From the NCBI RefSeq assembly GCF_014207185.1, contig NZ_JACHCP010000001.1, forward strand, positions 413,512 to 477,511: DNA of 64,000 nt, in the 5' to 3' direction. Position numbers and translations under genes: made by a program. How positions within the stretch are numbered: position 1 is the stretch's first letter; each line of letters begins with the position of its first letter. This DNA is from Rhodanobacter sp. A1T4. GTDB taxonomy: Bacteria > Pseudomonadota > Gammaproteobacteria > Xanthomonadales > Rhodanobacteraceae. Of this stretch, positions 1-64,000 are shown one piece after another. The notes beneath the pieces were generated by a model. The model ran no database searches. It was not told where the DNA came from and saw only the letters and a list, made by a program, of their open reading frames with translations.

Positions 1-1021
1 GTACCAGGTTTCCCCGTCTATCGTTCCGGCCGATGCCAGCAAACATCCGATCAATGTCAGTGGGCATGCCGTATACAGCGAGTTTTTTCCGATGCTGGAC
101 GTGCCGTTCAAATATGGCAACGGTTGGAGTGCGGACGACGACGAGCAGCGCGCTGCGGTGGTGGTGATCAGCAGCAAGCTCAACGAGAAATTGTTTGGTG
201 GTGCCAACAGCGTGGGCAAGACGGTCAATGTCGAAGGCAAGGACTACCGTGTGGTTGGTGTGACGAACGACTGGAATCCGCAGCCGCGCTTCTACGATGT
301 CGTTAACAGCGGCGGATTCTCGACCGGTCTGGACGATGTGTTTCTGCCGTTCGAGCGGGCGATTGCGCTCTCCATCCCCAACGACGGCAACACCAACTGC
401 AACGCAATCCCTGCGGAATCGGGTTTCGTCGGCCTGCAGCATTCCAGCTGCGTCTGGATCGCCTACATGGCCGAACTGGATGACGCGGCGACGGCAAGTA
501 CATACAAGGCATATCTGGACGGTTATGCGCATCAGCAGCAGCAATCCGGCCGCTTTGCCTGGGCGCCCAACAATCGCTTGCGCAATCTGCCGGACTGGCT
601 GGATTCGCAGCATGTGGTGCCCAGTGACACCAAGGTCTCGTTGCTGGTGGCGCTTGGGTTGTTGATCGTCTGCCTGGTCAACACGGCCGGTCTGCTGCTG
701 GCGAAATTTCTGCGCCGTAGCAGCGAAATCGGCGTGCGCCGCGCGCTGGGTGCGCAGCGCCTGTCGATCTACGCGCAGTTCCTTACCGAGGCCGGGATGA
801 TCGGTCTGGCCGGTGGCGTACTCGGCCTGTTGTTGACCGGCGTGGGCGTGGCCAGTGTTGGCTGGGTGTTGCCGAAGGACATCGCCGCGCTGGCCCGGGT
901 GGATCTGATGTTGCTCGCCATGACCCTGCTGATTGCCGTCGTCGCGACGCTGCTGGCTGGCCTGTACCCCACTTTCCGTGCTGCACGCGTTCAGCCCGCG
1001 TGGCAGCTCAAGTCGAACTGA
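1..1021 (+). CDS. MacB/FtsX-family ABC transporter permease, A-type (5' truncated by window edge)
   Basis: Membrane subunit of a MacB-type ABC transporter. The reading frame is open from base 2, so the start lies outside the window; 339 residues are visible. The visible part begins inside the large periplasmic (MacB_PCD) domain, with the family hallmark FFPMLDVPF and then an FGGxNSVGK stretch. It ends with three membrane segments typical of FtsX permeases, separated by the cytoplasmic EIGVRRALGA coupling motif. The C-terminus reads WQLKSN, as in the other A-type paralogues. Two cysteines (codons at 398 and 449) bracket a variable 16-residue loop, a feature all five A-types share. The gene is followed after 10 bases by its B-type partner. 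No nucleotide-binding domain is present, so it must use a separate ATPase. Confidence 0.9.
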   Translation, partial: YQVSPSIVPADASKHPINVSGHAVYSEFFPMLDVPFKYGNGWSADDDEQRAAVVVISSKLNEKLFGGANSVGKTVNVEGKDYRVVGVTNDWNPQPRFYDVVNSGGFSTGLDDVFLPFERAIALSIPNDGNTNCNAIPAESGFVGLQHSSCVWIAYMAELDDAATASTYKAYLDGYAHQQQQSGRFAWAPNNRLRNLPDWLDSQHVVPSDTKVSLLVALGLLIVCLVNTAGLLLAKFLRRSSEIGVRRALGAQRLSIYAQFLTEAGMIGLAGGVLGLLLTGVGVASVGWVLPKDIAALARVDLMLLAMTLLIAVVATLLAGLYPTFRAARVQPAWQLKSN

Positions 1022-1031
1022 GGACAACGTC

Positions 1032-2285
1032 ATGGCTCTCCATCCCATTCTCGCGGCATTGCGCAAGCACAAGTCCGGCGTCGTGTTGATTTCGATGCAG
1101 ATCGCGCTGACCTTGGCGATCGTCTGCAATGCCATCTTCATCATCGGTCAGCGTATCGACCGGGTGAACCGGCTCACCGGGCTCGACGAGGGCAACCTGT
1201 TTCTGGTTACCCAACAGTGGGTAGGTGCTCCCAGCGGCGATGACCCTGCCGGCGTCGAAAAACTCGACAGCATGCAGAAGGAAGATCTGGTCGCGCTGCG
1301 CACTCTGCCGGATGTCGCTTCGGTCGCGTCGATCAATTCGCTGCCGTTGCTCAACTCCTCATCGAACGGTGAGATTTCGCTCAAGCCGGGAGCGACCGAG
1401 AGCAAGGGCAACACGCGGACGACCTTTTATTTTGGCGACGAACAGATGCTTTCCACGCTGGGGCTGCGTCTGATCGCCGGGCGTGCCTTCAATACGGGCG
1501 ACATCCAGCACCATAGTTTTCGTGATCAGACCGAACCGTCGATCGTCATTGTCACCAAGCCCATTGCGGACAAGCTGTTTCCGCAGGGAAGTGCGGTCGG
1601 CAAGGTGATGTATCTCGATGGAGGTACCACGCCGACCACCATCATTGGCGTGGTCGAACGCCTGCAGGTACCGGGCTCCGGCAGCTGGACCAACAATTTC
1701 GCCTACAACGCCACGCTGGAGCCAACCCGGATCGACCACAACTATGCGCGCTATGTGGTACGTGCCAAGCCGGGTCGTCTGGAGGCGGCTATGCGTGCGA
1801 TACCGCCGACGCTCTACAAGGTCAACCCGCTGCGCGTCCTCGACGACGACAGCGTCAAGTCGTTCGCCGATATCCGTGCCAGTGCCTACCGAGCCGATAT
1901 CGGTATGGCAATCCTGATGGGTGTGGTCTGCCTGATTCTGCTCGGGGTTACCGCGGCGGGCATTGTCGGCCTGACCAGTTTCTGGGTCGGTCAGCGACAT
2001 CGGCAGATCGGCGTGCGGCGCGCGCTGGGGGCTCGCAAGATCGACATCCTGCATTACTTCCAGATCGAGAACCTGATGATCGCAGGCATCGGCGCGGTGA
2101 TTGGCGTACTACTCGCCCTCGGGCTCAACGCCTGGCTGATGCAGCATTTCGAGATGGATCGCATCCCGTTGGCCTATGTGCTGGTCGGTCTGGTCGCGCT
2201 GGTGATACTGGGCCAGGTTGCTGTCTTCGTTCCCGCACGGCGCGCGTCCAACGTGTCGCCGGTCGAAGCGACGCGAGCGGCGTGA
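1032..2285 (+). CDS. MacB/FtsX-family ABC transporter permease, B-type
   Basis: B-type permease of pair 1, 417 aa from the ATG at 1032, which has GAGGA just upstream at the end of the preceding gene; a longer frame exists but lacks such a site. One N-terminal membrane segment (about residues 18-38) is followed by a periplasmic domain of roughly 240 residues. Three C-terminal membrane segments follow, with the coupling motif QIGVRRALGAR. The C-terminal signature is PVEATRAA. It lacks the paired cysteines of A-types. MacB-like permeases act as dimers with an ATPase and a periplasmic adaptor and export peptides, macrolides or lipoproteins. The adjacent A/B genes suggest a heterodimer, which is inference; the substrate is unknown. 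Confidence 0.9.
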   Translation: MALHPILAALRKHKSGVVLISMQIALTLAIVCNAIFIIGQRIDRVNRLTGLDEGNLFLVTQQWVGAPSGDDPAGVEKLDSMQKEDLVALRTLPDVASVASINSLPLLNSSSNGEISLKPGATESKGNTRTTFYFGDEQMLSTLGLRLIAGRAFNTGDIQHHSFRDQTEPSIVIVTKPIADKLFPQGSAVGKVMYLDGGTTPTTIIGVVERLQVPGSGSWTNNFAYNATLEPTRIDHNYARYVVRAKPGRLEAAMRAIPPTLYKVNPLRVLDDDSVKSFADIRASAYRADIGMAILMGVVCLILLGVTAAGIVGLTSFWVGQRHRQIGVRRALGARKIDILHYFQIENLMIAGIGAVIGVLLALGLNAWLMQHFEMDRIPLAYVLVGLVALVILGQVAVFVPARRASNVSPVEATRAA

Positions 2286-2298
2286 TGGGAGGCAGGGG

Positions 2299-2436
2299 CG
2301 AGGGGCGAGTTGTGAAGGGCGACGGTGGCAGCGTCGGGCTGCACATGTTGCCTGCTGTCGACGTTGTGCTGTTGCCTTCGCACCCGCCGGGCTGGTGGTC
2401 ATCTCGCGGACTTGCGCTCTCGCGACTCGCCCCTCG
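2299..2436. repeat. Intergenic stretch bounded by a 12-bp perfect inverted repeat
   Basis: The 179-bp gap between permease pairs 1 and 2 is the largest gap inside the array that holds no gene. It carries CGAGGGGCGAGT at 2299-2310 and its exact reverse complement at 2425-2436, with G-rich left and C-rich right flanks. A small internal CAGC/GCTG palindrome lies near 2324-2336. There is no U-run consistent with an intrinsic terminator. It resembles the palindromic intergenic repeats scattered through Xanthomonad genomes, a likeness from memory and not a database match. Confidence 0.5.
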
Positions 2437-2464
2437 TCTCTTACTTTTTCCCGGAGCCTGATGC

Positions 2465-3769
2465 ATGTTCGCCTATTACCTCGAACTGGCCTTGCGCAGC
2501 CTCATGCGCAACAGGGCGCTCACCGCGCTGATGGTACTGGCGATCGCGCTCGGTATTGGTGCCAGCATGACCACGTTGACCGTGCTGCATGTGCTGTCCG
2601 GTGATCCGCTGCCGGAGCGCAGCAACACATTGTATTACCCGCAGGTCGATCCTCGTGACAGCGCCGGTCACGATTCCGACAAAGAGCCGATGGAGCAGGT
2701 GAGCTGGACTGACGGCAAGAATCTGTTGCAAGCGAAGCGTGCGAATCGTCAAGCGCTGATGACAGGCGGCACGGTGGCGGTCCAGCCGACGCAGTCCGCG
2801 CTCGACCCGTTCTACGAGGACGCGCGCTTCACCACCGCCGATTTCTTTCCGATGTTTGGTGTGCTGTTTCAGTACGGCCATGGCTGGAACGCTGCCGATG
2901 ACGACAGCAGCGCACGGTTGGTGGTGATCAGCAGCGCGTTGAACGACAAGTTGTTCGGCGGCAAGGACAGTACTGGCCAGATGCTGCGGCTGGAGGGCAC
3001 GGCATTGCGCATCGTCGGCGTGCTCGGCGACTGGCGACCAAACCCGCATTTCTATGACCTCAATGTGACCAACTATGCCGAGAGCGAGGGGGTTTATATG
3101 CCACTGTCCACCTCGCAGGATCTGCAGCTTGTCCATGATGGCTCCGTCGATTGCTGGGGCAACGGTGGGGCGGGTCAACGCCCGGACCACAGCGGAACTT
3201 GCGTGTGGCTGCAGTTCTGGGTGCAACTGGACAACCCGGCGCAGGCTGCGGTCTACAAAGAGTTCCTGGTGCATTACTCGCAGGAACAAAAAGCGCTAGG
3301 GCGTTTCCAGCGGCCGCCGAATGTACGCCTGCGCAATCTGATGGGCTGGCTGGACTACAACATGGTGGTGCCCGGGGACGTGCGCCTGCAGGTATGGCTG
3401 GCGTTCGGCTTTCTGCTGGTGTGTCTGGTCAATACGGTGGGGCTGATGCTGGCCAAGTTCATGCGCAGAGCGGGTGAGCTGGGTGTGCGCCGAGCGTTGG
3501 GCGCCTCGCGCCGTGCGCTGTTCGGGCAGCTGTTGGTGGAGGCTGGTGTGATTGGTCTCAGCGGCGGCATTGGCGGTTTGTTACTGGCCTTTCTCGGTCT
3601 GTGGCTTGTGCGCCAGCAACCGACCAGCTACGCGGCACTGGCGCATCTGGACCCCTGGATGCTGCTGACCACCTTCCTGCTGGCGCTAGGCGCGAGCCTG
3701 CTGGCCGGCTTGTTGCCGGCCTGGCGCGCTTGCCAGATCACTCCTGCCCTGCAACTGAAGAGCAACTGA
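2465..3769 (+). CDS. MacB/FtsX-family ABC transporter permease, A-type
   Basis: A-type permease of pair 2, 434 aa. An N-terminal membrane segment (about residues 19-42) contains the ALGIGASMTTLTVLHVLSGD stretch shared by all A-types. The periplasmic domain carries FFPMFGVLFQYG, an FGGKDSTG motif, and two cysteines (codons 3152 and 3200) enclosing a 15-residue variable loop followed by VWLQFW. Three C-terminal membrane segments (about 308-330, 355-378, 400-422) flank the ELGVRRALGAS coupling motif, and the protein ends LQLKSN. The start at 2465 fits the conserved MFxYY beginning of the paralogues. The B-type partner begins one base after the stop, so the pair is probably translationally coupled. 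Confidence 0.9.
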   Translation: MFAYYLELALRSLMRNRALTALMVLAIALGIGASMTTLTVLHVLSGDPLPERSNTLYYPQVDPRDSAGHDSDKEPMEQVSWTDGKNLLQAKRANRQALMTGGTVAVQPTQSALDPFYEDARFTTADFFPMFGVLFQYGHGWNAADDDSSARLVVISSALNDKLFGGKDSTGQMLRLEGTALRIVGVLGDWRPNPHFYDLNVTNYAESEGVYMPLSTSQDLQLVHDGSVDCWGNGGAGQRPDHSGTCVWLQFWVQLDNPAQAAVYKEFLVHYSQEQKALGRFQRPPNVRLRNLMGWLDYNMVVPGDVRLQVWLAFGFLLVCLVNTVGLMLAKFMRRAGELGVRRALGASRRALFGQLLVEAGVIGLSGGIGGLLLAFLGLWLVRQQPTSYAALAHLDPWMLLTTFLLALGASLLAGLLPAWRACQITPALQLKSN

Positions 3770-3770
3770 C

Positions 3771-5003
3771 ATGGATATCCTGCCGATTCTCTCCACTTTG
3801 CGGCGGCACAAGATCACCGCATGGCTGCTCATCCTGGAAATCGCGTTGACCTGCGCGATCGTGTGCAACGCGGTGTTCCTGATCAGCCAGCGCCTGGAGC
3901 GCATGAATCTGCCCAGCGGCATCGCCGAGCATGAGCTGGTGCAGGTCCAGCTGGCCAACATCGGCAACCGCTCCGATGCCGAGGCGCGCGCCAAAACCGA
4001 TCTGGCGGCATTGCGGCAGATTCCGGGTGTAACCCAGGTGGCGTTGGTCTTCCAAATGCCATTCACCGATGGTGGTTCGTCGAACAGCGGTATCAAGCTC
4101 GATCCGCAGCAGCAGGAGGACACGGTAGACGTCACCCAGTACATGGGTGAAAACCTGTTGTCTACATTGGGCACAAGACTGGTGGCAGGGCGTGATTTCC
4201 GGCCGGACGAATTCGTCGATCTCGATGCTGCCGTGACAGCCCTGCACAGCGGGAACCTCAAGGGCTTGCCGCAAGTGCTGGTGATCACCCAGATGCTGGC
4301 CGAAAGGCTATGGCCGGGGCAGAGCGCGCTGGGCAAGCAGATCTATCTGGGCCAGGGCCTTCCGTTCCGGGTGGTCGGCGTGGTCGCACACCTGGCTCGG
4401 CCGAACCGATTGTCAAAGGGCGTCGAATACAGCACGGTATGGCCGATCAGCATGAACGTGGCGCAGGGCGCCAGCTTCTTGATCCGCTGCGCGCCGCAGG
4501 AGCGCGAGCGGGTACTGAAATCCGCGCTGGCTGCGCTGAAGCAGCTGGACCCTAATCGCGTGGTGCTGCAGAAACGCACCTATGACGAGGCGCGCCACGC
4601 ATTTTTCGCGAACGATCGCGCGATGACCGGCATCCTGGTGGGCGTGTGCCTCGCGCTGCTGATCGTCACCGCACTGGGTATTGTCGGCCTCGCCAGCTTC
4701 TGGGTGGCGCAGCGTCGACGCACCATCGGCGTGCGCCGAGCGCTCGGCGCCACCCGCGCCAACATCCTGCAGTACTTCCAGACCGAGAATTTTCTGCTGG
4801 CAACCATCGGCATCGTGATCGGCATGGCGCTCGCCTTCGGCATCAATCTGTTCCTGATGCAGCACTACGAATTGCCACGACTTCCCGCCATCTATTTCCC
4901 GGTTGGCGCGATCGCGTTGTGGGTGATCGGGCAGCTAGCGGTGCTTGGCCCGGCATTGCGTGCGGCGGCGGTGCCGCCGGTGGTGGCGACGCGGTCGGTG
5001 TGA
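3771..5003 (+). CDS. MacB/FtsX-family ABC transporter permease, B-type
   Basis: B-type permease of pair 2, 410 aa. It begins MDILPILSTLRRHK, the basic cytoplasmic N-terminus typical of the B group, then one membrane segment (about 17-40). The periplasmic domain has the LGTRLVAGRDF and LWPGQSALGKQIY motifs conserved in MacB_PCD domains. Three C-terminal membrane segments surround TIGVRRALGATR, and the protein ends PPVVATRSV. The start lies one base after the A-type stop, giving tight coupling. No ATP-binding motifs are present. Export is the expected role by family, but the cargo cannot be read from the sequence. Confidence 0.9.
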   Translation: MDILPILSTLRRHKITAWLLILEIALTCAIVCNAVFLISQRLERMNLPSGIAEHELVQVQLANIGNRSDAEARAKTDLAALRQIPGVTQVALVFQMPFTDGGSSNSGIKLDPQQQEDTVDVTQYMGENLLSTLGTRLVAGRDFRPDEFVDLDAAVTALHSGNLKGLPQVLVITQMLAERLWPGQSALGKQIYLGQGLPFRVVGVVAHLARPNRLSKGVEYSTVWPISMNVAQGASFLIRCAPQERERVLKSALAALKQLDPNRVVLQKRTYDEARHAFFANDRAMTGILVGVCLALLIVTALGIVGLASFWVAQRRRTIGVRRALGATRANILQYFQTENFLLATIGIVIGMALAFGINLFLMQHYELPRLPAIYFPVGAIALWVIGQLAVLGPALRAAAVPPVVATRSV

Positions 5004-5060
5004 CTTGATGTGATTGCCTCCGCTGCTTGCAGGGGCGGAGAAGCTGACGGAGTGTACGAA

Positions 5061-6362
5061 ATGTTCGACTACTACCTTGGCTTGGCGCTACGCAGTCTGC
5101 GGCGCAACAAAGTGCTTACGGCGCTGATGATCGTCACGCTGGGGTTGGGCATCGGTGCGTCGATCACCACATTGACGGTGCTGCGTTTGCTCTCAGGCGA
5201 TCCGTTGCCACAAAAGAGTGCGCGCCTCTTCTATGCGCAAGTCGATCCGTATACCAAGGATGGCTATGAGGCAGGGAAAACCAAGCCGCAGCGCCTGATA
5301 GCCTACACCGACGCGATGAACCTGCTGCACGCACATCAGGCCGATCGACAGGTCGCGCTGGCATTGACCGACGCAAGAATTGCACCGCTGCGCAGCGGTG
5401 AGCATCCGTTCTTCAGCGATGGTGTGATGACCACGGCGGATTTCTTCACGATGTTCGATGCGCCGTTCCAGTACGGCGGCGGTTGGTCAGCGGCGGACGA
5501 TGAGAGCCGTGCACAGGTCGTAGTGATCTCCGACTTCCTCAACGACAAGCTGTTTGGCGGGGCCAGCAGTGTGGGTCGGATCATTCGCGTCAATGACCAC
5601 GATCTACGCATCATCGGCGTGTTGAAAAAGTGGGCGCCACAACCGCGCTTCTACGCGCAGGAGTTGGGCGGACGCAGCTATGGCGATGGTGATGCGGTGT
5701 TCCTGCCGTTGCAGACCGCGCGTGCCGCCAACATGGATCCGACGAACGACGACTGTTGGGCGGTTGCTGACATCACCAAGCTGGAAACGGCACCCTGCAT
5801 ATGGCTGGGCTTCTGGGTGGAGCTATCCAGCGATGCCGAGGTCGCCGCGTACACGCAATTCCTGTCGAACTATGCACAGCAGCAGATCGCACTGGGCCGC
5901 TTCTATCGCCCCGAGGTGGCGTTGTCGGATCTGATGCAGTGGCTGCGCAACGAGAAGGTGGTGCCTGACGACGTGCGCTTGCAGGCCGGTCTGGCTTTTG
6001 GCTTTTTGCTGATCTGCGTGGTGAACACGGTAGGCCTGTTGCTGGCCAAGTGTCTGCGCCGTTCGCAGGAGATCGGTGTGCGCCGCGCCTTGGGGGCCAT
6101 GCGGCGTGAGATTTTCGCGCAGTTCATGGTCGAAGCCGGCATGGTCGGGTTGGCAGGCGGTTTGCTGGGCTTGGTCTTTGCGGAGTTTGGTCTCTGGTGC
6201 ATCCGCCACCAGCCAGCTGAATATGCCGGACTTGCTCATCTGGACGTCCACATGTTTCTGCTCACGTTCCTGGTGGCGCTCGTTTCGAGCTTGGTCGCCG
6301 GCTTGCTGCCGGCGTGGCGAGCCAGCCAGCTTGCGCCCGGTTCGCAACTGAAGGCCGCCTGA
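5061..6362 (+). CDS. MacB/FtsX-family ABC transporter permease, A-type
   Basis: A-type permease of pair 3, 433 aa from the ATG at 5061, chosen because it gives the MFDYYLGLALRSL beginning shared with the paralogues; an in-frame GTG at 5010 would add 17 unrelated residues. Domain order matches the other A-types: N-terminal membrane segment, MacB_PCD periplasmic domain with FFTMFDAPFQYGGGW, then three C-terminal membrane segments with EIGVRRALGAMR. The paired cysteines (codons 5754 and 5796) enclose 13 residues. The C-terminus is SQLKAA. The B-type partner follows directly. Confidence 0.9.
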   Translation: MFDYYLGLALRSLRRNKVLTALMIVTLGLGIGASITTLTVLRLLSGDPLPQKSARLFYAQVDPYTKDGYEAGKTKPQRLIAYTDAMNLLHAHQADRQVALALTDARIAPLRSGEHPFFSDGVMTTADFFTMFDAPFQYGGGWSAADDESRAQVVVISDFLNDKLFGGASSVGRIIRVNDHDLRIIGVLKKWAPQPRFYAQELGGRSYGDGDAVFLPLQTARAANMDPTNDDCWAVADITKLETAPCIWLGFWVELSSDAEVAAYTQFLSNYAQQQIALGRFYRPEVALSDLMQWLRNEKVVPDDVRLQAGLAFGFLLICVVNTVGLLLAKCLRRSQEIGVRRALGAMRREIFAQFMVEAGMVGLAGGLLGLVFAEFGLWCIRHQPAEYAGLAHLDVHMFLLTFLVALVSSLVAGLLPAWRASQLAPGSQLKAA

Positions 6363-6369
6363 GGTGCTT

Positions 6370-7575
6370 ATGGAAATCCGACCGATTCTCGCCAGCCTGC
6401 GCAAACACCGGATTCCGGCCATCCTGATCGTGCTGGAGATCGCGCTGGCCTGTGCCGTGCTGTGCAACGCGGTATTCATGATCGGCCAGCGCGTGGTCGA
6501 TATCCACCGCTCCAATGCCATCGACGAGCGGGGCATCGGGGTGATTACCGTGGACGGCAGCGACCCGAAGATGGCTTCCAGTGACATCCCGCGCAATCTT
6601 GGCCGGTTGCGTGGCATAGCCGGCGTACAAGCGGTGGCGGTAACCAACACGGTGCCATTGAGCAACAACAACTGGGGCTGGGCGTTTGGTGCCACGCCGG
6701 ATAGCAGATTCAACGACGCCGTGAATATCTCGGCGTACTTCCTCAGTGAGGGTGGCGACAAGGCGCTTGGCCTGCAATTGCTGCAGGGACGTTTCTTCAG
6801 CTCAGACGAATACGCCGACAGCAAACGGGGTTCGATGCCACTGGTGGATACGCATGTCGTCATCATCACGCAAAGCTTGGCTGAGCGGATGTGGCCGGGG
6901 CAGCCGGCGCTGGGCAAAGTGCTCTATTCCAAACCGTTGGCCTACACGGTGGTCGGCGTGGTGGCTGATGTGCTGCGCCCGTTCGTGAACAGCCAGAAGG
7001 CCTGGTACAGCACCTTCTTTCCGCTCAGCCCCGACGGTGCGCTGAGCTACTACGTGGTGCGTAGTGCGCCGCAGGATCGCGACCGCGTGGTTCGGCAGGC
7101 CCAACAGACTTTGAGCGAGCTCAACCCGATTGCAGTCGTCAAGGGCCACAGCTACACCGATATCCGCGAACGGTATTTCGCCAACATGAGCAGCATGGCC
7201 TGGATGCTGGTGCTGGTATGCGTGGTGATGCTGGCGGTCACCGCTTTCGGCATCGTTGGCCTGACCAGTTTCTGGGTGCAGCAGCGTCGCCGGCAGATCG
7301 GCATCCGCCGTGCCGTGGGCGCCACGCGCGGCCACATCATGCAGTACTTCCAGGCCGAGAATTTTCTGCTTAGTACGGCTGGCGTGGTCATTGGTATGGG
7401 TCTGGCATTCGGCATCAATCTGTACCTGATGCAGCACTACGAGATGGAGCGCATGCCCTGGTATTACCTACCAGGTGGCGCGATTGCGTTGTGGCTGATC
7501 GGTCAGTTCGCTGTGTTCGGGCCGGCGCGTCGCGCAGCAGCAGTGCCGCCCGTGGTGGCGACGAGGTCAGCATGA
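6370..7575 (+). CDS. MacB/FtsX-family ABC transporter permease, B-type
   Basis: B-type permease of pair 3, 401 aa from the ATG at 6370 (MEIRPILASLRKHR); an in-frame GTG two codons earlier is possible. A single N-terminal membrane segment, a periplasmic MacB_PCD domain with MWPGQPALGK, and three C-terminal membrane segments around QIGIRRAVGATR are visible. It ends PPVVATRSA. Its stop codon overlaps the start of the CPBP protease gene by four bases (ATGA at 7572), which couples translation of the protease to the permease pair. It has no cysteine pair of the A-type kind. Confidence 0.9.
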   Translation: MEIRPILASLRKHRIPAILIVLEIALACAVLCNAVFMIGQRVVDIHRSNAIDERGIGVITVDGSDPKMASSDIPRNLGRLRGIAGVQAVAVTNTVPLSNNNWGWAFGATPDSRFNDAVNISAYFLSEGGDKALGLQLLQGRFFSSDEYADSKRGSMPLVDTHVVIITQSLAERMWPGQPALGKVLYSKPLAYTVVGVVADVLRPFVNSQKAWYSTFFPLSPDGALSYYVVRSAPQDRDRVVRQAQQTLSELNPIAVVKGHSYTDIRERYFANMSSMAWMLVLVCVVMLAVTAFGIVGLTSFWVQQRRRQIGIRRAVGATRGHIMQYFQAENFLLSTAGVVIGMGLAFGINLYLMQHYEMERMPWYYLPGGAIALWLIGQFAVFGPARRAAAVPPVVATRSA

Positions 7576-8393
7576 TGATGAAGTCTTTTGTGAGCCGGCG
7601 TCTGTTGGTCTTCCTGATCGTCTGCTTCAGTGTGACGTGGAGTGCGTGGGGCCTCCTGGGCTGGCTGGCGCGTACGCAGCAGCTCGTCTATGGCGAATGG
7701 CCATTCATGCTGCTCTATGTGCTCGGCGGTCTCGGGCCGATGATCGGAGCATATGTAGCTGTGCTGTCGACTTCGTCGCAGGCTCCGCTCAGGGAATTTC
7801 ATCAACGATTGTTTCGTTGGCGGGTTGCCGGCTGGTGGTATGCCGTGGCCATTGGCCTGCCAGTAGTTCTGGCTATCGCCTCGACGATGATTGCCGTGCT
7901 GTTCCGTCCGGATCTGTCGAGCGCACTTTCGATCCGGCCCTGGTACATGTTCGTGCCGCTGCTCGCCGTCATGATCGTGGGCGGCGGCCTGGAGGAGCCC
8001 GGCTGGCGGGGTATTGCCCAACCGGAGATCGCGCGTACCACCGGGTCTGCAAAGGCGGCTCTATTGGTTGGCCTGGTCTGGGCTCTCTGGCACGTTCCGC
8101 TCTTTTTCCTCCCCGGTGTGAGTCAGTACGGCAGCAACTTCCCGGTTTTTGCACTGGGTGTGGTCGGCATGGCCCTGATGCTGGGTTGGCTGTACAGCCG
8201 TACCGCAAGCATCCTGCTCTGCGTTGTCTTCCATGCTGCCGCAAACGCGATCACCGCGCTTGGGGTCGCTATCCCACATGAGGCTGGTTGCCTGGTTCTA
8301 CTGAGCCCATGCCTTCACGTCTTGGCGGGATTCGTTCTGCTGCTGGCGGCTCGGGCTCGATCCGATGAGCGCGTTGCTGCGGAGTTTGTATGA
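7572..8393 (+). CDS. CPBP-family intramembrane metalloprotease (CAAX/Rce1-like, PF02517)
   Basis: Multi-pass membrane protein of 273 aa from the ATG at 7572, which overlaps the preceding permease stop by four bases. It carries the three CPBP motifs: EEPGWR (E141, E142, R146, the EExxxR motif), WALWH with H174, and HAAAN with H221 and N225. These are the predicted metal-binding and catalytic residues of Rce1/CPBP glutamic-type proteases. Family members cleave prenylated proteins, take part in bacteriocin maturation or immunity, or process regulatory membrane proteins. It lies between permease pairs 3 and 4. A role in processing a peptide handled by the exporters, or immunity to one, is inference. 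All key residues are intact, so it is likely an active enzyme. Confidence 0.88.
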   Translation: MMMKSFVSRRLLVFLIVCFSVTWSAWGLLGWLARTQQLVYGEWPFMLLYVLGGLGPMIGAYVAVLSTSSQAPLREFHQRLFRWRVAGWWYAVAIGLPVVLAIASTMIAVLFRPDLSSALSIRPWYMFVPLLAVMIVGGGLEEPGWRGIAQPEIARTTGSAKAALLVGLVWALWHVPLFFLPGVSQYGSNFPVFALGVVGMALMLGWLYSRTASILLCVVFHAAANAITALGVAIPHEAGCLVLLSPCLHVLAGFVLLLAARARSDERVAAEFV

Positions 8394-8457
8394 GCTTCGT
8401 ATCCGGTGTGAGGGCAAGGCGTTTTCAGATGTTTTACTTTTCAGGGGGCGAATGAGC

Positions 8458-9786
8458 ATGTTTGGTTATTACCTCAACCTTGCCCTGCGAAGTCTCATGC
8501 GCAACAAGATGCTGACCGCGCTGATGGTAATCGCGATTGCTGTCGGTATCGGTGCGAGCATGACCACGCTGACGGTAATGCACCTGCTGTCCGGTGATCC
8601 GCTGCCTGGGCGCAGCCAGCACATCTTCTATCCGCAGGTGGATCCGTCGCCGTTGCCCGATCCGGAGAACACCCACAAACCGTGGGACATGATGGATTAC
8701 CGTTCGGCGACGGATCTGTGGAGTGCTCATCGCGCCGATCGCCAGGCGCTCATCGGCCGCAGTGCGTTGCGCTTGACCGCGCCCGATATGAACCAGCCGC
8801 CATTGATGGCGCAAGTGCTCTCGACCACTTCGGATTTCTTCCCGATGTTCGCGGTGCCTTTCCAGTACGGCGGTAGCTGGCAGCCTCAGGACGATCAGCA
8901 GCGCACGCGCGTGGCCGTGATTTCCTCTGATCTCAACATCAAGCTATTCGGCGGCGCCAATAGTGTCGGCCGCACGTTACGACTCAAGGACAGCGATGTG
9001 CGCATTATCGGCGTTCTCGCGCCATGGCGGCCATCGCCGCAGTTCTACGACTTGGTCGGTGGCCGTTTCTCGAACGGCCAGACGGCAGACTTCTACAGTA
9101 AGCCGCAGGAAGTCTTCATGCCGTTTTCGAGTTCGTTAGATATCAACACCGACGGCTTCATGGCCTTCACCTGCTGGCGTGCGCCGGATCCGGGTACGTC
9201 GATGACGACATCGCCTTGCGTCAGCGTTGCGTTGTGGGTGGAGCTCGGCAACGCCGCCAAAGTCGCTGACTACAAGGCCTTCATCACCGACTACGCCACG
9301 CAGCAGAAAGCGCTCGGTCGCCTGACGCATGCCGACAACACGAGGATGCCCAGCCTGATGCAGTGGCTCGACTTCAACCAGGTCGTGCCCAGCGACGTGC
9401 GCCTGCAGACCTGGCTGGCATTCGCGTTCCTGCTGATCTGTTTGTTCAACACGGTCGGCCTGCTGCTGGCGAAATTCCTGCGCCGTTCTGGCGAGATCGG
9501 TGTACGCCGTGCGCTCGGTGCGACGCGTGGTGCCGTGCTGACGCAGTGCCTGGTTGAAGCCGGTCTGATCGGGTTGATCGGTGGTTTCGGCGGATGGCTT
9601 CTGACACTGCTCGGACTTGCGTTGATCCGCCAGCAGCCGGTGGCGTACGCCGATCTGCTGCACCTGGATAGCACGATGTTCCTGGCGACGTTCGTCATGG
9701 CCATCGTCGCCAGCCTGCTCGCAGGTGCGGTGCCCGCTTGGCGTGCCAGCCGTGTTGCGCTTGGTCTGCAACTGAAGACTTTGTGA
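8458..9786 (+). CDS. MacB/FtsX-family ABC transporter permease, A-type
   Basis: A-type permease of pair 4, 442 aa from the ATG at 8458 (MFGYYLNLALRSL). An ATG two codons upstream (8452) is also possible, but AGGGGG at about 8443 is better spaced for 8458 and the MFxYY start matches the paralogues. The periplasmic domain has FFPMFAVPFQYGG and FGGANSVGR. The cysteine pair (codons 9172 and 9217) encloses 14 residues; here the residue two after the second cysteine is Ser, not Trp. Three C-terminal membrane segments with EIGVRRALGATR follow, ending LQLKTL. A 79-base gap separates it from its B partner, wider than in the other pairs. Confidence 0.9.
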   Translation: MFGYYLNLALRSLMRNKMLTALMVIAIAVGIGASMTTLTVMHLLSGDPLPGRSQHIFYPQVDPSPLPDPENTHKPWDMMDYRSATDLWSAHRADRQALIGRSALRLTAPDMNQPPLMAQVLSTTSDFFPMFAVPFQYGGSWQPQDDQQRTRVAVISSDLNIKLFGGANSVGRTLRLKDSDVRIIGVLAPWRPSPQFYDLVGGRFSNGQTADFYSKPQEVFMPFSSSLDINTDGFMAFTCWRAPDPGTSMTTSPCVSVALWVELGNAAKVADYKAFITDYATQQKALGRLTHADNTRMPSLMQWLDFNQVVPSDVRLQTWLAFAFLLICLFNTVGLLLAKFLRRSGEIGVRRALGATRGAVLTQCLVEAGLIGLIGGFGGWLLTLLGLALIRQQPVAYADLLHLDSTMFLATFVMAIVASLLAGAVPAWRASRVALGLQLKTL

Positions 9787-9865
9787 TGCGCTTTCCATGC
9801 GCGTGAAAGCGGCCATCCGTGGCCGCACTCCTCAAAAAGAGCGTTTTCTTACAGGTACTTTCGAC

Positions 9866-11080
9866 ATGCAGATCCAGCCGGTTCTTGCCGCCCTGCGTCG
9901 CCATCGCCTCGCCACCATCCTGATCGCCATGGAGATCGCACTGGCGTGCGCGGTGTTGTGCAACGCATGCTTTCTGATTGCCAGCCGTATCCAGATGACA
10001 CATGTCGACAGCGGCGTGGACGAGAGTTTCCTGGCTACGATCAAGCTGACCGGTTACGACGAGGCCAAGGCCAGCGATCTCAATGCCCGCGTGACGTCCG
10101 GTCTGCGCGAGATTCCGGGCATGCAGTCGGTCAGCGTGATCAATGAGGTGCCGTTCGGCGAGACCGCCGGTAACGCTGGCATCACGCTGGACAGCGCCGG
10201 TCAGAAGTTCGCTGGCGTGGTCGATTTCTACGTGGCCGGCCCGGGAAATTTCGAGGCGCTGGGCCTGCAGCTCATCTCCGGACGCGCACCGCGGGCAGAT
10301 GATTTTCAACCGATGAAAGCGTTTCTTCCTTCGAGCGCAAACGTGATCGTGAGCCGCTCACTGGCCGAACACCTGTGGCCTGACACCGATCCGTTGGGCA
10401 AGGAATTCTGGTGCGGGGACTTCCACTTTCGCGTGACAGGCGTGGTGGCGCATCTGGCGCGTCCGAGTGCCGGTGAGGGTGGTCCCGGCACCATCGAGTG
10501 GTCGGTATTCACGCCGGCACAACCGGGCGCGAATCTCTCGGGCGTCTACCTGCTGCGCGCCGATCCGGCACAGCTCCCGCGCGTCTTGCGGGACGCGCGC
10601 GCCGCGATCGCCAAGTTGGCGCCGGATGCGGTAGTCGAACAACAGGCCAGCCAGACGATCGGCGATCTGCGGCAAGTCTATTTCCGTCAGGACCGCATCA
10701 TGGCGGGAATGCTGCTGGGCGTGATCGTGGCTCTGCTGCTGGTCACCGCGCTCGGTATCGTCGGTCTCGCCAGTTTCTGGGTGCAGCAACGGCGCCGGCA
10801 GATCGGCATCCGCCGCGCGATCGGTGCGACGCGTGGCGACATCCTGCGCTACTTCCAGACCGAGAACTTCCTGATCGTTACGTCGGGTATCGCACTCGGC
10901 ATGTTGCTGGCGTACGCGTTGAACCTGTTGCTGATGACGCAGTACGAATTGCCACGACTACCGCTGTACTACCTGCCCGCCGGAGCCCTGATCTTGTGGG
11001 GACTCGGCCAGCTTGCCGTGCTGGGTCCGGCGTTGCGCGCTGCCGCCGTGCCGCCGGTGGTGGCGACGTGGTCGGGATGA
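9866..11080 (+). CDS. MacB/FtsX-family ABC transporter permease, B-type
   Basis: B-type permease of pair 4, 404 aa from the ATG at 9866 (MQIQPVLAALRRHR), with ACAGG about ten bases upstream. A longer frame from 9797 would add residues absent from the paralogues. Architecture: one N-terminal membrane segment, the MacB_PCD domain with LWPDTDPLGKEF, then three C-terminal membrane segments with QIGIRRAIGATR. The C-terminus is PPVVATWSG. It is the only B-type here with W in place of the final R of the VATR signature. Confidence 0.9.
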   Translation: MQIQPVLAALRRHRLATILIAMEIALACAVLCNACFLIASRIQMTHVDSGVDESFLATIKLTGYDEAKASDLNARVTSGLREIPGMQSVSVINEVPFGETAGNAGITLDSAGQKFAGVVDFYVAGPGNFEALGLQLISGRAPRADDFQPMKAFLPSSANVIVSRSLAEHLWPDTDPLGKEFWCGDFHFRVTGVVAHLARPSAGEGGPGTIEWSVFTPAQPGANLSGVYLLRADPAQLPRVLRDARAAIAKLAPDAVVEQQASQTIGDLRQVYFRQDRIMAGMLLGVIVALLLVTALGIVGLASFWVQQRRRQIGIRRAIGATRGDILRYFQTENFLIVTSGIALGMLLAYALNLLLMTQYELPRLPLYYLPAGALILWGLGQLAVLGPALRAAAVPPVVATWSG

Positions 11081-11144
11081 AGCCGCGCACGCCACGCCAT
11101 TTCAATCAGTAGGAAACAATGACTCAAGTACTCAAGGGGGCACG

Positions 11145-12449
11145 ATGTTCGGCTATTACTTCGATCTGGCACGGCGTAGCCTGATACGCAGCCCGATTCT
11201 CACCGCGATGATGGTGCTGGCTATCGGGCTTGGCATCGGCGCGAGCATGACGATGCTCACGGTGCTGCATGTGATGTCGGGTGACCCGATACCGGAGCAC
11301 AGCGGGCAGCTGTATTACCCGCATCTCGATGCACGTCCGCTCAGTTCGAAGGACGACAAGAATGCGCCTGACCCCAGCGCGAATCTGAGCTGGATCGATG
11401 CAAGCAATCTCTTGCGAGCTCATCAAGGAGATCGACAGGCGGCGATGGCGGGTGGAAGCGTTCTCGTGCGTCCGGCACAAACCAGTCTGCGGCCGTTTTT
11501 CGAGACGGGTCATTACATCACCGCGGATTTCTTTCCGATGTTCGACGTGCCGTTCCGCACGGGCGGCGGCTGGACGCAGGTGCAGGACGAGCAACATGAG
11601 CGGGTCGTGGTGCTCAATGGCGACCTTGCTCGCAAGCTGTTCGGCGACACGTCCGCTACCGGCAAGATCGTTCGGCTGCAGGACACCGACTTCCGGGTCA
11701 TCGGCGTGCTGAATGACTGGTATCCGCAACCCGCCTTTTATGGCGATACGAGCGGCCATGCCTTTGGCAAGACCGATGAATTTTTCCTGCCGTTGACGAC
11801 GGCGATGGATCTGAAATTCGACAGTAACGGCAATATGTCGTGCTGGGGATCGGGCGGAGATCAGCGCACCAGCGGAGAATGCACTTGGCTGCAATTCTGG
11901 GTCAGCCTGGATGGCCCAACCAAGGTGCATGCGTACCAGCAGTTTCTCGAGGATTACTGGCGCCAGCAACAAGCTCATGGTCGCTTCGCACGGCCGGTTG
12001 ATGCAAAGCTCTATGGTCTGCTGGCATGGCTCGACCACATGCAGCTGGTACCTGGAGATGTGCGTCTGCAGCTGTGGTTGGCACTGGGCTTTCTTGCGGT
12101 GTGCATGGTCAACATTGTCGGCCTTCTGCTGGCCAAGTTTTTGCGCCGTAGTGGTGAGGTGAGCGTGAGGAGGGCGCTGGGTGCACGCCGGCGCGACATC
12201 TTCCTGCAGTTCGGCGTCGAGTCGGCCGTGATCGGTGTCGCCGGTGGCCTGCTCGGACTTGGCATCGCACAACTGGGGCTTTGGAGCGTGCGCCATCGTC
12301 CGGATGACTATGCGCATCTCGCGCAAATGGATGTTTCGATGTTGTTGGGCACCCTGGTACTGGCCATTGTCGCCAGCGTCTTGGCAGGTCTGCTGCCGGC
12401 CTGGCGTGCCTGCCGCATTACGCCCGCCCTGCAACTCAAGACCCAATAA
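11145..12449 (+). CDS. MacB/FtsX-family ABC transporter permease, A-type
   Basis: A-type permease of pair 5, 434 aa from the ATG at 11145, six bases after a strong AAGGGGG ribosome binding site. The N-terminal membrane segment includes GLGIGASMTMLTVLHVMSGD. The periplasmic domain has FFPMFDVPFRTGGGW. The cysteine pair (codons 11841 and 11880) encloses 12 residues and is followed by TWLQFW. Three C-terminal membrane segments flank EVSVRRALGARR, and the protein ends LQLKTQ. It is closest by eye to the pair 2 A-type, since both share CWGxGG after the first cysteine. Confidence 0.9.
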   Translation: MFGYYFDLARRSLIRSPILTAMMVLAIGLGIGASMTMLTVLHVMSGDPIPEHSGQLYYPHLDARPLSSKDDKNAPDPSANLSWIDASNLLRAHQGDRQAAMAGGSVLVRPAQTSLRPFFETGHYITADFFPMFDVPFRTGGGWTQVQDEQHERVVVLNGDLARKLFGDTSATGKIVRLQDTDFRVIGVLNDWYPQPAFYGDTSGHAFGKTDEFFLPLTTAMDLKFDSNGNMSCWGSGGDQRTSGECTWLQFWVSLDGPTKVHAYQQFLEDYWRQQQAHGRFARPVDAKLYGLLAWLDHMQLVPGDVRLQLWLALGFLAVCMVNIVGLLLAKFLRRSGEVSVRRALGARRRDIFLQFGVESAVIGVAGGLLGLGIAQLGLWSVRHRPDDYAHLAQMDVSMLLGTLVLAIVASVLAGLLPAWRACRITPALQLKTQ

Positions 12450-12458
12450 GGTGATGTC

Positions 12459-13676
12459 ATGCAACTGAGGCCGATCCTTTCCAGCCTGACGCGTCACAAG
12501 CTCACGGCGTTCCTTCTGATACTGCAAGTGACCTTCACGTGCGCGATTGTCTGCAACGTGATGTTCATGATTGCTACCCGCACCAGCCAGATGCGTCTGC
12601 CCAGTGGTATCGCGGAAAACGAGCTGGCCATGATCGACTCGGTGGATATTGATGCGACCGAGAATCCGTTGGTCAGACACGAGCAGGATCTGGTCGCTCT
12701 GCGTGGCATCGCTGGTGTGAAATCGGCTGTGGTGGTAGATGCCTTGCCGCTCAACCGCGACAACTGGACCAACGGTATTACCACCGTTCCCGATGCCGAT
12801 ACACATGTGGGGGCGAGCGCATACAACGGCACACCCGGTGAACTGCAGACGCTTGGCCTGCACCTGATAGAGGGGCGTGATTTCCAGGCCGATGAATACA
12901 TCGCCGAAGATGTGCCGCATGGTTACAAGGGTATCGACACGGTACCCGTCACCATCGTGACCAGGGCATTGGCCGAGCAATTGTTTCCGGGGCAGTCCGC
13001 ACTGGGCAAGGATATTTACGCGAGCGGGACTCACCCCACCCGCGTCGTTGGGGTAGTCGATCACATGCTGCGTCCAGCGTTGCGCGATCCGGCTACCAAT
13101 GAATACGCCATGCTTTTCCCAATGAAGCCCGATGACAGCGAGGTCACCTACGTGATGCGTACTGCACCGCACGACCGTGAGCGTGTGCTGAAAGAAGCTT
13201 CCGCCGTGCTGGTCCGGCTTAATGGCAATCGCATCCTCAAATCGCCACAAACATTTACTCAGGTGCGTGACAGCTATTTTCATCGCGACCAGACCATGGT
13301 CGGGTTGTTACTGGTGGCGGGTCTTGGCCTGCTTTTCGTGACAGCCCTTGGCATTGCTGGCCTGGCCAATTTCTGGGTGCAGCAACGACGTCGACAGATT
13401 GGCGTTCGCCGCGCGTTGGGCGCCACGCGCAGCGACATTCTGCGTTACTTCCAGACCGAGAACTTTTTGATCGTCAGTGGCGGAATCGTGCTGGGCATGG
13501 CGCTGGCGTTTGCGCTGAATCTTACACTGATGAAGTTCTACGAGCTGCCACGTCTGCCGCTTTACTACCTGCCTATCGGCGCGTTGGCGCTGTGGCTGCT
13601 GGGGCAGCTAGCCGTACTGGGCCCGGCGTTGCGAGCTGCCGCGGTGCCGCCGGTGGTGGCGACTCGGTCGGTCTGA
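12459..13676 (+). CDS. MacB/FtsX-family ABC transporter permease, B-type (last of the array)
   Basis: B-type permease of pair 5, 405 aa, starting MQLRPILSSLTRHK with AAGGTGATG overlapping the end of its A partner. One N-terminal membrane segment, a MacB_PCD domain containing LFPGQSALGKDIY, and three C-terminal membrane segments around QIGVRRALGATR are visible. It ends PPVVATRSV, identical to the pair 2 B-type. This closes the permease array; a 78-base gap precedes the secreted DUF885 gene on the same strand. Confidence 0.9.
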   Translation: MQLRPILSSLTRHKLTAFLLILQVTFTCAIVCNVMFMIATRTSQMRLPSGIAENELAMIDSVDIDATENPLVRHEQDLVALRGIAGVKSAVVVDALPLNRDNWTNGITTVPDADTHVGASAYNGTPGELQTLGLHLIEGRDFQADEYIAEDVPHGYKGIDTVPVTIVTRALAEQLFPGQSALGKDIYASGTHPTRVVGVVDHMLRPALRDPATNEYAMLFPMKPDDSEVTYVMRTAPHDRERVLKEASAVLVRLNGNRILKSPQTFTQVRDSYFHRDQTMVGLLLVAGLGLLFVTALGIAGLANFWVQQRRRQIGVRRALGATRSDILRYFQTENFLIVSGGIVLGMALAFALNLTLMKFYELPRLPLYYLPIGALALWLLGQLAVLGPALRAAAVPPVVATRSV

Positions 13677-13754
13677 AGAACCATGCACTCTGGCACGGGA
13701 GGATCGGCGCGTCGGGGGGCACAATCGGGGTTCACATTCTGGGAGAGGTGCTTG

Positions 13755-15584
13755 ATGAAAACGCTACCGTTGTTGATTGCGATGAGCCTGCTGGGCTCGA
13801 TGACTCTTGCGGCATCCGTGCAGGCGGCTCCTGCGACGCAGGCGTCGTCGATGAGTGTGGCAAGTCGTGTGGCGGCGCTCAATGCGTTGCTGGCGGAGCA
13901 GTGGCAGCATCAGTTGGAGAGCAGCCCGGAGTTCGCCACCACGCTCGGCGATCTTCGCTACAACAGTTTGTGGAGCAATGCATCGCTGGCGCATGTGGCG
14001 AGCGAACGCACGATTACCGAGAATTTCCTCAAGCGTTTCGAGGCAATCGATACGACTGGTTTCTCCGACAGCGACGCGCTCAACCAGCAGCTGATGGTGC
14101 GCCAGCTCAAGGACGGCCTGCGCAGTACCGATCTCAAGCTGTATGAAATGCCGCTGGATCAGATGAGCGGCGCGCATATTGCGCTGGCCGGTTTCGTCAG
14201 CTCGATCCCGTTCGACAACACGAAGGAATATGACGATTACCTCGCCCGCCTGAAGGCCGTGCCGAAGTTGTTCGATCAGGTGACGGAGGTCGCGAAGCAG
14301 GGCTTGCGCGACAAGATGATGCCGCCGAAGTACGTGCTGGAAAAAGTCGTGGTGCAGATCGACAACATTGAGAAATCGGCCGGTATGGAGAGCGTGTTCG
14401 CCGAGCCACTGAAGCATTTTCCGGCGTCGGTATCGGCGGCTGATCAGAAGCGCCTGCACGACGCCATTCTCGCAGCCATCGATGACAATGTGCGCCCGGC
14501 GTACAAGAAGCTCGGCGAGTTTGTGGCGAAGGATTACGCGCCGCACGGACGCGCCGAACCAGGTATCTGGAATTTGCCGAACGGCGACGCCATTTACCGT
14601 TTCGACGTCGAGCAGATGACCACTACCAAGGAGACGCCGGAGCAGATTCACGCGCTAGGTCTGGCCGAGGTCAAGCGCATCGAAGGGTTAATGACGGGCA
14701 TCGCCAAGTCGCAGGGCTTTGCTGATCTGGCCAGCTTTCGCGCCTCGCTGAAAGCCAATCCGAAGACACATGCGACGTCGCGTGAGGACATCCTCAATCG
14801 CTATCGTGGCTATCTGGCGCAGATGCAGCCGCAGTTGCCCAAGTTCTTCGGTCTGTTGCCGAAAACCAAGGTCGTGGTGGTGCCGGTTGAAGCCTTCCGC
14901 GAGAAAGAGGCTGCTGCTGCCGAATATCATCAGGGCACGCCGGACGGTTCACGGCCCGGGCAGATTTTTGTCAATACCGGCGACTTCGCCAATCGCAGCG
15001 TGCTGACGATCGAGTCGACCGCCTACCACGAAGGCATTCCGGGTCATCATCTGCAGATATCGATTGCGCAGACGCTGCCAGCGCTGCCGCCGTTCCGTCA
15101 GCAGGGCGGTTACACCGCCTATATCGAGGGCTGGGCGCTGTATTCCGAGCAACTGGGCAAGGACATTGGTTTCTATCAGGATCCGCTGTCCGATTACGGC
15201 CGTCTCTCCGACGAGTTGCTGCGTGCCGATCGACTGGTACTCGACACCGGCGTGCACGACAAGCACTGGACGCGCCAGCAGATGGTCGATTTCTTCCATG
15301 CCCATTCCAGCGAGGACGAACCCGACGTACAGGCCGAGACCGATCGCTACATCACCTGGCCGGGCCAGGCGCTGGCCTACAAGACCGGTGAGTTGAAGAT
15401 TCTCGAGCTGCGTGAGCGGGCGAAAAAGGAACTGGGCAGCCAGTTCGACATCCGCGCGTTCCACGACGAAATCCTCAATGGCGGCGCGCTGCCGCTGGAC
15501 GTGTTGGAGACGCGGGTCAATGCGTGGATTGCGGCGGTGAAGTCAGGCAAGGCGCCGGCACATCCGGCGGCGGCTGCGAGCTGA
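13755..15584 (+). CDS. Secreted DUF885-family (HExxxGH) metallopeptidase-like protein
   Basis: Exported protein of 609 aa. The ATG at 13755 has GGGAGAGG just upstream and gives a clear signal peptide (MKT, hydrophobic core, AAS-VQA cleavage region near residue 25); a longer upstream frame would bury it. The family hallmark HEGIPGH spans residues 425-431 (H425, E426, H431), the presumed zinc-binding site. Length matches the roughly 600-residue DUF885 proteins. The family is thought to act as peptidases in the cell envelope, but the substrate is not known. It follows the permease array on the same strand, so it could belong to the same transcription unit; no promoter or terminator was recognised between them. 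Confidence 0.85.
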   Translation: MKTLPLLIAMSLLGSMTLAASVQAAPATQASSMSVASRVAALNALLAEQWQHQLESSPEFATTLGDLRYNSLWSNASLAHVASERTITENFLKRFEAIDTTGFSDSDALNQQLMVRQLKDGLRSTDLKLYEMPLDQMSGAHIALAGFVSSIPFDNTKEYDDYLARLKAVPKLFDQVTEVAKQGLRDKMMPPKYVLEKVVVQIDNIEKSAGMESVFAEPLKHFPASVSAADQKRLHDAILAAIDDNVRPAYKKLGEFVAKDYAPHGRAEPGIWNLPNGDAIYRFDVEQMTTTKETPEQIHALGLAEVKRIEGLMTGIAKSQGFADLASFRASLKANPKTHATSREDILNRYRGYLAQMQPQLPKFFGLLPKTKVVVVPVEAFREKEAAAAEYHQGTPDGSRPGQIFVNTGDFANRSVLTIESTAYHEGIPGHHLQISIAQTLPALPPFRQQGGYTAYIEGWALYSEQLGKDIGFYQDPLSDYGRLSDELLRADRLVLDTGVHDKHWTRQQMVDFFHAHSSEDEPDVQAETDRYITWPGQALAYKTGELKILELRERAKKELGSQFDIRAFHDEILNGGALPLDVLETRVNAWIAAVKSGKAPAHPAAAAS

Positions 15585-15648
15585 TCCAGGTGCGCTGCCC
15601 GGGCATGGTTCGGGCAGCGCTTTTGATCACGTCATACGGGGAGTTGTG

Positions 15649-16431
15649 ATGCGACGACTGATACTTGGCGGAACGCTGGTGTTGGCCAGCATGCTGACTC
15701 AGTCGGCAATGGCTGACTGGAAATATCAGTTCAACTCGGACGACAGCCTGAGTTGGCGCATCGCTGGTCACGCGTTGAAGCTGCACTCGGATAACACCAC
15801 AGGCATCACGGTTACCAAGATCGGTGCCGATCCGGTCTGGGGCTTGCAGAAGGGCGATGTCATCGTTGCCGTTGACGATTATCCGGTGAAGCACGTGAGC
15901 CAGCTGATGGATCGATTGCGTGCGGGTAGCCCCTCCAGCGTCAAGTTGCATGTGCGTCGCGGTGCCGAATCATCCGTGTTGACAGTGACGGCGGCTGAGT
16001 ACGGGCAAGTGGTCTCGCCTACTGCGCCCGTACCGCTTAAGCCATCGGCCCCATCCGCTCCGTCTGTACCGGCCACATCGCCTGTGATGGAGAGCGGTTG
16101 GTATACCTATGAGCACGATACCGATGACAGCCTCAGCTGGCGCATCCCCGATCATGTATTGAAGCTGCAGTCGGATAACACGACCGGGATTACGGTTACC
16201 AAGATCAGCCCCGATGCTTTGTGGGGTTTGCGGCAGGGCGATGTCATCACCGCGGTCGACAATCATCCGGTGAAGCACGTGAACGAGTTGATGGCACAAT
16301 TGCGTGCGAGCAGGCCCGTCGCGGTGAAGCTGAATGTGCGTCGTGGCAATGCAATGCCGGTGATTACCGTGGCCGCTGCCGACTATTCACGTATCGTATC
16401 GCCCGGACAACCGGCCTCACCCAGTAAATGA
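15649..16431 (+). CDS. Periplasmic protein with two tandem PDZ-like repeats
   Basis: Protein of 260 aa from the ATG at 15649 (a GTG one codon earlier is possible), with GGGGAG upstream. An N-terminal signal peptide ends around SAMA-DW. The mature part is two ~94-residue copies joined by a Pro/Ala/Ser-rich linker. Each copy starts DDSLSWRI and contains DNTTGITVTKI, a WGL-x2-GDVI PDZ carboxylate-binding-type turn, PVKHV and VRRG. By eye the copies are about two thirds identical, implying a recent internal duplication. No protease or other catalytic domain is attached, so it probably binds peptides or protein C-termini in the periplasm. Neighbouring peptidase and permease genes make a client-binding role in the same pathway plausible (inference). 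Confidence 0.75.
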   Translation: MRRLILGGTLVLASMLTQSAMADWKYQFNSDDSLSWRIAGHALKLHSDNTTGITVTKIGADPVWGLQKGDVIVAVDDYPVKHVSQLMDRLRAGSPSSVKLHVRRGAESSVLTVTAAEYGQVVSPTAPVPLKPSAPSAPSVPATSPVMESGWYTYEHDTDDSLSWRIPDHVLKLQSDNTTGITVTKISPDALWGLRQGDVITAVDNHPVKHVNELMAQLRASRPVAVKLNVRRGNAMPVITVAAADYSRIVSPGQPASPSK

Positions 16432-16533
16432 CCTCGTGCATACATTTCGTTGCCATCGATACCCCACTAGTCCGATAGTCATGCAAACCTTTGGGCTCGG
16501 AGCGGCATCTATGTCCGCATGTGCAGAAAAAAA

Positions 16534-17877
<1,344 letters not shown>

Positions 17878-17917
17878 TGGTATTGGCATGGCCAAATGAA
17901 ACGCCAGGGAGCGTCGC

Positions 17918-19333
17918 ATGTGGCGTCGCCTGAATTCATTGCAGACGCGGCTCACCGTGCTGTTGGCGCTGGCCAGCGTGGCCGGCGCATTCATCTACGC
18001 GGGCGTTACGCAATGGCCGCTACCGCAGCTGCTGACATGGATGCAGACGGAGCTAACGGTCAACGATTCGACGGTACCACTTGCAGTCAAGGCAGCGCCG
18101 GTAACGCACCTGGGCATCTACAGCGCGCTCGGTATTTGTGCAGTGCTGTTGCTGCTACTCGCGTCCTGGCTGGCCGGCCAGGCGATGGCGCCGGTGAGCC
18201 GCCTGTTGCGCGCGCTGGAAGGTGCCGTAGCCAGCTATCGCGACGGTGATTTCAGTATTTCCATCGCGATCCATCGTCGCGATGAACTGGGTGAACTGAT
18301 TCACATGCACAACGCGCTGGGTCAGACCCTGCGCGAGCAGCGCCAGCATCTGGCGCAGCGCGAGCTGCTGCTGGATACCGTGGTGCAGAACACACCGGTT
18401 GCCCTCGTGCTGACCGATAGCGTCGGTCGCGTGGCCTACGCCAATATTGCCTCGCGACATCTTTTCAACGAGGGACGCAGCCTGCACGGGCTGGAATTTG
18501 CCCGATTACTGGACGGTGTGCCCGAGGCGCTGCGCCGCGCAGTGGAAGACGGCGAAGACGCTCTTCTCAGTGTGGAAATGGACGGCAGCGAGGAAACCTT
18601 CCACATTTCGCAGCGGGCGTTTCGCCTGCAGGGCCGGCCACATCGGTTGCAGCTGTTCCGGCGGATGACGCGCGAGCTGTCGCGACAGGAAGTAGCGACC
18701 TGGAAGCGGGTGATCCGCGTGATCAGCCACGAGCTCAACAATTCCCTGGCGCCGATTTCCTCGCTGGCACACTCCGGTGCCGAGCTGGCGCGGCGCGGCG
18801 ATGTCGATCGGCTGCCTGGCGTGTTTGCCACCATCAGCGAGCGGGCCAAGCACCTGCACAGCTTCATCTCCGGCTACGCCAGCTTCGCCAAATTGCCGAC
18901 GCCGCTGTCGGTCGCCATCGAATGGGCGCCTTTCCTGGACGGACTGGCGCTGCACTGCAATTATCGCCTCGCCTCGCCCGCGCCGACGCGGCCGGGCCAC
19001 TTCGATGCGGTACAGATCGAGCAGGTACTGATCAACCTGATCAAGAACGCGCATGAGTCAGGCAGCGCGGAGGACGATGTCACGCTGTCCATCATCGAGG
19101 TCGGCCGCGATTTGCGCATCGAAGTGGCCGATCGCGGGCCGGGCATGACCGAAACCGTGCTGGCGCAGGCGTTGCTGCCGTTTTATTCGACCAAGCGTGC
19201 TGGTACCGGGCTGGGTCTGGCTCTGACTCGTGAAATTGCCGAGGCGCACGGTGGCCGCGTGCTGCTGGCGAACCGCGAGGATGGCGGCTTGCGCGTCACA
19301 CTGCTGCTGCCGCAGACCGCTGTTGTTCGTTAG
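17918..19333 (+). CDS. NtrY/PAS-type sensor histidine kinase
   Basis: Membrane sensor kinase of 471 aa with CCAGGGA upstream of its ATG. Two membrane segments (about residues 13-29 and 66-88) bound a short periplasmic stretch of roughly 35 residues, too small for a classic ligand-binding domain, so sensing may be intramembrane. A HAMP segment (about 88-140) and a PAS domain (about 150-245) precede the catalytic core. The phospho-accepting H271 lies in VISHELNNSLAPISSL. The ATPase domain shows the N box (LINLIKNAHE), G1 (DRGPGM), F (LPFYSTK) and G2 (GTGLGLAL) motifs. It is paired with the adjacent NtrC-type regulator. Confidence 0.92.
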   Translation: MWRRLNSLQTRLTVLLALASVAGAFIYAGVTQWPLPQLLTWMQTELTVNDSTVPLAVKAAPVTHLGIYSALGICAVLLLLLASWLAGQAMAPVSRLLRALEGAVASYRDGDFSISIAIHRRDELGELIHMHNALGQTLREQRQHLAQRELLLDTVVQNTPVALVLTDSVGRVAYANIASRHLFNEGRSLHGLEFARLLDGVPEALRRAVEDGEDALLSVEMDGSEETFHISQRAFRLQGRPHRLQLFRRMTRELSRQEVATWKRVIRVISHELNNSLAPISSLAHSGAELARRGDVDRLPGVFATISERAKHLHSFISGYASFAKLPTPLSVAIEWAPFLDGLALHCNYRLASPAPTRPGHFDAVQIEQVLINLIKNAHESGSAEDDVTLSIIEVGRDLRIEVADRGPGMTETVLAQALLPFYSTKRAGTGLGLALTREIAEAHGGRVLLANREDGGLRVTLLLPQTAVVR

Positions 19334-19405
19334 CGGCGAGCGCCGACAGTGCGCGTAACAACAGCTCGCCTATACTTGTGACTTCGTCACGGATGGGGAC
19401 AGGCA

Positions 19406-20371
19406 ATGGGTCAGATTCTCGCGTTAGTCATCGTATTGGTCGTCGTGGTCACCCTGGCCAAGCTGGTGCGCATCGTGCCGCAGGGTTTCGAGTGGACGGT
19501 CGAAACCTTTGGCAAATACACGCACACGCTAAGCCCCGGTCTGCATCTGCTGATTCCGATCTATCAGACGGTCGGCCGCAAGATCAACATGATGGAGCAG
19601 GTGCTCGATGTGCCCTCGCAGGACGTGATCACCAAGGACAACGCGGTGGTACGCGTCGATGGTGTGGTGTTCTATCAGGTGCTGGACGCTTCCAAGGCGG
19701 CGTACGAGGTGTCCAATCTCGAGCAGGCATCGCTGGCGCTGATCATGACCAATATCCGCACCGTGCTCGGCTCAATGGACCTGGATGAATCATTGAGCCA
19801 GCGCGACGGCATCAATGCCAAGCTGCTGCGCGTGGTGGACGAGGCGACGCATCCCTGGGGCGTCAAGGTCAACCGCATCGAGATCAAGGACATCGCGCCG
19901 CCGCGCGACCTGATCGACGCGATGGCGCGACAGATGAAGGCTGAGCGCGAGAAGCGTGCCAACATCCTCGACGCCGAAGGTTTCCGTCAGGCGGCCATTC
20001 TCAAGGCCGAGGGCGCGAAGCAGTCGGTCATTCTGGCGGCCGAGGGCGAGAAGGAGGCCGCGTTCCGTGCCGCCGAGGCGCGCGAGCGTTCCGCCGAAGC
20101 TGAAGCCAAGGCCACCACGATGGTGTCCAATGCGATCGCCGGTGGCAACGTCAACGCGCTGAATTATTTTGTCGCCAACAACTATGTCGAGGCGCTGAAA
20201 GAGATGGCTAAATCACCGAATCAGAAAATGCTGCTGCTGCCGATCGAGGCCACCGGCATTCTCGGTTCGTTGGCCGGCATCGCCGAGCTGGCCAAGGAGT
20301 CGCTGGGCCAGCAGCAGCGCTCGATCGCGCAGCCGCCGACGTCCACCCCGTTCCAGCCGCCGCAGCGCTGA
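19406..20371 (+). CDS. qmcA: SPFH/stomatin-family membrane protein, QmcA-like
   Basis: Protein of 321 aa with one N-terminal membrane segment (residues 4-22), then an SPFH/band-7 domain containing [15 protein letters not shown] and [12 protein letters not shown]-like motifs. An Ala/Glu-rich coiled coil follows (about residues 180-245, with [14 protein letters not shown]), and the tail is Pro/Gln-rich. Stomatin family proteins form large rings in membrane microdomains and regulate proteases or membrane order. The next gene encodes an NfeD-family protein, the usual genetic partner, supporting a QmcA-NfeD complex. The start follows GGGGACAGG. It is 72 bases after the kinase gene and may be a separate unit. 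Confidence 0.9.
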
Positions 20372-20381
20372 GGCCGATGCC

Positions 20382-20825
20382 ATGCCTTTTCCCGTGCATT
20401 ACCTGTGGTGGATTCTCGCGCTGTTGCTGATCGGCAGTGAGGTGCTGCTGCCGGGGTATTTTCTGCTATGGATCGGTCTGGCAGCGGCAGCGCTAGGTGC
20501 GGTGCTTTTGCTGACGCCGCCGCTCGGGCTGCTGGTACAGGCGGTGCTATTTGCTGTACTCGCGTTTGCGGCCTGCGTGCTTTATGCCCGCGTGTTGCGA
20601 CCCAAACTGGATAAGCGCGAGCCCGGTAGCGAGACGCTCAACCGTCGTGGCGAGCGCATGATCGGCCAGCGCTACGAGCTGATCGAACCGATTGTCAACG
20701 GTCGTGGCAAGGCGCGCGTCGGCGATGGCCAGTGGCTGGTGAATGGGCCGGATCTACCGCTCGGCAGCCTGGTCGAAGTCGTTGCGATCGACGGTACCAC
20801 GCTGAAGGTACGCGCGGCGGCATGA
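20382..20825 (+). CDS. NfeD-family membrane protein (YbbJ-like)
   Basis: Protein of 147 aa with two or three hydrophobic segments in the first ~70 residues (LWWILALLLIGSEVLLPGY onward) and a C-terminal OB-fold-like domain (about 85-145) carrying GxAxVxDGQW. This is the short NfeD form that lacks the ClpP-like protease part. It is encoded ten bases after the QmcA-like gene, and NfeD proteins bind their stomatin partner through the OB domain. Its stop overlaps the next start by four bases (ATGA at 20822). Confidence 0.88.
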   Translation: MPFPVHYLWWILALLLIGSEVLLPGYFLLWIGLAAAALGAVLLLTPPLGLLVQAVLFAVLAFAACVLYARVLRPKLDKREPGSETLNRRGERMIGQRYELIEPIVNGRGKARVGDGQWLVNGPDLPLGSLVEVVAIDGTTLKVRAAA

Positions 20826-22111
20826 GTGCGAATAGCGCCAGCAGCGGCGTGATCCATCCGTCGTTCGCCACCACCGCGATCAGCACGCGCATGGCGTTTT
20901 TGCTGGAGCTGGCACGCCGACTGCATCAGTACGGTGCGGCGTCACCACGACTGGAGATGGCGATTTCCAGCTCAGCGCAACGCTTGGGATTGCTAGCCGA
21001 TGTATGGTCCAGTCCGACCGCCGTCATTATTTCGTTTACCGATCTGGGGCAGGGTGAGGAAGGCGTCGCACAGACCACCCAGGTTATGCGTCTGGCGCCC
21101 GGCGATGTAAATCTGGCACGGTTGTGCGAGGCGGATGAGATCGCGGATCAGGTAATTGCCGGGGAGGTCGGTCTGCGCGAAGGCTTTCACCGGTTGCGCG
21201 CACTGGGCCGGCCGGATACACGACGTGAACAGGCGGCGGTGATTGCGACCTACGGCCTGTCAGCGGCCTGCGTGGTGGCGTTGTTTCTGCACAGCGCATG
21301 GCCCGATCTTTTAACGGCCGCCTTCATTGGCTTGATCATTGGCAGCATCACCGTGATGGCGGCCAAGCGACCGCGACTGTCGATCGCCAGCGATGCGATC
21401 TGCGCATTGGTGGCGACCACGGTGGCGATCGTGGTCAGCGCCTTCGTGGTGCCGCTGGCGATCAAGTCGGTGGTACTGGCCAGCCTGATTGTGCTGGTGC
21501 CTGGCATGTCGCTGACCACGGCGGTGCGCGAGATTTCCAGCCAGCATCTGGTGGCTGGCATGGCGCGCATGGGCGGCGCGGTCGCAACCCTGCTTAAGCT
21601 GACCTTTGGCACGGTGGCGGCAACGACGCTATGCACGGCCGTGGGCATTCAGGCGCGCGATTACACGTTACCGCCGTTACCGGGTTGGACCGAATTGCCG
21701 GCACTGGTCATTGGCGCGTTCGGGTTTGCCATTCTGTTTCGTGCGGCTCGCAAAGACTGGCTGGTGGTGATGGGGGCGGTGATTGTCGGTTATCTCGCCA
21801 CGCGCTGGGGTGGCAGGATTTCCGGTTCGCTGCCGGCGGCGCCGTTTGGTGTGTTTCTCGGCGGTTTTTTACTGAGTGCGCTGGCCAATTTCTATGCGCG
21901 CTTTGCCCATCGACCGGGTGCGGTGATTCGTGAGCCAGGGATTATTCTGCTGGTGCCGGGCAGCGTTGGTTTTCGCAGCATGTCGTTTCTGCTTCAACGC
22001 GATACTTCGCTGGGCATGGATACCGGCTTGCTGTTGCTGACTCTGCTCGTGTCGCTTGTTGGCGGACTGATGTTTGGTGAGCTGCTGGTTTCACCACGTC
22101 GATCGCTGTAA
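20822..22111 (+). CDS. ThrE-type threonine/serine exporter family protein (PF06738/PF12821)
   Basis: Multi-pass inner-membrane protein of 429 aa, starting at the ATG that overlaps the NfeD stop. The N-terminal soluble part (about 1-140) has the ThrE signature of LLELARRLHQYGAASPRLE. It is followed by about ten hydrophobic segments in two blocks, matching ThrE proteins in which both halves are fused in one chain. Homologues export threonine and serine by proton antiport, but substrates in this group are mostly unproven. A strong hairpin terminator follows 60 bases later. Confidence 0.85.
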   Translation: MSANSASSGVIHPSFATTAISTRMAFLLELARRLHQYGAASPRLEMAISSSAQRLGLLADVWSSPTAVIISFTDLGQGEEGVAQTTQVMRLAPGDVNLARLCEADEIADQVIAGEVGLREGFHRLRALGRPDTRREQAAVIATYGLSAACVVALFLHSAWPDLLTAAFIGLIIGSITVMAAKRPRLSIASDAICALVATTVAIVVSAFVVPLAIKSVVLASLIVLVPGMSLTTAVREISSQHLVAGMARMGGAVATLLKLTFGTVAATTLCTAVGIQARDYTLPPLPGWTELPALVIGAFGFAILFRAARKDWLVVMGAVIVGYLATRWGGRISGSLPAAPFGVFLGGFLLSALANFYARFAHRPGAVIREPGIILLVPGSVGFRSMSFLLQRDTSLGMDTGLLLLTLLVSLVGGLMFGELLVSPRRSL

Positions 22112-22171
22112 GTAAAGCCGGTTTTAGCGATCTTTTCTGAACGCGCATCTACGCGCATCTATAAGTTCTGC

Positions 22172-22212
22172 GTAAAGAAAAACACCGGCTCGAGGCCGGT
22201 GTTTTTCTTTAC
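22172..22212. terminator. Strong bidirectional intrinsic terminator
   Basis: A perfect 18-bp inverted repeat (22172-22189 and 22195-22212) has a 5-base loop. Its A-rich left and T-rich right arms (AAAGAAAAAC / GTTTTTCTTT) make it work in both directions. It lies between the ThrE-type gene (+) and the H-NS-like gene (-), which converge here. Just upstream is a 10-bp tandem direct repeat (22141-22160). Confidence 0.9.
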
Positions 22213-22264
22213 GGAACGGCGCTAGATAATCTTGCGCCAGAACTTGGTTGAATGGACCCGCTGG

Positions 22265-22588
22265 TCAGATCGCCAGATCCTTTTCCTTCTTGCCGGCCTT
22301 CAACGCATCGTTGAACCAATGCGGACGTTTGCCACGGCCGGACCAGGTCTGTGCAGGGTTGGCAGGGTTGCGATATTTCGGCGCCACCGGGCTGCCGGCG
22401 CGTTTGGCTTTGCCGCGAGCCTGACCAAAAATGTCTTCGAAGGTATAACCTTCGGCCTTGATCAGCGCGTGGACTTTATCGCGCAGCTTGACGACCTTTT
22501 CCTTGCTCAACTCGGTCTGGCGAATCTGCGCCTTGGTGATGAGGTCTTTGAGCTGGGTGTGATTGAGGTTTTTGATATCGACGGCCAT
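22265..22588 (-). CDS. H-NS family histone-like nucleoid-structuring protein
   Basis: DNA-binding protein of 107 aa, from the ATG at 22588. The N-terminal ~50 residues form a predicted oligomerising helix/coiled coil rich in K, E and Q. The C-terminal domain has the diagnostic TWSGRGKRPHWF motif; the RG loop inserts in the AT-rich minor groove in the H-NS/MvaT-like fold. This is the short BpH3/XrvA-type form found in Xanthomonads and Burkholderiales. It silences AT-rich or transferred DNA and regulates many genes. The upstream leader is itself unusually AT-rich, consistent with autoregulation (inference). Confidence 0.92.
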   Translation of the reverse strand: MAVDIKNLNHTQLKDLITKAQIRQTELSKEKVVKLRDKVHALIKAEGYTFEDIFGQARGKAKRAGSPVAPKYRNPANPAQTWSGRGKRPHWFNDALKAGKKEKDLAI

Positions 22589-22867
22589 GATGGATTCCCG
22601 GGTAAGAATGTCTGATTGAGACTGTTTGATTGGTTTTTGAATGATTCGTTTTAATGTGTTTTTGATTAAAGGGTCTGGCCAGTATGCAGGGAAGGCAGAC
22701 CCGATCAATGGTGTTTCACCGGTGATTCTGGCTGATTTATCAAAGCATTGTAAAGGTAGGAGTATTGGCGTACCTATTTTCGGATAGCTGGTGATTAATT
22801 TGCGCCGGATCGATAACTGTCGCGAGCTATTGAAATGACCTCTGTGCCACCCGAATGACCGAAACGA
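22589..22867. other. AT-rich leader upstream of the H-NS-like gene
   Basis: Gene-free stretch between the H-NS-like gene and the proS terminator. Positions 22619-22680 hold repeated runs of T with spaced TTTGATT/TTTTTGA units, read on the minus strand as A-tracts in the H-NS mRNA leader. This composition differs sharply from the surrounding GC-rich DNA. No confident -35/-10 pair was found; TTGATC/CATACT on the minus strand near 22680-22710 is only a partial match. Confidence 0.5.
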
Positions 22868-22893
22868 AAATGGCCGCACATGGGCGGCCATTT
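22868..22893 (-). terminator. Intrinsic terminator of proS
   Basis: A 10-bp perfect stem (AAATGGCCGC at 22868-22877 with GCGGCCATTT at 22884-22893) has a 6-base loop. On the minus strand it is followed by a T-rich stretch (TTTTCGTTT). It lies about 75 bases past the proS stop. Confidence 0.75.
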
Positions 22894-22967
22894 CGATTAA
22901 GTCCGGGTGGGTCTGGTTGAGCGTGTTTAATCAGACACTTTTGCCGGGTGATTTCCGATTCAGCGAG

Positions 22968-24665
22968 TTAATCCAGTAGGGTGAACAGCTCGTCCTGGCT
23001 GACGGCGCGGCTTTCGCTGTCCTGCCGGGCGCGATATTCCAGCGTGCCTGCGGCCAATCCGCGCTCGCTTACCACCACCCGGTGCGGAATGCCGATCAAC
23101 TCCATGTCGGCAAACATGCCACCGGGGCGCAGGCCGCGGTCGTCCAGCGCGGCCTCGATGCCGCGTTCATTCAGTGATTGGTATAGCGCCTCGGCAGCGA
23201 CGCTGACCTCCGGCAGGTTCTTCGGATTGATCACGCACACCACCACGCGCCATGGTGCCATCGCGTCGGGCCATACGATGCCGGCATCGTCATGGCGTTG
23301 CTCGATGGCAGCGGCCACGATGCGGCTGACGCCGATGCCGTAGCAACCCATGGTCAGCACCTTGCTCTGGCCATCGTCGTCGACCACGGTGGCCTTCAGG
23401 GCTTCGGCGTATTTCTGACCGAGCTGGAACACGTGGCCGACCTCGATGCCGCGCGCGATGTGCAGGATGCCGTGGCCGTCCGGCGAGACATCGCCTTCGA
23501 CCACGTTGCGCAGATCGGCGATGCGGGTAACCCGCGCATCGCGCAGCCAGTTGGCGCCGGTGTAGTGGCTGCCGTCGGCGTTACCACCGCAAACGAAGTC
23601 GGCCAGCATCGCGGCATCGCGGTCGACGATGACGGGGACGGTGTCGGGCAGGCCGACTGGGCCGATGAAGCCCGGACGCGTGCTGGTGGCGGCACGGATT
23701 TCCTCTTCCGAGGCCAGCACGGATTCCTCCGGTAGTTCGGTCAGCTTGCCGGCCTTTACTTCGTTGATCTCGTGGTCGCCGCGCAGGCACAGTGCCACCA
23801 GCCCGTCGCGGCCGCGCACCAGCAAGGTCTTGATGCACTGTTGTGGTGGAACCTTGAGGAACGCCGAGACCTCGTCGATGGTTTTCTGGCTGGGCGTATC
23901 GACACGCTGCAATTCGGCGATCGGAGCCGGACGCTCGGCCGTGGGCGCCAGAGCCTCGGCCTTCTCCATATTGGCGGCGTAATCCGAACCGTCAGAAAAC
24001 ACGATGGCATCCTCGCCCGAATCGGCCAGCACCTGGAATTCATGACTGGCGTTGCCGCCGATCGCCCCGGTATCGGCCTGCACTGCGCGGAAGGTCAGGC
24101 CGAGCCGGGTGAAAATGCGCGTGTACGCCTGGTACATCGCTTCATAGGTTGCCGCCAGCGATTCCTGCGTGAGGTGGAACGAATAGGCATCCTTCATCAG
24201 AAATTCGCGTGCGCGCATCACGCCGAAGCGGGGGCGGATCTCGTCGCGAAACTTGGTCTGAATCTGGTAGAAGTTGACCGGCAGCTGCTTGTAGCTCTTC
24301 AGCTCGTTGCGGGCGAAGTCGGTGATTACTTCCTCATGCGTGGGGCCGTAACAGAACTCCTGTTGCTTGCGGTCCTTGATCTTCAGCAGCTGGCCGCCGA
24401 ATTTCTGCCAGCGGCCGGTTTCGTCCCACAGTTCGCGTGGCTGGATCGAGGGCATCAGCATTTCGATGGCGCCAGCGCGGTCCATCTCCTCGCGCACCAC
24501 CTTTTCTACCTTGCGCAGCACGCGCAGGCCCAGCGGCGACCAGGTGTACAGGCCCGAGGCCAGCCGGCGGATCATGCCCGCGCGCAGCATCAGCCGGTGA
24601 CTGGCGATTTCGGCGTCGGCGGGTACTTCCTTGACGGTGGCCAGGTGGAATTGGCTGAGGCGCAT
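22968..24665 (-). CDS. proS: Prolyl-tRNA synthetase (bacterial type)
   Basis: Class II aminoacyl-tRNA synthetase of 565 aa charging tRNA-Pro in the cytoplasm. The ATG at 24665 gives the typical [15 protein letters not shown] start; a longer upstream frame is not needed. Motifs: TRASHRLML-like N-terminus, YGPTHEE and [20 protein letters not shown] (motif 2), the large editing insertion in the middle (about 220-410), then GCYGIGVSR (motif 3) and the C-terminal anticodon-binding domain. Length matches bacterial ProRS with an editing domain. It has its own hairpin terminator. Confidence 0.97.
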
Positions 24666-24799
24666 GCGGGGTTCCGGCGTGATGAAAGACGCCAATTGTA
24701 GCGGGCTGCTGGCGAGGCCGTTCAGGTGAATGGCGCCGAGTGAGGCACAGACCTCCACCGGCGCAGAACAGGGCGCCAGTATGACAAGCGGGAAACGAC

Positions 24800-25225
24800 T
24801 TACTTCCCGCAGTACTGCTGATACTGCGCCTGCGCCGCGCTGGCCTGCTGCTTGCGCGCACTGTCATCAAGCACGGTCTGTTTGCCATCTTGCTGCATCA
24901 CCACCGGAGCACTGCCTTGCAGGGCCGCCAGATTGGTTGTCAGCGAGCTGCATAGCTTGCTGCGGTTCTCCGGGGTGTCGGCGAGCGTCGTAGTGGCAGG
25001 CGTCGGCGCGGCATCGGGTTTGCTGGCGGCTGCCGCCGTTACAGGGGGCGGCGTATCCGGATCAATAGTGCCGCTGGATTTCATTTCTTTGTACTTGGTT
25101 CCCTGGGTCGACGGTGGTGACTGCGAGTAATGCACCGTGCCGTTGGCATCTTTCCACTTATAGACCTGTGCACTGATGAGCGGAGCCACCAACAACAGCG
25201 CCAGGGCGATGAGTGAACGATGCAT
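24800..25225 (-). CDS. Secreted DUF4124-domain protein
   Basis: Exported protein of 141 aa starting at 25225 with GGGAGAAAA upstream on the minus strand. A signal peptide ([19 protein letters not shown]) is followed at once by the DUF4124 hallmark [19 protein letters not shown]. The rest is a Pro/Ala/Thr-rich low-complexity region and a C-terminal helical tail ending YCGK, with a cysteine pair that could form a disulfide. DUF4124 proteins are common periplasmic proteins of unknown function. It is divergently oriented from pssA. Confidence 0.8.
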
Positions 25226-25392
25226 GGTTTTCTCCCTAAAAGTGGTTCGACGACAGAGGTAAATCGACGTGCAATGAATCATCATGAATCCGGCTGAGGG
25301 CCAGATCAACAGTTCTTTAGTTAGCACCCCTACCGTCCGGACTCAAGTGACCGATGGTTTACACTGCGCGCATCCTGCCACGGTCTTGATTC

Positions 25393-26175
25393 ATGAGCGA
25401 ACCGATGCCCGTCCGTCAACCGCCCCATCGCGGTATCTACCTGCTGCCGAACCTGGTGACCACCGGGGCGATGTTTGCAGGTTTCTACGCGATTGTTGTC
25501 AGCATTGGCGGACGCTACACCGATGCGGCAGTCGCGGTGTTCATTGCTGCCGTATTGGATGGTCTGGACGGCCGCGTGGCCCGGCTCACCGGCACCCAGA
25601 GCGAATTTGGCGTGCAGTACGACTCGCTGTCCGATCTGATCAGCTTCGGGCTGGCGCCGGCGCTCGTGATGTATACATGGTCGCTGTCCACGCTAAAGGA
25701 CTTTGGCCCGCTGTGGGGCAAGCTGGGCTGGGCCGCCGCCTTTATCTATGCTGCCTGCGCTGCGCTGCGTCTGGCGCGATTCAACACGCAGGTCGGTGTG
25801 GCCGACAAACGTTATTTTCAGGGCCTGGCCAGCCCGGCGGCGGCGGCGGTGTGCATGTCGTTCGTGTGGGTAGTGGACAAGACCGGTTTGCCCGGCAGCG
25901 AGTTCTGCTTCATCACGCCGGTCGTTGCGGTGGTCGTGGGCCTGCTGATGGTCAGCCGATTCCGCTACTTCAGCTTCAAGTCGTTGACGATGGGTGAACG
26001 CGGGCGCGTGCCGTTCGGCTGGATGGTTTGCGCGGTACTGCTGCTCGGCCTGCTCATGCTCGATACGGCGTGGGTACTGTTCGTCGGCTTTACGATGTAT
26101 CTGTTATCCGGGCCGTTGTGGACGATGTGGGGATTGGCCACCCACCGGCGCCGCATTCGCCGGAGCAACGCCTGA
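25393..26175 (+). CDS. pssA: CDP-diacylglycerol-serine O-phosphatidyltransferase
   Basis: Inner-membrane enzyme of 260 aa that makes phosphatidylserine, the precursor of phosphatidylethanolamine. It carries the CDP-alcohol phosphotransferase signature DG-x2-AR-x8-G-x3-D-x3-D, seen as LDGLDGRVAR then FGVQYDSLSD (about residues 55-82). It has about seven membrane segments, as in the Bacillus-type (class II) PssA rather than the peripheral E. coli form. The stop shares one base with the next start (TGATG), so it heads a three-gene operon with the HolD-like protein and rimI. Confidence 0.93.
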   Translation: MSEPMPVRQPPHRGIYLLPNLVTTGAMFAGFYAIVVSIGGRYTDAAVAVFIAAVLDGLDGRVARLTGTQSEFGVQYDSLSDLISFGLAPALVMYTWSLSTLKDFGPLWGKLGWAAAFIYAACAALRLARFNTQVGVADKRYFQGLASPAAAAVCMSFVWVVDKTGLPGSEFCFITPVVAVVVGLLMVSRFRYFSFKSLTMGERGRVPFGWMVCAVLLLGLLMLDTAWVLFVGFTMYLLSGPLWTMWGLATHRRRIRRSNA

Positions 26176-26672
26176 TGACAATGCCATTGCGCCAGCGGGT
26201 TGCCGCCAACCAGCGAGTCCGGGTGCTACGGGCTCTGGGTGTAACGCCCTGGGTGCAACGCGTTGAGCGTAGTGTGCCTGTAACCAATTCGGTCGAGCCT
26301 GTGCTTCCCACGCATGACTTGGCGGTCGGCGTTGCCTGCGTGGTGGTGCTGCCCGAAGGCGGCAGCACGCGCGAGCTCGATCTGCTCGGTCGCTTGCTCA
26401 ATGCCTGCGGGACAACCTTGGCCCGAGCTGCACGCGTCAGAGTGGTTGGCGGCCAGCTGACGGCCGACGTGCCGCACGCGCGGGCCTATCTGGTTTTCGG
26501 CGAGGCGCAGGCGCATGCGTTGGGGCGGACGTTGCCGGCGGCGGTCATGCATCGCGCGCAGATCGTGCTGGCGGATGAACTGCCGCTGGTGCTGACCGCC
26601 GCTGATGCCAAGCGACGGCTATGGAGTGCGTTGCGCAATCTGCGCCGCGCATTGGCCGCTCCGGAGAACTGA
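26175..26672 (+). CDS. Probable divergent DNA polymerase III psi subunit (HolD-like)
   Basis: Protein of 165 aa whose start overlaps the pssA stop. The N-terminus RVLRALGVTPWVQR resembles the E. coli HolD start (QLGITQWSLRR), the segment that binds the chi subunit. The C-terminal region, ALPLVLTAADAKRRLW-like with RLWSALRNL, resembles HolD's end region (NPTARAALWQQI). It sits directly upstream of rimI, the same neighbour as holD in E. coli. Psi links the clamp loader to chi and single-strand-binding protein. Length is slightly above the E. coli protein (137 aa). The identification rests on motif resemblance and synteny, without a search. Confidence 0.6.
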   Translation: MTMPLRQRVAANQRVRVLRALGVTPWVQRVERSVPVTNSVEPVLPTHDLAVGVACVVVLPEGGSTRELDLLGRLLNACGTTLARAARVRVVGGQLTADVPHARAYLVFGEAQAHALGRTLPAAVMHRAQIVLADELPLVLTAADAKRRLWSALRNLRRALAAPEN

Positions 26673-26675
26673 GCG

Positions 26676-27152
26676 ATGGTCGCGGTCGTCAAGCCCGTCA
26701 TTCAGGTACGCGCGATGCGCAGCGACGACCTGGCCAGGGTCAGCGAACTGGAAATCGCCTCGTATGATTTTCCCTGGTCGCTTGGCGTATTCGCCGACTG
26801 CCTGAAAGCCGGCCATCCTTGCTGGGTGCTGTGCGTGGACGCGTTGGTTGCGGGTTACGGCATCCTGTCGATGGGCGCGGGCGAAGCGCACGTGCTCAAT
26901 ATCTGCATCGATCAGGAGTATCGCGGCCAGGGACTTGGCCGGCATCTGCTGCGGCGGCTGCTGGATATCGCGCGCTGGAATGGTGCCGAGCGCATCTTCC
27001 TCGAAGTCCGACCGTCCAATCCGCTGGCGAAGACACTGTACGAGTCGATCGGGTTCAGGGAGATCGGCAAGCGGCCGCGATATTACCCGGCGAGGAACGG
27101 CCGCGAGGATGCGATTGTCATGGTGTTGGTGTTGGGCGCAGCGTCGACGTAG
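26676..27152 (+). CDS. rimI: Ribosomal protein S18 alanine N-acetyltransferase
   Basis: GNAT-fold acetyltransferase of 158 aa that acetylates the N-terminal alanine of ribosomal protein S18. The acetyl-CoA loop is visible as QEYRGQGLGRHLL (about residues 78-90), followed by FLEVRPSNPLAKTLYESIGF and RPRYYPARNGREDAIVM, both typical of RimI. It follows the HolD-like gene by three bases, reproducing the holD-rimI order of E. coli. Confidence 0.93.
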   Translation: MVAVVKPVIQVRAMRSDDLARVSELEIASYDFPWSLGVFADCLKAGHPCWVLCVDALVAGYGILSMGAGEAHVLNICIDQEYRGQGLGRHLLRRLLDIARWNGAERIFLEVRPSNPLAKTLYESIGFREIGKRPRYYPARNGREDAIVMVLVLGAAST

Positions 27153-27177
27153 GACGTAGCACGCTGTGTTTTCGCCT

Positions 27178-27198
27178 CCTCTCCCCGACAGGGAGAGG
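27178..27198. terminator. Hairpin between the converging rimI and valS genes
   Basis: CCTCTCCC (27178-27185) and GGGAGAGG (27191-27198) form an 8-bp perfect stem with a 5-base loop. There is no U-run, so termination is uncertain. The same short stem type is common between Xanthomonad genes (from memory). The rest of the 105-bp gap shows nothing else. Confidence 0.4.
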
Positions 27199-27257
27199 AT
27201 TGATATGCGAGGTGGGGCTTTCCTGCCCCTGTGGAGCTTGAGTAACTTTCCCCTTTC

Positions 27258-30158
27258 TTACCCCAGCTTCTGCGCCTGCTCACGCAGGGCGTCGATCTGT
27301 TGGGTCCAGTCGGTGATGCGTTGGCGTTCCTGTTGCACGACTTCAGCGGGGGCATTGGCGACGAAGTTGGCGTTGTTGAGTTTGCCTTCGCACTTCTTGA
27401 TTTCGGTTTCGATGCGGGTGATTTCCTTGGCCAAGCGGGCCTTTTCGGCACCGAGGTCGATCAGGCCGGCCAGCGGAATCATCACGCGAAGGGCGCCGAT
27501 CACAGCGGCAGCGGCGGCGGGTTCATCGGCACCGCTGTCGATCCACTGCGGTACCTCGACGCGAGCGAGGAAGCTGATCTGCGCGGCGAATTTCGTGATG
27601 CGCGTACGGTCGTTGGCATCGCCGTCGGCAAGTAGCAGCGGGATCACCTTGCCGGGCGAGATGTTCATCTCCGAGCGGATGCGGCGAATGCCGCTGAGCA
27701 CGTTCTTGAACCACTCGATTTCGGCAGTAGCCGCATCGTCTGCGGTGTAGTCGTCAGCGCGCGGGTAGGCGCATTCAAGGATGAGGTGCTTGGAAGAGTC
27801 CGGTAGGGATGCTGGCGTGTTCTTTGCGCTCAGGGAGGAGCGGGCGGGCAACTCCTGCCAGATCTCCTCGGTGATGAAAGGAATGATCGGATGCAGCGCG
27901 CGCAACACCGATTCCAGTACCACCAGCAAGGTACGACGGGTGGATGCCGCCGCGGCCGCATCGTCGCCGCTCAGCGCGGGCTTGGACAGCTCCAGGAACC
28001 AGTCGCAGAACTCGTTCCAGACAAACTCGTACAGCGCTTGCGCCAGATGATCGAAGCGATAGCTGCCGAAGTGCTGCTCGACTTCGCTCAACGTCTGTTT
28101 GAGACGGGTGAGTATCCAGCGTTCTGCCTCGGTGACCGGGGCCCCGATGGGTGCGGCTATCTCGCCTTCGGACACGTTCATGAGCACGAAGCGCGCCGCG
28201 TTCCACAGCTTATTGCAGAAGGCTTTGTAGCCCTCGGCGCGCTTGATGTCGAAATTGATCGTGCGGCTGTAGCTGGCCAGCGCGGCGAAGGTGAAGCGCA
28301 GGGCGTCGGTGCCGATCGAGGGAATGCCGTCGGGATAATCCTTGCGGATGCGCTTTTCGACTTTCTCGCGCACCTGCGGAATCAACAGTGACTTGGTGGA
28401 TTTCTCCAGCAGCGGCTGCAGCTCGATGCCATCGATCAGGTCCAACGGGTCCAGCGTGTTGCCCTTGGACTTGGACATCTTCTTGCCTTCCGCGTCGCGC
28501 ACGATGGCGTTGATGTACACCTCGCGGAACGGCACCTGGCTGGTGAAATACTTGGTCGCCATTACCATGCGTGCGACCCAGAAAAAGATGATGTCGAAGC
28601 CGGTGACCAGCACGGCACTGGGCAGGAAGATCTTGTCGTCCTGCCAGTTGGCTACGATTTCGCCGCGTTCGTTCTTCACCGGGCCGTTGGCGGGCCTGGC
28701 GGGCCAGCCGAGCGTGGAGAATGGCCACAGCGCGGAGGAGAACCAGGTGTCGAGCACATCTTCATCCTGGCGCAGCGCGCCGACCGGTGGTGTGCTCGCG
28801 TTGGCACGCGCATCGGCCTCGTCCTCGCCCACGAAGATCGTTCCGGCCTCGTCGTACCAGGCCGGGATGCGGTGGCCCCACCAGAGCTGGCGGCTGATGC
28901 ACCAGTCCTGGATATTGTCCAGCCACTGCGTATAGGTGCTGGTCCAGTTCTCCGGTACGAACTTGATCTCGCCCGAACGCACGGCATCGAGTGCGGGTTC
29001 GGTGATTGCCTTGCGGCCGCCGGGACGTCCATCTGGCAGCGTGTCGGATGTCAGGTCGACAAACCACTGGTCGGTCAGCATCGGCTCGATCACCGCGTCG
29101 GAGCGATCGCTTACCGGCACCTGCAGCTTGTGCGGTTCGACCTTGACCAGGAAACCGTCACGCTCGAGGTCTTTCACCACGGCCTTGCGCGCGTCGTAGC
29201 GATCCAGCCCGCGATACGCTTCCGGCGCGTTGTAGCTCATATGCGCATCGAGCGTCATGATGATGATCATTTCGAGGTTGTGCCGCTTGGCAACCTCGTA
29301 ATCGTTGAAGTCGTGTGCACCGGTGATCTTCACGCAGCCGGTGCCGAACTCGGGCTCGACATAGGTATCGGCAATAATCGGAATACGCCGATCGCACAGC
29401 GGCAGGTCGACGAAACGACCCACCAGATGCTTGTAACGCTCGTCGTCCGGATGCACGGCCAGCGCGCCATCGGCCAGCATGGTCTCCGGGCGGGTGGTGG
29501 CGATGGTCATGCCGTCGAGGCCATCGATCGGACCATCGCTGAAGGGGTAGCGGATGTACCACATCGAACCATCGCGCTCGACGTTGTTCACCTCCAGATC
29601 GGACACCGCCGTGCCCAGCACCGGGTCCCAGTTCACCAGCCGGTTACCGCGATAGATCAGCCCCGCGCGATACCACTCGACGAACACCTTGCGTACGGCT
29701 GCCGACAGGCCCTCGTCCATGGTGAAGCGCTCGCGCGACCAGTCGGCTGCCGTGCCGATCCGGCGCATCTGGTTGGTGATGGTGGAGCCGGATTCCTCCT
29801 TCCACTTCCACACGCGTTCGACGAACGCCTCGCGACCCAGGTCGTGGCGTGTCTTGTCTTCGACGGCGAGCTGGTTCTCGACGATCTTCTGCGTGGCGAT
29901 GCCCGCGTGATCGGTGCCCACCTGCCACAACGTATTCATGCCGCGCATGCGCTGGTAGCGCACCAGCATGTCCATCACGGTCTGCTGGAACGCATGGCCC
30001 ATGTGCAGTGTGCCGGTGACATTTGGCGGCGGCAACAGGATGCAATACGGCTCGCCCCGGCTTTTATCGTCATGGCCCGCAGGCTTGAACGCACCGCTGG
30101 CTTCCCAGCGCGCGTACCACTTGGACTCGATCTGGGCGGGTTCGAAACTCTTTTCCAT
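27258..30158 (-). CDS. valS: Valyl-tRNA synthetase
   Basis: Class I aminoacyl-tRNA synthetase of 966 aa charging tRNA-Val. The start at 30158 (MEKSFEPAQIESKWY) is the usual family beginning. The HIGH motif appears as HMGH (residues 52-55), followed by a CP1 editing domain with the TTRPETML motif. The KMSKS loop is KMSKSKGN around residue 560. An anticodon-binding domain and the C-terminal coiled coil typical of ValRS (LAKEITRIETEIKKCEG) close the protein. Length matches bacterial ValRS. Confidence 0.97.
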   Translation of the reverse strand: MEKSFEPAQIESKWYARWEASGAFKPAGHDDKSRGEPYCILLPPPNVTGTLHMGHAFQQTVMDMLVRYQRMRGMNTLWQVGTDHAGIATQKIVENQLAVEDKTRHDLGREAFVERVWKWKEESGSTITNQMRRIGTAADWSRERFTMDEGLSAAVRKVFVEWYRAGLIYRGNRLVNWDPVLGTAVSDLEVNNVERDGSMWYIRYPFSDGPIDGLDGMTIATTRPETMLADGALAVHPDDERYKHLVGRFVDLPLCDRRIPIIADTYVEPEFGTGCVKITGAHDFNDYEVAKRHNLEMIIIMTLDAHMSYNAPEAYRGLDRYDARKAVVKDLERDGFLVKVEPHKLQVPVSDRSDAVIEPMLTDQWFVDLTSDTLPDGRPGGRKAITEPALDAVRSGEIKFVPENWTSTYTQWLDNIQDWCISRQLWWGHRIPAWYDEAGTIFVGEDEADARANASTPPVGALRQDEDVLDTWFSSALWPFSTLGWPARPANGPVKNERGEIVANWQDDKIFLPSAVLVTGFDIIFFWVARMVMATKYFTSQVPFREVYINAIVRDAEGKKMSKSKGNTLDPLDLIDGIELQPLLEKSTKSLLIPQVREKVEKRIRKDYPDGIPSIGTDALRFTFAALASYSRTINFDIKRAEGYKAFCNKLWNAARFVLMNVSEGEIAAPIGAPVTEAERWILTRLKQTLSEVEQHFGSYRFDHLAQALYEFVWNEFCDWFLELSKPALSGDDAAAAASTRRTLLVVLESVLRALHPIIPFITEEIWQELPARSSLSAKNTPASLPDSSKHLILECAYPRADDYTADDAATAEIEWFKNVLSGIRRIRSEMNISPGKVIPLLLADGDANDRTRITKFAAQISFLARVEVPQWIDSGADEPAAAAAVIGALRVMIPLAGLIDLGAEKARLAKEITRIETEIKKCEGKLNNANFVANAPAEVVQQERQRITDWTQQIDALREQAQKLG

Positions 30159-30534
30159 GGGGACTCGCAATGGCGCACCGTTTCGGGCGCGCAGATGGGC
30201 AACGGCAGAGATCCCATTGTACGGGGCAGGGATAGAGCTGCCAAAGCATTCATAATGGTGATTGCTGTGCGGAGCCGCCTTCAGTGAGCGGCTGCCCGCG
30301 AGATCCAGCGTTCACCTAATGGTCCGGCTGTTGCCACGACTATGGGTGGCGAGCTCCACGGTGACGCGTCCCCCACGTCATTGCCACCGTATATTGCCAA
30401 GGCATCTGAAGTGGATGCTGCCTAATTTCGGTGCCGTGATGATGAGAAGGCAGCTGCTGCAAGATGCGTGACCAAAAGGTTTGGCCAAAAAAGGTTTTTG
30501 CGTGCGATTGATCAAAACGTATGTGCTGGACAAG
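30159..30534. other. Divergent intergenic region valS / GH16 gene
   Basis: About 375 bases without a supported gene. The half nearer the GH16 gene is locally AT-richer (TGGCCAAAAAAGG near 30483). No confident promoter pair, hairpin or repeat was recognised; regulatory signals for both flanking genes must lie here. Confidence 0.4.
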
Positions 30535-31491
30535 ATGGAAGCGTGTTTTCGGTGGCCGCAGCGGCATATGCTGTGGATTCTGGCCACTTGTTGGATCACT
30601 GCAATCTCCGTGGTGGGTATTTCCAACGCGTACGCGGAAATACCCAAGCAAAAAGGCTGGACGCTGCAATTCAGTGACGACTTTGTCGGGGCGGCGAATC
30701 AGCTGCCATCCAGGGCGAAATGGCGCTTCGATACCGGCCACCAGTATCCGGCAGGCCCTCCCAAATGGGGCACGGGCGAGATACAGGCCTACACCGCTGC
30801 TCCGGCCAATATTTCCCTGGATGGACACGGCAACCTGCGCATTACGCCACTGCGCGATCATGCCGGCAACTGGACCTCGGCCCGCATCGAAACCAGGAAA
30901 GACAACTTCAAGCCGCCAAAGGGTGGTCTGTTGCGCATCGAAGCGCGTATCCAGATGCCAGACGTCAGCGACAAGGCGGCACTGGGCTACTGGCCCGCGT
31001 TCTGGGCACTCGGCCATAGCTATCGTCGCAACGGTAAATGGCCGCAGGCTGGTGAATTCGACATCATGGAAAACGTGAACGGCATCGACAGCGTATGGGG
31101 CATCCTGCACTGCGGCGTTTACCCCGGAGGTCCTTGCGGCGAGCCTGACGGGCTCGGTCGCCGTGCGGCGTGCGCTCCCGCGACATGCCAGGCCACATTC
31201 CATGTCTACGCTTTCGAGTGGGACAACAGCGTATCGCCGGTGCAACTACGCTGGTACGTCGATGGCACGCTCTTTGACCATGTATCGCAAAACCAGCTGC
31301 CGGCGGCAACATGGAAGGAAATTACCGGGCAGGGCGGCTACTTTCTTCTACTGAATGTGGCCATGGGTGGCGGATTTTCGTACGCGATGGCCGGCGCTAT
31401 ACCAACGCCGAATGAGACTACCGAGCCAGGGCATCCAATGGTGGTGGATTATGTGGCGGTGTGGACGAGAGCGAGTGCGGCTAAGCACTGA
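30535..31491 (+). CDS. Secreted glycoside hydrolase family 16 beta-glucanase
   Basis: Exported enzyme of about 318 aa from the ATG at 30535; a shorter form from 30568 would still leave a signal peptide, while the TTG at 30481 is unlikely. A hydrophobic signal segment (LWILATCWITAISVVG) ends near SNAYA-EIP. The GH16 catalytic motif is GEFDIMENVNG, giving E-x-D-x-x-E with nucleophile and acid/base glutamates. Aromatic substrate-site residues such as YWPAFWALG and WYVDG are present. Laminarin (beta-1,3-glucan) or mixed-linkage glucan is the likely substrate. It stands alone between housekeeping genes. Confidence 0.88.
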   Translation: MEACFRWPQRHMLWILATCWITAISVVGISNAYAEIPKQKGWTLQFSDDFVGAANQLPSRAKWRFDTGHQYPAGPPKWGTGEIQAYTAAPANISLDGHGNLRITPLRDHAGNWTSARIETRKDNFKPPKGGLLRIEARIQMPDVSDKAALGYWPAFWALGHSYRRNGKWPQAGEFDIMENVNGIDSVWGILHCGVYPGGPCGEPDGLGRRAACAPATCQATFHVYAFEWDNSVSPVQLRWYVDGTLFDHVSQNQLPAATWKEITGQGGYFLLLNVAMGGGFSYAMAGAIPTPNETTEPGHPMVVDYVAVWTRASAAKH

Positions 31492-31592
31492 TCGCTATCG
31501 TGCAGCGCGACTCAATGATGGGCCGTGGTGTTGTCGCTCCGTGAGCTTATTGAAGCCAAGAGCTTTCCCGGGAAACGGCGGATGTACACCGC

Positions 31593-32354
31593 TTACACCC
31601 CGCCATCAATCGTCAAAACCGTCCCCGACGTATACCCGGATAGCGGACTCGCCAGAAATGCCACCGCCGCCGCGATTTCCGCCGGCTTGGCGGGGCGGCC
31701 GAACGGCATGGTCTTGAACATTTCGCGCCAGCGTTCGGCGTCGCCCAGTTCACGTTCGGCGTTGGCGCGCTGCATGGTTTCCAGACGTTTGGTTTCGACC
31801 GGGCCGGGGTTGATGGCGACCACGCGAATGCCATCGACATGGCTGCCACGCGCCAGCGCTTTGGTGAAAGCCATGAGTGCAGCATTACCCGTGGCGCCAG
31901 CGAGATAGCCCGGTGGAAGCCACTGACCGGCAGCGCCGATCACGTTGACGATGACGCCGTGTTTGCGTTTGGCCATCATCGGATAGACGGCCCGGCTGAG
32001 CGAGATATAGCCGAATACCTTGAGGTCCCAGGCTTTGCGCCATGCGGCGTCGTCGACCGAAGTCAGCGTGCCGGGCGGAATCGCGCCGGCGTTGTTCACC
32101 AAGATATCGACGTTGCCTGCCCAGTCGGCGACAGCGCGAACGGTAGCGTCGGTCGACAGGTCGGCCGCCATGGTTTCCACGTTCACCGGAAATCGAGCTC
32201 GTAAAGCCGTAGCAGTCTCTTCTAATGCAGCGGCATCGCGGGCGACCAGTCGGAGGTCGCAGCCTTCGGTCGCCAACAGCTCGGCGATGGCTTGCCCGAT
32301 CCCTTTGGAGCCACCGGTGATCAGCACGCGTTTGCCGGAAAGTTGCAGGTCCAT
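31593..32354 (-). CDS. Short-chain dehydrogenase/reductase-fold protein lacking the catalytic Tyr-Lys pair
   Basis: Rossmann-fold protein of 253 aa. The cofactor motif TGGSKGIG (residues 13-20), the acidic/basic second strand end (RLVARD) and NNAG (87-90) are intact, so NAD(P)H binding is likely. The classical active site is not conserved. Aligning AAL-MAF-TKAL with the usual YxASKAAL pattern puts Gly153 where Tyr belongs and Asn157 where Lys belongs. The catalytic serine region reads VNVIGAAG. Such variants form a recognised SDR side branch of unknown reaction. It may be a non-classical oxidoreductase or a binding protein. Confidence 0.82.
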   Translation of the reverse strand: MDLQLSGKRVLITGGSKGIGQAIAELLATEGCDLRLVARDAAALEETATALRARFPVNVETMAADLSTDATVRAVADWAGNVDILVNNAGAIPPGTLTSVDDAAWRKAWDLKVFGYISLSRAVYPMMAKRKHGVIVNVIGAAGQWLPPGYLAGATGNAALMAFTKALARGSHVDGIRVVAINPGPVETKRLETMQRANAERELGDAERWREMFKTMPFGRPAKPAEIAAAVAFLASPLSGYTSGTVLTIDGGV

Positions 32355-32475
32355 GTTGTTGCCCTGATAGTCACTCGGAGGGTTAGAGGTATATCAGGAC
32401 AGCCGTCATCGCCTGGTAAAACAGCGAGGCGCAATCAAATACTGGCTTAGGCCAGGAGCGTCCGGCGAAAGATTC

Positions 32476-33540
32476 TCAGCCGCGCAGCGTGCGCCCGTAA
32501 GCATGGACTTCATCCACCAGTACCTTCACGTGCTCGGGATCGACTTCCGGCGTAATGCCGTGTCCCAGGTTGAACACGTGACCCGGATGATTGCCGTAGC
32601 TATCCAGCACGGCGCGCGCCTCATGGCGGATAACCTCCGGGCTGGCGCGCAAAATGGCGGGGTCGAGGTTGCCCTGCAGTGCCACGCGGCCACCGACGGC
32701 GGCGCGGGCATCGGCGAGGTCGATGGTCCAATCAACGCCGAGTGCAGTGCAGCCGGTATCAGCGAGTGCGCCGAGGTGCTGGCCAGCGCCTTTGGAGAAC
32801 AGCACGATCGGCAGATCGCGGCTGTGCGGGCTGGCTTTCAGCACATCGACGACATGAGCCATATAGCGCAGCGAGAATTCGCGGAACGGCGCGGGGCCGA
32901 GCAGGCCACCCCAGGTATCGAACACCATCAGCGTCTGTGCGCCGGCGGCGGCCTGGGCGATGAGGTACGCAGCGACGGCTTGCGCGAGAGTATCGAGCAG
33001 CCGGTGCGCGAGCCTGGGCTCGTTCCAGCACATCGCCTTGAGGGTGGCGAAATCCTTCGAGCCCGAGCCTTCGACCATGTAGCAGGCCAGTGTCCATGGG
33101 CTGCCGGAGAAGCCGATCAGCGGCATGCGGCCGTCGAGCTCCTTGCGGATCAGCCGCACGGCATCCATCACGTAGCGCAGCTCGGCGTCCATGTCGGGCA
33201 CGGCGAGGGTTTCGACGTCGGCTCGTGTGCGCACGGGATGCGAGAAACGCGGGCCTTCACCTTGCGCAAAGCTCAGGCCCAGTCCCATCGCATCGGGGAT
33301 GGTGAGGATGTCGGAAAACAGGATCGCCGCGTCGAGTTCGAAGCGCTCCAGCGGCTGCAGGGTAACCTCACAAGCCAGCTCGGGGTTCTGTGCCAGCGCC
33401 ATGAAGCTGCCGGCGCGGCCGCGGGTAGCGCGATATTCCGGCAGGTAGCGGCCAGCCTGCCGCATCACCCAGATCGGCGTGGTATCGGTAGGTTCACGAC
33501 GCAGTGCGCGCAGGAAGCGGTCGTTCTTCAGTTCGGTCAT
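32476..33540 (-). CDS. hemE: Uroporphyrinogen decarboxylase
   Basis: Cytoplasmic heme-pathway enzyme of 354 aa that converts uroporphyrinogen III to coproporphyrinogen III. The start at 33540 gives [19 protein letters not shown] and then the family signature [15 protein letters not shown] with the substrate-binding arginine. Further signatures are [16 protein letters not shown] and the C-terminal [16 protein letters not shown]. Length matches the family. The whole upstream gap, including the ribosome binding region, is occupied by a nested inverted-repeat element, which makes its leader highly structured. Confidence 0.97.
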
Positions 33541-33543
33541 GTT

Positions 33544-33812
33544 AGAGCCTGTGTGCGGTCTCCACGTGGCCCGCGCCGGGAGCGGTTTGCGCCCAGGCCA
33601 AGGAAGAAGGAGGGAGTGTACGTCGGTACACGACCGAGTGATGACGCCGGCATGGGTGCAAACCGCTCCCGGCCCCAAGGGTTGAGCTGTCGCACCCGCC
33701 CGGCCGCCGCGCACAGCTTGACCTGACCACCAGTCAGGCGCTGCGCCACGCGCAACCACCGGGCGGGTGCGACAACTCAACGCGGACCACATGGAGACCG
33801 TACACAGGCTCT
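33544..33812. repeat. 269-bp nested inverted-repeat element (cloverleaf architecture) in the hemE leader
   Basis: Outer arms of 32 bp (33544-33575 and 33781-33812) are complementary at 29 of 32 positions. Inside are two further long stems. B pairs 33577-33596 with 33653-33672 (19/20), with a GTGTAC/GTACAC hairpin at 33616-33631 in its loop. C pairs 33681-33703 with 33759-33781 (22/23), with a CCTGAC/GTCAGG hairpin at 33722-33738. The element starts at the stop of the WGR gene and ends three bases before the hemE ATG. No long open frame of credible composition lies in it. It could be a non-autonomous mobile element (MITE-like) or a structured RNA leader. Confidence 0.85.
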
Positions 33813-34072
33813 TAACGCCCGTACGGGCCTTCCAGGCCTTGCGCAAACATCACGCGAAACCCCCGCTTGAGCTGCGCGTCGCGGGCTTTTTCGAACGCAG
33901 CAATGGCCTCGTCACGCTCCAGATACTGCTCGCGCTTGAGCGAGGCGCGACCGCCCTGATTGCCGGATTCGCGGTACAACGTCCAGCCGCCGAGCAGATC
34001 CTGCTCCAGCGTGATCTGGACGTAGCGCGGTGCGTCGGAGTTGCCGGGCACGGTTTGCAGATAGAGGCGCAT
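33812..34072 (-). CDS. WGR-domain protein
   Basis: Small protein of 86 aa, almost entirely a WGR domain (PF05406). Hallmarks are [29 protein letters not shown] (in the position of the W-G-R triplet region) and the following [18 protein letters not shown] helix. WGR domains occur in PARPs and stand-alone in bacteria, where they are thought to bind nucleic acid ends or to accompany MolR-type regulators. The function here is unknown. It lies upstream of hemE on the same strand, separated only by the palindromic element. Confidence 0.7.
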
Positions 34073-34168
34073 GGTTTCCCGATGAGCAGTACGGCGAGAC
34101 AGACCGTAAAGCTTCGCATTCTAGAAGGCTGGCGGCTTGGTAGCGAGCGAGTCGATGCGTCAGATCAG

Positions 34169-34363
34169 CTAATACGGGTGTCTGGCAGGCCAAAGATTGT
34201 TGTAGATCGCAATGGCTGACCATAGGCAAGTCAGAACGAGTAGTCCGGTGAGCGCAATCCGATTGGCATGCTGTTCAATGGCTCGACCGCGTGGATAACG
34301 CCCGAAAGTGCATGCGAGCAAGGTCACGCGGCCAAGAGTGAACAGTAGGAAATTCCATATCAT
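34169..34363 (-). CDS. Small hypothetical membrane protein
   Basis: A frame of 64 aa from the ATG at 34363 (a GTG at 34384 would add seven residues) with two hydrophobic segments: WNFLLFTLGRVTLLACTF and IALTGLLVLTCLWSAIAIY, joined by a basic loop (RYPRGRAIEQHANR). The two-helix hairpin pattern looks real for a small inner-membrane protein. No good ribosome binding site was found, and the protein is not recognised. It lies between the WGR gene and aroB, all on the minus strand. Confidence 0.4.
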   Translation of the reverse strand: MIWNFLLFTLGRVTLLACTFGRYPRGRAIEQHANRIALTGLLVLTCLWSAIAIYNNLWPARHPY

Positions 34364-34443
34364 CCATACAAAGACAAACTTCACGATCGCAGCGATGCCA
34401 CGGCGATCAGGTCCTTCATGAAATGCCCCGCATCGGTTCGACT

Positions 34444-35541
34444 TCAGCTGGCGGTGGCTGCATGAAGCGTTGCCAGTACATCGGCTTCGCTCACTCCGGC
34501 CACAATCTCCGCCCGTCCCATTCCGCGCCATAGAATCAGCCGCAGCGAACCGGCGGTGTTCTTTTTGTCCAGCCGCATCAGCGCCAGCAACTGCTGCGGG
34601 TCCATGCCGGGTGGAATGGCCGTGGGTAGGCCAATGGCGTGCAGCAAGCTGTGCAGGCGAGTGGTGTCGGCCGGATCGCTCATGCCCAGGCGTTCGGACA
34701 ACTGCGCGGCCAACAGCATGCCTACGGCGACGCCTTCGCCGTGCAGCAGGGTGGTGTAACGGCCGGCAGTTTCCAGTGCGTGGCCGAAGGTGTGACCGAG
34801 GTTGAGCAGGGCGCGCTCACCCTGTTCGGTCTCGTCGCGCGCCACCACGCCGGCCTTGTAGCGCACTTTGCGCGCGATGGCCTCCAGCAAGGTGTTGCTG
34901 TCGCGGGCAGCGAGCAGATCGGCGTTGTGTTCCAGCCAGTGGAAGAACGGTTCGTCGCCAATCGCCGCGCCTTTCACCACTTCGGCGAGGCCTGCGCGGT
35001 ATTCGCGATCGGGCAGGGTGATCAGGGTGTCGATATCGGCGAATACCGCGCGCGGCTGATGAAATGCGCCGACCAGATTCTTGCCTGCCGGCAGGTTGAC
35101 GCCGGTCTTGCCGCCAACCGAGGAATCAACCATGGCCAGCAGCGTCGTCGGCATCTGGATGAAGTCGATGCCGCGCATCCAGCAGGCGGCGGTGAAGCCG
35201 GCCATGTCGCCGATCACGCCGCCACCCAGCGCGATGATGCTGGCGTCGCGAGTGGCGCCGAGTTTGGCCAGCGCGTCCAGCGCGAGGCCGACATTGGCGA
35301 AGGTCTTGTGTGCCTCGCCGTCCTCCAGCAGTAGGGACGACCACGACAGGCCTTCCAGCCCTTTCGCGACATGATCCAGATACAGCGGCGCGACGGTGGT
35401 GTTGCTCATCACCAACACATGGCGGCCACGCAACGCGGCGCGCCAGCGTGCGTGATCGGCCAGCAGGCCGGCGCCGATTTCAACCGGATAGCTGCGTTCG
35501 CCGAGTGCGACGGTGATGGTCTGGATGTCGGGGAGATTCAT
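34444..35541 (-). CDS. aroB: 3-dehydroquinate synthase
   Basis: Second enzyme of the shikimate pathway, 365 aa, converting DAHP to 3-dehydroquinate with NAD and a divalent metal. The ATG at 35541 overlaps the aroK stop by four bases (ATGA). Family motifs: DGEAHKTF, ALGGGVIGDMAGF (NAD binding), PTTLLAMVDSSVGGKTGVN, and the metal ligands in GLAEVVKGA, NLGHTFGHALE and HGEGVAVGM. Length fits the family. Confidence 0.97.
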   Translation of the reverse strand: MNLPDIQTITVALGERSYPVEIGAGLLADHARWRAALRGRHVLVMSNTTVAPLYLDHVAKGLEGLSWSSLLLEDGEAHKTFANVGLALDALAKLGATRDASIIALGGGVIGDMAGFTAACWMRGIDFIQMPTTLLAMVDSSVGGKTGVNLPAGKNLVGAFHQPRAVFADIDTLITLPDREYRAGLAEVVKGAAIGDEPFFHWLEHNADLLAARDSNTLLEAIARKVRYKAGVVARDETEQGERALLNLGHTFGHALETAGRYTTLLHGEGVAVGMLLAAQLSERLGMSDPADTTRLHSLLHAIGLPTAIPPGMDPQQLLALMRLDKKNTAGSLRLILWRGMGRAEIVAGVSEADVLATLHAATAS

Positions 35542-36095
35542 GCGGTCTGCTGGGATGAGGCAAGGGGATGACGCTGCCAATAATGATCGATCAACGCGAT
35601 GCAGCGTTCGGTCGCGGTGGCCACGCTGCCGTGTTCGCCCGGTACCGCGAGATCGGCGACGTCGCGGTACAGCGGTTCGCGGATCAGCGCCATCGATTGC
35701 AGCCGTTCGTGACGATCGGAGACTTCCAGCAGTGGGCGATGGTGGTCGCGTTCCAGGCGCTCCAGCTGCTGCGCGATGCTGGCCTGCAACCACACCACGT
35801 AACCGCGGTCGAGCAGGTAGGCGCGATTGTATGCGGCCAGCACGGCGCCAGCGCCAGTGGCCATCAATACACCGTTGCGCTGGCTGCACTCGTCGATGGC
35901 CGCGGTTTCGCGCTGGCGAAAGCCCGCCTCGCCCTCGATCTCGAACACGGTGCTCACGTCCACACCGCACTGGTGTTCGATCTCCTGATCGATATCGACG
36001 AACGGCAGGCCATAATGCACGGCGAGGCGACGCCCGATGGACGTTTTGCCGGCGCCGGTCGGGCCGACGATGAACAGGTTGCGTGACGGGTTCAT
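35538..36095 (-). CDS. aroK: Shikimate kinase
   Basis: ATP-dependent kinase of the shikimate pathway, 185 aa from the ATG at 36095 (a TTG two codons upstream is less likely). Walker A is GPTGAGKTSIGRRLA; shikimate-binding residues lie in FVDIDQEIE and GFRQRE, and the ATGAGAV motif (usual GGG) follows. An adenine-binding R-x-P segment is present as HRPLL. It is coupled to aroB by a four-base overlap, the common aroKB operon. Confidence 0.96.
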   Translation of the reverse strand: MNPSRNLFIVGPTGAGKTSIGRRLAVHYGLPFVDIDQEIEHQCGVDVSTVFEIEGEAGFRQRETAAIDECSQRNGVLMATGAGAVLAAYNRAYLLDRGYVVWLQASIAQQLERLERDHHRPLLEVSDRHERLQSMALIREPLYRDVADLAVPGEHGSVATATERCIALIDHYWQRHPLASSQQTA

Positions 36096-36139
36096 GCGCA
36101 AATGCTAACAGGGCGCGTACCCGTTGCTGTAGCGAGGCT

Positions 36140-37003
36140 ATGGTGACTGAGGATGATGCATTGAGCGAACGCGTATTGCTGGCGGGCTGTGGCGACGTTG
36201 GTTTGCGTGTGGCGCATCGACTGTTGGCGCGTGGCGACGAGGTATGGGCGCTACGTCGCCAACCGCCGGTAGATGACGACAATGGCCTCCATTGGCTGCG
36301 CGGTGATCTCACCCATGCCGACAGCCTGCACGTCTTGCCTGTAGGCATCACGCAATTGGTCTATCTGCCGACGCCGGATCGGCGGGATGAAGCGGCCTAT
36401 CGCGCCACCTTCATCAATGGGCTGCGACATGTGCTGGATGCGCTGAGCGGTGCTGCATTGCAACGTGTGCTGTTTGTCTCCTCCAGCGCGGTCTACGGCG
36501 AGCATGGCGGTGACTGGGTGGATGAATCGACGCCTGCGGCACCTTGCGGTTTCAACGGCAAAGTGCTGCTGGATGCGGAGCAGTGGCTGGCGAGCCAATC
36601 CGTTACTTCAATCACGTTGCGTCTTGCCGGGCTGTATGGTCCTGGCCAATTGCAGTTGCTCGATCGTCTGCGCACAGAGCAGGTTCGCGTACCGCGCAGG
36701 ACGAAACATTGGGCCAACCGTATCCATACCGACGATGCGGCATCGGCGATCGTGCATTTGCTGCAACTCGCCGATCCGCTACCGCTATACCTCGGTACCG
36801 ACGACACGCCGCTGCCACTGGATGTGTTGTACGACGCACTGGCACAACTGATCGGCGTTGATCCGCCGCAGGAAGGACCAACGCCCGCCGGGATCGGCAG
36901 CAAGCGACTCAGCAATGCGCGCCTGCGCGGCAGCGGTTTTGCACCGCGCTGGCCGGATTCGCGCGAGGGCTACGCGGCTGTGCTCGATAACTCATTCACT
37001 TGA
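36140..37003 (+). CDS. NAD-dependent epimerase/dehydratase family protein
   Basis: Extended SDR-type protein of 287 aa from the ATG at 36140. The Rossmann motif is modified, LLAGCGDVGLRVAHRLL, with GxGxxG rather than the usual GxxGxxG, as in the YeeZ-like group. SSSAVYGEHGG carries the Ser and a Tyr near the usual sites, followed by RLAGLYGPGQ and HWANRIHTDDAA. YeeZ-like proteins have no proven reaction. It is divergent from aroK, 45 bases away. Confidence 0.8.
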   Translation: MVTEDDALSERVLLAGCGDVGLRVAHRLLARGDEVWALRRQPPVDDDNGLHWLRGDLTHADSLHVLPVGITQLVYLPTPDRRDEAAYRATFINGLRHVLDALSGAALQRVLFVSSSAVYGEHGGDWVDESTPAAPCGFNGKVLLDAEQWLASQSVTSITLRLAGLYGPGQLQLLDRLRTEQVRVPRRTKHWANRIHTDDAASAIVHLLQLADPLPLYLGTDDTPLPLDVLYDALAQLIGVDPPQEGPTPAGIGSKRLSNARLRGSGFAPRWPDSREGYAAVLDNSFT

Positions 37004-37095
37004 CCACAGAGAACACTCATGGCGAACAGCATCATCTGGCCAGCACCAGCAACGAGATCCGCGGCAGTTGTATCGTTCGATCGTTGTCGACCAGC

Positions 37096-37926
37096 TCAAC
37101 CGTGGCTGAGTCCGGTCACATGCCGATCGTCGTCGTACTCGACGCAGCTGTCGGCGATTGCCGGCAAGGTCGCGAGAGCATGTCGGCTGAGGCGTTCGTA
37201 GTGGGCCAGGAAGCGGACCATCGCCTCGGCATCCATCGCCAGCGGCGCATGGCGCGCCAGCAGATCTTCTTCCTGTTCACTGCGCCAGCGACTCACGATA
37301 TCCCAGCTCGGCGCCTGCAACACGATCAGTGCATCGAACTTGCGCCATAGCGGCTGATAACCGCGCAGCTGCTTGTTGACCCAGTGGCGCCAGCTGCCGT
37401 CGGGATCTTCCTTGCGCTCAAGCTCGTTGACCGGGTCGGCAAGGGCGGCTTCGGTTTCCGGACGAATGCCCAATGCCCACCCTTCCACGATGACGAGCTT
37501 CGGCGGTCGGGTCGAACGTGGCCAGCGCGAGGGGGGAATGCGCGTATCGCGACCTTTGTCGAATCGCGGGTGTGCCACCGGCAACTTGTCCGATGCCTTG
37601 GGCAGCGCGGCCAGCACAGACAGCATCAGCTCGATCTCATGCGTGCCTGGCACGCCGCGGGTGCGCAGCAGCGGGTGGATCTGGTGAGCCAGTGCCTCGC
37701 GGTCGCTGCGCGAGTAATAGAAATCATCAAGTGATAGCACGTCGGTATGCCAGCCGCGCGCTTCGGCCTGCGCCTTCATCACCCTCGCCAGCGTGCTCTT
37801 GCCGCTGCCCTGCAGGCCGGACAGGCCCAGAATATAAGGCCGGCGCGAGCGGGCGATGCGGCCGGCATACTGATCCAGCAGGTGGCCGGCAAGAGCCTCG
37901 TTCTGCGCGCTGGCCTGGGCCGTCAT
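37096..37926 (-). CDS. P-loop kinase of the D-glycerate 3-kinase / phosphoribulokinase-like family
   Basis: Soluble protein of 276 aa from the ATG at 37926. Walker A is GLSGLQGSGKST (about residues 34-45), followed by LSLDDFYYSR and PGTHEIELM, and by PKLVIVEGWALGIRP. This pattern matches D-glycerate 3-kinases (plant GLYK and bacterial YqjM/YgbK-unrelated P-loop forms) and uridine-kinase relatives. The likely reaction is ATP-dependent phosphorylation of glycerate, but the substrate is assigned only by family resemblance. Confidence 0.8.
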   Translation of the reverse strand: MTAQASAQNEALAGHLLDQYAGRIARSRRPYILGLSGLQGSGKSTLARVMKAQAEARGWHTDVLSLDDFYYSRSDREALAHQIHPLLRTRGVPGTHEIELMLSVLAALPKASDKLPVAHPRFDKGRDTRIPPSRWPRSTRPPKLVIVEGWALGIRPETEAALADPVNELERKEDPDGSWRHWVNKQLRGYQPLWRKFDALIVLQAPSWDIVSRWRSEQEEDLLARHAPLAMDAEAMVRFLAHYERLSRHALATLPAIADSCVEYDDDRHVTGLSHG

Positions 37927-38108
37927 GGCGAACGACCCAGGCAGCAGCCAAGGACTGCGCGATGCAAAGCCGTGTCGCAGCAGTGCGCCATCACGCCACA
38001 TGCATGGGCGTTACGGGATAGATGCGGCATTGCACTATCATCGGTCGTGTTCATCCGCGCCATGATGGCGCGTGTTGGCCTCGATGCAAAAGGAAAGTTT
38101 TTACCGCC

Positions 38109-38696
38109 ATGCTCAACCCCGAAATTCTTAATACTTTTGTACAGCTGCTGGACGAAGCCAAGGCCAGCGGTGAACTCGAGCCGACGGCGATGAACCTGGC
38201 CACCGTGGACGGTTCTGGCCGGGTGGCCTCGCGTATCGTGCTGCTCAAGGGCGTCGATGAGCGCGGCTTCCGCTTCCACAGCAATTACCAGAGCGACAAG
38301 GGCAGCCAGCTCGACCTGCATCCACAGGTCGCGCTGTGCTTCCACTGGAAGCAGCTGCGCCATGGCGTGCAGGTGCGTGTGGAGGGTGTCGCGCGCAAGC
38401 TGCAGGCTGCCGAATCCGACGCGTATTTCGCCGGCCGGCCGCGCGGCAGCCAGATCGGCGCGTGGGCCTCGCAGCAATCGCAGACATTGCCCGATCGTGA
38501 AACCTTCGAGCAACGCGTGGCGAAGTACGAGCAGGAATTCGAAGGCCGCGATGTCACACGTCCGCCGCATTGGGGCGGCTTTCTGGTTGAGCCTGACACG
38601 GTCGAGTTCTGGTACGGCGCTGAGTTCCGCCTGCACGAACGCGTGCGTTGGAACCGCCACGGCCAGACCTGGACCAGCCGGTTGCTTTATCCATGA
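38109..38696 (+). CDS. pdxH: Pyridoxamine 5'-phosphate oxidase
   Basis: FMN-dependent enzyme of 195 aa that makes pyridoxal 5'-phosphate. The ATG at 38109 follows a weak AAAGG site. Conserved segments: EPTAMNLATVDGSGRVASRIVLLKG (split by cofactor contacts), NYQSDKGSQL, the SQQSQTL loop, and the C-terminal WGGFLVEPDTVEFWYG with RLHER and WTSRLLYP. The N-terminus is somewhat shorter than in E. coli (218 aa), as in many Xanthomonads. It overlaps yjbQ by four bases. Confidence 0.96.
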   Translation: MLNPEILNTFVQLLDEAKASGELEPTAMNLATVDGSGRVASRIVLLKGVDERGFRFHSNYQSDKGSQLDLHPQVALCFHWKQLRHGVQVRVEGVARKLQAAESDAYFAGRPRGSQIGAWASQQSQTLPDRETFEQRVAKYEQEFEGRDVTRPPHWGGFLVEPDTVEFWYGAEFRLHERVRWNRHGQTWTSRLLYP

Positions 38697-39133
38697 ATCG
38701 CGCGATGTCCGCCGAGCAGGTCGCACAGGACAGCTTCGCGGTGCACACGCACGGCCGCGGCTTCAGCGACATCACGGCACGGGTGGATAATCTCGTGTCA
38801 GCCAGCCACGTGCAGACCGGCATCGCGAATATCTTTACCGCGCACACCAGTTGTTCGCTGCTGATCAGCGAAAACGCCGATCCCGCCGTTCGCCGCGATC
38901 TGGAGCGGTGGTTCGCTCGCGCTGTACCCGATGGCGATGCGATCTTTGAGCACGACGCGGAGGGTCCGGACGATATGCCGTCGCATATCCGTGCCACTTT
39001 GACCGGCGTCACGCTCACGGTGCCGGTGCATGGCGGCAAGTTGCAGCTGGGCACATGGCAGGGCATTTTTCTGTGGGAACACCGCACCGATCCGCACCAG
39101 CGCAAGGTCATGGTGACGGTACTTGGTCAATGA
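38693..39133 (+). CDS. yjbQ: YjbQ/UPF0047 family protein
   Basis: Protein of 146 aa; the ATG at 38693 overlaps the pdxH stop (ATGA), and a second ATG at 38705 is possible. UPF0047 signatures: FTAHTSCSLLISENADP, HDAEGPDDMPSHIRATL and GTWQGIFLWEHR. E. coli YjbQ can provide thiamin phosphate synthase activity when overproduced, and its native role is unclear. Coupling to pdxH suggests a cofactor-related role (inference). Confidence 0.88.
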   Translation: MNRAMSAEQVAQDSFAVHTHGRGFSDITARVDNLVSASHVQTGIANIFTAHTSCSLLISENADPAVRRDLERWFARAVPDGDAIFEHDAEGPDDMPSHIRATLTGVTLTVPVHGGKLQLGTWQGIFLWEHRTDPHQRKVMVTVLGQ

Positions 39134-39151
39134 GCGTTGGACGCGTCGCGC

Positions 39152-39964
39152 GTGACTGATAGCAAGCCGTTGGATCATTATCCGCAACGCATCGTCTGCC
39201 TTACCGAGGAGCCGACCGAAGTGCTGTACGCGCTCGGTGAGGAACACCGCATTGTCGGCATCTCCGGCTTCACCGTGAGGCCATCGCGGGCGCGCAAGGA
39301 AAAGCCGAAAGTCTCCGCCTTCACCAGCGCCAAGATCGGCGAAATCATGAAGCTCGAACCCGATCTGGCCATCGGTTTCTCCGATATCCAGGCCGATATC
39401 GCGCGTGAGCTGATCAAGTGCGGCGTCGAGGTGTGGATCAGCAATCATCGCAGCGTCGACGGCATCCTCGCCTATATCCGCCGGCTCGGCGCGATGGTTG
39501 GTACGAGCGAAAAAGCGGAAGTCTACGCGCAACGCGCCGAGCAGCACATCGCTGATATCCGTGCGGCGGTTGCGAAGCTGCCACGCCGGCCGAAAGTCTA
39601 TTTCGAGGAATGGGACGAGCCGATCATCACCGGTATCCGCTGGGTCGCCGAAATCATCGGCATCGCCGGCGGCGACGACTGCTTCCCCGAACTCGCGCGC
39701 GAACCGCTGGCCAAGCAACGCATTCTGGCCAATGGCGATGAAGTGATCCGGCGCGCGCCGGACGTCATTCTGGGCTCATGGTGCGGCAAGCGGTTCCGGC
39801 CTGAGAAGGTGGCTGCGAGGCATGGTTGGGAAACCATTCCTGCGGTGATCCACGGTGATCTCTACGAAATCAAATCACCGATCATTTTGCAGCCGGGGCC
39901 AGCAGCATTGTTTGATGGGTTGGATGCGATTCATCGGATTGTGAGGGAGTGGGCGCTGCGCTAA
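39152..39964 (+). CDS. Cobalamin-binding/BtuF-like helical-backbone metal receptor protein, without a signal peptide
   Basis: Protein of about 270 aa with the class III periplasmic-binding fold (PF01497). It reads PQRIVCLTEEPTEVLYALGE, VGISGFTVRP, KIGEIMKLEPDLAIG and later WCGKRF. The start is uncertain: GTG at 39152 or TTG at 39137. Neither gives a signal peptide or lipobox, so the protein should stay in the cytoplasm, unusual for an importer receptor. No transporter genes adjoin it. Stand-alone cytoplasmic relatives are known by annotation as cobalamin-binding proteins, but ligand and role are unproven. Confidence 0.75.
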   Translation: MTDSKPLDHYPQRIVCLTEEPTEVLYALGEEHRIVGISGFTVRPSRARKEKPKVSAFTSAKIGEIMKLEPDLAIGFSDIQADIARELIKCGVEVWISNHRSVDGILAYIRRLGAMVGTSEKAEVYAQRAEQHIADIRAAVAKLPRRPKVYFEEWDEPIITGIRWVAEIIGIAGGDDCFPELAREPLAKQRILANGDEVIRRAPDVILGSWCGKRFRPEKVAARHGWETIPAVIHGDLYEIKSPIILQPGPAALFDGLDAIHRIVREWALR

Positions 39965-40078
39965 ATCGGCTCTTTGTGATTGTTGGGGAAGGTGCGGTTA
40001 GTTGTATTGCATCGTGCGATGCCGATTATTGGCGGCGATAGTCGTGGTGACTTATGCAATCGTGTTCGCCTGCCGCGG

Positions 40079-40162
40079 GCTTTCGTCCGCCACCGGCGGC
40101 CGAGTCACTTTTCTTTGGCCACGCAAAGAGAAGTAACTCGCCCTCCGAAGGAGGACGAAAGC
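40079..40162. repeat. Nested palindromic repeat between converging genes
   Basis: An outer 10-bp perfect stem (GCTTTCGTCC at 40079-40088 with its complement at 40153-40162) encloses a 17-bp inverted repeat (40101-40117 with 40124-40140, 15/17 matches) centred on a 6-base loop. The core CACTTTTCTTTG ... CAAAGAGAAGTAACT is a motif I recall as dispersed in many Xanthomonad and Burkholderia intergenic regions. It lies between the BtuF-like gene (+) and yggT (-), so it may end transcription from both sides. Confidence 0.75.
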
Positions 40163-40185
40163 TCTGTTTCTAAAACATCGAAAAA

Positions 40186-40761
40186 TCAGCCAGTCAAGGC
40201 CAACCTAGTCCCCAAATCCAACAACGGCGCCGCTATCAAAATGCGCGCCAGCAATAATCCCACCATCACCACCGTCGGCGAAAAATCAATATTTCCCACC
40301 GTGAGCTTCCCACGCAATGGCCGCAGCAGCGGCTCAACGATAGAGCCCGCCAGACGCAGTACCGGCTGCCGCCGATCCACGGCCAGCATGCTCATCAGCG
40401 ACCACGCAAAAATCAGCACCAGATAAAACAGCAGCACAAAGTCGAGCAGTTCGGCGAACGCCAATACCACTAGGCCGAGAGCATGCGGCATCACACCGAT
40501 CAGCAGAAACAGCACCAGTCGTTTCAGCAGCATGACCAGCCATGCGAGCAGCAGTGCCGCGAGGTTGATGCGACGCCAGTTGGGCAGTACCCGCCGCACG
40601 GGTGCCAGCACAGGATTGGTATAGCGGTAGACGAACTGGCTCAGCGGGTTGTTGAAATCGGCGCGGCAGGCTTCGGCAAGCAGGCGCACGATCAATAGGG
40701 TGATGACGGCGTCGAAAGCGAGCTCGATCAGCAGAGATATGGCATTTAGCAGATAGCTCAC
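40186..40761 (-). CDS. yggT: YggT-family membrane protein
   Basis: Inner-membrane protein of 191 aa starting at the GTG at 40761, which overlaps the proC stop (GTGA). It holds two YggT units, each with a membrane helix pair and the conserved N-P-(I/V)-LxPxRR-like motif: YRYTNPVLAPVRRVLP and IVEPLLRPLRGKL. YggT proteins are linked to cell division, osmotic or pilus-adjacent loci, with no settled function. The proC-yggT order beside pilT is conserved in Pseudomonas. Confidence 0.9.
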   Translation of the reverse strand: MSYLLNAISLLIELAFDAVITLLIVRLLAEACRADFNNPLSQFVYRYTNPVLAPVRRVLPNWRRINLAALLLAWLVMLLKRLVLFLLIGVMPHALGLVVLAFAELLDFVLLFYLVLIFAWSLMSMLAVDRRQPVLRLAGSIVEPLLRPLRGKLTVGNIDFSPTVVMVGLLLARILIAAPLLDLGTRLALTG

Positions 40762-41582
40762 GAGATGGTATCCAGACTGGCGGCGAGTTCGACGCCGCGA
40801 TGGGTGGCGGCTGCAACGGCGCGCGCAACGATGCGTGGGAGTTCGTCAGCGCTGAAGCTTTCGAGCGCAGCTTGCGTCGTGCCATTGGGTGAGGTGACGC
40901 GTTGACGCAGCACGCCGGGATCTTCGCCACCTTCGACCAGCATGCGGCCTGCACCCAGGCAGGTTTGTGCGGCTAGGGCGCGGGCGGTATCGCGCGGCAG
41001 GCCTTGTGCAACGGCAGCGGCTTCGAGCGCTTCGACCAGCATGAAAAAATACGCCGGGCCGGAGCCCGATAGCGCGGTGACGGTATCCATCAGCGTTTCA
41101 TCGTCGATCCAGCGAGTGAGACCGGCAGCATCGAGAATGTGCTGTGCCTGCGCTTTTTGCGCCGGGCTCACCCGATGGTTGGCGCAAAGGCCGGTGGCGC
41201 CCGCACCGATCAGCGCAGGGGTGTTGGGCATGCAGCGCACGATCGGGAGGCCAGCACCGAACCAGCGCTCAAGCTGATCCAGCCGCACGCCCGCGGCGAT
41301 CGAGATCAGCAGCGGTCGGTTGCGTTGCAGGGTGTCGCGCAGATCGGTGTGGATCGCGGGCATGATCTGAGGCTTCACGGCCAGCACGATGACTTCGGCG
41401 TCGGCCGCGGCGAGGCGGTTTTCGGCGTAGCAGGCGACGCCGAATTCGCGGCCCAGTGCGTGGCGCGCTTCGGCCAGCGGTTCAGCCACGCTGATGGTCG
41501 CTGCGGGCATACCGGTTTTCAGCAGGCCGCCGATCAGGCTGCGCGCCATGTTGCCACCGCCGATAAAGGCAAGTCGTGCCAT
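40758..41582 (-). CDS. proC: Pyrroline-5-carboxylate reductase
   Basis: Last enzyme of proline synthesis, 274 aa. Motifs: the NAD(P)H-binding FIGGGNMARSLIGGL at the start, VLAVKPQ, RCMPNTPALIGAG, and the C-terminal signature VTALSGSGPAYFFMLVEALEAAA followed by RVTSPNGTTQAAL. Length fits the family. It is coupled to yggT. In many proteobacteria yggS lies between proC and pilT; here it is absent. Confidence 0.97.
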   Translation of the reverse strand: MARLAFIGGGNMARSLIGGLLKTGMPAATISVAEPLAEARHALGREFGVACYAENRLAAADAEVIVLAVKPQIMPAIHTDLRDTLQRNRPLLISIAAGVRLDQLERWFGAGLPIVRCMPNTPALIGAGATGLCANHRVSPAQKAQAQHILDAAGLTRWIDDETLMDTVTALSGSGPAYFFMLVEALEAAAVAQGLPRDTARALAAQTCLGAGRMLVEGGEDPGVLRQRVTSPNGTTQAALESFSADELPRIVARAVAAATHRGVELAASLDTIS

Positions 41583-41981
41583 GCAAGGTTCCTCAAAGGC
41601 CGAATGTCGAGGCCGCTACCTTACCGGAGGCGGGGGTTCGGCGATGCTGCCTTGTCGTCACAGCCGCACAGAATGGAGGCTGCCAGCAGGTCGACGTTGC
41701 CTCGCTTATGGCGGTGACTCCTGTTTTGCGAGGCAGCGCACAGGCTGCCGGGATTTTATGCTTTTGCGGTGGGAAAAGACTGGCTGCACAGCCTGTTGCG
41801 CGAGTAGTATCGAAGCGACTGCAGGGGGATTCGGGGTTCTTCGCTTACAGATGCAAGGGGGCGCGCGCAACGCGCGACAGCACCTTATCCGTGCGATTAT
41901 CGTCGGCATTCGCGATGGCATATCTGCATTCACGCCATAAAACTCAAGCCATCCAGACGATGGGTTCAGGGGAAAACATAG
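41583..41981. other. Divergent intergenic region proC / pilT
   Basis: About 400 bases with no credible gene; yggS, usually located here, is missing. Two small palindromic stretches are visible (GGGGGCGCGCGCAACGCGCG near 41857, and GCAGCC/GGCTGC pieces near 41740-41800). Promoters for both proC and pilT must lie here, but no confident pair was found. Confidence 0.4.
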
Positions 41982-43019
41982 ATGGATATTGCCGAACTGC
42001 TTGCCTTCTCGGTAAAGAACAAGGCCTCGGACTTGCATTTGTCCGCCGGGCTGCCACCGATGATCCGCGTCGATGGCGACGTGCGCCGCATCAACATTCC
42101 CGCGCTGGAACACAAGCAGGTGCATGCGCTGGTCTACGACATCATGTCGGACAAGCAGCGCCGTGATTACGAGGAATTCTACGAGACCGACTTCTCGTTC
42201 GAGATTCCGGGGCTGGCGCGTTTCCGCGTCAACGCGTTCAATCAGAACCGTGGCGCCGGTGCGGTGTTCCGTACCATTCCGTCGGAAGTGCTGACGCTGG
42301 AAGACCTGGGTTGCCCGCGCATTTTCAAGGAGCTGATCGAGCAGCCACAGGGCCTGATCCTGGTGACCGGCCCGACCGGTTCAGGCAAGTCGACCACGCT
42401 GGCCGCGATGGTCGATCACATCAACAAGAACGAATACGGTCATATGCTGACGGTCGAGGACCCGATCGAATTCGTGCATACCTCGCAGAAGTGTCTGGTC
42501 AACCAGCGCGAGGTGCATCGCGACACGCTGGGCTTCAACGAGGCGCTGCGTTCGGCGCTGCGCGAGGATCCCGACTACATCCTGGTCGGCGAGTTGCGCG
42601 ATCTGGAAACCATTCGACTGGCGCTGACGGCGGCGGAAACCGGCCATCTGGTGTTCGGTACCGTGCATACCAGCTCAGCGGCCAAAACCATCGACCGTAT
42701 CATCGACGTCTTCCCGGCAGGTGAAAAGCCGATGGTGCGCTCGATGCTGTCCGAATCCTTGCGCGCGGTGGTTTCGCAGTCGCTGCTGAAAAAGGTCGGC
42801 GGCGGTCGCATCGCGGCGCACGAAATCATGGTTGGCATTCCGGCCATCCGTAACCTGATCCGCGAGGACAAAGTGGCGCAGATGTATTCGGCGATCCAGA
42901 CGGGTCAGCAGTTCGGCATGCAGACGCTGGATCAGACGCTGCTGGACCTGGTCAAGCGTGGATTGGTAACGCGCCAGGAAGCATCGACGTATGCCAAGAA
43001 CAAGGATTCTTTCAAGTGA
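41982..43019 (+). CDS. pilT: Type IV pilus retraction ATPase PilT
   Basis: Hexameric ATPase of 345 aa that powers pilus retraction and twitching motility at the inner-membrane base. Features: the N-terminal PAS-like domain, ASDLHLSAGLPPMIRVDG, Walker A GPTGSGKST (residues 130-138), the Asp box TVEDPIEFVH, the Walker B region ILVGELRDLET and the His box GHLVFGTVHT, plus the AIRNLIREDK motif needed for PilT retraction. The start follows GGGGAAAACAT. It is followed by pilU after 112 bases. Confidence 0.97.
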   Translation: MDIAELLAFSVKNKASDLHLSAGLPPMIRVDGDVRRINIPALEHKQVHALVYDIMSDKQRRDYEEFYETDFSFEIPGLARFRVNAFNQNRGAGAVFRTIPSEVLTLEDLGCPRIFKELIEQPQGLILVTGPTGSGKSTTLAAMVDHINKNEYGHMLTVEDPIEFVHTSQKCLVNQREVHRDTLGFNEALRSALREDPDYILVGELRDLETIRLALTAAETGHLVFGTVHTSSAAKTIDRIIDVFPAGEKPMVRSMLSESLRAVVSQSLLKKVGGGRIAAHEIMVGIPAIRNLIREDKVAQMYSAIQTGQQFGMQTLDQTLLDLVKRGLVTRQEASTYAKNKDSFK

Positions 43020-43131
43020 GAGCGGGAGCAGGGAATAGTAAGCATGGATCGGCTGAAATATACCGGGTTCCGGCTTTGGCTCTTGTTTCCGGCTCCTTAG
43101 TATCCCGTTTCCTTTTCTGCGGAGTCTCGCC

Positions 43132-44304
43132 ATGAGCGATTTTGATTTCACCTCGTTTCTGAAGTTGATGGTGCACAAGAAGGCATCCGATCTCTTCATC
43201 ACGGCTGGTGTGGCGCCGTCGATGAAAGTGCAGGGCCGCATCGTGCCGATCACCCAGAGCCCGCTCAGTGTGCAACAGTCGCGCGACATGGTGCTGAACG
43301 TCATGACGCCAGCGCAGCGTGAGGAGTTCGAGAAAACCCACGAGTGCCAGTTCGCGATTTCCGCACAAGGCGTGGGGCGTTTCCGCGTGTCGTGCTTTTA
43401 CCAGCGCAACTGCGTGGGCATGGTGCTGCGCCGGATCGAGTCGAAAATTCCAACGCCGGAAGAGCTGACCCTGCCGCCGGTGATCAAGCAGCTGGCAATG
43501 ACCAAGCGCGGCATCATCATCTTCGTTGGCGCCACCGGCAGTGGCAAATCGACGTCGCTGGCATCGATGATCGGTTACCGCAATCAGAATTCGACTGGCC
43601 ATATCATCACCATCGAGGATCCGATCGAGTACGTACACAAGCACGAGGGCTGCATCATCACGCAGCGCGAACTCGGCATCGACACCGACAGCTGGGAAAA
43701 CGCGCTGAAGAATACCCTGCGCCAGGCACCCGACGTGATCATGATCGGCGAGGTGCGCACGCGCGAGACGATGGAACACGCGATCAACTTTTCCGAGACA
43801 GGCCATCTTTGCCTGTGCACGTTGCACGCGAACAATGCCAACCAGGCGATGGACCGCATCCTGCACTTCTTCCCCGAGGATCGTCGCGAGCAGCTGCTGA
43901 TGGATCTCTCGCTGAACCTGAAGGGCATCGTGGCGCAGATGCTGATTCCCACGCCGGATGGCAAGGCACGCCGGGTTGCGGTGGAAGTATTGCTAGGCAC
44001 GCCGCTGGTGCAGGATTACATCCGTCAGGGCGATATCCACAAGCTCAAGGAAGTGATGAAGGAGTCGACTTTGCTCGGCATGAAAACGTTCGATCAAAGC
44101 CTGGTCGAGCTGTATCACGCTGGCGAGATTTCCTACGAAGACGCGCTGCGCTACGCCGACAGCTCCAACGAAGTGCGCCTGCGAATCAAGCTGGCGCAGG
44201 GTGGCGACGCACATACCCTGTCGCAGGGACTTGACGGCGTTGAGTTGGAAGAAACGCGTGATTCACACGGGTTCGGCGGTGGAAGCAATCTGCTCAATCG
44301 CTGA
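43132..44304 (+). CDS. pilU: Type IV pilus retraction accessory ATPase PilU
   Basis: PilT paralogue of 390 aa, the usual length for PilU, that adds force to retraction together with PilT. Features: KKASDLFITAGVAPSMKVQG, Walker A GATGSGKST (133-141), IEDPIEYVHKHEGC, MIGEVRTRETM and CLCTLHANNANQAMDRI. The C-terminal region ends in a Gly-rich tail. It is followed by a strong bidirectional terminator. Spacing to pilT and matching orientation suggest an operon. Confidence 0.97.
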   Translation: MSDFDFTSFLKLMVHKKASDLFITAGVAPSMKVQGRIVPITQSPLSVQQSRDMVLNVMTPAQREEFEKTHECQFAISAQGVGRFRVSCFYQRNCVGMVLRRIESKIPTPEELTLPPVIKQLAMTKRGIIIFVGATGSGKSTSLASMIGYRNQNSTGHIITIEDPIEYVHKHEGCIITQRELGIDTDSWENALKNTLRQAPDVIMIGEVRTRETMEHAINFSETGHLCLCTLHANNANQAMDRILHFFPEDRREQLLMDLSLNLKGIVAQMLIPTPDGKARRVAVEVLLGTPLVQDYIRQGDIHKLKEVMKESTLLGMKTFDQSLVELYHAGEISYEDALRYADSSNEVRLRIKLAQGGDAHTLSQGLDGVELEETRDSHGFGGGSNLLNR

Positions 44305-44322
44305 TTTCGCCTTGGCGCTCAA

Positions 44323-44362
44323 GCAACGGAAAAAGGAGCCAGAAGGCTCCTTTTTCCGTTGC
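44323..44362. terminator. Strong bidirectional intrinsic terminator
   Basis: An 18-bp perfect inverted repeat (44323-44340 with 44345-44362) has a 4-base AGAA loop. Its arms contain GGAAAAAGGAGCC and its complement, with T-rich stretches in both directions. It separates pilU (+) from the BON gene (-). Confidence 0.9.
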
Positions 44363-44394
44363 TATCGCATTACGAGCAATGCGGGATCAGCCTG

Positions 44395-44769
44395 TTACAT
44401 GCCGGAGCTGGAGCCCGATGCCGGTGCAGCGCTGACGGTCAGGCCGGAAGCATCAACACTCTTCACGCCCTTCACTTTCTTGGTCACGCGAATCACGTGC
44501 GACTTCTCGTGGGCGTTGGTAGCCGTGCCAGTCAAAGTAACGGCGCCTTCTACCGTGGTAACCGAGATATCGGTGGACTTGATGCCCTTGGTGGTGGCCA
44601 GTACGGACTTGATCTTGGTGGTGATCAGGCCATCAGCTGCCTTTTCCGGAACGGTCTGGTTGGAAGTCGCTGAATCCTGGGCCATGACTTGGCTAAACGG
44701 AACAGCTGCGAAGGCGACCATCAGGCCGGCGGCAATGACGCTGTTGCGAATCAGTGAACGTGTACGCAT
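44395..44769 (-). CDS. Periplasmic BON-domain protein (OsmY-like)
   Basis: Exported protein of 124 aa starting at 44769 with AAGGAG upstream. A signal peptide (RSLIRNSVIAAGLMVAFAAVPF... ending VMA-QD) is followed by one BON domain (about 45-112) with the pattern LITTKIKSVLATTKGIKSTDISVTT split over two strands, then GTATNAHEKSHV and VKGVKSV. The C-terminal tail is Ala/Ser/Gly-rich. BON proteins attach to phospholipid membranes in osmotic or envelope stress. It stands between the pilus and pyrimidine blocks. Confidence 0.85.
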   Translation of the reverse strand: MRTRSLIRNSVIAAGLMVAFAAVPFSQVMAQDSATSNQTVPEKAADGLITTKIKSVLATTKGIKSTDISVTTVEGAVTLTGTATNAHEKSHVIRVTKKVKGVKSVDASGLTVSAAPASGSSSGM

Positions 44770-44976
44770 GGCTATCTCCTTGGTGATGGAAAGCTGTCGG
44801 TAGCGACAGTTGGATGCCGTTGCTGCCGGCTTCCGTGCTGCATATGGCAACAGCCGATGCGTGAAAATTGTGTGGCGATCCGGTGCTTCGGTTCAGCAAG
44901 TGACGATGCATGCAAGGCGGGCCTCACAGGGAACCGGCAGATTTGCAGACGGCTTTAGTAAGTCAATCGCGAGTTC

Positions 44977-45010
44977 AAAAAAAACCGGAGCGCATTGGCA
45001 CTCCGGCTTT
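44977..45010 (-). terminator. Intrinsic terminator of the lipoprotein gene
   Basis: On the minus strand, GCCGGAGTGCC...GCTCCGG forms a stem, followed by eight Ts (seen on the + strand as the A-run at 44977-44984). It lies about 60 bases past the stop of the lipoprotein gene that ends at 45069. Confidence 0.8.
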
Positions 45011-45068
45011 ATGAGCGGTGTTGCACCCTGCGGCCACCAATGTAGATGGCCGCAAGAGGATGTGGCTT

Positions 45069-46865
45069 TTACTTCAACGTGGTCTGGCTGGTGATCACCA
45101 TGCCGTCGGCCTCAACGTGCGTTTCCGCATCGATGCTGTTGACGCGGGCGGCCTGTGCCTTCATTGCGGCGAACTGCGCTTTTGAACGTGCGGCATCGGC
45201 GGCTATCTGAGTGGCGTCTTCAGGGCTGCTGTCTGCGGCATCGATTGACGGATCATCGCTCTTGCCCAGCGCAGCTGCAGTGGCGGAAAGGCTGTCCGCC
45301 TTCGCTTCCATCAGCTGTAGCCAGGTCATGTACATTGCGCCGCTAAGATGCATGCGGCCGGTGCGCCCGGTGTCGCCCGTGGGCGCCTTGAGCGTGTCGG
45401 CAAGCTGTGCATCTTCACCCGCACCCACGCCAATCGCGATGGCTTTGTCGCCGAGTGCAATCCACATCGGCTGTCCAAGCATGCTGGCCATATCCTTAGG
45501 CAGTGGTACTGGCGGTCCGTTGGGTGTGAGTTTGAGCTGGGCCAACGCCGGCACCATCATTTGGCTCATCGCCAGCAGACCGGTGGGGTTATTGCTGCCC
45601 AGCACGACACGGCCGGTGAAGGTCGGCATGCCGGTAGCGTCCTTGGCCGGCACCAGCGTGTCCAGCACGATGCGCAGGCCGAGCATGTCGCCGAACGGTG
45701 GAATCGCCGCCTTCTGCATGGCCGGGCCGAGCTTGGCGAAACCGTCGTTGAGATCGGTTAGTGCGGGACAGGTGAATGGATGAGCCGTGACGGCGTCGGC
45801 TTGAGCCGACCAGAATGTGCGCAATTGTGCGATCGGCAGTGCAATGCTGACGTCGAATGGCGCGGTCCCGGCGCTGCCCAGACCAGGTAGTTCCACCTTC
45901 AATCCGGAGAACGCCTTGCTGATGTCGTCAGCTAGCGCGATATCGAAGCGCACGTTCTGGTGTCCGGTATCCAGCTGGGTGTATCCGAAGCTGACGGCTG
46001 GCACGCGTGCGGCGATGCGGGCTGCTTCGGGTGCGCAGCTGGGCGAGGTCTGCAGCTGGTTGGCCACCGGCTCGCCGGTTTTGGCCGATTCAGCAGCGGC
46101 GTGTGCCTTGATGATCGAGGCGAACAATGGATCGGTGCCGCTGATCGCCATCGGCAGTGCGCGGGTCAGGTCGAGGTCGCCGACCACCCAGTTCTGATAA
46201 CCCTTGGCCTTGGCCAGGGTCGCCAGTCGGCCGTCATCCTGCAGGCTCTTCTCCGGTCGGTCGAGGCCAAGCGCCTGACGCAGTAGCGCTGGCGATGCAT
46301 CCGCCGGCAGCAGTGAGAGCACGGCCTGCTTGCCGACCATCGCGATAATGGCCTGCGTGCCTGAAGCCGCAAAGGTGTATTTGCGATAGCTCTGCGCACC
46401 GAGACTGACGACATCGAGCTTCTTGCCATACGCGGTTTCCAATCGTCCGATAAAACCATCGAAGGCTTTCGGGTCGCTCAGGCCGATGCGCAATACCGGC
46501 GCCAGGCCCAGGCCATACAGAGCGGAATAACCCTTCAGGTCGAGGCCGGCATTCTGGGCGAAGGTTTCGATCGTCTTGCCGTTGAATTCGGCGACCAGCG
46601 CGTGCATCAGGCGCGCGCCATCCGGATCTTTCTGGGCCATCTGGTCGGCCGTGGCATTGAGCTGAGCCAGCTGCGAAGGCAGTTGCGTATCGGCTTGGGT
46701 CAGCAGTGCCTTGCGCGTGTCGTCGTCCAGCACATCCAGATTGGCTACCACGTAAGGCGTATCGGCCGGCACGAAAGCCAGCGGAGCGTCCTTGTCCTTG
46801 TGTCCGCAAGCTGCCAGCACGAAGCTAGTCAAGCCCAGCGCCATGAAGCGCGTCGTCGATCGCAT
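45069..46865 (-). CDS. Predicted large lipoprotein of unknown function
   Basis: Protein of 598 aa starting MRSTTRFMALGLTSFVLAAC, a lipoprotein signal with the lipobox cysteine at residue 20 followed by Gly. The mature part is long and mostly soluble, with repeated segments such as LAFVPADTPYVVANLD near the start, suggestive of a DUF3352-like fold (predicted family, not verified). The C-terminus is helical and Ala-rich. No catalytic motif was recognised. It lies between the BON gene and pyrB and has its own terminator. Confidence 0.6.
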   Translation of the reverse strand: MRSTTRFMALGLTSFVLAACGHKDKDAPLAFVPADTPYVVANLDVLDDDTRKALLTQADTQLPSQLAQLNATADQMAQKDPDGARLMHALVAEFNGKTIETFAQNAGLDLKGYSALYGLGLAPVLRIGLSDPKAFDGFIGRLETAYGKKLDVVSLGAQSYRKYTFAASGTQAIIAMVGKQAVLSLLPADASPALLRQALGLDRPEKSLQDDGRLATLAKAKGYQNWVVGDLDLTRALPMAISGTDPLFASIIKAHAAAESAKTGEPVANQLQTSPSCAPEAARIAARVPAVSFGYTQLDTGHQNVRFDIALADDISKAFSGLKVELPGLGSAGTAPFDVSIALPIAQLRTFWSAQADAVTAHPFTCPALTDLNDGFAKLGPAMQKAAIPPFGDMLGLRIVLDTLVPAKDATGMPTFTGRVVLGSNNPTGLLAMSQMMVPALAQLKLTPNGPPVPLPKDMASMLGQPMWIALGDKAIAIGVGAGEDAQLADTLKAPTGDTGRTGRMHLSGAMYMTWLQLMEAKADSLSATAAALGKSDDPSIDAADSSPEDATQIAADAARSKAQFAAMKAQAARVNSIDAETHVEADGMVITSQTTLK

Positions 46866-47012
46866 GATGATCCCCAGAGTTTATGAGTGCTGCGGGGATA
46901 TTATGCCGCTTTGCGGGTTGTCGCGGTGCGGCAAATTAACGATAACTTTGCGTATCCGGCCAAAGATCAAAGAACGTCCGCTTTGGTTGCCGCTAGGCGG
47001 GAGCCTGGTTCG

Positions 47013-47939
47013 TCAGCGCGCCAGCAGCTCGTTCAGCACGGCCATACGTACAAACACGCCGTTGCCGACCTGTTCGAGAATGCGCGACTGCGCACCGTCA
47101 GCCACGTCGGAAGCAATCTCGATACCACGGTTGATCGGGCCAGGGTGCATCACCAGGCAGCCCTTGGCGGCAAGCGCGAGGCGGCGCTGATCGAGGCCGT
47201 AATGGTTGAAGTAGGCGGTTTCGTCCGGCAGATCGATAGCGGCCATGCGCTCTTTCTGCAGGCGCAGGGTAATCACCGCGTCGGCGCCGCGGATCGCCTC
47301 GTCGAAATTCTCGACGTAATGAACCTTGGGAAATTCCTCCGCTGACGGCATCAGCGTGGACGGGCCGCACACGCGAATTTCCTTGGTGCCCAGCGCGGTC
47401 AGCGCGTGGATGTCCGAACGCGCCACGCGCGAATGCTTGATGTCGCCGCAGATCACCACGATCAGATTTTCGAAATCCGGTCGGTGCTGGCGGATGGTCA
47501 AGACGTCGAGCAGACCCTGCGTGGGATGCGCGCGGTTGCCGTCGCCGGCGTTGATCACCGACACGCCGCTCATCGCATGTCCCACCAACTCGTCTGGCGT
47601 ACCGGACTGCTTGTGGCGCACGATGATCGCATCGAGGTGCATTGCCTCGAGGGTATGCAGGGTGTCGAACAGTTCCTCGCCCTTGCTGGTCGACGAGAAG
47701 CCGATATCGAAGTTGACGACGTCTGCACCGAGTCGCCGCGCGGCCAATTCGAACGAAGTGCGCGTACGCGTGGAAGGTTCGAAGAACAGGTTCAGTACCG
47801 TGCGACCGGCCAGTACGCTGAGCTTGCGCGTACCGTGGGCACAGGCGTCTCGCAGCGCTTCGGCGCGATCGAGCAGGCGCTCGATGGTGTCGCGCGGCAG
47901 GTTTTCCAGCGTGGTGAGGTGGCGCAGACGTGGGCTCAT
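47013..47939 (-). CDS. pyrB: Aspartate carbamoyltransferase, catalytic chain
   Basis: Enzyme of 308 aa that condenses carbamoyl phosphate and aspartate at the start of pyrimidine synthesis. Motifs: FFEPSTRTRTSFELA (carbamoyl-phosphate binding), DGNRAHPTQGLLD, ICGDIKHSRVARSD and the terminal MHPGPINRG. Length matches class B catalytic chains. No pyrI or inactive pyrC' follows, though Pseudomonas has pyrC' here. It is the last gene of a minus-strand block with ruvX and algH. Confidence 0.96.
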   Translation of the reverse strand: MSPRLRHLTTLENLPRDTIERLLDRAEALRDACAHGTRKLSVLAGRTVLNLFFEPSTRTRTSFELAARRLGADVVNFDIGFSSTSKGEELFDTLHTLEAMHLDAIIVRHKQSGTPDELVGHAMSGVSVINAGDGNRAHPTQGLLDVLTIRQHRPDFENLIVVICGDIKHSRVARSDIHALTALGTKEIRVCGPSTLMPSAEEFPKVHYVENFDEAIRGADAVITLRLQKERMAAIDLPDETAYFNHYGLDQRRLALAAKGCLVMHPGPINRGIEIASDVADGAQSRILEQVGNGVFVRMAVLNELLAR

Positions 47940-47971
47940 GGCATCGGTTCTGAAAGTGGGGTATGAAGTGC

Positions 47972-48415
47972 TCAGTGATCGGTGGCAGGCGCTGCTGGGG
48001 TTTCAAGCAGCCAGCGTTCCACGATGACAGCGGCGGCCTCGGCATCGATTGTTACAGCATCACGCCGCCGCTTGAGGCCGGCGGCGCGCGCTTCGGCAAA
48101 CCTTTCGGCAGCGTCCTGCGAACTGTGCCGTTCATCGACAAAGGCGACGGGCAGGCCGTAACGTTTTTGCAGTTGTCCGGCAAAACGGCGGGCGGTGCGA
48201 CTAGCTGGCTGTTCACCGCCATCGAGGGTCAACGGCAGGCCAACGATCAGGGTGTCCGGCAGCCATTCCTTGTGCAGGGCATCGATGCGTTGCCAATCCG
48301 GCTCGCCATCACGCACGGCAATCGTGGTGAGTGCCCGTGCGCTGGCGGTAAAGCGATTGCCGACCGCCACGCCAGTGAGTTTGCTGCCGACATCGAAACC
48401 GAGCACACAGCTCAT
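47972..48415 (-). CDS. ruvX: Putative Holliday junction resolvase / pre-16S rRNA nuclease RuvX (YqgF)
   Basis: RNase H-fold protein of 147 aa from the ATG at 48415, which overlaps the algH stop by four bases. Family signatures: GFDVGSKLTGVAVGN at the N-terminus, TLIVGLPLTLDG, and VAFVDERHSSQDAAERF with the later DAEAAAVIVERWL. The acidic residues of the RNase H site (D8, E/D near 95 and D near 121) are present. In E. coli YqgF processes the 5' end of 16S rRNA. It is 33 bases upstream of pyrB. Confidence 0.93.
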   Translation of the reverse strand: MSCVLGFDVGSKLTGVAVGNRFTASARALTTIAVRDGEPDWQRIDALHKEWLPDTLIVGLPLTLDGGEQPASRTARRFAGQLQKRYGLPVAFVDERHSSQDAAERFAEARAAGLKRRRDAVTIDAEAAAVIVERWLLETPAAPATDH

Positions 48416-48981
48416 GCGTGGCCCGCGTAGCTGGACAGCTGCCGTGGGTCGACGCCGACCAGCCCGGCGGCGGCGCTCCAGCGATCTTCCAGTGGTGTGT
48501 CGAACACGATGCTGCCGCTGGCTTCGGCGGTCAGCCATGCGTTCGCCATCAGTTCCTGCTCCAGCTGGCCGGCGTCCCAGCCGGCGTAGCCGAGCGCCAT
48601 CACGGCCTGGCTAGGGCCTTCACCGGCGGCCATTGCCACCAGGATGTCGCGCGACGTGGTGACAGACCACTGGGCATTGATGCGGTAGCTCGACTCCCAG
48701 TAGCCGTGCTCGCGGTGCAGCACGAAGCCGCGCTCCTGCTGCACCGGCCCGCCGATCAGCACTGGCGCGTCGGCCAGATCACTGTCGAGGCATTCGAGTT
48801 TCATCTGTGCCAGCACGTCACCGAAGCGATACTCGGACAACTGATTTACCAGCAGGCCGACGGCCCCATCCTCGTCGTGCTGGCAGAGCAGCGCCACGCC
48901 GCGCGAAAACGGCGGATCGGCCAGACTGGGCATGGCGATCAGGAAATGGCCGGTGAGTATGTTGGGTACGACGGTGTTCAT
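48412..48981 (-). CDS. YqgE/AlgH family protein
   Basis: Protein of 189 aa, UPF0301 family. Signatures: LTGHFLIAMPSLADPPFSRGVALLCQHDEDGAVGLLVN (in parts), VLIGGPVQQERGFVLH, and ALGYAGWDAGQLEQEL. The fold is known, the molecular role is not. In Pseudomonas AlgH affects exopolysaccharide and other traits. It is coupled to ruvX, matching the common algH-ruvX pair. Confidence 0.92.
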   Translation of the reverse strand: MNTVVPNILTGHFLIAMPSLADPPFSRGVALLCQHDEDGAVGLLVNQLSEYRFGDVLAQMKLECLDSDLADAPVLIGGPVQQERGFVLHREHGYWESSYRINAQWSVTTSRDILVAMAAGEGPSQAVMALGYAGWDAGQLEQELMANAWLTAEASGSIVFDTPLEDRWSAAAGLVGVDPRQLSSYAGHA

Positions 48982-49015
48982 GGCACCATTGTAAGCACGT
49001 CACACGCGTCGCGCT

Positions 49016-49918
49016 TCAGCGGGTTTGCAGCACGTTGTTCGGCTGGAACTGCCAGGTGCGGGTGATATTGAGTTCGTCGATCTTTTCGCCGCTTTGCGGT
49101 GCCGGTGGGAATGGCGCAGCCAGTCGCACAATCCGTTCAGCTGCGGCATCAAGCAGCTTTTCTCCGGAGCTGTGGATCACGTCAATGCTCTTGATGCTAC
49201 CGTCAAGATTGAGCACGACGGTAAGCAGCACGTCGCCATGCACGCCACGCCTGCGCGCCTCGTCCGGATAGTTCAGATTGCCGATCCGTTCGACGCGGTC
49301 GGACCATCCGCGCATATAGGCGGCGTAAGCGTATTCCTTCGTGCTGGCAGTGAGGAATTTGATCTTGGGGCGCTTGGCGTAGGCTACCTTTTTACGATTC
49401 ACCTCGGCGGTGAGCTTCGCGATGGCCTGCTCAGTCTGCGCTTCCGTGCTGGTGGCGGCCTGATTCTGCGGGTCGACCTGCTTTTCCGCGGTATCGCTAT
49501 TCACGTCGAAGTTGCTGGTGCCGCTGGTAGTCACCATCCGGGTTGGCGTGGCATCGGTGGGTTGCGCAATGGCTGCTTCGACCGGAGTCGGCGCCGTGCC
49601 TGGGTTCGGCTGCGGAAGCGGGCCGGAAAAAAGATCCGAGGGCCTTGCGGCGCGGTCGTTTTGTCCGCCACCGCTGTTGTTGGCCTGGGCCAGAAAGTCC
49701 ACTTTGTCCGGTGCTTCCTGATTGGCGACGTTGACCAAGGTAACGTCCAGCGTGGGAAGGCTGGGCTTCAGCTTCGCAAAGTGGAAGGTGATGCCGAGCA
49801 AGAGCACCCCGTGCAGCAACAGTGAAAACAGCAGGGTGGCGCTGATCGGGTTGGGTGCTTCGCCGGCCGCTTTTATCGAGACGGTCGGCTTGAGGTGATC
49901 CGTTGCAGGTTGACTCAC
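49016..49918 (-). CDS. TonB-family energy transducer (TonB3-like)
   Basis: Protein of 300 aa starting at the GTG at 49918, which overlaps the gshB stop (GTGA). Order: short cytoplasmic N-terminus, one membrane anchor (about 26-46; LLFSLLLHGVLLLGITF, with the His seen in TonB anchors), a long Pro/Ala/Thr/Asn-rich linker, and a C-terminal TonB domain (about 215-296) with YPDEARRRGVHGDVLLTVVL. The linker lacks the usual X-Pro repeat of classical TonB. No exbB or exbD lies nearby. In Pseudomonas the gene in this position, tonB3, is needed for twitching motility, suggesting a pilus role here (inference). Confidence 0.88.
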   Translation of the reverse strand: MSQPATDHLKPTVSIKAAGEAPNPISATLLFSLLLHGVLLLGITFHFAKLKPSLPTLDVTLVNVANQEAPDKVDFLAQANNSGGGQNDRAARPSDLFSGPLPQPNPGTAPTPVEAAIAQPTDATPTRMVTTSGTSNFDVNSDTAEKQVDPQNQAATSTEAQTEQAIAKLTAEVNRKKVAYAKRPKIKFLTASTKEYAYAAYMRGWSDRVERIGNLNYPDEARRRGVHGDVLLTVVLNLDGSIKSIDVIHSSGEKLLDAAAERIVRLAAPFPPAPQSGEKIDELNITRTWQFQPNNVLQTR

Positions 49919-50892
49919 GCGGCGCGATTTCCGGAAACGCGCTGCTCGATGACGTCGAACAGCTGGCCGGCAATATTAAGCCCGAACTGTGCGTCCAGTT
50001 CGCGCACGCAAGTCGGTGATGTGACGTTGATCTCGGTCAGGTAATCCCCGATCACGTCCAGGCCGACGAACAGCAGGCCGCGTCGGCGCAGCTCGGGTGC
50101 GACCTGGGTCACAATCCAGCGATCGCGTTCGGACAGCGGCAGGCCTTCGCCGCGACCGCCGGCCGCGAGATTGCCGCGAAATTCGTTGCCCTGGGGAATG
50201 CGCGCCAGCGCGTACGGCACCGGTTCGCCGTCGATCACCAGGATGCGTTTGTCGCCGGCGGTAATTTCGGGAATGTATTTCTGCGCGATGGTGAGCTGAC
50301 GGCCTTCACCGTGGGCGCCGCCGGCCAGCAGGGTTTCCAGCATCGAGTTGAGATTGCTGTCGCCGGCCTTGACCCGAAAGATGCCGCGCCCACCCATCCC
50401 GTCCAGTGGTTTCAGCACTACCTCGCCATGTTCGGCGGTGAAACGGCGCAGTTCCGTCGCGTCGCGCGCTACCAGCGTCGGCACGATGCACTGCGGAAAC
50501 TGCAGCGCGAACAGCTTCTCGTTGCAGTCGCGCAACGACTGCGGATCGTTGACGACGGCCACGCCACTGCGCTGGGCGACTTCCAGCACCATGCTGTCGT
50601 AGATGAACTGGGCGTCGACCGGTGGATCCTTGCGCATCAGCACCACGTCGATCTCGCGCAGATCCTGCCAATGCGCCTCGCCCAGCGTGTACCAGTTTTT
50701 CGGATCGTCGCGCACGCTGAGCGTAGCGATCCGCGCCCACGGCGCGCCATCGCGCAGCGCCAGATCGCCCTGCTCGAAATAATGCAGCGTGTGTCCGCGA
50801 CGCTGGGCTTCCAGCAGCATGGCCAGACTGGTGTCCTTGGCTACCTTGATCGCGCCGATGGGGTCCATCAGCACGGCGACCGAAAGGGTCAT
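49915..50892 (-). CDS. gshB: Glutathione synthetase
   Basis: ATP-grasp enzyme of 325 aa joining gamma-glutamylcysteine and glycine. Features: MDPIGAIKVAKDTSLAMLLEAQ at the N-terminus, PLDGMGGRGIFRVK (ATP-grasp loop), QKYIPEITAGDKRILVIDGEPV, and the C-terminal VGLDVIGDYLTEINVTSPT. Length fits the family. It starts the minus-strand block gshB-tonB-algH-ruvX-pyrB and is divergent from pilG. Confidence 0.97.
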   Translation of the reverse strand: MTLSVAVLMDPIGAIKVAKDTSLAMLLEAQRRGHTLHYFEQGDLALRDGAPWARIATLSVRDDPKNWYTLGEAHWQDLREIDVVLMRKDPPVDAQFIYDSMVLEVAQRSGVAVVNDPQSLRDCNEKLFALQFPQCIVPTLVARDATELRRFTAEHGEVVLKPLDGMGGRGIFRVKAGDSNLNSMLETLLAGGAHGEGRQLTIAQKYIPEITAGDKRILVIDGEPVPYALARIPQGNEFRGNLAAGGRGEGLPLSERDRWIVTQVAPELRRRGLLFVGLDVIGDYLTEINVTSPTCVRELDAQFGLNIAGQLFDVIEQRVSGNRAA

Positions 50893-51284
50893 GGCGATTC
50901 TCCGTTGTTATTCAAATGCGGTATTCAACCCAGCGCCGGACAAGCTCGCGGCCACGCAGGCCTCTTGAATTCGTCAGATTGACATCATCGGGTGCGATGG
51001 TCGTCGAGATGGTCGGCGGCGACAAGCTCGGCTTGGCCGGAGCTGTCGCCATGAGCCCGATGGTGCCAATATAGGTCACGTTGTGCGTGTTGCTTGTTGA
51101 GTCTGCGCGATTATTGCTTGACAGTCTTGGCGGGCAGGCGGTACACAACTAAAGCTTATTGAGCGCCGGCGCAGAGCGGGCTTCGCCTGATTTTGTTTCG
51201 TGATTTTTTACACGTACGAACGACGGCACACAAGTTGCTTGTCTTCGTGATTGACCTGAGCTCGCGCGGGCCCCAGGGGGAGTA
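50893..51284. other. Divergent intergenic region gshB / pilG
   Basis: 392 bases with no supported gene; a 78-codon minus-strand frame inside it (50912-51148) has no ribosome binding site and no recognisable content. The stretch nearest pilG ends in CAGGGGGAG, the pilG ribosome binding site. A possible promoter is listed separately. Nothing else is evident. Confidence 0.45.
51118..51147 (+). promoter_or_regulatory. Possible sigma-70 promoter for the pilG operon
   Basis: A perfect TTGACA -35 box at 51118-51123 is followed after 18 bases by TACACA (51142-51147), a poor -10 box (about 3 of 6). It is 138 bases before the pilG start. The -35 is convincing, the -10 is not. Confidence 0.3.
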
Positions 51285-51698
51285 GTGAATTTGAACGTTA
51301 GTGCTAATGACTTGACCGGTCTCAAGGTCATGGTGATCGACGACTCAAAAACCATTCGGCGCACAGCGGAAACCTTGCTGACGAAGGAAGGCTGTGACGT
51401 GGTGACAGCAGTTGACGGGTTCGAGGCGCTTGCCAAGATCTCCGACCAGAAACCGGCGATCATTTTCGTCGACATCATGATGCCGCGGCTGGATGGTTAT
51501 CAGACCTGCGCGCTGATCAAGAACAATCCGCAGTTTCGTGCGACGCCCGTGATCATGCTCAGTTCGAAAGACGGCCTGTTCGACAAGGCGCGTGGCCGTA
51601 TCGTGGGTGCCGAACAATATCTGACCAAGCCGTTCACGCGTGACGAACTGCTTGGTGCCATCCACCGCCATGTCAGCACCGTGCCTGCGAGCCGCTGA
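51285..51698 (+). CDS. pilG: Twitching motility response regulator PilG
   Basis: Single-domain response regulator of 137 aa starting at the GTG at 51285, six bases after GGGGGAG. Receiver features: D19/D20 in VMVIDDSKTIRR, phospho-acceptor D63 in FVDIMMPRLDGYQ, and K115 in the YLTKPF motif. PilG is the output of the Pil-Chp system that promotes pilus extension and cAMP production. It heads the operon pilG-pilH-pilI-pilJ-chpA-chpB-chpC. Confidence 0.95.
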   Translation: MNLNVSANDLTGLKVMVIDDSKTIRRTAETLLTKEGCDVVTAVDGFEALAKISDQKPAIIFVDIMMPRLDGYQTCALIKNNPQFRATPVIMLSSKDGLFDKARGRIVGAEQYLTKPFTRDELLGAIHRHVSTVPASR

Positions 51699-51720
51699 CT
51701 GCAGATTCTGAGGGGAGCCT

Positions 51721-52092
51721 GTGGCCAATATTCTCATCATCGATGACTCACCGACCGACGTGCGCGTGTTCACCACGCTGCTCGAGCGTGCGGGGCATGA
51801 GGTTGTCGCCGTCAACAGTGCTGAAGAAGGCATCGAACGGGCGCGGGCTGATTTGCCCAGCCTGGTCATCATGGACGTGATCATGCCAGGCATGAATGGG
51901 TTTCAGGCCACGCGCACGCTGAGCCGCGATCCGATCACGGCGGGCGTGCCGATCGTGATGATCACGACCAAGTCGATGGAAACCGATCGGGTGTGGGGTT
52001 TGCGTCAGGGTGCCCGCGCGTTCATCACCAAGCCGGTGAATGAGAAAGAGCTGCTGGCCTGCATCAACGATCTGTTACCGGGTGTGGCATGA
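51721..52092 (+). CDS. pilH: Twitching motility response regulator PilH
   Basis: Single-domain response regulator of 123 aa starting at the GTG at 51721 with GAGGGGAG upstream. Acidic pocket D8/D9, phospho-acceptor D52 in VIMDVIMPGMNGFQ, and the AFITKPVNEKELL lysine are intact. In Pseudomonas PilH acts as phosphate sink or retraction-side output opposing PilG. Its stop overlaps the pilI start by four bases. Confidence 0.95.
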   Translation: MANILIIDDSPTDVRVFTTLLERAGHEVVAVNSAEEGIERARADLPSLVIMDVIMPGMNGFQATRTLSRDPITAGVPIVMITTKSMETDRVWGLRQGARAFITKPVNEKELLACINDLLPGVA

Positions 52093-52628
52093 ACCAGTCC
52101 GTCAACCGCACGCCTTTTGAGATTCTGGCCCGCTACGAGCGGCTGTCGCTGGCACACGCCTCTGACACGCAGGACAAGCTGGAAGCGCCTGGGTTGTGGC
52201 GCGGCATCGGTTTTCGCGTCGGTTCACGTTTGCTGGTCAGCGGCATCGACGAGATCAACGAGCTGCTGGCCGTACCCACGCTCACGCCGGTGCCGGGTAC
52301 CCAGCCCTGGTTGCTCGGTGTGGCCAACGTGCGCGGCAATCTGGTGCCGGTAGTCGATTTTGCGCGCTTCCTGTTCGGCGAGCGCACGCAGTACTCCGAT
52401 CGCACCCGCCTGCTGATCGTGCGCCAGGGCAATGGCAGCGTGGCGCTGCTGGTCGACGAAGTATTCGGCCAGCGCACGGTAGACGAGGAGCAGCGGCGTG
52501 ACGCTGGGCGCGAGGACGACCCGCGGCTGACGCGCTTCGTCGAAAATCGCGTCGGCGAGCAGCAGTTGGCGATTTTCAGCATGCATCGATTGGTACGCGC
52601 ACCGGATTTTCGTCAGGCCGCGGCCTGA
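52089..52628 (+). CDS. pilI: CheW-like scaffold protein PilI
   Basis: CheW-domain adaptor of 179 aa linking the receptor PilJ to the kinase ChpA. The domain has GIGFRVGSRLLVSGIDEINELL, PWLLGVANVRGNLVPVVDF (the conserved CheW core) and LIVRQGNGSVALLVDEVFGQR. The ATG at 52089 overlaps the pilH stop. It is followed after about 130 bases by pilJ; part of that gap is an imperfect GGCCGG-rich stretch. Confidence 0.94.
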   Translation: MNQSVNRTPFEILARYERLSLAHASDTQDKLEAPGLWRGIGFRVGSRLLVSGIDEINELLAVPTLTPVPGTQPWLLGVANVRGNLVPVVDFARFLFGERTQYSDRTRLLIVRQGNGSVALLVDEVFGQRTVDEEQRRDAGREDDPRLTRFVENRVGEQQLAIFSMHRLVRAPDFRQAAA

Positions 52629-52757
52629 TCATCCGATCGCGCTTTAGACAAGAAGGGCCGGCGCCCATCGTGGCCGGATTTTGGTTAGCAAGTCCCAGGC
52701 CGGTACCCGCCCAACAAAGCGGAGCCGATCAGGTCAGGTCAGACGGACGAGGTGAAC

Positions 52758-54788
52758 ATGAGCACTACCGGGGGCGTTAGCAGGGAACGGGGTTATGCCG
52801 TTTACATTGTCCTGCTTGTGGTTTCGATTGGTTTTGCGGCGCTCGATTTCGGTTTGCTGAACCAGAAGAACAGCGAGGATCGACAGGCCATCGCGCTGAC
52901 CACACAGATTCAGGTGCTGTCGCAGCAGACGGCAAAATCCGCGCTGGAAGCGGCGAACGGCAATGCCGAGTCCTTCAATGAACTCGCAGCCAATCGCAAT
53001 TCCATTGATTCGGCAGTGCAGCGTCTGATCAAGGGCGATACGCATACAGATATGCCGGGCTACGACGATAAAAGCACCACATTGACCGGTCGCGCCGTGA
53101 TCGCGCTGAATGATTCGTGGAAGCAGCTCGACGACGACATCGGCAAGATCCTTTCCAACAAGGCGGTGGTGACCGACTCCGGCGTGCGCGCCAATACGCT
53201 GGCGCAGCAGATGCCCTTGCTCAACTCGAGCATGGAGCAGGTGGTCAACATTCTGCAGCAGCACAACGGCAGCTCCGATCAGATGCTCGGCACGTCCCGC
53301 CAGATGCTGTCCGGTGACCGAATCATCCGTCGCGTGCAGGAAGTGTTACAGGGTGGCGACAACGCGCAGTCGGCGGCCGATGGCCTGTCCCGCGATGCGC
53401 AGTTGTACGGCAACGTATTGAAGGGTCTGCTCGAGGGCAATTCGGAAAGTGGCGTGAAGCCCATTGGCGACGCCAACGCCAAAAAGATCCTCACGGATAT
53501 GACGGATAGCTGGAACAAGCTGGCCGATCCCGTGGCCAAGCTGGTTGCAGCGGCCGGCAACCTTGCCGACGTGAAGCACGCCGGTAACCAGGCTTCGCTG
53601 GATTCGCAGACGGTGCTGTTGCGCGCGAACGATTTGTCCGAGCAGGTCGGCAAGCTGCCGTTGCGCCGCCTGTTCCCGAATGTATGGTGGGGCTTGTTCG
53701 GTGCGATCGCCGCGGTGGTTTTCGCCGTCGCGCTGGTTATTACCCTGGTCGGCGATCAGCGCCGCCGCTTCGCCAGCAGTGCCGAGCTCAACCAGCGTAA
53801 CCAGGAGGCGATCATGCGCCTGCTGGACGAAATGGGTTCGCTCGCCGAGGGCGACCTGACCGTAAAGACCACCGTGTCGGAGGACATCACCGGCGCCATC
53901 GCCGACTCGGTGAACTACGCCATCGACGAGCTGCGCTCCCTGGTAACCACCATCAACGAGACCTCCGAGCAGGTGTCGTCGTCGGCGCAGGAAACACAAA
54001 CCACGGCGCGTCATCTGGCCGACGCCGCCGAACAACAGGCGCAGCAGATCAGCTCGGCGACCTCGGCGATCAACCAGATCGTGAGCTCGATGGACATCGT
54101 GTCGAAGGATTCTGCCGAGTCGGCCGACGTGGCCGAGCGCTCGGTGAAGATCGCTTCGCACGGCGCCGAAGTGGTGCGCGAAACGATCTCCGGCATGGAC
54201 TCGATTCGCGACCAGATCCAGGAAACATCCAAGCGCATCAAGCGGCTGGGCGAATCCTCGCAGGAGATCGGCTCGATCGTGGAACTGATCAACGACATTG
54301 CCGAGCAGACCAACATCCTGGCGCTGAATGCCGCCATCCAGGCAGCCTCGGCCGGTGAGGCCGGTCGCGGTTTCGCGGTGGTGGCGGACGAAGTGCAGCG
54401 ACTGGCCGAACGCTCGACCAGTGCGACCAAACGTATCGAAACGCTGGTGCAGACGATTCAGTCCGATACCAACGAAGCGGTGAACTCGATGGAGCAGACC
54501 ACCGCCGAGGTGGTCGCCGGTGCGCGCCTGGCGGAGGATGCCGGTAGCGCGCTGGGCGATATCGAGCGCGTTTCGCACGATTTGTCGGCGCTGATTCAGA
54601 GCATCTCCACCGCGGCACGCGCGCAGTCGGCGGCGGCAACGGATGTCTCGGTGTCAATGAACGCGATTCAGGAAATTACTTCGCAGACCTCGCAGGGCGC
54701 GAGCCAGACGGCCGACTCGATCGGTACGTTGGCGCAGCTGGCGAGTGACCTGCGCCGCTCGGTGGCGCATTTCAAGTTGCCGGGTTGA
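52758..54788 (+). CDS. pilJ: Methyl-accepting chemotaxis protein PilJ
   Basis: Pilus-linked chemoreceptor of 676 aa; the ATG at 52758 is preferred to a GTG two codons upstream. Two membrane segments (about 14-33 and 308-332) bound a large periplasmic domain with PilJ repeats (SLEANxL-like helices and Gln/Asn-rich patches). A HAMP segment and long coiled coil follow, with the signalling tip [40 protein letters not shown] (in parts). PilJ detects pilus or surface contact and feeds the kinase ChpA. Methylation of this receptor is doubtful here because pilK is absent. Confidence 0.95.
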
Positions 54789-54895
54789 TTGAACTATCCG
54801 TCGGGCTGATGGCAGACCGATGAATACAAGCACAAGACGGGGGGCATTCTCGTTGGTTGCGTAACGTGCTGTTGGGCAATCGTCGAGAGAGGCAC

Positions 54896-57800
54896 ATGAG
54901 ACTTCAAGACCACATCGATTTCACCACGCTGCAGTGGGTCAAGCCGGAGCTCGACGAAACCTTGTCGACCGCCCGCGAGGCCTTGGCAACGTACGTTGAG
55001 CATCCGACCAATCGCGATGCCATGCGTTCGTGCGCCGAGCATCTGCATCAAGTGCGCGGCACCCTGCAGATGGTCGAGTTGTACGGCGCAGCCCAGATCA
55101 CCGCGGAGATGGAGACGCTGGCTGGCGCGCTACTTCAGGATCAAATAACTCACCGTGAGGAAGCATACGCGTCGTTGATGCGAGGCCTGATGCAGCTGCC
55201 CGATTATCTCGAGCGGTTGTCCAGCGGTCATCGCGATGTACCAGTGGTGTTGCTGCCGCTGTTGAACGATCTGCGCGCCAGTCGCGAGCAGCCGCCGCTG
55301 ACCGAGTCGGCGATGTTCCATCCCAACCTCGATGCGTTCCTGCCCGAGCAGGCGCCAGCGGCGATGAGCGAGACGTATGCCGAAGCGCATCGTGGCGAGC
55401 TGGTGGATCTGCGCCTGCGCTTTCAGCAGCAGCTGCTCAGCTGGTTTCGTGGTCAGGATGCCGAGCATCAGCTGGTTGGCATGCGCACCACGTTGCTCGC
55501 CATTGCATCGCGCTGCTATCACGTTCACGGTCGCCGCCTGTGGTGGATTTCCGCCGGTGTGCTGGAAGGCCTTGAGCAAGGCATGCTGAAAAGCTTTGCC
55601 GGCGAAATACGTCAGTTGATCGGCAAGGTGGATCGCAGCATTCGCCAGCTCATCGAGCAAGGTGAAATCAGCCTTCGCGGCGGTGACGCCGACGATGTCG
55701 CCTGCAAGATGCTCTACATCGTGGCGCAGGCCAAAGAGCGCAGTCCGCAGATGGAGCTGTTGCGCAGCACTTATGCGCTCGACAGCCTGTTGCCGGATGC
55801 CGCCGAACTGGAGCACGCTCGCGGTTCGATGGCGGGTCACAACCGTGCGCTGCTCGATTCGGTATCGCGCGCCATCAAGGACGACCTGCTACGCGTCAAG
55901 GAGGCGCTCGATCTGTTCCTGCGCCAGGAGGGTGCCGATCCGTCGCAGCTGGCCTCGCAGAGTGAAATGCTCGAGCGCGTCGGTGACACATTGGGCATGC
56001 TGGCGCTGAACGTGCCACGCAGGGTCATCATCGAACAGCGTCGAGTGCTCGACGAAATCGCCAACCGCATGCGTCAGCCGGACGAAGAAACCCTGCTGGA
56101 CGTCGCTGGTGCGCTGCTGTACGTCGAGTCGTCGCTGGACGACCATATCGAAAGCCTGGGTTCCGAAGAGGAAGCGGAAACTGGCGAAGCGGCGCATGGT
56201 CTGCCGCGCAGCGAGGCGCTCGGTGTGGTTACCGCGCTGATGCAAGAAGCGATCACCAATACCGGCAACGTCAAGAACGCAATCATCGCCTTCGTCGAAT
56301 CGGGTTGGGAGCACAGCCATCTGGTCGTTGCTCCGGCCTTGATGGGCGAGGTTGCCGGTGCACTGCGGATGCTTTCCGCACCACGCCCGGCAGAGCTGGC
56401 CGAAGGCGTCGGCCGTTTCGTCGCCGAAGAACTGCTGATCGATCGGCGCGTGCCATCCGGCGTGCAGATGGATCACCTCGCTGACGCGCTGGCGGCGCTC
56501 GAGTACTACCTCGAGGCCGCGCGAGAACACCGTGGCGGTCTGGAACACATTCTCGATGTGGCCGAGCACAGCCTGGGCTTGCTCGGCTACTGGCCGCTGC
56601 CTGTCGCGCGGGAGTTGCCGGCACCATCGGTTATCGAGCCGGCGTCTAATAGCGCCGAGCACGATGCCGGGCTCGCCAACGAGGGTCTGGAGCACAAGGG
56701 CTTCGTGCATGAGACGCACCCCGAGCTGACCGAATCGGTCAGCATGTTACCGGGCGACGATCTGGCGCACCTGTTTATCGGTGAGAGCGAACAGCAAACG
56801 GCCACGGTACATAACATCGACGGCATGCGGCTGGCAGAAACCGAAACCACGGCTCCGCCCGTGTCCGAGAATCTCGGATCAGATGATCCGGACAACGACT
56901 GGATCGAGATCGAGGAAGAGGAATTCGAAGAGGTGCCGGTACGCGACGCGCTGGCAGCCAACACCGCCTTCAATCTCAACGCGGAAGGTATCGACGACGA
57001 TATCCGCGAGATCTTCCTGGAGGAAATGCAGGAAGAAATCGACAGTCTGCGCAACGGCGAGAAAGTCTGGCTGGCTGATCCTGCCCAGCTTTCCTCGCTG
57101 ATCACGCTGCGTCGTTCCTTCCACACGCTGAAGGGTTCGGGTCGACTGGTCGGTGCCGGTGTGCTCGGCGAGTTCGCCTGGAAAGTGGAGGACATGCTCA
57201 ACCGTGTACTCGACAGCACCATCGAGCCGCACGAAGGCGTGCAGGCCGTGGTTCACCATGCGATCGCCGCGTTGCCGGAACTGCTTGCCGCGCTGAAAGG
57301 TGAAGGCACGCCGACAGCGCCGTTGGGCGCGATCATGCAGGCCGCCGAAGAAGTGGCCAATGGTCAGCACACCCGAGTGGAAGATCATCTGTCGACGGCC
57401 ACGGAAATGGTTCGTCGCGTTGTGGTTCGACGTATTCCCCGATCGCAGATCGCGGCGGATGCCGTGCCGGAAGCCAGCCTCACCGACAGTCATACCGCGG
57501 CGGTTAACCTGGCGGCGTTTGAGCCGGAGTCGCCGTCCGAATCGGTGCTGGCCATGCCGGTGATGCCGCCGGTCGATCCGGTGCTGCTCGAAATCCTGCG
57601 TAGCGAAGTCGCGCAGTATCTGCATACGATTCGTGCTGCCATTCAGCGCAGCGATATCGAGTTGCCGATCAGCGAAGATCTTCTGCGTGCCGTACACACG
57701 CTGCACGGCGCGATCGCGATGGTCGACATTCCACTGCTGACCCAACTGCTGTCCCCGCTGGAAAGTCTGTTCAAGCGTCTGCGTGCCTTGAACATCGCGC

Positions 57801-60800
57801 TGTCGTCCGACGGTGTGCGCATGCTCGAGCAATCGGTCGATCTGGTCGATCACGTGATGGACCAGTTCGATGCCATCCAGCCACGCCTGCCCAACGCCGA
57901 TGCGCTCACCGCGCAGATCACGGCGTTGCGTGACCGCTATCCGGAGTCGCAGGTCGCGCACGTTGTTTACGAGCGGCAGGCCGATGAGGAACCGGATGCC
58001 TCTGAAGTCGATACAACAAACGATCAGGCAACAGACGATCGGGTCAAGGCCGATGTCGTATCGGAATCGGCGCACGCTGATACATCGATCAACGATGCTG
58101 AGTTCGATGCAACATCTGAGGCAGAAGCTCCGGCAGAAGTTCACCCCGACGATGCGCACCACGCAGCGCTCGCAGCAGAGATGGTCGCTGCGCTGGGTGC
58201 ATTCGAACCGGAAGTGGCTGCCGCTGAACGTGCCGCCGCCGAACAGCTGATTGCCGAAAAGGCCGCCGCAGAAAGGGTCGCTGCGGAGCAGCTTGCGGCC
58301 GAACAAGCGGCCGCCGAGCAGGCAGTCATCGATAAACTCGCGGCCGAGCACGCCGCCGAACTGGCAGCGCAGCAGGCGGCTGATGAGATTGCTGCCGAAC
58401 TCCTGGCTTCCGAAAAGCTCGATGCCGAGAAGCGTGCCGCCGAACAGGCAGCTCTTACGAATCAGACCACAGATGCCACTACCGAGCATGCCGCTGCCGA
58501 ACATGTTGAGGGTAGTCCGGCATCCGATGAGTCCGCAGTAGCCCAGGACGACGTTTATGCACTGGCTGGATCCGGCTATATCGACGCCGATCTGCTGGAA
58601 GTGTTTATCGATGAGGCGCGCGAAATTCTTGATCACGCCGACGGTGTGATGGCGCAGTGGCACGATGCCCCGACCGAGCTGTCGTACGTGCCCGAGTTGC
58701 AGCGCGATCTGCATACGCTCAAGGGTGGCGCGCGAATCGCCGGCCTGATGGGCGTGGGTGATCTTACCCATGCGGTGGAAACCCTGCTCGAAAAGCCCAT
58801 TCGCGATCCGGCCAAGACGGGTCCGCTGATCGCAGCACTGGAAGCCAGCTTCGATCAGTTACACAAACAGGTGCAGTCGGTCTCGCTGGGCCAGGCCATC
58901 GACTATCCGCAGGGCATGATCGATCAGTTGCTGGCCCTGGCCGGTGAAACGAATCTTGCCGACGATGCCATATCGATTGCCGATGCCGCGCCGCATGCAA
59001 GAACAGCCAGCGCGTTGGTGCTTCCGGCGACACCTGTCGCAGCCGTCATTCCACAGGATCTGCCCGAGCTTCCCGATCTGTTGCCGGAAATGGAAGAAGA
59101 GGTTCGCTCGTCGCAGGAACAGATCCGCGTTCGCGCCGACCTGCTCGACAGCCTCGTCAACCACGCCGGCGAAGTGGCGATCTACCGTTCGCGTCTGGAG
59201 CAGCAGGTTGCCGGCTACCGCTTCAACTTGGTCGAGTTGGAACAGACCGTCTCCCGTCTGCGCAGCCAGCTGCGCATGCTGGAAATCGAGACCGAGGCGC
59301 AGATCATCGCGCGCTTCCAGCGTGAACATCGCGAAGCGGGCCTCACCGTGTTCGATCCGCTCGAGCTCGATCGTTACTCGCAGTTGCAGCAGTACTCGCG
59401 TGCACTGGCGGAGTCGGTCTCCGATCTGGTGTCCATTCAGACCTTGCTTGATGAACTCACGCGTCAGGCCGAAACTCTGCTGATCCAGCAGTCGCGCGTC
59501 AGTACCGAGTTGCAGGACGGTCTGCTGCGCACGCGCATGCTGCCGTTCGACACGATGGTACCGAACCTTCGCCGTACCCTGCGTCAGGCTGCACAGGAAG
59601 ACGGCAAGAGTGCGCAGCTCTATGTCGACGGCGCGCACGGTGAAATGGATCGCAACCTGCTCGATCGCATCAAGGCGCCGTTCGAACACATGCTGCGCAA
59701 CGCCATTGCGCACGGCATCGAGTCGCCTGATGAACGCCGCAAGGCGGGCAAGCCGAACGAAGGCGCCGTGCATATCCGGGTCGCGCGCGAAGCCACTGAG
59801 GTTGTGATCCGCGTCAGCGATGACGGTCGCGGCCTTGATCGCGAGGCCATTCTCAAGCGTGGTATTGAACGCGGGCTGTTGCGTGCCGACACCAAGCCGA
59901 CCGACAACCAACTGCTTTCGCTGATCACCCAGCCAGGTTTCTCCACTGCGAGCACCGTGACCCAGTTGGCTGGCCGCGGCGTCGGCATGGACGTGGTTGC
60001 CAACGAGATCAAGCAGCTCGGTGGGTCGCTGTCGATCGAATCCGAAACGGGTAAAGGCAGCGTGTTTGTGCTGCGCCTGCCATTCACTCTCGCGGTGACC
60101 CAGGCCATTCTCGTGCGCATCGGTGAGGCGACCTTCGCGATTCCGATGACGTCCGTCCAAGGTGTGGCACGGGTCAGTCCTGACGACCTGGCCGTGCGGC
60201 TTGCCGAGGACGAACCGACGTTCCAGTACGGTAACGAGGAATACGGCATCCACGATCTGGCCGAACTGCTGGGCTTGCCGCCCGGTCTGCCGGCCGAAGG
60301 CGAACAGCAGCCGCTGCTGCTGACCCGCGCTGGCGATCTGCGCGCGGCGATCCGTATCGACGCGGTGCTCGGTTCGCGCGAAATCGTGGTGAAGTCGGTC
60401 GGCCCGCAGATCAGTTCGGTCCCCGGTCTGCTCGGCGCCACCATCATGGGCGATGGCTCGGTGTTGATCATTCTTGATCTTGCTCCGCTGGTCCGCCATG
60501 GCATCACACGTCGTCAGCATCGTCTGGCTGATGGGCTCAGTGCCGTGCAAGCGCCGGTGATCGAGGAAGTGCGGGTGCGGCCGCTGGTGATGGTGGTCGA
60601 TGATTCGATCACCATGCGCAAGGTCACCAGCCGTGTGCTGGAGCGCCACGAATACGACGTCAGTACAGCCAAGGACGGTGTCGATGCAGTGGAAAAACTG
60701 CACGAACGCGTGCCGGATCTGATGCTGCTCGATATCGAAATGCCGCGTATGGACGGCTACGAGCTCGCCATACACATGAAGGCCGATCCGCGACTGCGCG

Positions 60801-60961
60801 ATGTGCCAATCATCATGATCACTTCGCGCAGCGGCGATAAACATCGTCAGCGAGCTTTCGATATCGGCGTCGACCGTTATTTGGGCAAGCCCTATCAGGA
60901 GGCCGAGCTATTGGTGCAGATCAGTGAGGTGCTTGAGCAGCGTGTCGGAGCCGAGTCATGA
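54896..60961 (+). CDS. chpA: Hybrid chemotaxis kinase ChpA (PilL-like)
   Basis: Very large sensor kinase of 2021 aa, ATG at 54896 after GAGAGAGG. Order: an N-terminal degenerate Hpt (HQVRG, H51), several diverged Hpt-like domains, an Hpt with the intact HTLKGS motif (H743), a variant Hpt with HTLHGA (H934, Lys replaced by His), an Ala/Glu-rich coiled-coil linker (about 1105-1187), and another intact Hpt (HTLKGG, H1273). Then come the CheA dimerisation region, an ATPase domain with HMLRNAIAHGIESP (near residue 1598), a CheW domain, and a C-terminal receiver with D1946. Length is near the P. aeruginosa ChpA (about 2470 aa) but shorter. Its stop overlaps chpB. Confidence 0.93.
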   Translation: MRLQDHIDFTTLQWVKPELDETLSTAREALATYVEHPTNRDAMRSCAEHLHQVRGTLQMVELYGAAQITAEMETLAGALLQDQITHREEAYASLMRGLMQLPDYLERLSSGHRDVPVVLLPLLNDLRASREQPPLTESAMFHPNLDAFLPEQAPAAMSETYAEAHRGELVDLRLRFQQQLLSWFRGQDAEHQLVGMRTTLLAIASRCYHVHGRRLWWISAGVLEGLEQGMLKSFAGEIRQLIGKVDRSIRQLIEQGEISLRGGDADDVACKMLYIVAQAKERSPQMELLRSTYALDSLLPDAAELEHARGSMAGHNRALLDSVSRAIKDDLLRVKEALDLFLRQEGADPSQLASQSEMLERVGDTLGMLALNVPRRVIIEQRRVLDEIANRMRQPDEETLLDVAGALLYVESSLDDHIESLGSEEEAETGEAAHGLPRSEALGVVTALMQEAITNTGNVKNAIIAFVESGWEHSHLVVAPALMGEVAGALRMLSAPRPAELAEGVGRFVAEELLIDRRVPSGVQMDHLADALAALEYYLEAAREHRGGLEHILDVAEHSLGLLGYWPLPVARELPAPSVIEPASNSAEHDAGLANEGLEHKGFVHETHPELTESVSMLPGDDLAHLFIGESEQQTATVHNIDGMRLAETETTAPPVSENLGSDDPDNDWIEIEEEEFEEVPVRDALAANTAFNLNAEGIDDDIREIFLEEMQEEIDSLRNGEKVWLADPAQLSSLITLRRSFHTLKGSGRLVGAGVLGEFAWKVEDMLNRVLDSTIEPHEGVQAVVHHAIAALPELLAALKGEGTPTAPLGAIMQAAEEVANGQHTRVEDHLSTATEMVRRVVVRRIPRSQIAADAVPEASLTDSHTAAVNLAAFEPESPSESVLAMPVMPPVDPVLLEILRSEVAQYLHTIRAAIQRSDIELPISEDLLRAVHTLHGAIAMVDIPLLTQLLSPLESLFKRLRALNIALSSDGVRMLEQSVDLVDHVMDQFDAIQPRLPNADALTAQITALRDRYPESQVAHVVYERQADEEPDASEVDTTNDQATDDRVKADVVSESAHADTSINDAEFDATSEAEAPAEVHPDDAHHAALAAEMVAALGAFEPEVAAAERAAAEQLIAEKAAAERVAAEQLAAEQAAAEQAVIDKLAAEHAAELAAQQAADEIAAELLASEKLDAEKRAAEQAALTNQTTDATTEHAAAEHVEGSPASDESAVAQDDVYALAGSGYIDADLLEVFIDEAREILDHADGVMAQWHDAPTELSYVPELQRDLHTLKGGARIAGLMGVGDLTHAVETLLEKPIRDPAKTGPLIAALEASFDQLHKQVQSVSLGQAIDYPQGMIDQLLALAGETNLADDAISIADAAPHARTASALVLPATPVAAVIPQDLPELPDLLPEMEEEVRSSQEQIRVRADLLDSLVNHAGEVAIYRSRLEQQVAGYRFNLVELEQTVSRLRSQLRMLEIETEAQIIARFQREHREAGLTVFDPLELDRYSQLQQYSRALAESVSDLVSIQTLLDELTRQAETLLIQQSRVSTELQDGLLRTRMLPFDTMVPNLRRTLRQAAQEDGKSAQLYVDGAHGEMDRNLLDRIKAPFEHMLRNAIAHGIESPDERRKAGKPNEGAVHIRVAREATEVVIRVSDDGRGLDREAILKRGIERGLLRADTKPTDNQLLSLITQPGFSTASTVTQLAGRGVGMDVVANEIKQLGGSLSIESETGKGSVFVLRLPFTLAVTQAILVRIGEATFAIPMTSVQGVARVSPDDLAVRLAEDEPTFQYGNEEYGIHDLAELLGLPPGLPAEGEQQPLLLTRAGDLRAAIRIDAVLGSREIVVKSVGPQISSVPGLLGATIMGDGSVLIILDLAPLVRHGITRRQHRLADGLSAVQAPVIEEVRVRPLVMVVDDSITMRKVTSRVLERHEYDVSTAKDGVDAVEKLHERVPDLMLLDIEMPRMDGYELAIHMKADPRLRDVPIIMITSRSGDKHRQRAFDIGVDRYLGKPYQEAELLVQISEVLEQRVGAES

Positions 60962-62727
60962 GCCATGCCGCGCCGGCGGTTGCACTGCTGTTTGATGATG
61001 TCGAGCTGGGCGCGCAGCTGCGTGACGCTCTGAACGAGCGCGGTGCGCGCATTGTGCACGAGGGCGGTATGTCCACGCTCACGCGCGAGCTGCTGGAGAA
61101 AGTAGGCGCCCAGGTGCTGGTCGTGAACCTGGACGATTCGGCCGACGATGCGCTCGACCATCTTTACGAAGTAATCGATGGCGACACCCCTCGCGTGGTT
61201 TTCAACGATGCTCAGGCCAGTCGCGAACTGAGTGGCTGGGATCGTGCCCGCTGGGCTCGTCATCTCGCGGTCAAGGTGCTGGAGATGGGCGATATTGATC
61301 CGCCGCGTCCCGAGCATGCCCGCGGTGTCGAGGTGGTGACCAGCGAGACACTCGAGGCGCTTATTGCTGATGCTGTTTCCGCACCATCGTCGGAGCCGGA
61401 AGTTGCAGCAGAAGCCAATACTCCCGCTGCTGAAAGTCAGACGTCGGAAAGCCAGATTTCATCACTGATTCTGGAGTCGCCATCGTTCGAGTCCGAGCGG
61501 TCGGTGCAGGCCCCTACCGAAGAACAGCACGTGCAGGCGGCGAGTGAGGAGTCGGAAAATCTCGCGGCTGAACTGGAAGCGTTGCTGGCATCGGGCGACC
61601 TGTCGGATGAGGACGAGGCACCGACCGGTTCGGGTCTGCGTTTCACCGGCGACGAGGATTTGCCGCCTCTGCATGATGGCCATTTTGGCCTGCCAGCAGG
61701 CGAGGAAATCGAAACTGACAAGTCCGAGTTGTCGGGAGCTGCACACGCTGTCGCCGCGGTTGCAAGGGCAGAGAATGATGCAGGTCCGATCAGCGTGACA
61801 CCGCCTGTTTTCCAGCTTGACCATCTGGAGCTGGCACCTCGCACTGATACATTGGTGGCAACGATCCATGCCGCCGCTGCGGAGCAGATTCCGGTCGATG
61901 CCCTCGTGGCCAGCACTGTGCGTGTATCGGACAGTTGGGCGTTGCTGGACGAAGACGAAGCAGCCATCCCCGCAAGCGTTTCGGCTGAAAAGTCTGCTGC
62001 GGAAGACTTCGGTATCCATAAGGTAAGTGCTGCCGATTTTCTGGCGCCAGAGGCTGACGAGGGCGAGCCGGACGACGAGCTGGTAATGAATCTTCAGCTT
62101 CTTTCGATGGAAGAGGCCATCGCGCCAAAGACCTATGAAGACCCTGAAGAGGTTCGGGCCAATAGCCTGGGCCAGATCGTGTTGCTCGGTGCCGCTGCCG
62201 GAAGCAGCGAGTCCGTCTGCGGCTTTTTGGCAGCGTTGCCGGCAATGACCAAGCTGGCTTTCGTGCATACCCAGCATCTCGGTGAAACGCCGGTCGATAC
62301 CCTGGTGGAAACGCTTGCAGCGCATTCTGTGTTGCCAGTGCGGGTTGCCAAGCACGGCAGCCGTGCGCGCGTTGGCGAAGTACTGGTCGTACCGGCCGGG
62401 CAGCAGTTGCTGCTTGTTCGCGACGGCAGCGTCGAGCTTATGCCCAGCGGTGCCAATGCATCACATGGGCCATCCATCGATGCCAGTTTCAGCATGGCGG
62501 CCAATGTGTTCGGTCGCGATGCGTTGGCCATCGTGTTTTCCGGACGCGGTACCGATGCCGTCGCTGGATCGCAAGCGGTACACGATCGTGGCGGCAAGGT
62601 TTGGGTTGAGTCGTCGGCCGGTGAGCATTACGCCGATATGGTCAGTGGCATATCTGCCGAACGGTTAGTCAGTTTTTCCGGTACGCCCCATGAGTTGGCG
62701 GCGCATCTGATCGAGGTGTTTCCATGA
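60958..62727 (+). CDS. chpB: ChpB-like CheB-fold protein with a lost catalytic serine
   Basis: Protein of 589 aa; its ATG overlaps the chpA stop (ATGA). The N-terminus (about 1-130) resembles a degenerate receiver without the usual Asp pair. The middle (about 130-390) is acidic and low in complexity. The C-terminal ~185 residues form a CheB methylesterase fold. Where active enzymes read GAS(T/A)GG, this one reads GAAAGSS at 411-417, so the nucleophile serine is Ala413. The other triad residues are present: H440 in TQHL and D533 in SGRGTDAV. Loss of the serine predicts no methylesterase activity. It may serve as a scaffold or inhibitor of the pilus chemosensory system. Confidence 0.85.
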   Translation: MSHAAPAVALLFDDVELGAQLRDALNERGARIVHEGGMSTLTRELLEKVGAQVLVVNLDDSADDALDHLYEVIDGDTPRVVFNDAQASRELSGWDRARWARHLAVKVLEMGDIDPPRPEHARGVEVVTSETLEALIADAVSAPSSEPEVAAEANTPAAESQTSESQISSLILESPSFESERSVQAPTEEQHVQAASEESENLAAELEALLASGDLSDEDEAPTGSGLRFTGDEDLPPLHDGHFGLPAGEEIETDKSELSGAAHAVAAVARAENDAGPISVTPPVFQLDHLELAPRTDTLVATIHAAAAEQIPVDALVASTVRVSDSWALLDEDEAAIPASVSAEKSAAEDFGIHKVSAADFLAPEADEGEPDDELVMNLQLLSMEEAIAPKTYEDPEEVRANSLGQIVLLGAAAGSSESVCGFLAALPAMTKLAFVHTQHLGETPVDTLVETLAAHSVLPVRVAKHGSRARVGEVLVVPAGQQLLLVRDGSVELMPSGANASHGPSIDASFSMAANVFGRDALAIVFSGRGTDAVAGSQAVHDRGGKVWVESSAGEHYADMVSGISAERLVSFSGTPHELAAHLIEVFP

Positions 62728-63254
62728 GTGATGAGCCGTTACCGCGTGAAATCCGCTGCGTCCTGGTGCCGGTAAGCAACTTGCGTCTGCTGTTGCCCAA
62801 CGCCACCGTCGCTGAAGTGATCACCTACAGCAAACCCGAACCGGTGACCGCTGCGCCGGAGTGGTTGCTGGGCCGCATCGCCTGGCGCGGCTGGCGCGTG
62901 CCGCTGGTGTCGTTCGCACAGTTGACCGGTAGCGAAGCTGGTGATGGCGAATCCAGTGTCCGCGTGGCGGTGCTCAAGGCGCTGGGTGGCAATCCCAAGC
63001 TCCCGTTTATCGCGATGCTGACACAGGGCTTTCCGCGCCTGACCACGTTGAACGCCGAACTGATCATTCCCACCCACGACGGCAGCCCGCTGCCGCCTGG
63101 GGTTCGAGCGCAGGTACTGGTGCGCGACGACGTCGCGATGATTCCCGATCTGGAGTGGATAGAAGCCGAGCTACTGGGTCTGCTCGACGATGCCGATCTG
63201 ACGGAAGCGCCTGTGCCGCATGACGCGACGGAGTGGTCGGGTACAGGCGGCTGA
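62724..63254 (+). CDS. chpC: CheW-like protein ChpC
   Basis: CheW-domain adaptor of 176 aa, ATG at 62724 overlapping the chpB stop. It has VLVPVSNLRLLLPNATVAEVITY, LLGRIAWRGWRVPLVSFAQL and the later FIAMLTQGFPRL. ChpC is the last gene of the Pil-Chp operon in Pseudomonas. A short AAAAGC/GCTTTT hairpin just after the stop (63254-63270) could end the operon, though its stem is weak. Confidence 0.92.
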   Translation: MSDEPLPREIRCVLVPVSNLRLLLPNATVAEVITYSKPEPVTAAPEWLLGRIAWRGWRVPLVSFAQLTGSEAGDGESSVRVAVLKALGGNPKLPFIAMLTQGFPRLTTLNAELIIPTHDGSPLPPGVRAQVLVRDDVAMIPDLEWIEAELLGLLDDADLTEAPVPHDATEWSGTGG

Positions 63255-63299
63255 AAAGCAGAGCTTTTCCTCTTGCAAAGCTAAATTGGGTCGGAAATA

Positions 63300-64000
63300 T
63301 CAGCCGTCGCCGTGGATGGCCTGCAGTGCCGCCAGAGCGGCGAGGCCGGCGGTTTCGGTGCGAAGAATGCGCGGTCCAAGCCGCAGTCCCTCGAAGTTCG
63401 CCACTTTCAGCGCGCTGATATCACGTTCGCCCAATCCGCCCTCCGGGCCCACCACGAGCAGGCCGCCGGCATTCGTAAAGTGCAGCTCGCGCGACGACCT
63501 GACAGCCTCGGGAAGCAGGGCGAGACGCAGCGCGCCATCGGCAGTCAGGTCGTCCAGCCATTTTGATAGTGGCACGGCCGCACTGATTTCCGGCAACCGC
63601 GCCCGGCCGCTTTGTTCGCACGCGCTGGCGGCCACCGCGCGCCAATGCGCCAGCCGTTTTTCGGAGCGTGCTGCGTCTAGCTTTACCTCCGAGCGTTCGG
63701 TCAGCAGCGGCGCGATGCGTACCACGCCAAGCTCGGTCGCCTTCTGCACGATGAGATCCATCTTGTCGCCGCGCGCTACCCCTTGCGCCAGGGTCAGCGG
63801 GAGCGGTGACTCGTTCGATAGAGCGAGCTTTTCAGTGATACGGACGGTCACCTCGCGCTTGCCAACAACAAGAATTGTAGCGGCGTAATCGCCGCCATCG
63901 CCGTTGAAAAGTGTAATCGGATCACCGGTAACCAGCCGTAGCACGCGCACGGCATGCTCACCGGCCTGTGCTGGCAGGGTAAGCTCGGTACCTACACTCA
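63300..64000 (-). CDS. rsmE: 16S rRNA (uracil-1498-N3)-methyltransferase (N-terminus beyond window)
   Basis: SPOUT-family methyltransferase that modifies uridine 1498 of 16S rRNA. The frame stays open to the window end (last full codon at 63998), reading VGTELTLPAQAGEHAVRVLRL, the usual RsmE N-terminal OB-like domain, so a GTG at 63950 is not the true start. Family signatures: LAQGVARGDKMDLIVQKATELGV (in parts), ASACEQSGR, and the knot VVGPEGGLGERDI with LGPRILRTETAG. It converges with chpC. Confidence 0.95.
   Translation of the reverse strand, partial: SVGTELTLPAQAGEHAVRVLRLVTGDPITLFNGDGGDYAATILVVGKREVTVRITEKLALSNESPLPLTLAQGVARGDKMDLIVQKATELGVVRIAPLLTERSEVKLDAARSEKRLAHWRAVAASACEQSGRARLPEISAAVPLSKWLDDLTADGALRLALLPEAVRSSRELHFTNAGGLLVVGPEGGLGERDISALKVANFEGLRLGPRILRTETAGLAALAALQAIHGDG

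Follow-up and report, generated by a model that had tools for sequence, protein, structure and literature searches.

Permeases of type VII (MacB/FtsX fold) ABC exporters have four helices, the first followed by a periplasmic MacB_PCD domain, and an FtsX domain at the C-terminus, and MacB-type exporters are usually viewed as having one permease set per ATPase. In MacB itself, a homodimer, permease and ATPase are fused into one chain. The ADOP family of duplicated permeases is called orphan for the lack of an ATPase in the operon. LolCDE, a lipoprotein-sorting system of the same fold with a single pair of two different permeases and one separate ATPase gene, operates to our knowledge without an adaptor or TolC. 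In group II ECF transporters one ATPase is common to several membrane units, and the cyanobacterial DevBCA paralogues, each set of which has its own ATPase, have the TolC-type channel HgdD as their common component. PMC8277102 describes the LolCDE permeases as a heterodimer and at least seven MacB-like DevBCA exporter sets as pairing with one common component, and PMC4519317 describes several membrane units of MsmK sugar systems as powered by one ATPase.

We analyzed a window of 64,000 nucleotides from Rhodanobacter sp. A1T4 (contig NZ_JACHCP010000001.1, positions 413,512 to 477,511), which opens inside a tandem array of MacB-type permease genes belonging to two subfamilies, A and B. An earlier note made from the sequence alone had described ten full or partial permeases in strict A/B alternation, and the window does contain ten such genes. 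They all lie on the + strand, alternate strictly to position 13676 and carry the start and end motifs claimed for each subfamily. The five pairs of that note proved an undercount, as the full contig carries nine A/B pairs (18 permeases) from window position -10803 to 13676. Of these, pairs 1 to 4 and the beginning of A5 fall outside the window, upstream of its edge, which cuts A5; B5 and then A6 to B9 follow. The features in and after the array are as follows.

1..1021, + strand: permease A5 of a type A pair (start at -295)
1032..2285, + strand: permease B5 of a type A pair
2465..3769, + strand: permease A6 of a type B pair, AlphaFold2 model with the MacB fold
3771..5003, + strand: permease B6 of a type B pair, AlphaFold2 model with the MacB fold
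5061..6362, + strand: permease A7 of a type D pair
6370..7575, + strand: permease B7 of a type D pair
7578..8393, + strand: CPBP/Rce1-like intramembrane protease (PF02517, 271 aa), between pairs 7 and 8
8458..9786, + strand: permease A8 of a type C pair
9866..11080, + strand: permease B8 of a type C pair
11145..12449, + strand: permease A9 of a type E pair
12459..13676, + strand: permease B9 of a type E pair
13755..15584, + strand: DUF885 protein with, by eye, a metallopeptidase-like HEGIPGHH motif and an apparent signal peptide, which we take to be a peptidase
15592..15620, + strand: terminator-like stem of 13 pairs followed by a T run, directly 3' of the DUF885 gene
15646..16431, + strand: protein with two PDZ domains
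16519..17877, + strand: NtrC-type response regulator with receiver, sigma-54 AAA+ and Fis-type HTH domains
17918..19333, + strand: histidine kinase with HAMP and HATPase_c domains

Gaps within pairs in the window measure 10, 1, 7, 79, and 9 bases, and those between pairs 179, 57, 882, and 64 bases. The proposed rule of two kinds of gap, wide ones falling between pairs, breaks down upstream, where the gaps before A2 and A3 are only 14 and 12 bases, as tight as those within pairs. The 882-base gap was considered as an empty or dead permease position and contains the CPBP gene instead, and a tblastn search of the wide gaps for pseudogene remnants returned only weak matches (best E 8e-4 with permeases of relatives, 0.006 with the array's own). 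The CPBP gene and a signal peptidase gene upstream were also considered as conserved parts of the system; among ORFs of at least 120 aa, neither found a match in any other array region or named locus, although some of these end short of that upstream position. The array transcript may end at the stem after the DUF885 gene, with the regulator genes then forming a separate unit. Over window positions 1-19500, predicted sigma-70 promoters and terminators did not exceed those in shuffled sequence.

Within each subfamily the array permeases are 36-74% identical over their full length, so that chance resemblance is of no concern. FtsX was above the cut-off in 18/18 of them and MacB_PCD in 16/18; the latter was also found in B6 when that protein was scanned singly, and was not detected in B8 in the domain scan. 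Both A6 and B6 are predicted to fold like MacB minus its ATPase domain, with MacB as the top structural match for each in Foldseek and as the top PDB match by sequence. By these domain scans and models, the array permeases belong with the type VII exporters. Against the 803 positions of the ADOP model TIGR03434, A1 and A6 match 6-401 and B1 and B6 match 411-802, which are successive halves, so that one pair corresponds to one ADOP chain. Unlike in ADOP, the halves lie on two genes, and the four permeases scanned (of 18) score 159-196 of 622 bits. The array also departs from orphan ADOP in that its operon has an ATPase and an adaptor.

The adaptor and ABC ATPase genes, one of each, lie directly upstream of A1 together with a single TolC gene. 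The array had been described as lacking an ATPase, which is true of the window and not of the locus. The upstream region was checked for five separate ATPase genes, and one was found, a separate 241-aa gene of the MacB/DarD type. The nearest export-specific models are DarD for the ATPase and DarC for the adaptor, and the darobactin exporter DarBCD (NF038010, NF038007, NF038008) likewise combines an adaptor, a stand-alone ATPase and a MacB-type permease. Among NCBIfam models the ATPase matches DarD best, although all three scores lie below the equivalog cut-offs (DarC 77.6 of 450, DarD 256.2 of 375, and DarB 23.3 of 700 bits), and unlike in DarBCD the permease is divided between an A and a B gene, of which there are nine pairs. 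By eye, no darobactin biosynthesis genes were seen among the listed upstream and downstream ORFs, a reading that short precursors may have escaped. As in MacAB-TolC, adaptor and TolC genes are adjacent in A1T4 (TolC is present in 4/57 of the loci described below), but here the ATPase is a separate gene and the permeases are of two kinds. LolCDE is a parallel in having two different permeases and a separate ATPase, yet the array scores below its equivalog models as well (lolCE at most 32 of 362 bits, LolD 216 of 308 bits), and LolCDE is one pair only. SmaCDEF of Stenotrophomonas maltophilia was considered as a known single-pair form. Its primer pair, as printed in PMC12189255 and PMC11356428, was absent at up to three mismatches from L044 and L058, which are loci of S. 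maltophilia strains other than K279a; three lone primer hits elsewhere were unpaired. Among the titles and abstract openings returned by full-text literature searches, with subscription papers mostly outside them, none describes A/B pairs in tandem behind a single ATPase. The array is a newly described variant of the MacB/DarBCD/LolCDE exporters.

An expansion peculiar to the A1T4 genome was ruled out, as multi-pair loci are common in relatives. Among 147 genomes of the family, at least four A-type matches were found in 87, two or three in 12, one in 40 and none in 8, counted among at most 11 candidates scored per genome and including matches that may lie outside an array. Array regions were hand-picked from strong A-type matches (34 loci in 32 genomes), and further loci were the best 80 of 553. 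Every one of the 57 loci with both ATPase and regulator in view contains a single adaptor gene and a single ATPase gene, and the number of pairs ranges from 1 to 9; ATPase and adaptor rows below 150 bits were removed before this count, and the full lists add no weaker second ABC match or adaptor inside any of the arrays. The numbers of A and B genes are equal in 54/57 and unequal in G116, G135a and L054, with pieces of frame-broken permeases counted separately. G075 and L019 are the same in sequence, which leaves at most 56 distinct loci, and this double also occurs among the 86 adaptor loci considered below.

The A and B distance matrices of the A1T4 array correlate at r=0.93 (p=0.001), and the correlation has p<0.04 in 24/24 arrays that have five or more full pairs. 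The two subfamilies duplicated in step, and the earlier proposal passes the test of co-duplication set for it. An A permease and its B partner find their best hits within one and the same pair in 4880/5771 comparisons against a naive 20%. Some swapping of partners between pairs is visible in the trees, where 13/85 supported splits of the A tree are at odds with the B tree. Co-duplication on this scale fits a heterodimer that may sit on an ATPase dimer as in LolCDE. Together with the single upstream ATPase, it also means that the sequences are most economically read as many permeases sharing components whose genes lie outside the window; that part of the earlier proposal stands, with the correction that the locus has an ATPase, an adaptor and a TolC of its own.

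The reading that we favor, with a probability of roughly 0.6, is an inducible tripartite exporter in which a single ATPase would power many A/B heterodimers that differ in their periplasmic domains. Each A/B pair would be an obligate heterodimeric permease, one A and one B amounting to one ADOP/DarB-like chain, and would dock via its conserved coupling helices on the dimer formed by the one ATPase, in a LolCDE-like stoichiometry. The heterodimers would cooperate with the one adaptor and a TolC channel, and since they would differ chiefly in their periplasmic domains, each would have its own cargo. The NtrC-type regulator and its kinase, whose genes follow the array, would activate it from one sigma-54 promoter at its head. 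Sharing of this kind would set the array apart from the DevBCA paralogues, which share an outer membrane channel. The MsmK and ECF systems do share an ATPase but are importers of other folds; the array is a MacB-fold exporter with many units in one operon.

Adjacent pairs are more alike than under random order (p=0.0005), and tandem duplication is thus the likely source of the pairs. Such similarity is also what one would see if every pair moved the same cargo and the array were an amplification for gene dosage, which we nonetheless regard as highly improbable. The identity within each subfamily, at 36-74%, is low for that explanation, and type A leads in 28/28 arrays, type B being present in 27/28 and type C in 21/28. 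The types look old because they are common to Stenotrophomonas and Xanthomonas loci, as delimited by a single clustering threshold and on a cross-genus type tree with a weakly supported backbone. Finally, dN/dS is 0.06-0.24 in all 16 genes of eight orthologous pairs, and these orthologues are therefore under purifying selection, which also argues against mere dosage.

Conservation differs along the permeases, with the coupling-helix blocks among the most conserved and the periplasmic blocks the least; the coupling-helix pattern is absent from 15/354 A and 60/356 B proteins. Slow evolution of the coupling helix and fast evolution of the periplasmic part are usual in the superfamily, and the contrast by itself does not show that an ATPase is shared. 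At equal divergence of the membrane part, periplasmic divergence is higher in paralogues than in orthologues in 26-28/29 genomes, falling to 21/29 when all cross-genome pairs of a type serve as the reference and absent in the most diverged bin. Gene conversion of the gene ends could instead cause this excess.

A different objection is that distal and dispersed pairs may share nothing with the array ATPase and use other ATPases, or none, acting like orphan ADOP as sensors in the periplasm or as mechanical transmitters. ABC ATPase matches in the A1T4 genome number 22; besides the array's own there are 21, six of which score above 150 bits, and these 21 could serve some pairs instead. The correspondence of A and B to the two ADOP halves points the same way, as do the 13 loci of stand-alone pairs without an array-type ATPase nearby, which are orphans in the ADOP sense. 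The stand-alone pair of A1T4 adjoins, by eye, its own sensor kinase and a LytTR-like regulator, and has no sigma-54 site (best 12 of 17 points). Against this, none of the 57 arrays has a second ATPase inside it, the coupling helices remain conserved, and an array-like sigma-54 site lies upstream in 6/13 stand-alone loci compared with 2.4% of random stretches. On balance, we consider the absence of sharing improbable. A broader form of the favored exporter, in which one ATPase and adaptor would drive an open-ended, co-duplicating set of A/B pairs both in the operon and dispersed, their periplasmic domains diversified like a cargo repertoire, seems to us evenly poised between right and wrong.

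A sigma-54 promoter sequence precedes the adaptor in 74/86 loci. Eight of the 12 adaptor loci without a good site show no regulator, and four (three distinct) have one. Internal sigma-54 promoters before later pairs were looked for and rejected, with 0/178 gaps of 60-500 bases reaching at least 15 points against 1.5 expected by chance. At the family level a regulatory link between sigma-54 and these permeases is already known, PMC12316311 reporting that in gammaproteobacteria sigma-54 promoters are enriched for COG0577 permeases. A word search of the Xanthomonas oryzae sigma-54 transcriptome paper PMC7970052 for ABC transporter, permease, HlyD and efflux returned none of these terms.

Two guesses may be made at what is moved. 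The same engine-sharing exporter might serve secretion, each pair exporting a different self-made peptide or lipid-linked product; the nearest export-specific models being the darobactin export subunits DarD and DarC, and the peptidase-type genes in the array (DUF885 in 13/57 loci, CPBP in A1T4), lend some weight to this. However, no biosynthesis gene was noticed by eye in array gaps of more than 300 bases among ORFs of at least 120 aa, a size that short precursors could escape, and the two-component switch at the locus accords no less well with a response to compounds from outside. We view secretion as possible but rather unlikely. In the inducible exporter that we favor, envelope-active peptides or peptide-like compounds would be expelled from the periplasm or inner membrane as a defence against rivals' compounds. 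This cargo is a guess, and one that we hold tentatively, at somewhat less than even odds.

If one ATPase does serve nine heterodimers, simply duplicating a pair is enough for permease specificity to evolve, and the set of pairs would be a ready-made series for locating the cargo-choosing part of the periplasmic domain. Orphan permeases without an adjacent ATPase could then be explained, and such a plug-in exporter would be the export counterpart of the shared-ATPase importers. With multi-pair loci common in relatives, repeats that are likely read as separate ABC transporter permeases could be understood as one system.

The window (bases 413512-477511) lies on a 688-kb contig of a 5.08 Mb genome, and its edge cuts through the permease array. 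The ten permease genes counted in the earlier note are real but the five-pair extent does not hold, as the contig carries nine pairs (18 permeases) spanning window positions -10803 to 13676 on a single strand, with subfamilies A and B alternating strictly. The same note's statement that there is no ATPase holds for the window only: a stand-alone ABC ATPase, an HlyD-type adaptor, and a TolC-type channel are encoded directly upstream of the array. The upstream parts, all on the + strand, are as follows (negative positions lie upstream of the window edge; window coordinate + 413511 = contig coordinate).

-14489 to -14473, +: sigma-54 -24/-12 site TTGGCATGTGGATTGCA, 16/17 points
-14484 to -13156, +: HlyD-type adaptor, longest frame
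-12993 to -12268, +: ABC ATPase, 241 aa
-12210 to -10867, +: TolC-type channel
-10803 to -9493, +: permease A1
-9482 to -8238, +: permease B1
-8223 to -6916, +: permease A2
-6902 to -5676, +: permease B2
-5663 to -4347, +: permease A3
-4336 to -3107, +: permease B3
-3043 to -1727, +: permease A4
-1716 to -472, +: permease B4
from -295, +: permease A5

Because the promoter overlaps the first ATG of the adaptor's longest frame, the true start is probably -14436 or -14427. The ATPase has Walker A, signature, and Walker B motifs by eye. Directly 3' of the array lie genes for a DUF885 protein, a PDZ protein, an NtrC-type response regulator, and a histidine kinase, the last followed by SPFH/stomatin-type and NfeD-type lookalike genes (by eye; window 19406-20825). 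The PDZ protein (window 15646-16431) precedes the regulator gene, and in three Stenotrophomonas loci (L033, L044, and L051) small ORFs with PDZ-like sequence by eye occupy the same place between B and the regulator; such a protein may be a regular component of the exporter system. The 882 bases that separate pairs 7 and 8 hold a CPBP/Rce1-like protease gene (7578-8393), which begins two bases past the B7 stop and has no match among ORFs of at least 120 aa in the other array regions used for comparison. A signal peptidase S26 gene (L001:1048-1737; window -16464 to -15775), about 1.3 kb upstream of the adaptor, has no match in the other fetched regions, not all of which reach far enough upstream.

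All 18 permeases have an FtsX domain, and 16 have a MacB periplasmic core domain, as does B6 when scanned alone. Among the four scanned against the NCBIfam model of the ADOP duplicated-permease family (TIGR03434, 803 positions), A1 and A6 align with its first half, B1 and B6 with its second, so that by sequence an A and a B taken together are the counterpart of one fused ADOP chain. AlphaFold2 models of A6 and B6 (mean pLDDT 83 and 93) both have MacB as best Foldseek match, with LolCDE, YbbAP, and other family members ranking below. For the ATPase and adaptor, the nearest export-specific models are DarD and DarC of the darobactin exporter, both scoring below cut-off.

The earlier note's proposed comparison of the subfamilies supports joint duplication of A and B: their distance matrices correlate in this array (r=0.93, p=0.001) and in 24/24 arrays with at least five full pairs (r 0.62-0.96, p<0.04). 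Across 186 full pairs from 36 regions, the best matches of A and B in another array fall in one pair in 4880/5771 comparisons (85%; the naive expectation is 20%). The A tree has 85 well-supported splits. The B tree contains 62 of them unchanged, and 72 agree with the splits that are supported there; the other 13 conflict, which points to a degree of partner exchange or to error in the trees.

A-type permeases occur at E<=1e-30 in 139/147 genomes of the same family, with at least four matches in 87, two or three in 12, one in 40, and none in 8 (up to 11 scored per genome). At E<=1e-60 they occur in 8/200 genomes of a phylum-wide sample, this genome included. In 57/57 fetched loci with both ATPase and regulator in view there is exactly one adaptor and one ATPase, with one to nine pairs. 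Among the best 80 of 553 loci, a single pair is found in most of the named Xanthomonas, Stenotrophomonas, and Lysobacter loci and in those of Massilia, Janthinobacterium, and Duganella; three or more pairs occur in some Stenotrophomonas and Xanthomonas loci. Three Stenotrophomonas loci with three or four pairs (L025, L030, and L035) share a similar small secreted-looking gene after a permease pair (DUF4440/SnoaL-like by eye). A Pseudoalteromonas xiamenensis plasmid (L145:9048-18006) carries the single-pair form, with a 72.5% identical ATPase and, upstream of the adaptor, an additional gene for a sigma-54 regulator. Since some arrays contain broken permease genes (G116, L097-L098; G028, L135), pairs may have been lost as well as gained. 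Among the papers listed by full-text searches of an open-access library, no title or abstract opening describes a tandem A/B array with one ATPase.

Clustering at one threshold sorts the pairs into a few types (lettered A-E, distinct from the subfamilies), in the order A-A-A-A-A-B-D-C-E here. In the 28 arrays with at least four full pairs, the first full pair is always type A (11.7 expected under random order), and types B, C, D, and E are present in 27, 21, 15, and 10, respectively. Adjacent pairs are more alike than under random order (p=0.0005), as tandem duplication predicts. Because Stenotrophomonas and Xanthomonas pairs fall within several types of the family arrays, the types appear to predate the divergence of these lineages, barring gene transfer between them; support for the deep branches is weak.

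Nine named loci, flanked on each side by 6 kb or more, contain one or two pairs and lack an ATPase of the array type; one ATPase-less locus, L016, gives one weak partial ABC match. This genome itself has a stand-alone type B pair (L002:2592-5130; contig C1:79591-82129) that immediately follows what by eye are a sensor kinase and a LytTR-like regulator, with no ATPase within the 9 kb fetched and no sigma-54 site upstream. Such a site precedes 6/13 ATPase-less loci scanned, compared with 2.4% of random stretches of equal length. Dispersed pairs would need an ATPase in trans, for which that of the array is the natural candidate.

A sigma-54 site of at least 15/17 points precedes the adaptor in 74/86 loci, against 1.2% of random stretches; of the remaining 12, 8 show no regulator gene and 4 (3 distinct) do. 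Internal gaps of 60-500 bases have none (0/178; 1.5 expected by chance). With a site at the head and none within, the array appears to form a single sigma-54-dependent transcription unit, next to which an NtrC-type activator is encoded. A strong terminator-like stem (window 15592-15620) stands directly after the DUF885 gene, before the PDZ gene, and the regulator genes may thus be transcribed apart from the array. Sigma-54 promoter enrichment for this permease class in gammaproteobacteria has already been reported in a 2025 survey (PMC12316311).

In G052, which by adaptor score is the nearest relative sampled, eight pairs have a mutual best match, pair 3 having none, and dN/dS is 0.06-0.24 in all 16 of their genes. 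Conservation is among the highest in the coupling-helix blocks, where mean pairwise identity is 0.69-0.75 for A and 0.75-0.80 for B; the A first helix has 0.67-0.70 and the last ten residues of B have 0.82. Periplasmic blocks are the least conserved (0.20-0.57). Between B4 and B5, for example, identity is 82-90% over the first 40 residues and the surroundings of the coupling helix and 42-62% in the periplasmic part. At equal membrane-part divergence, same-type paralogues exceed orthologues in periplasmic divergence in 28/29 genomes, in 26/29 when orthologues are picked by membrane part alone, and in 21/29 against all cross-genome pairs; the excess is absent from the most diverged bin. Such divergence with a conserved membrane part fits different cargo and a shared engine, and gene conversion of gene ends could also contribute to the paralogue excess.

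A modular exporter is the most economical model for a locus that combines a single ATPase and a single adaptor with matched permease pairs and one promoter of the inducible type. Beyond the observed anatomy, co-duplication, conservation, and promoter sequence, the model would have each A/B pair act as a heterodimer, the single ATPase power all pairs in common, and the adjacent NtrC-type regulator activate the array. As a guess at cargo, the array may expel envelope-active peptides, which we place slightly ahead of secretion of the organism's own peptides.
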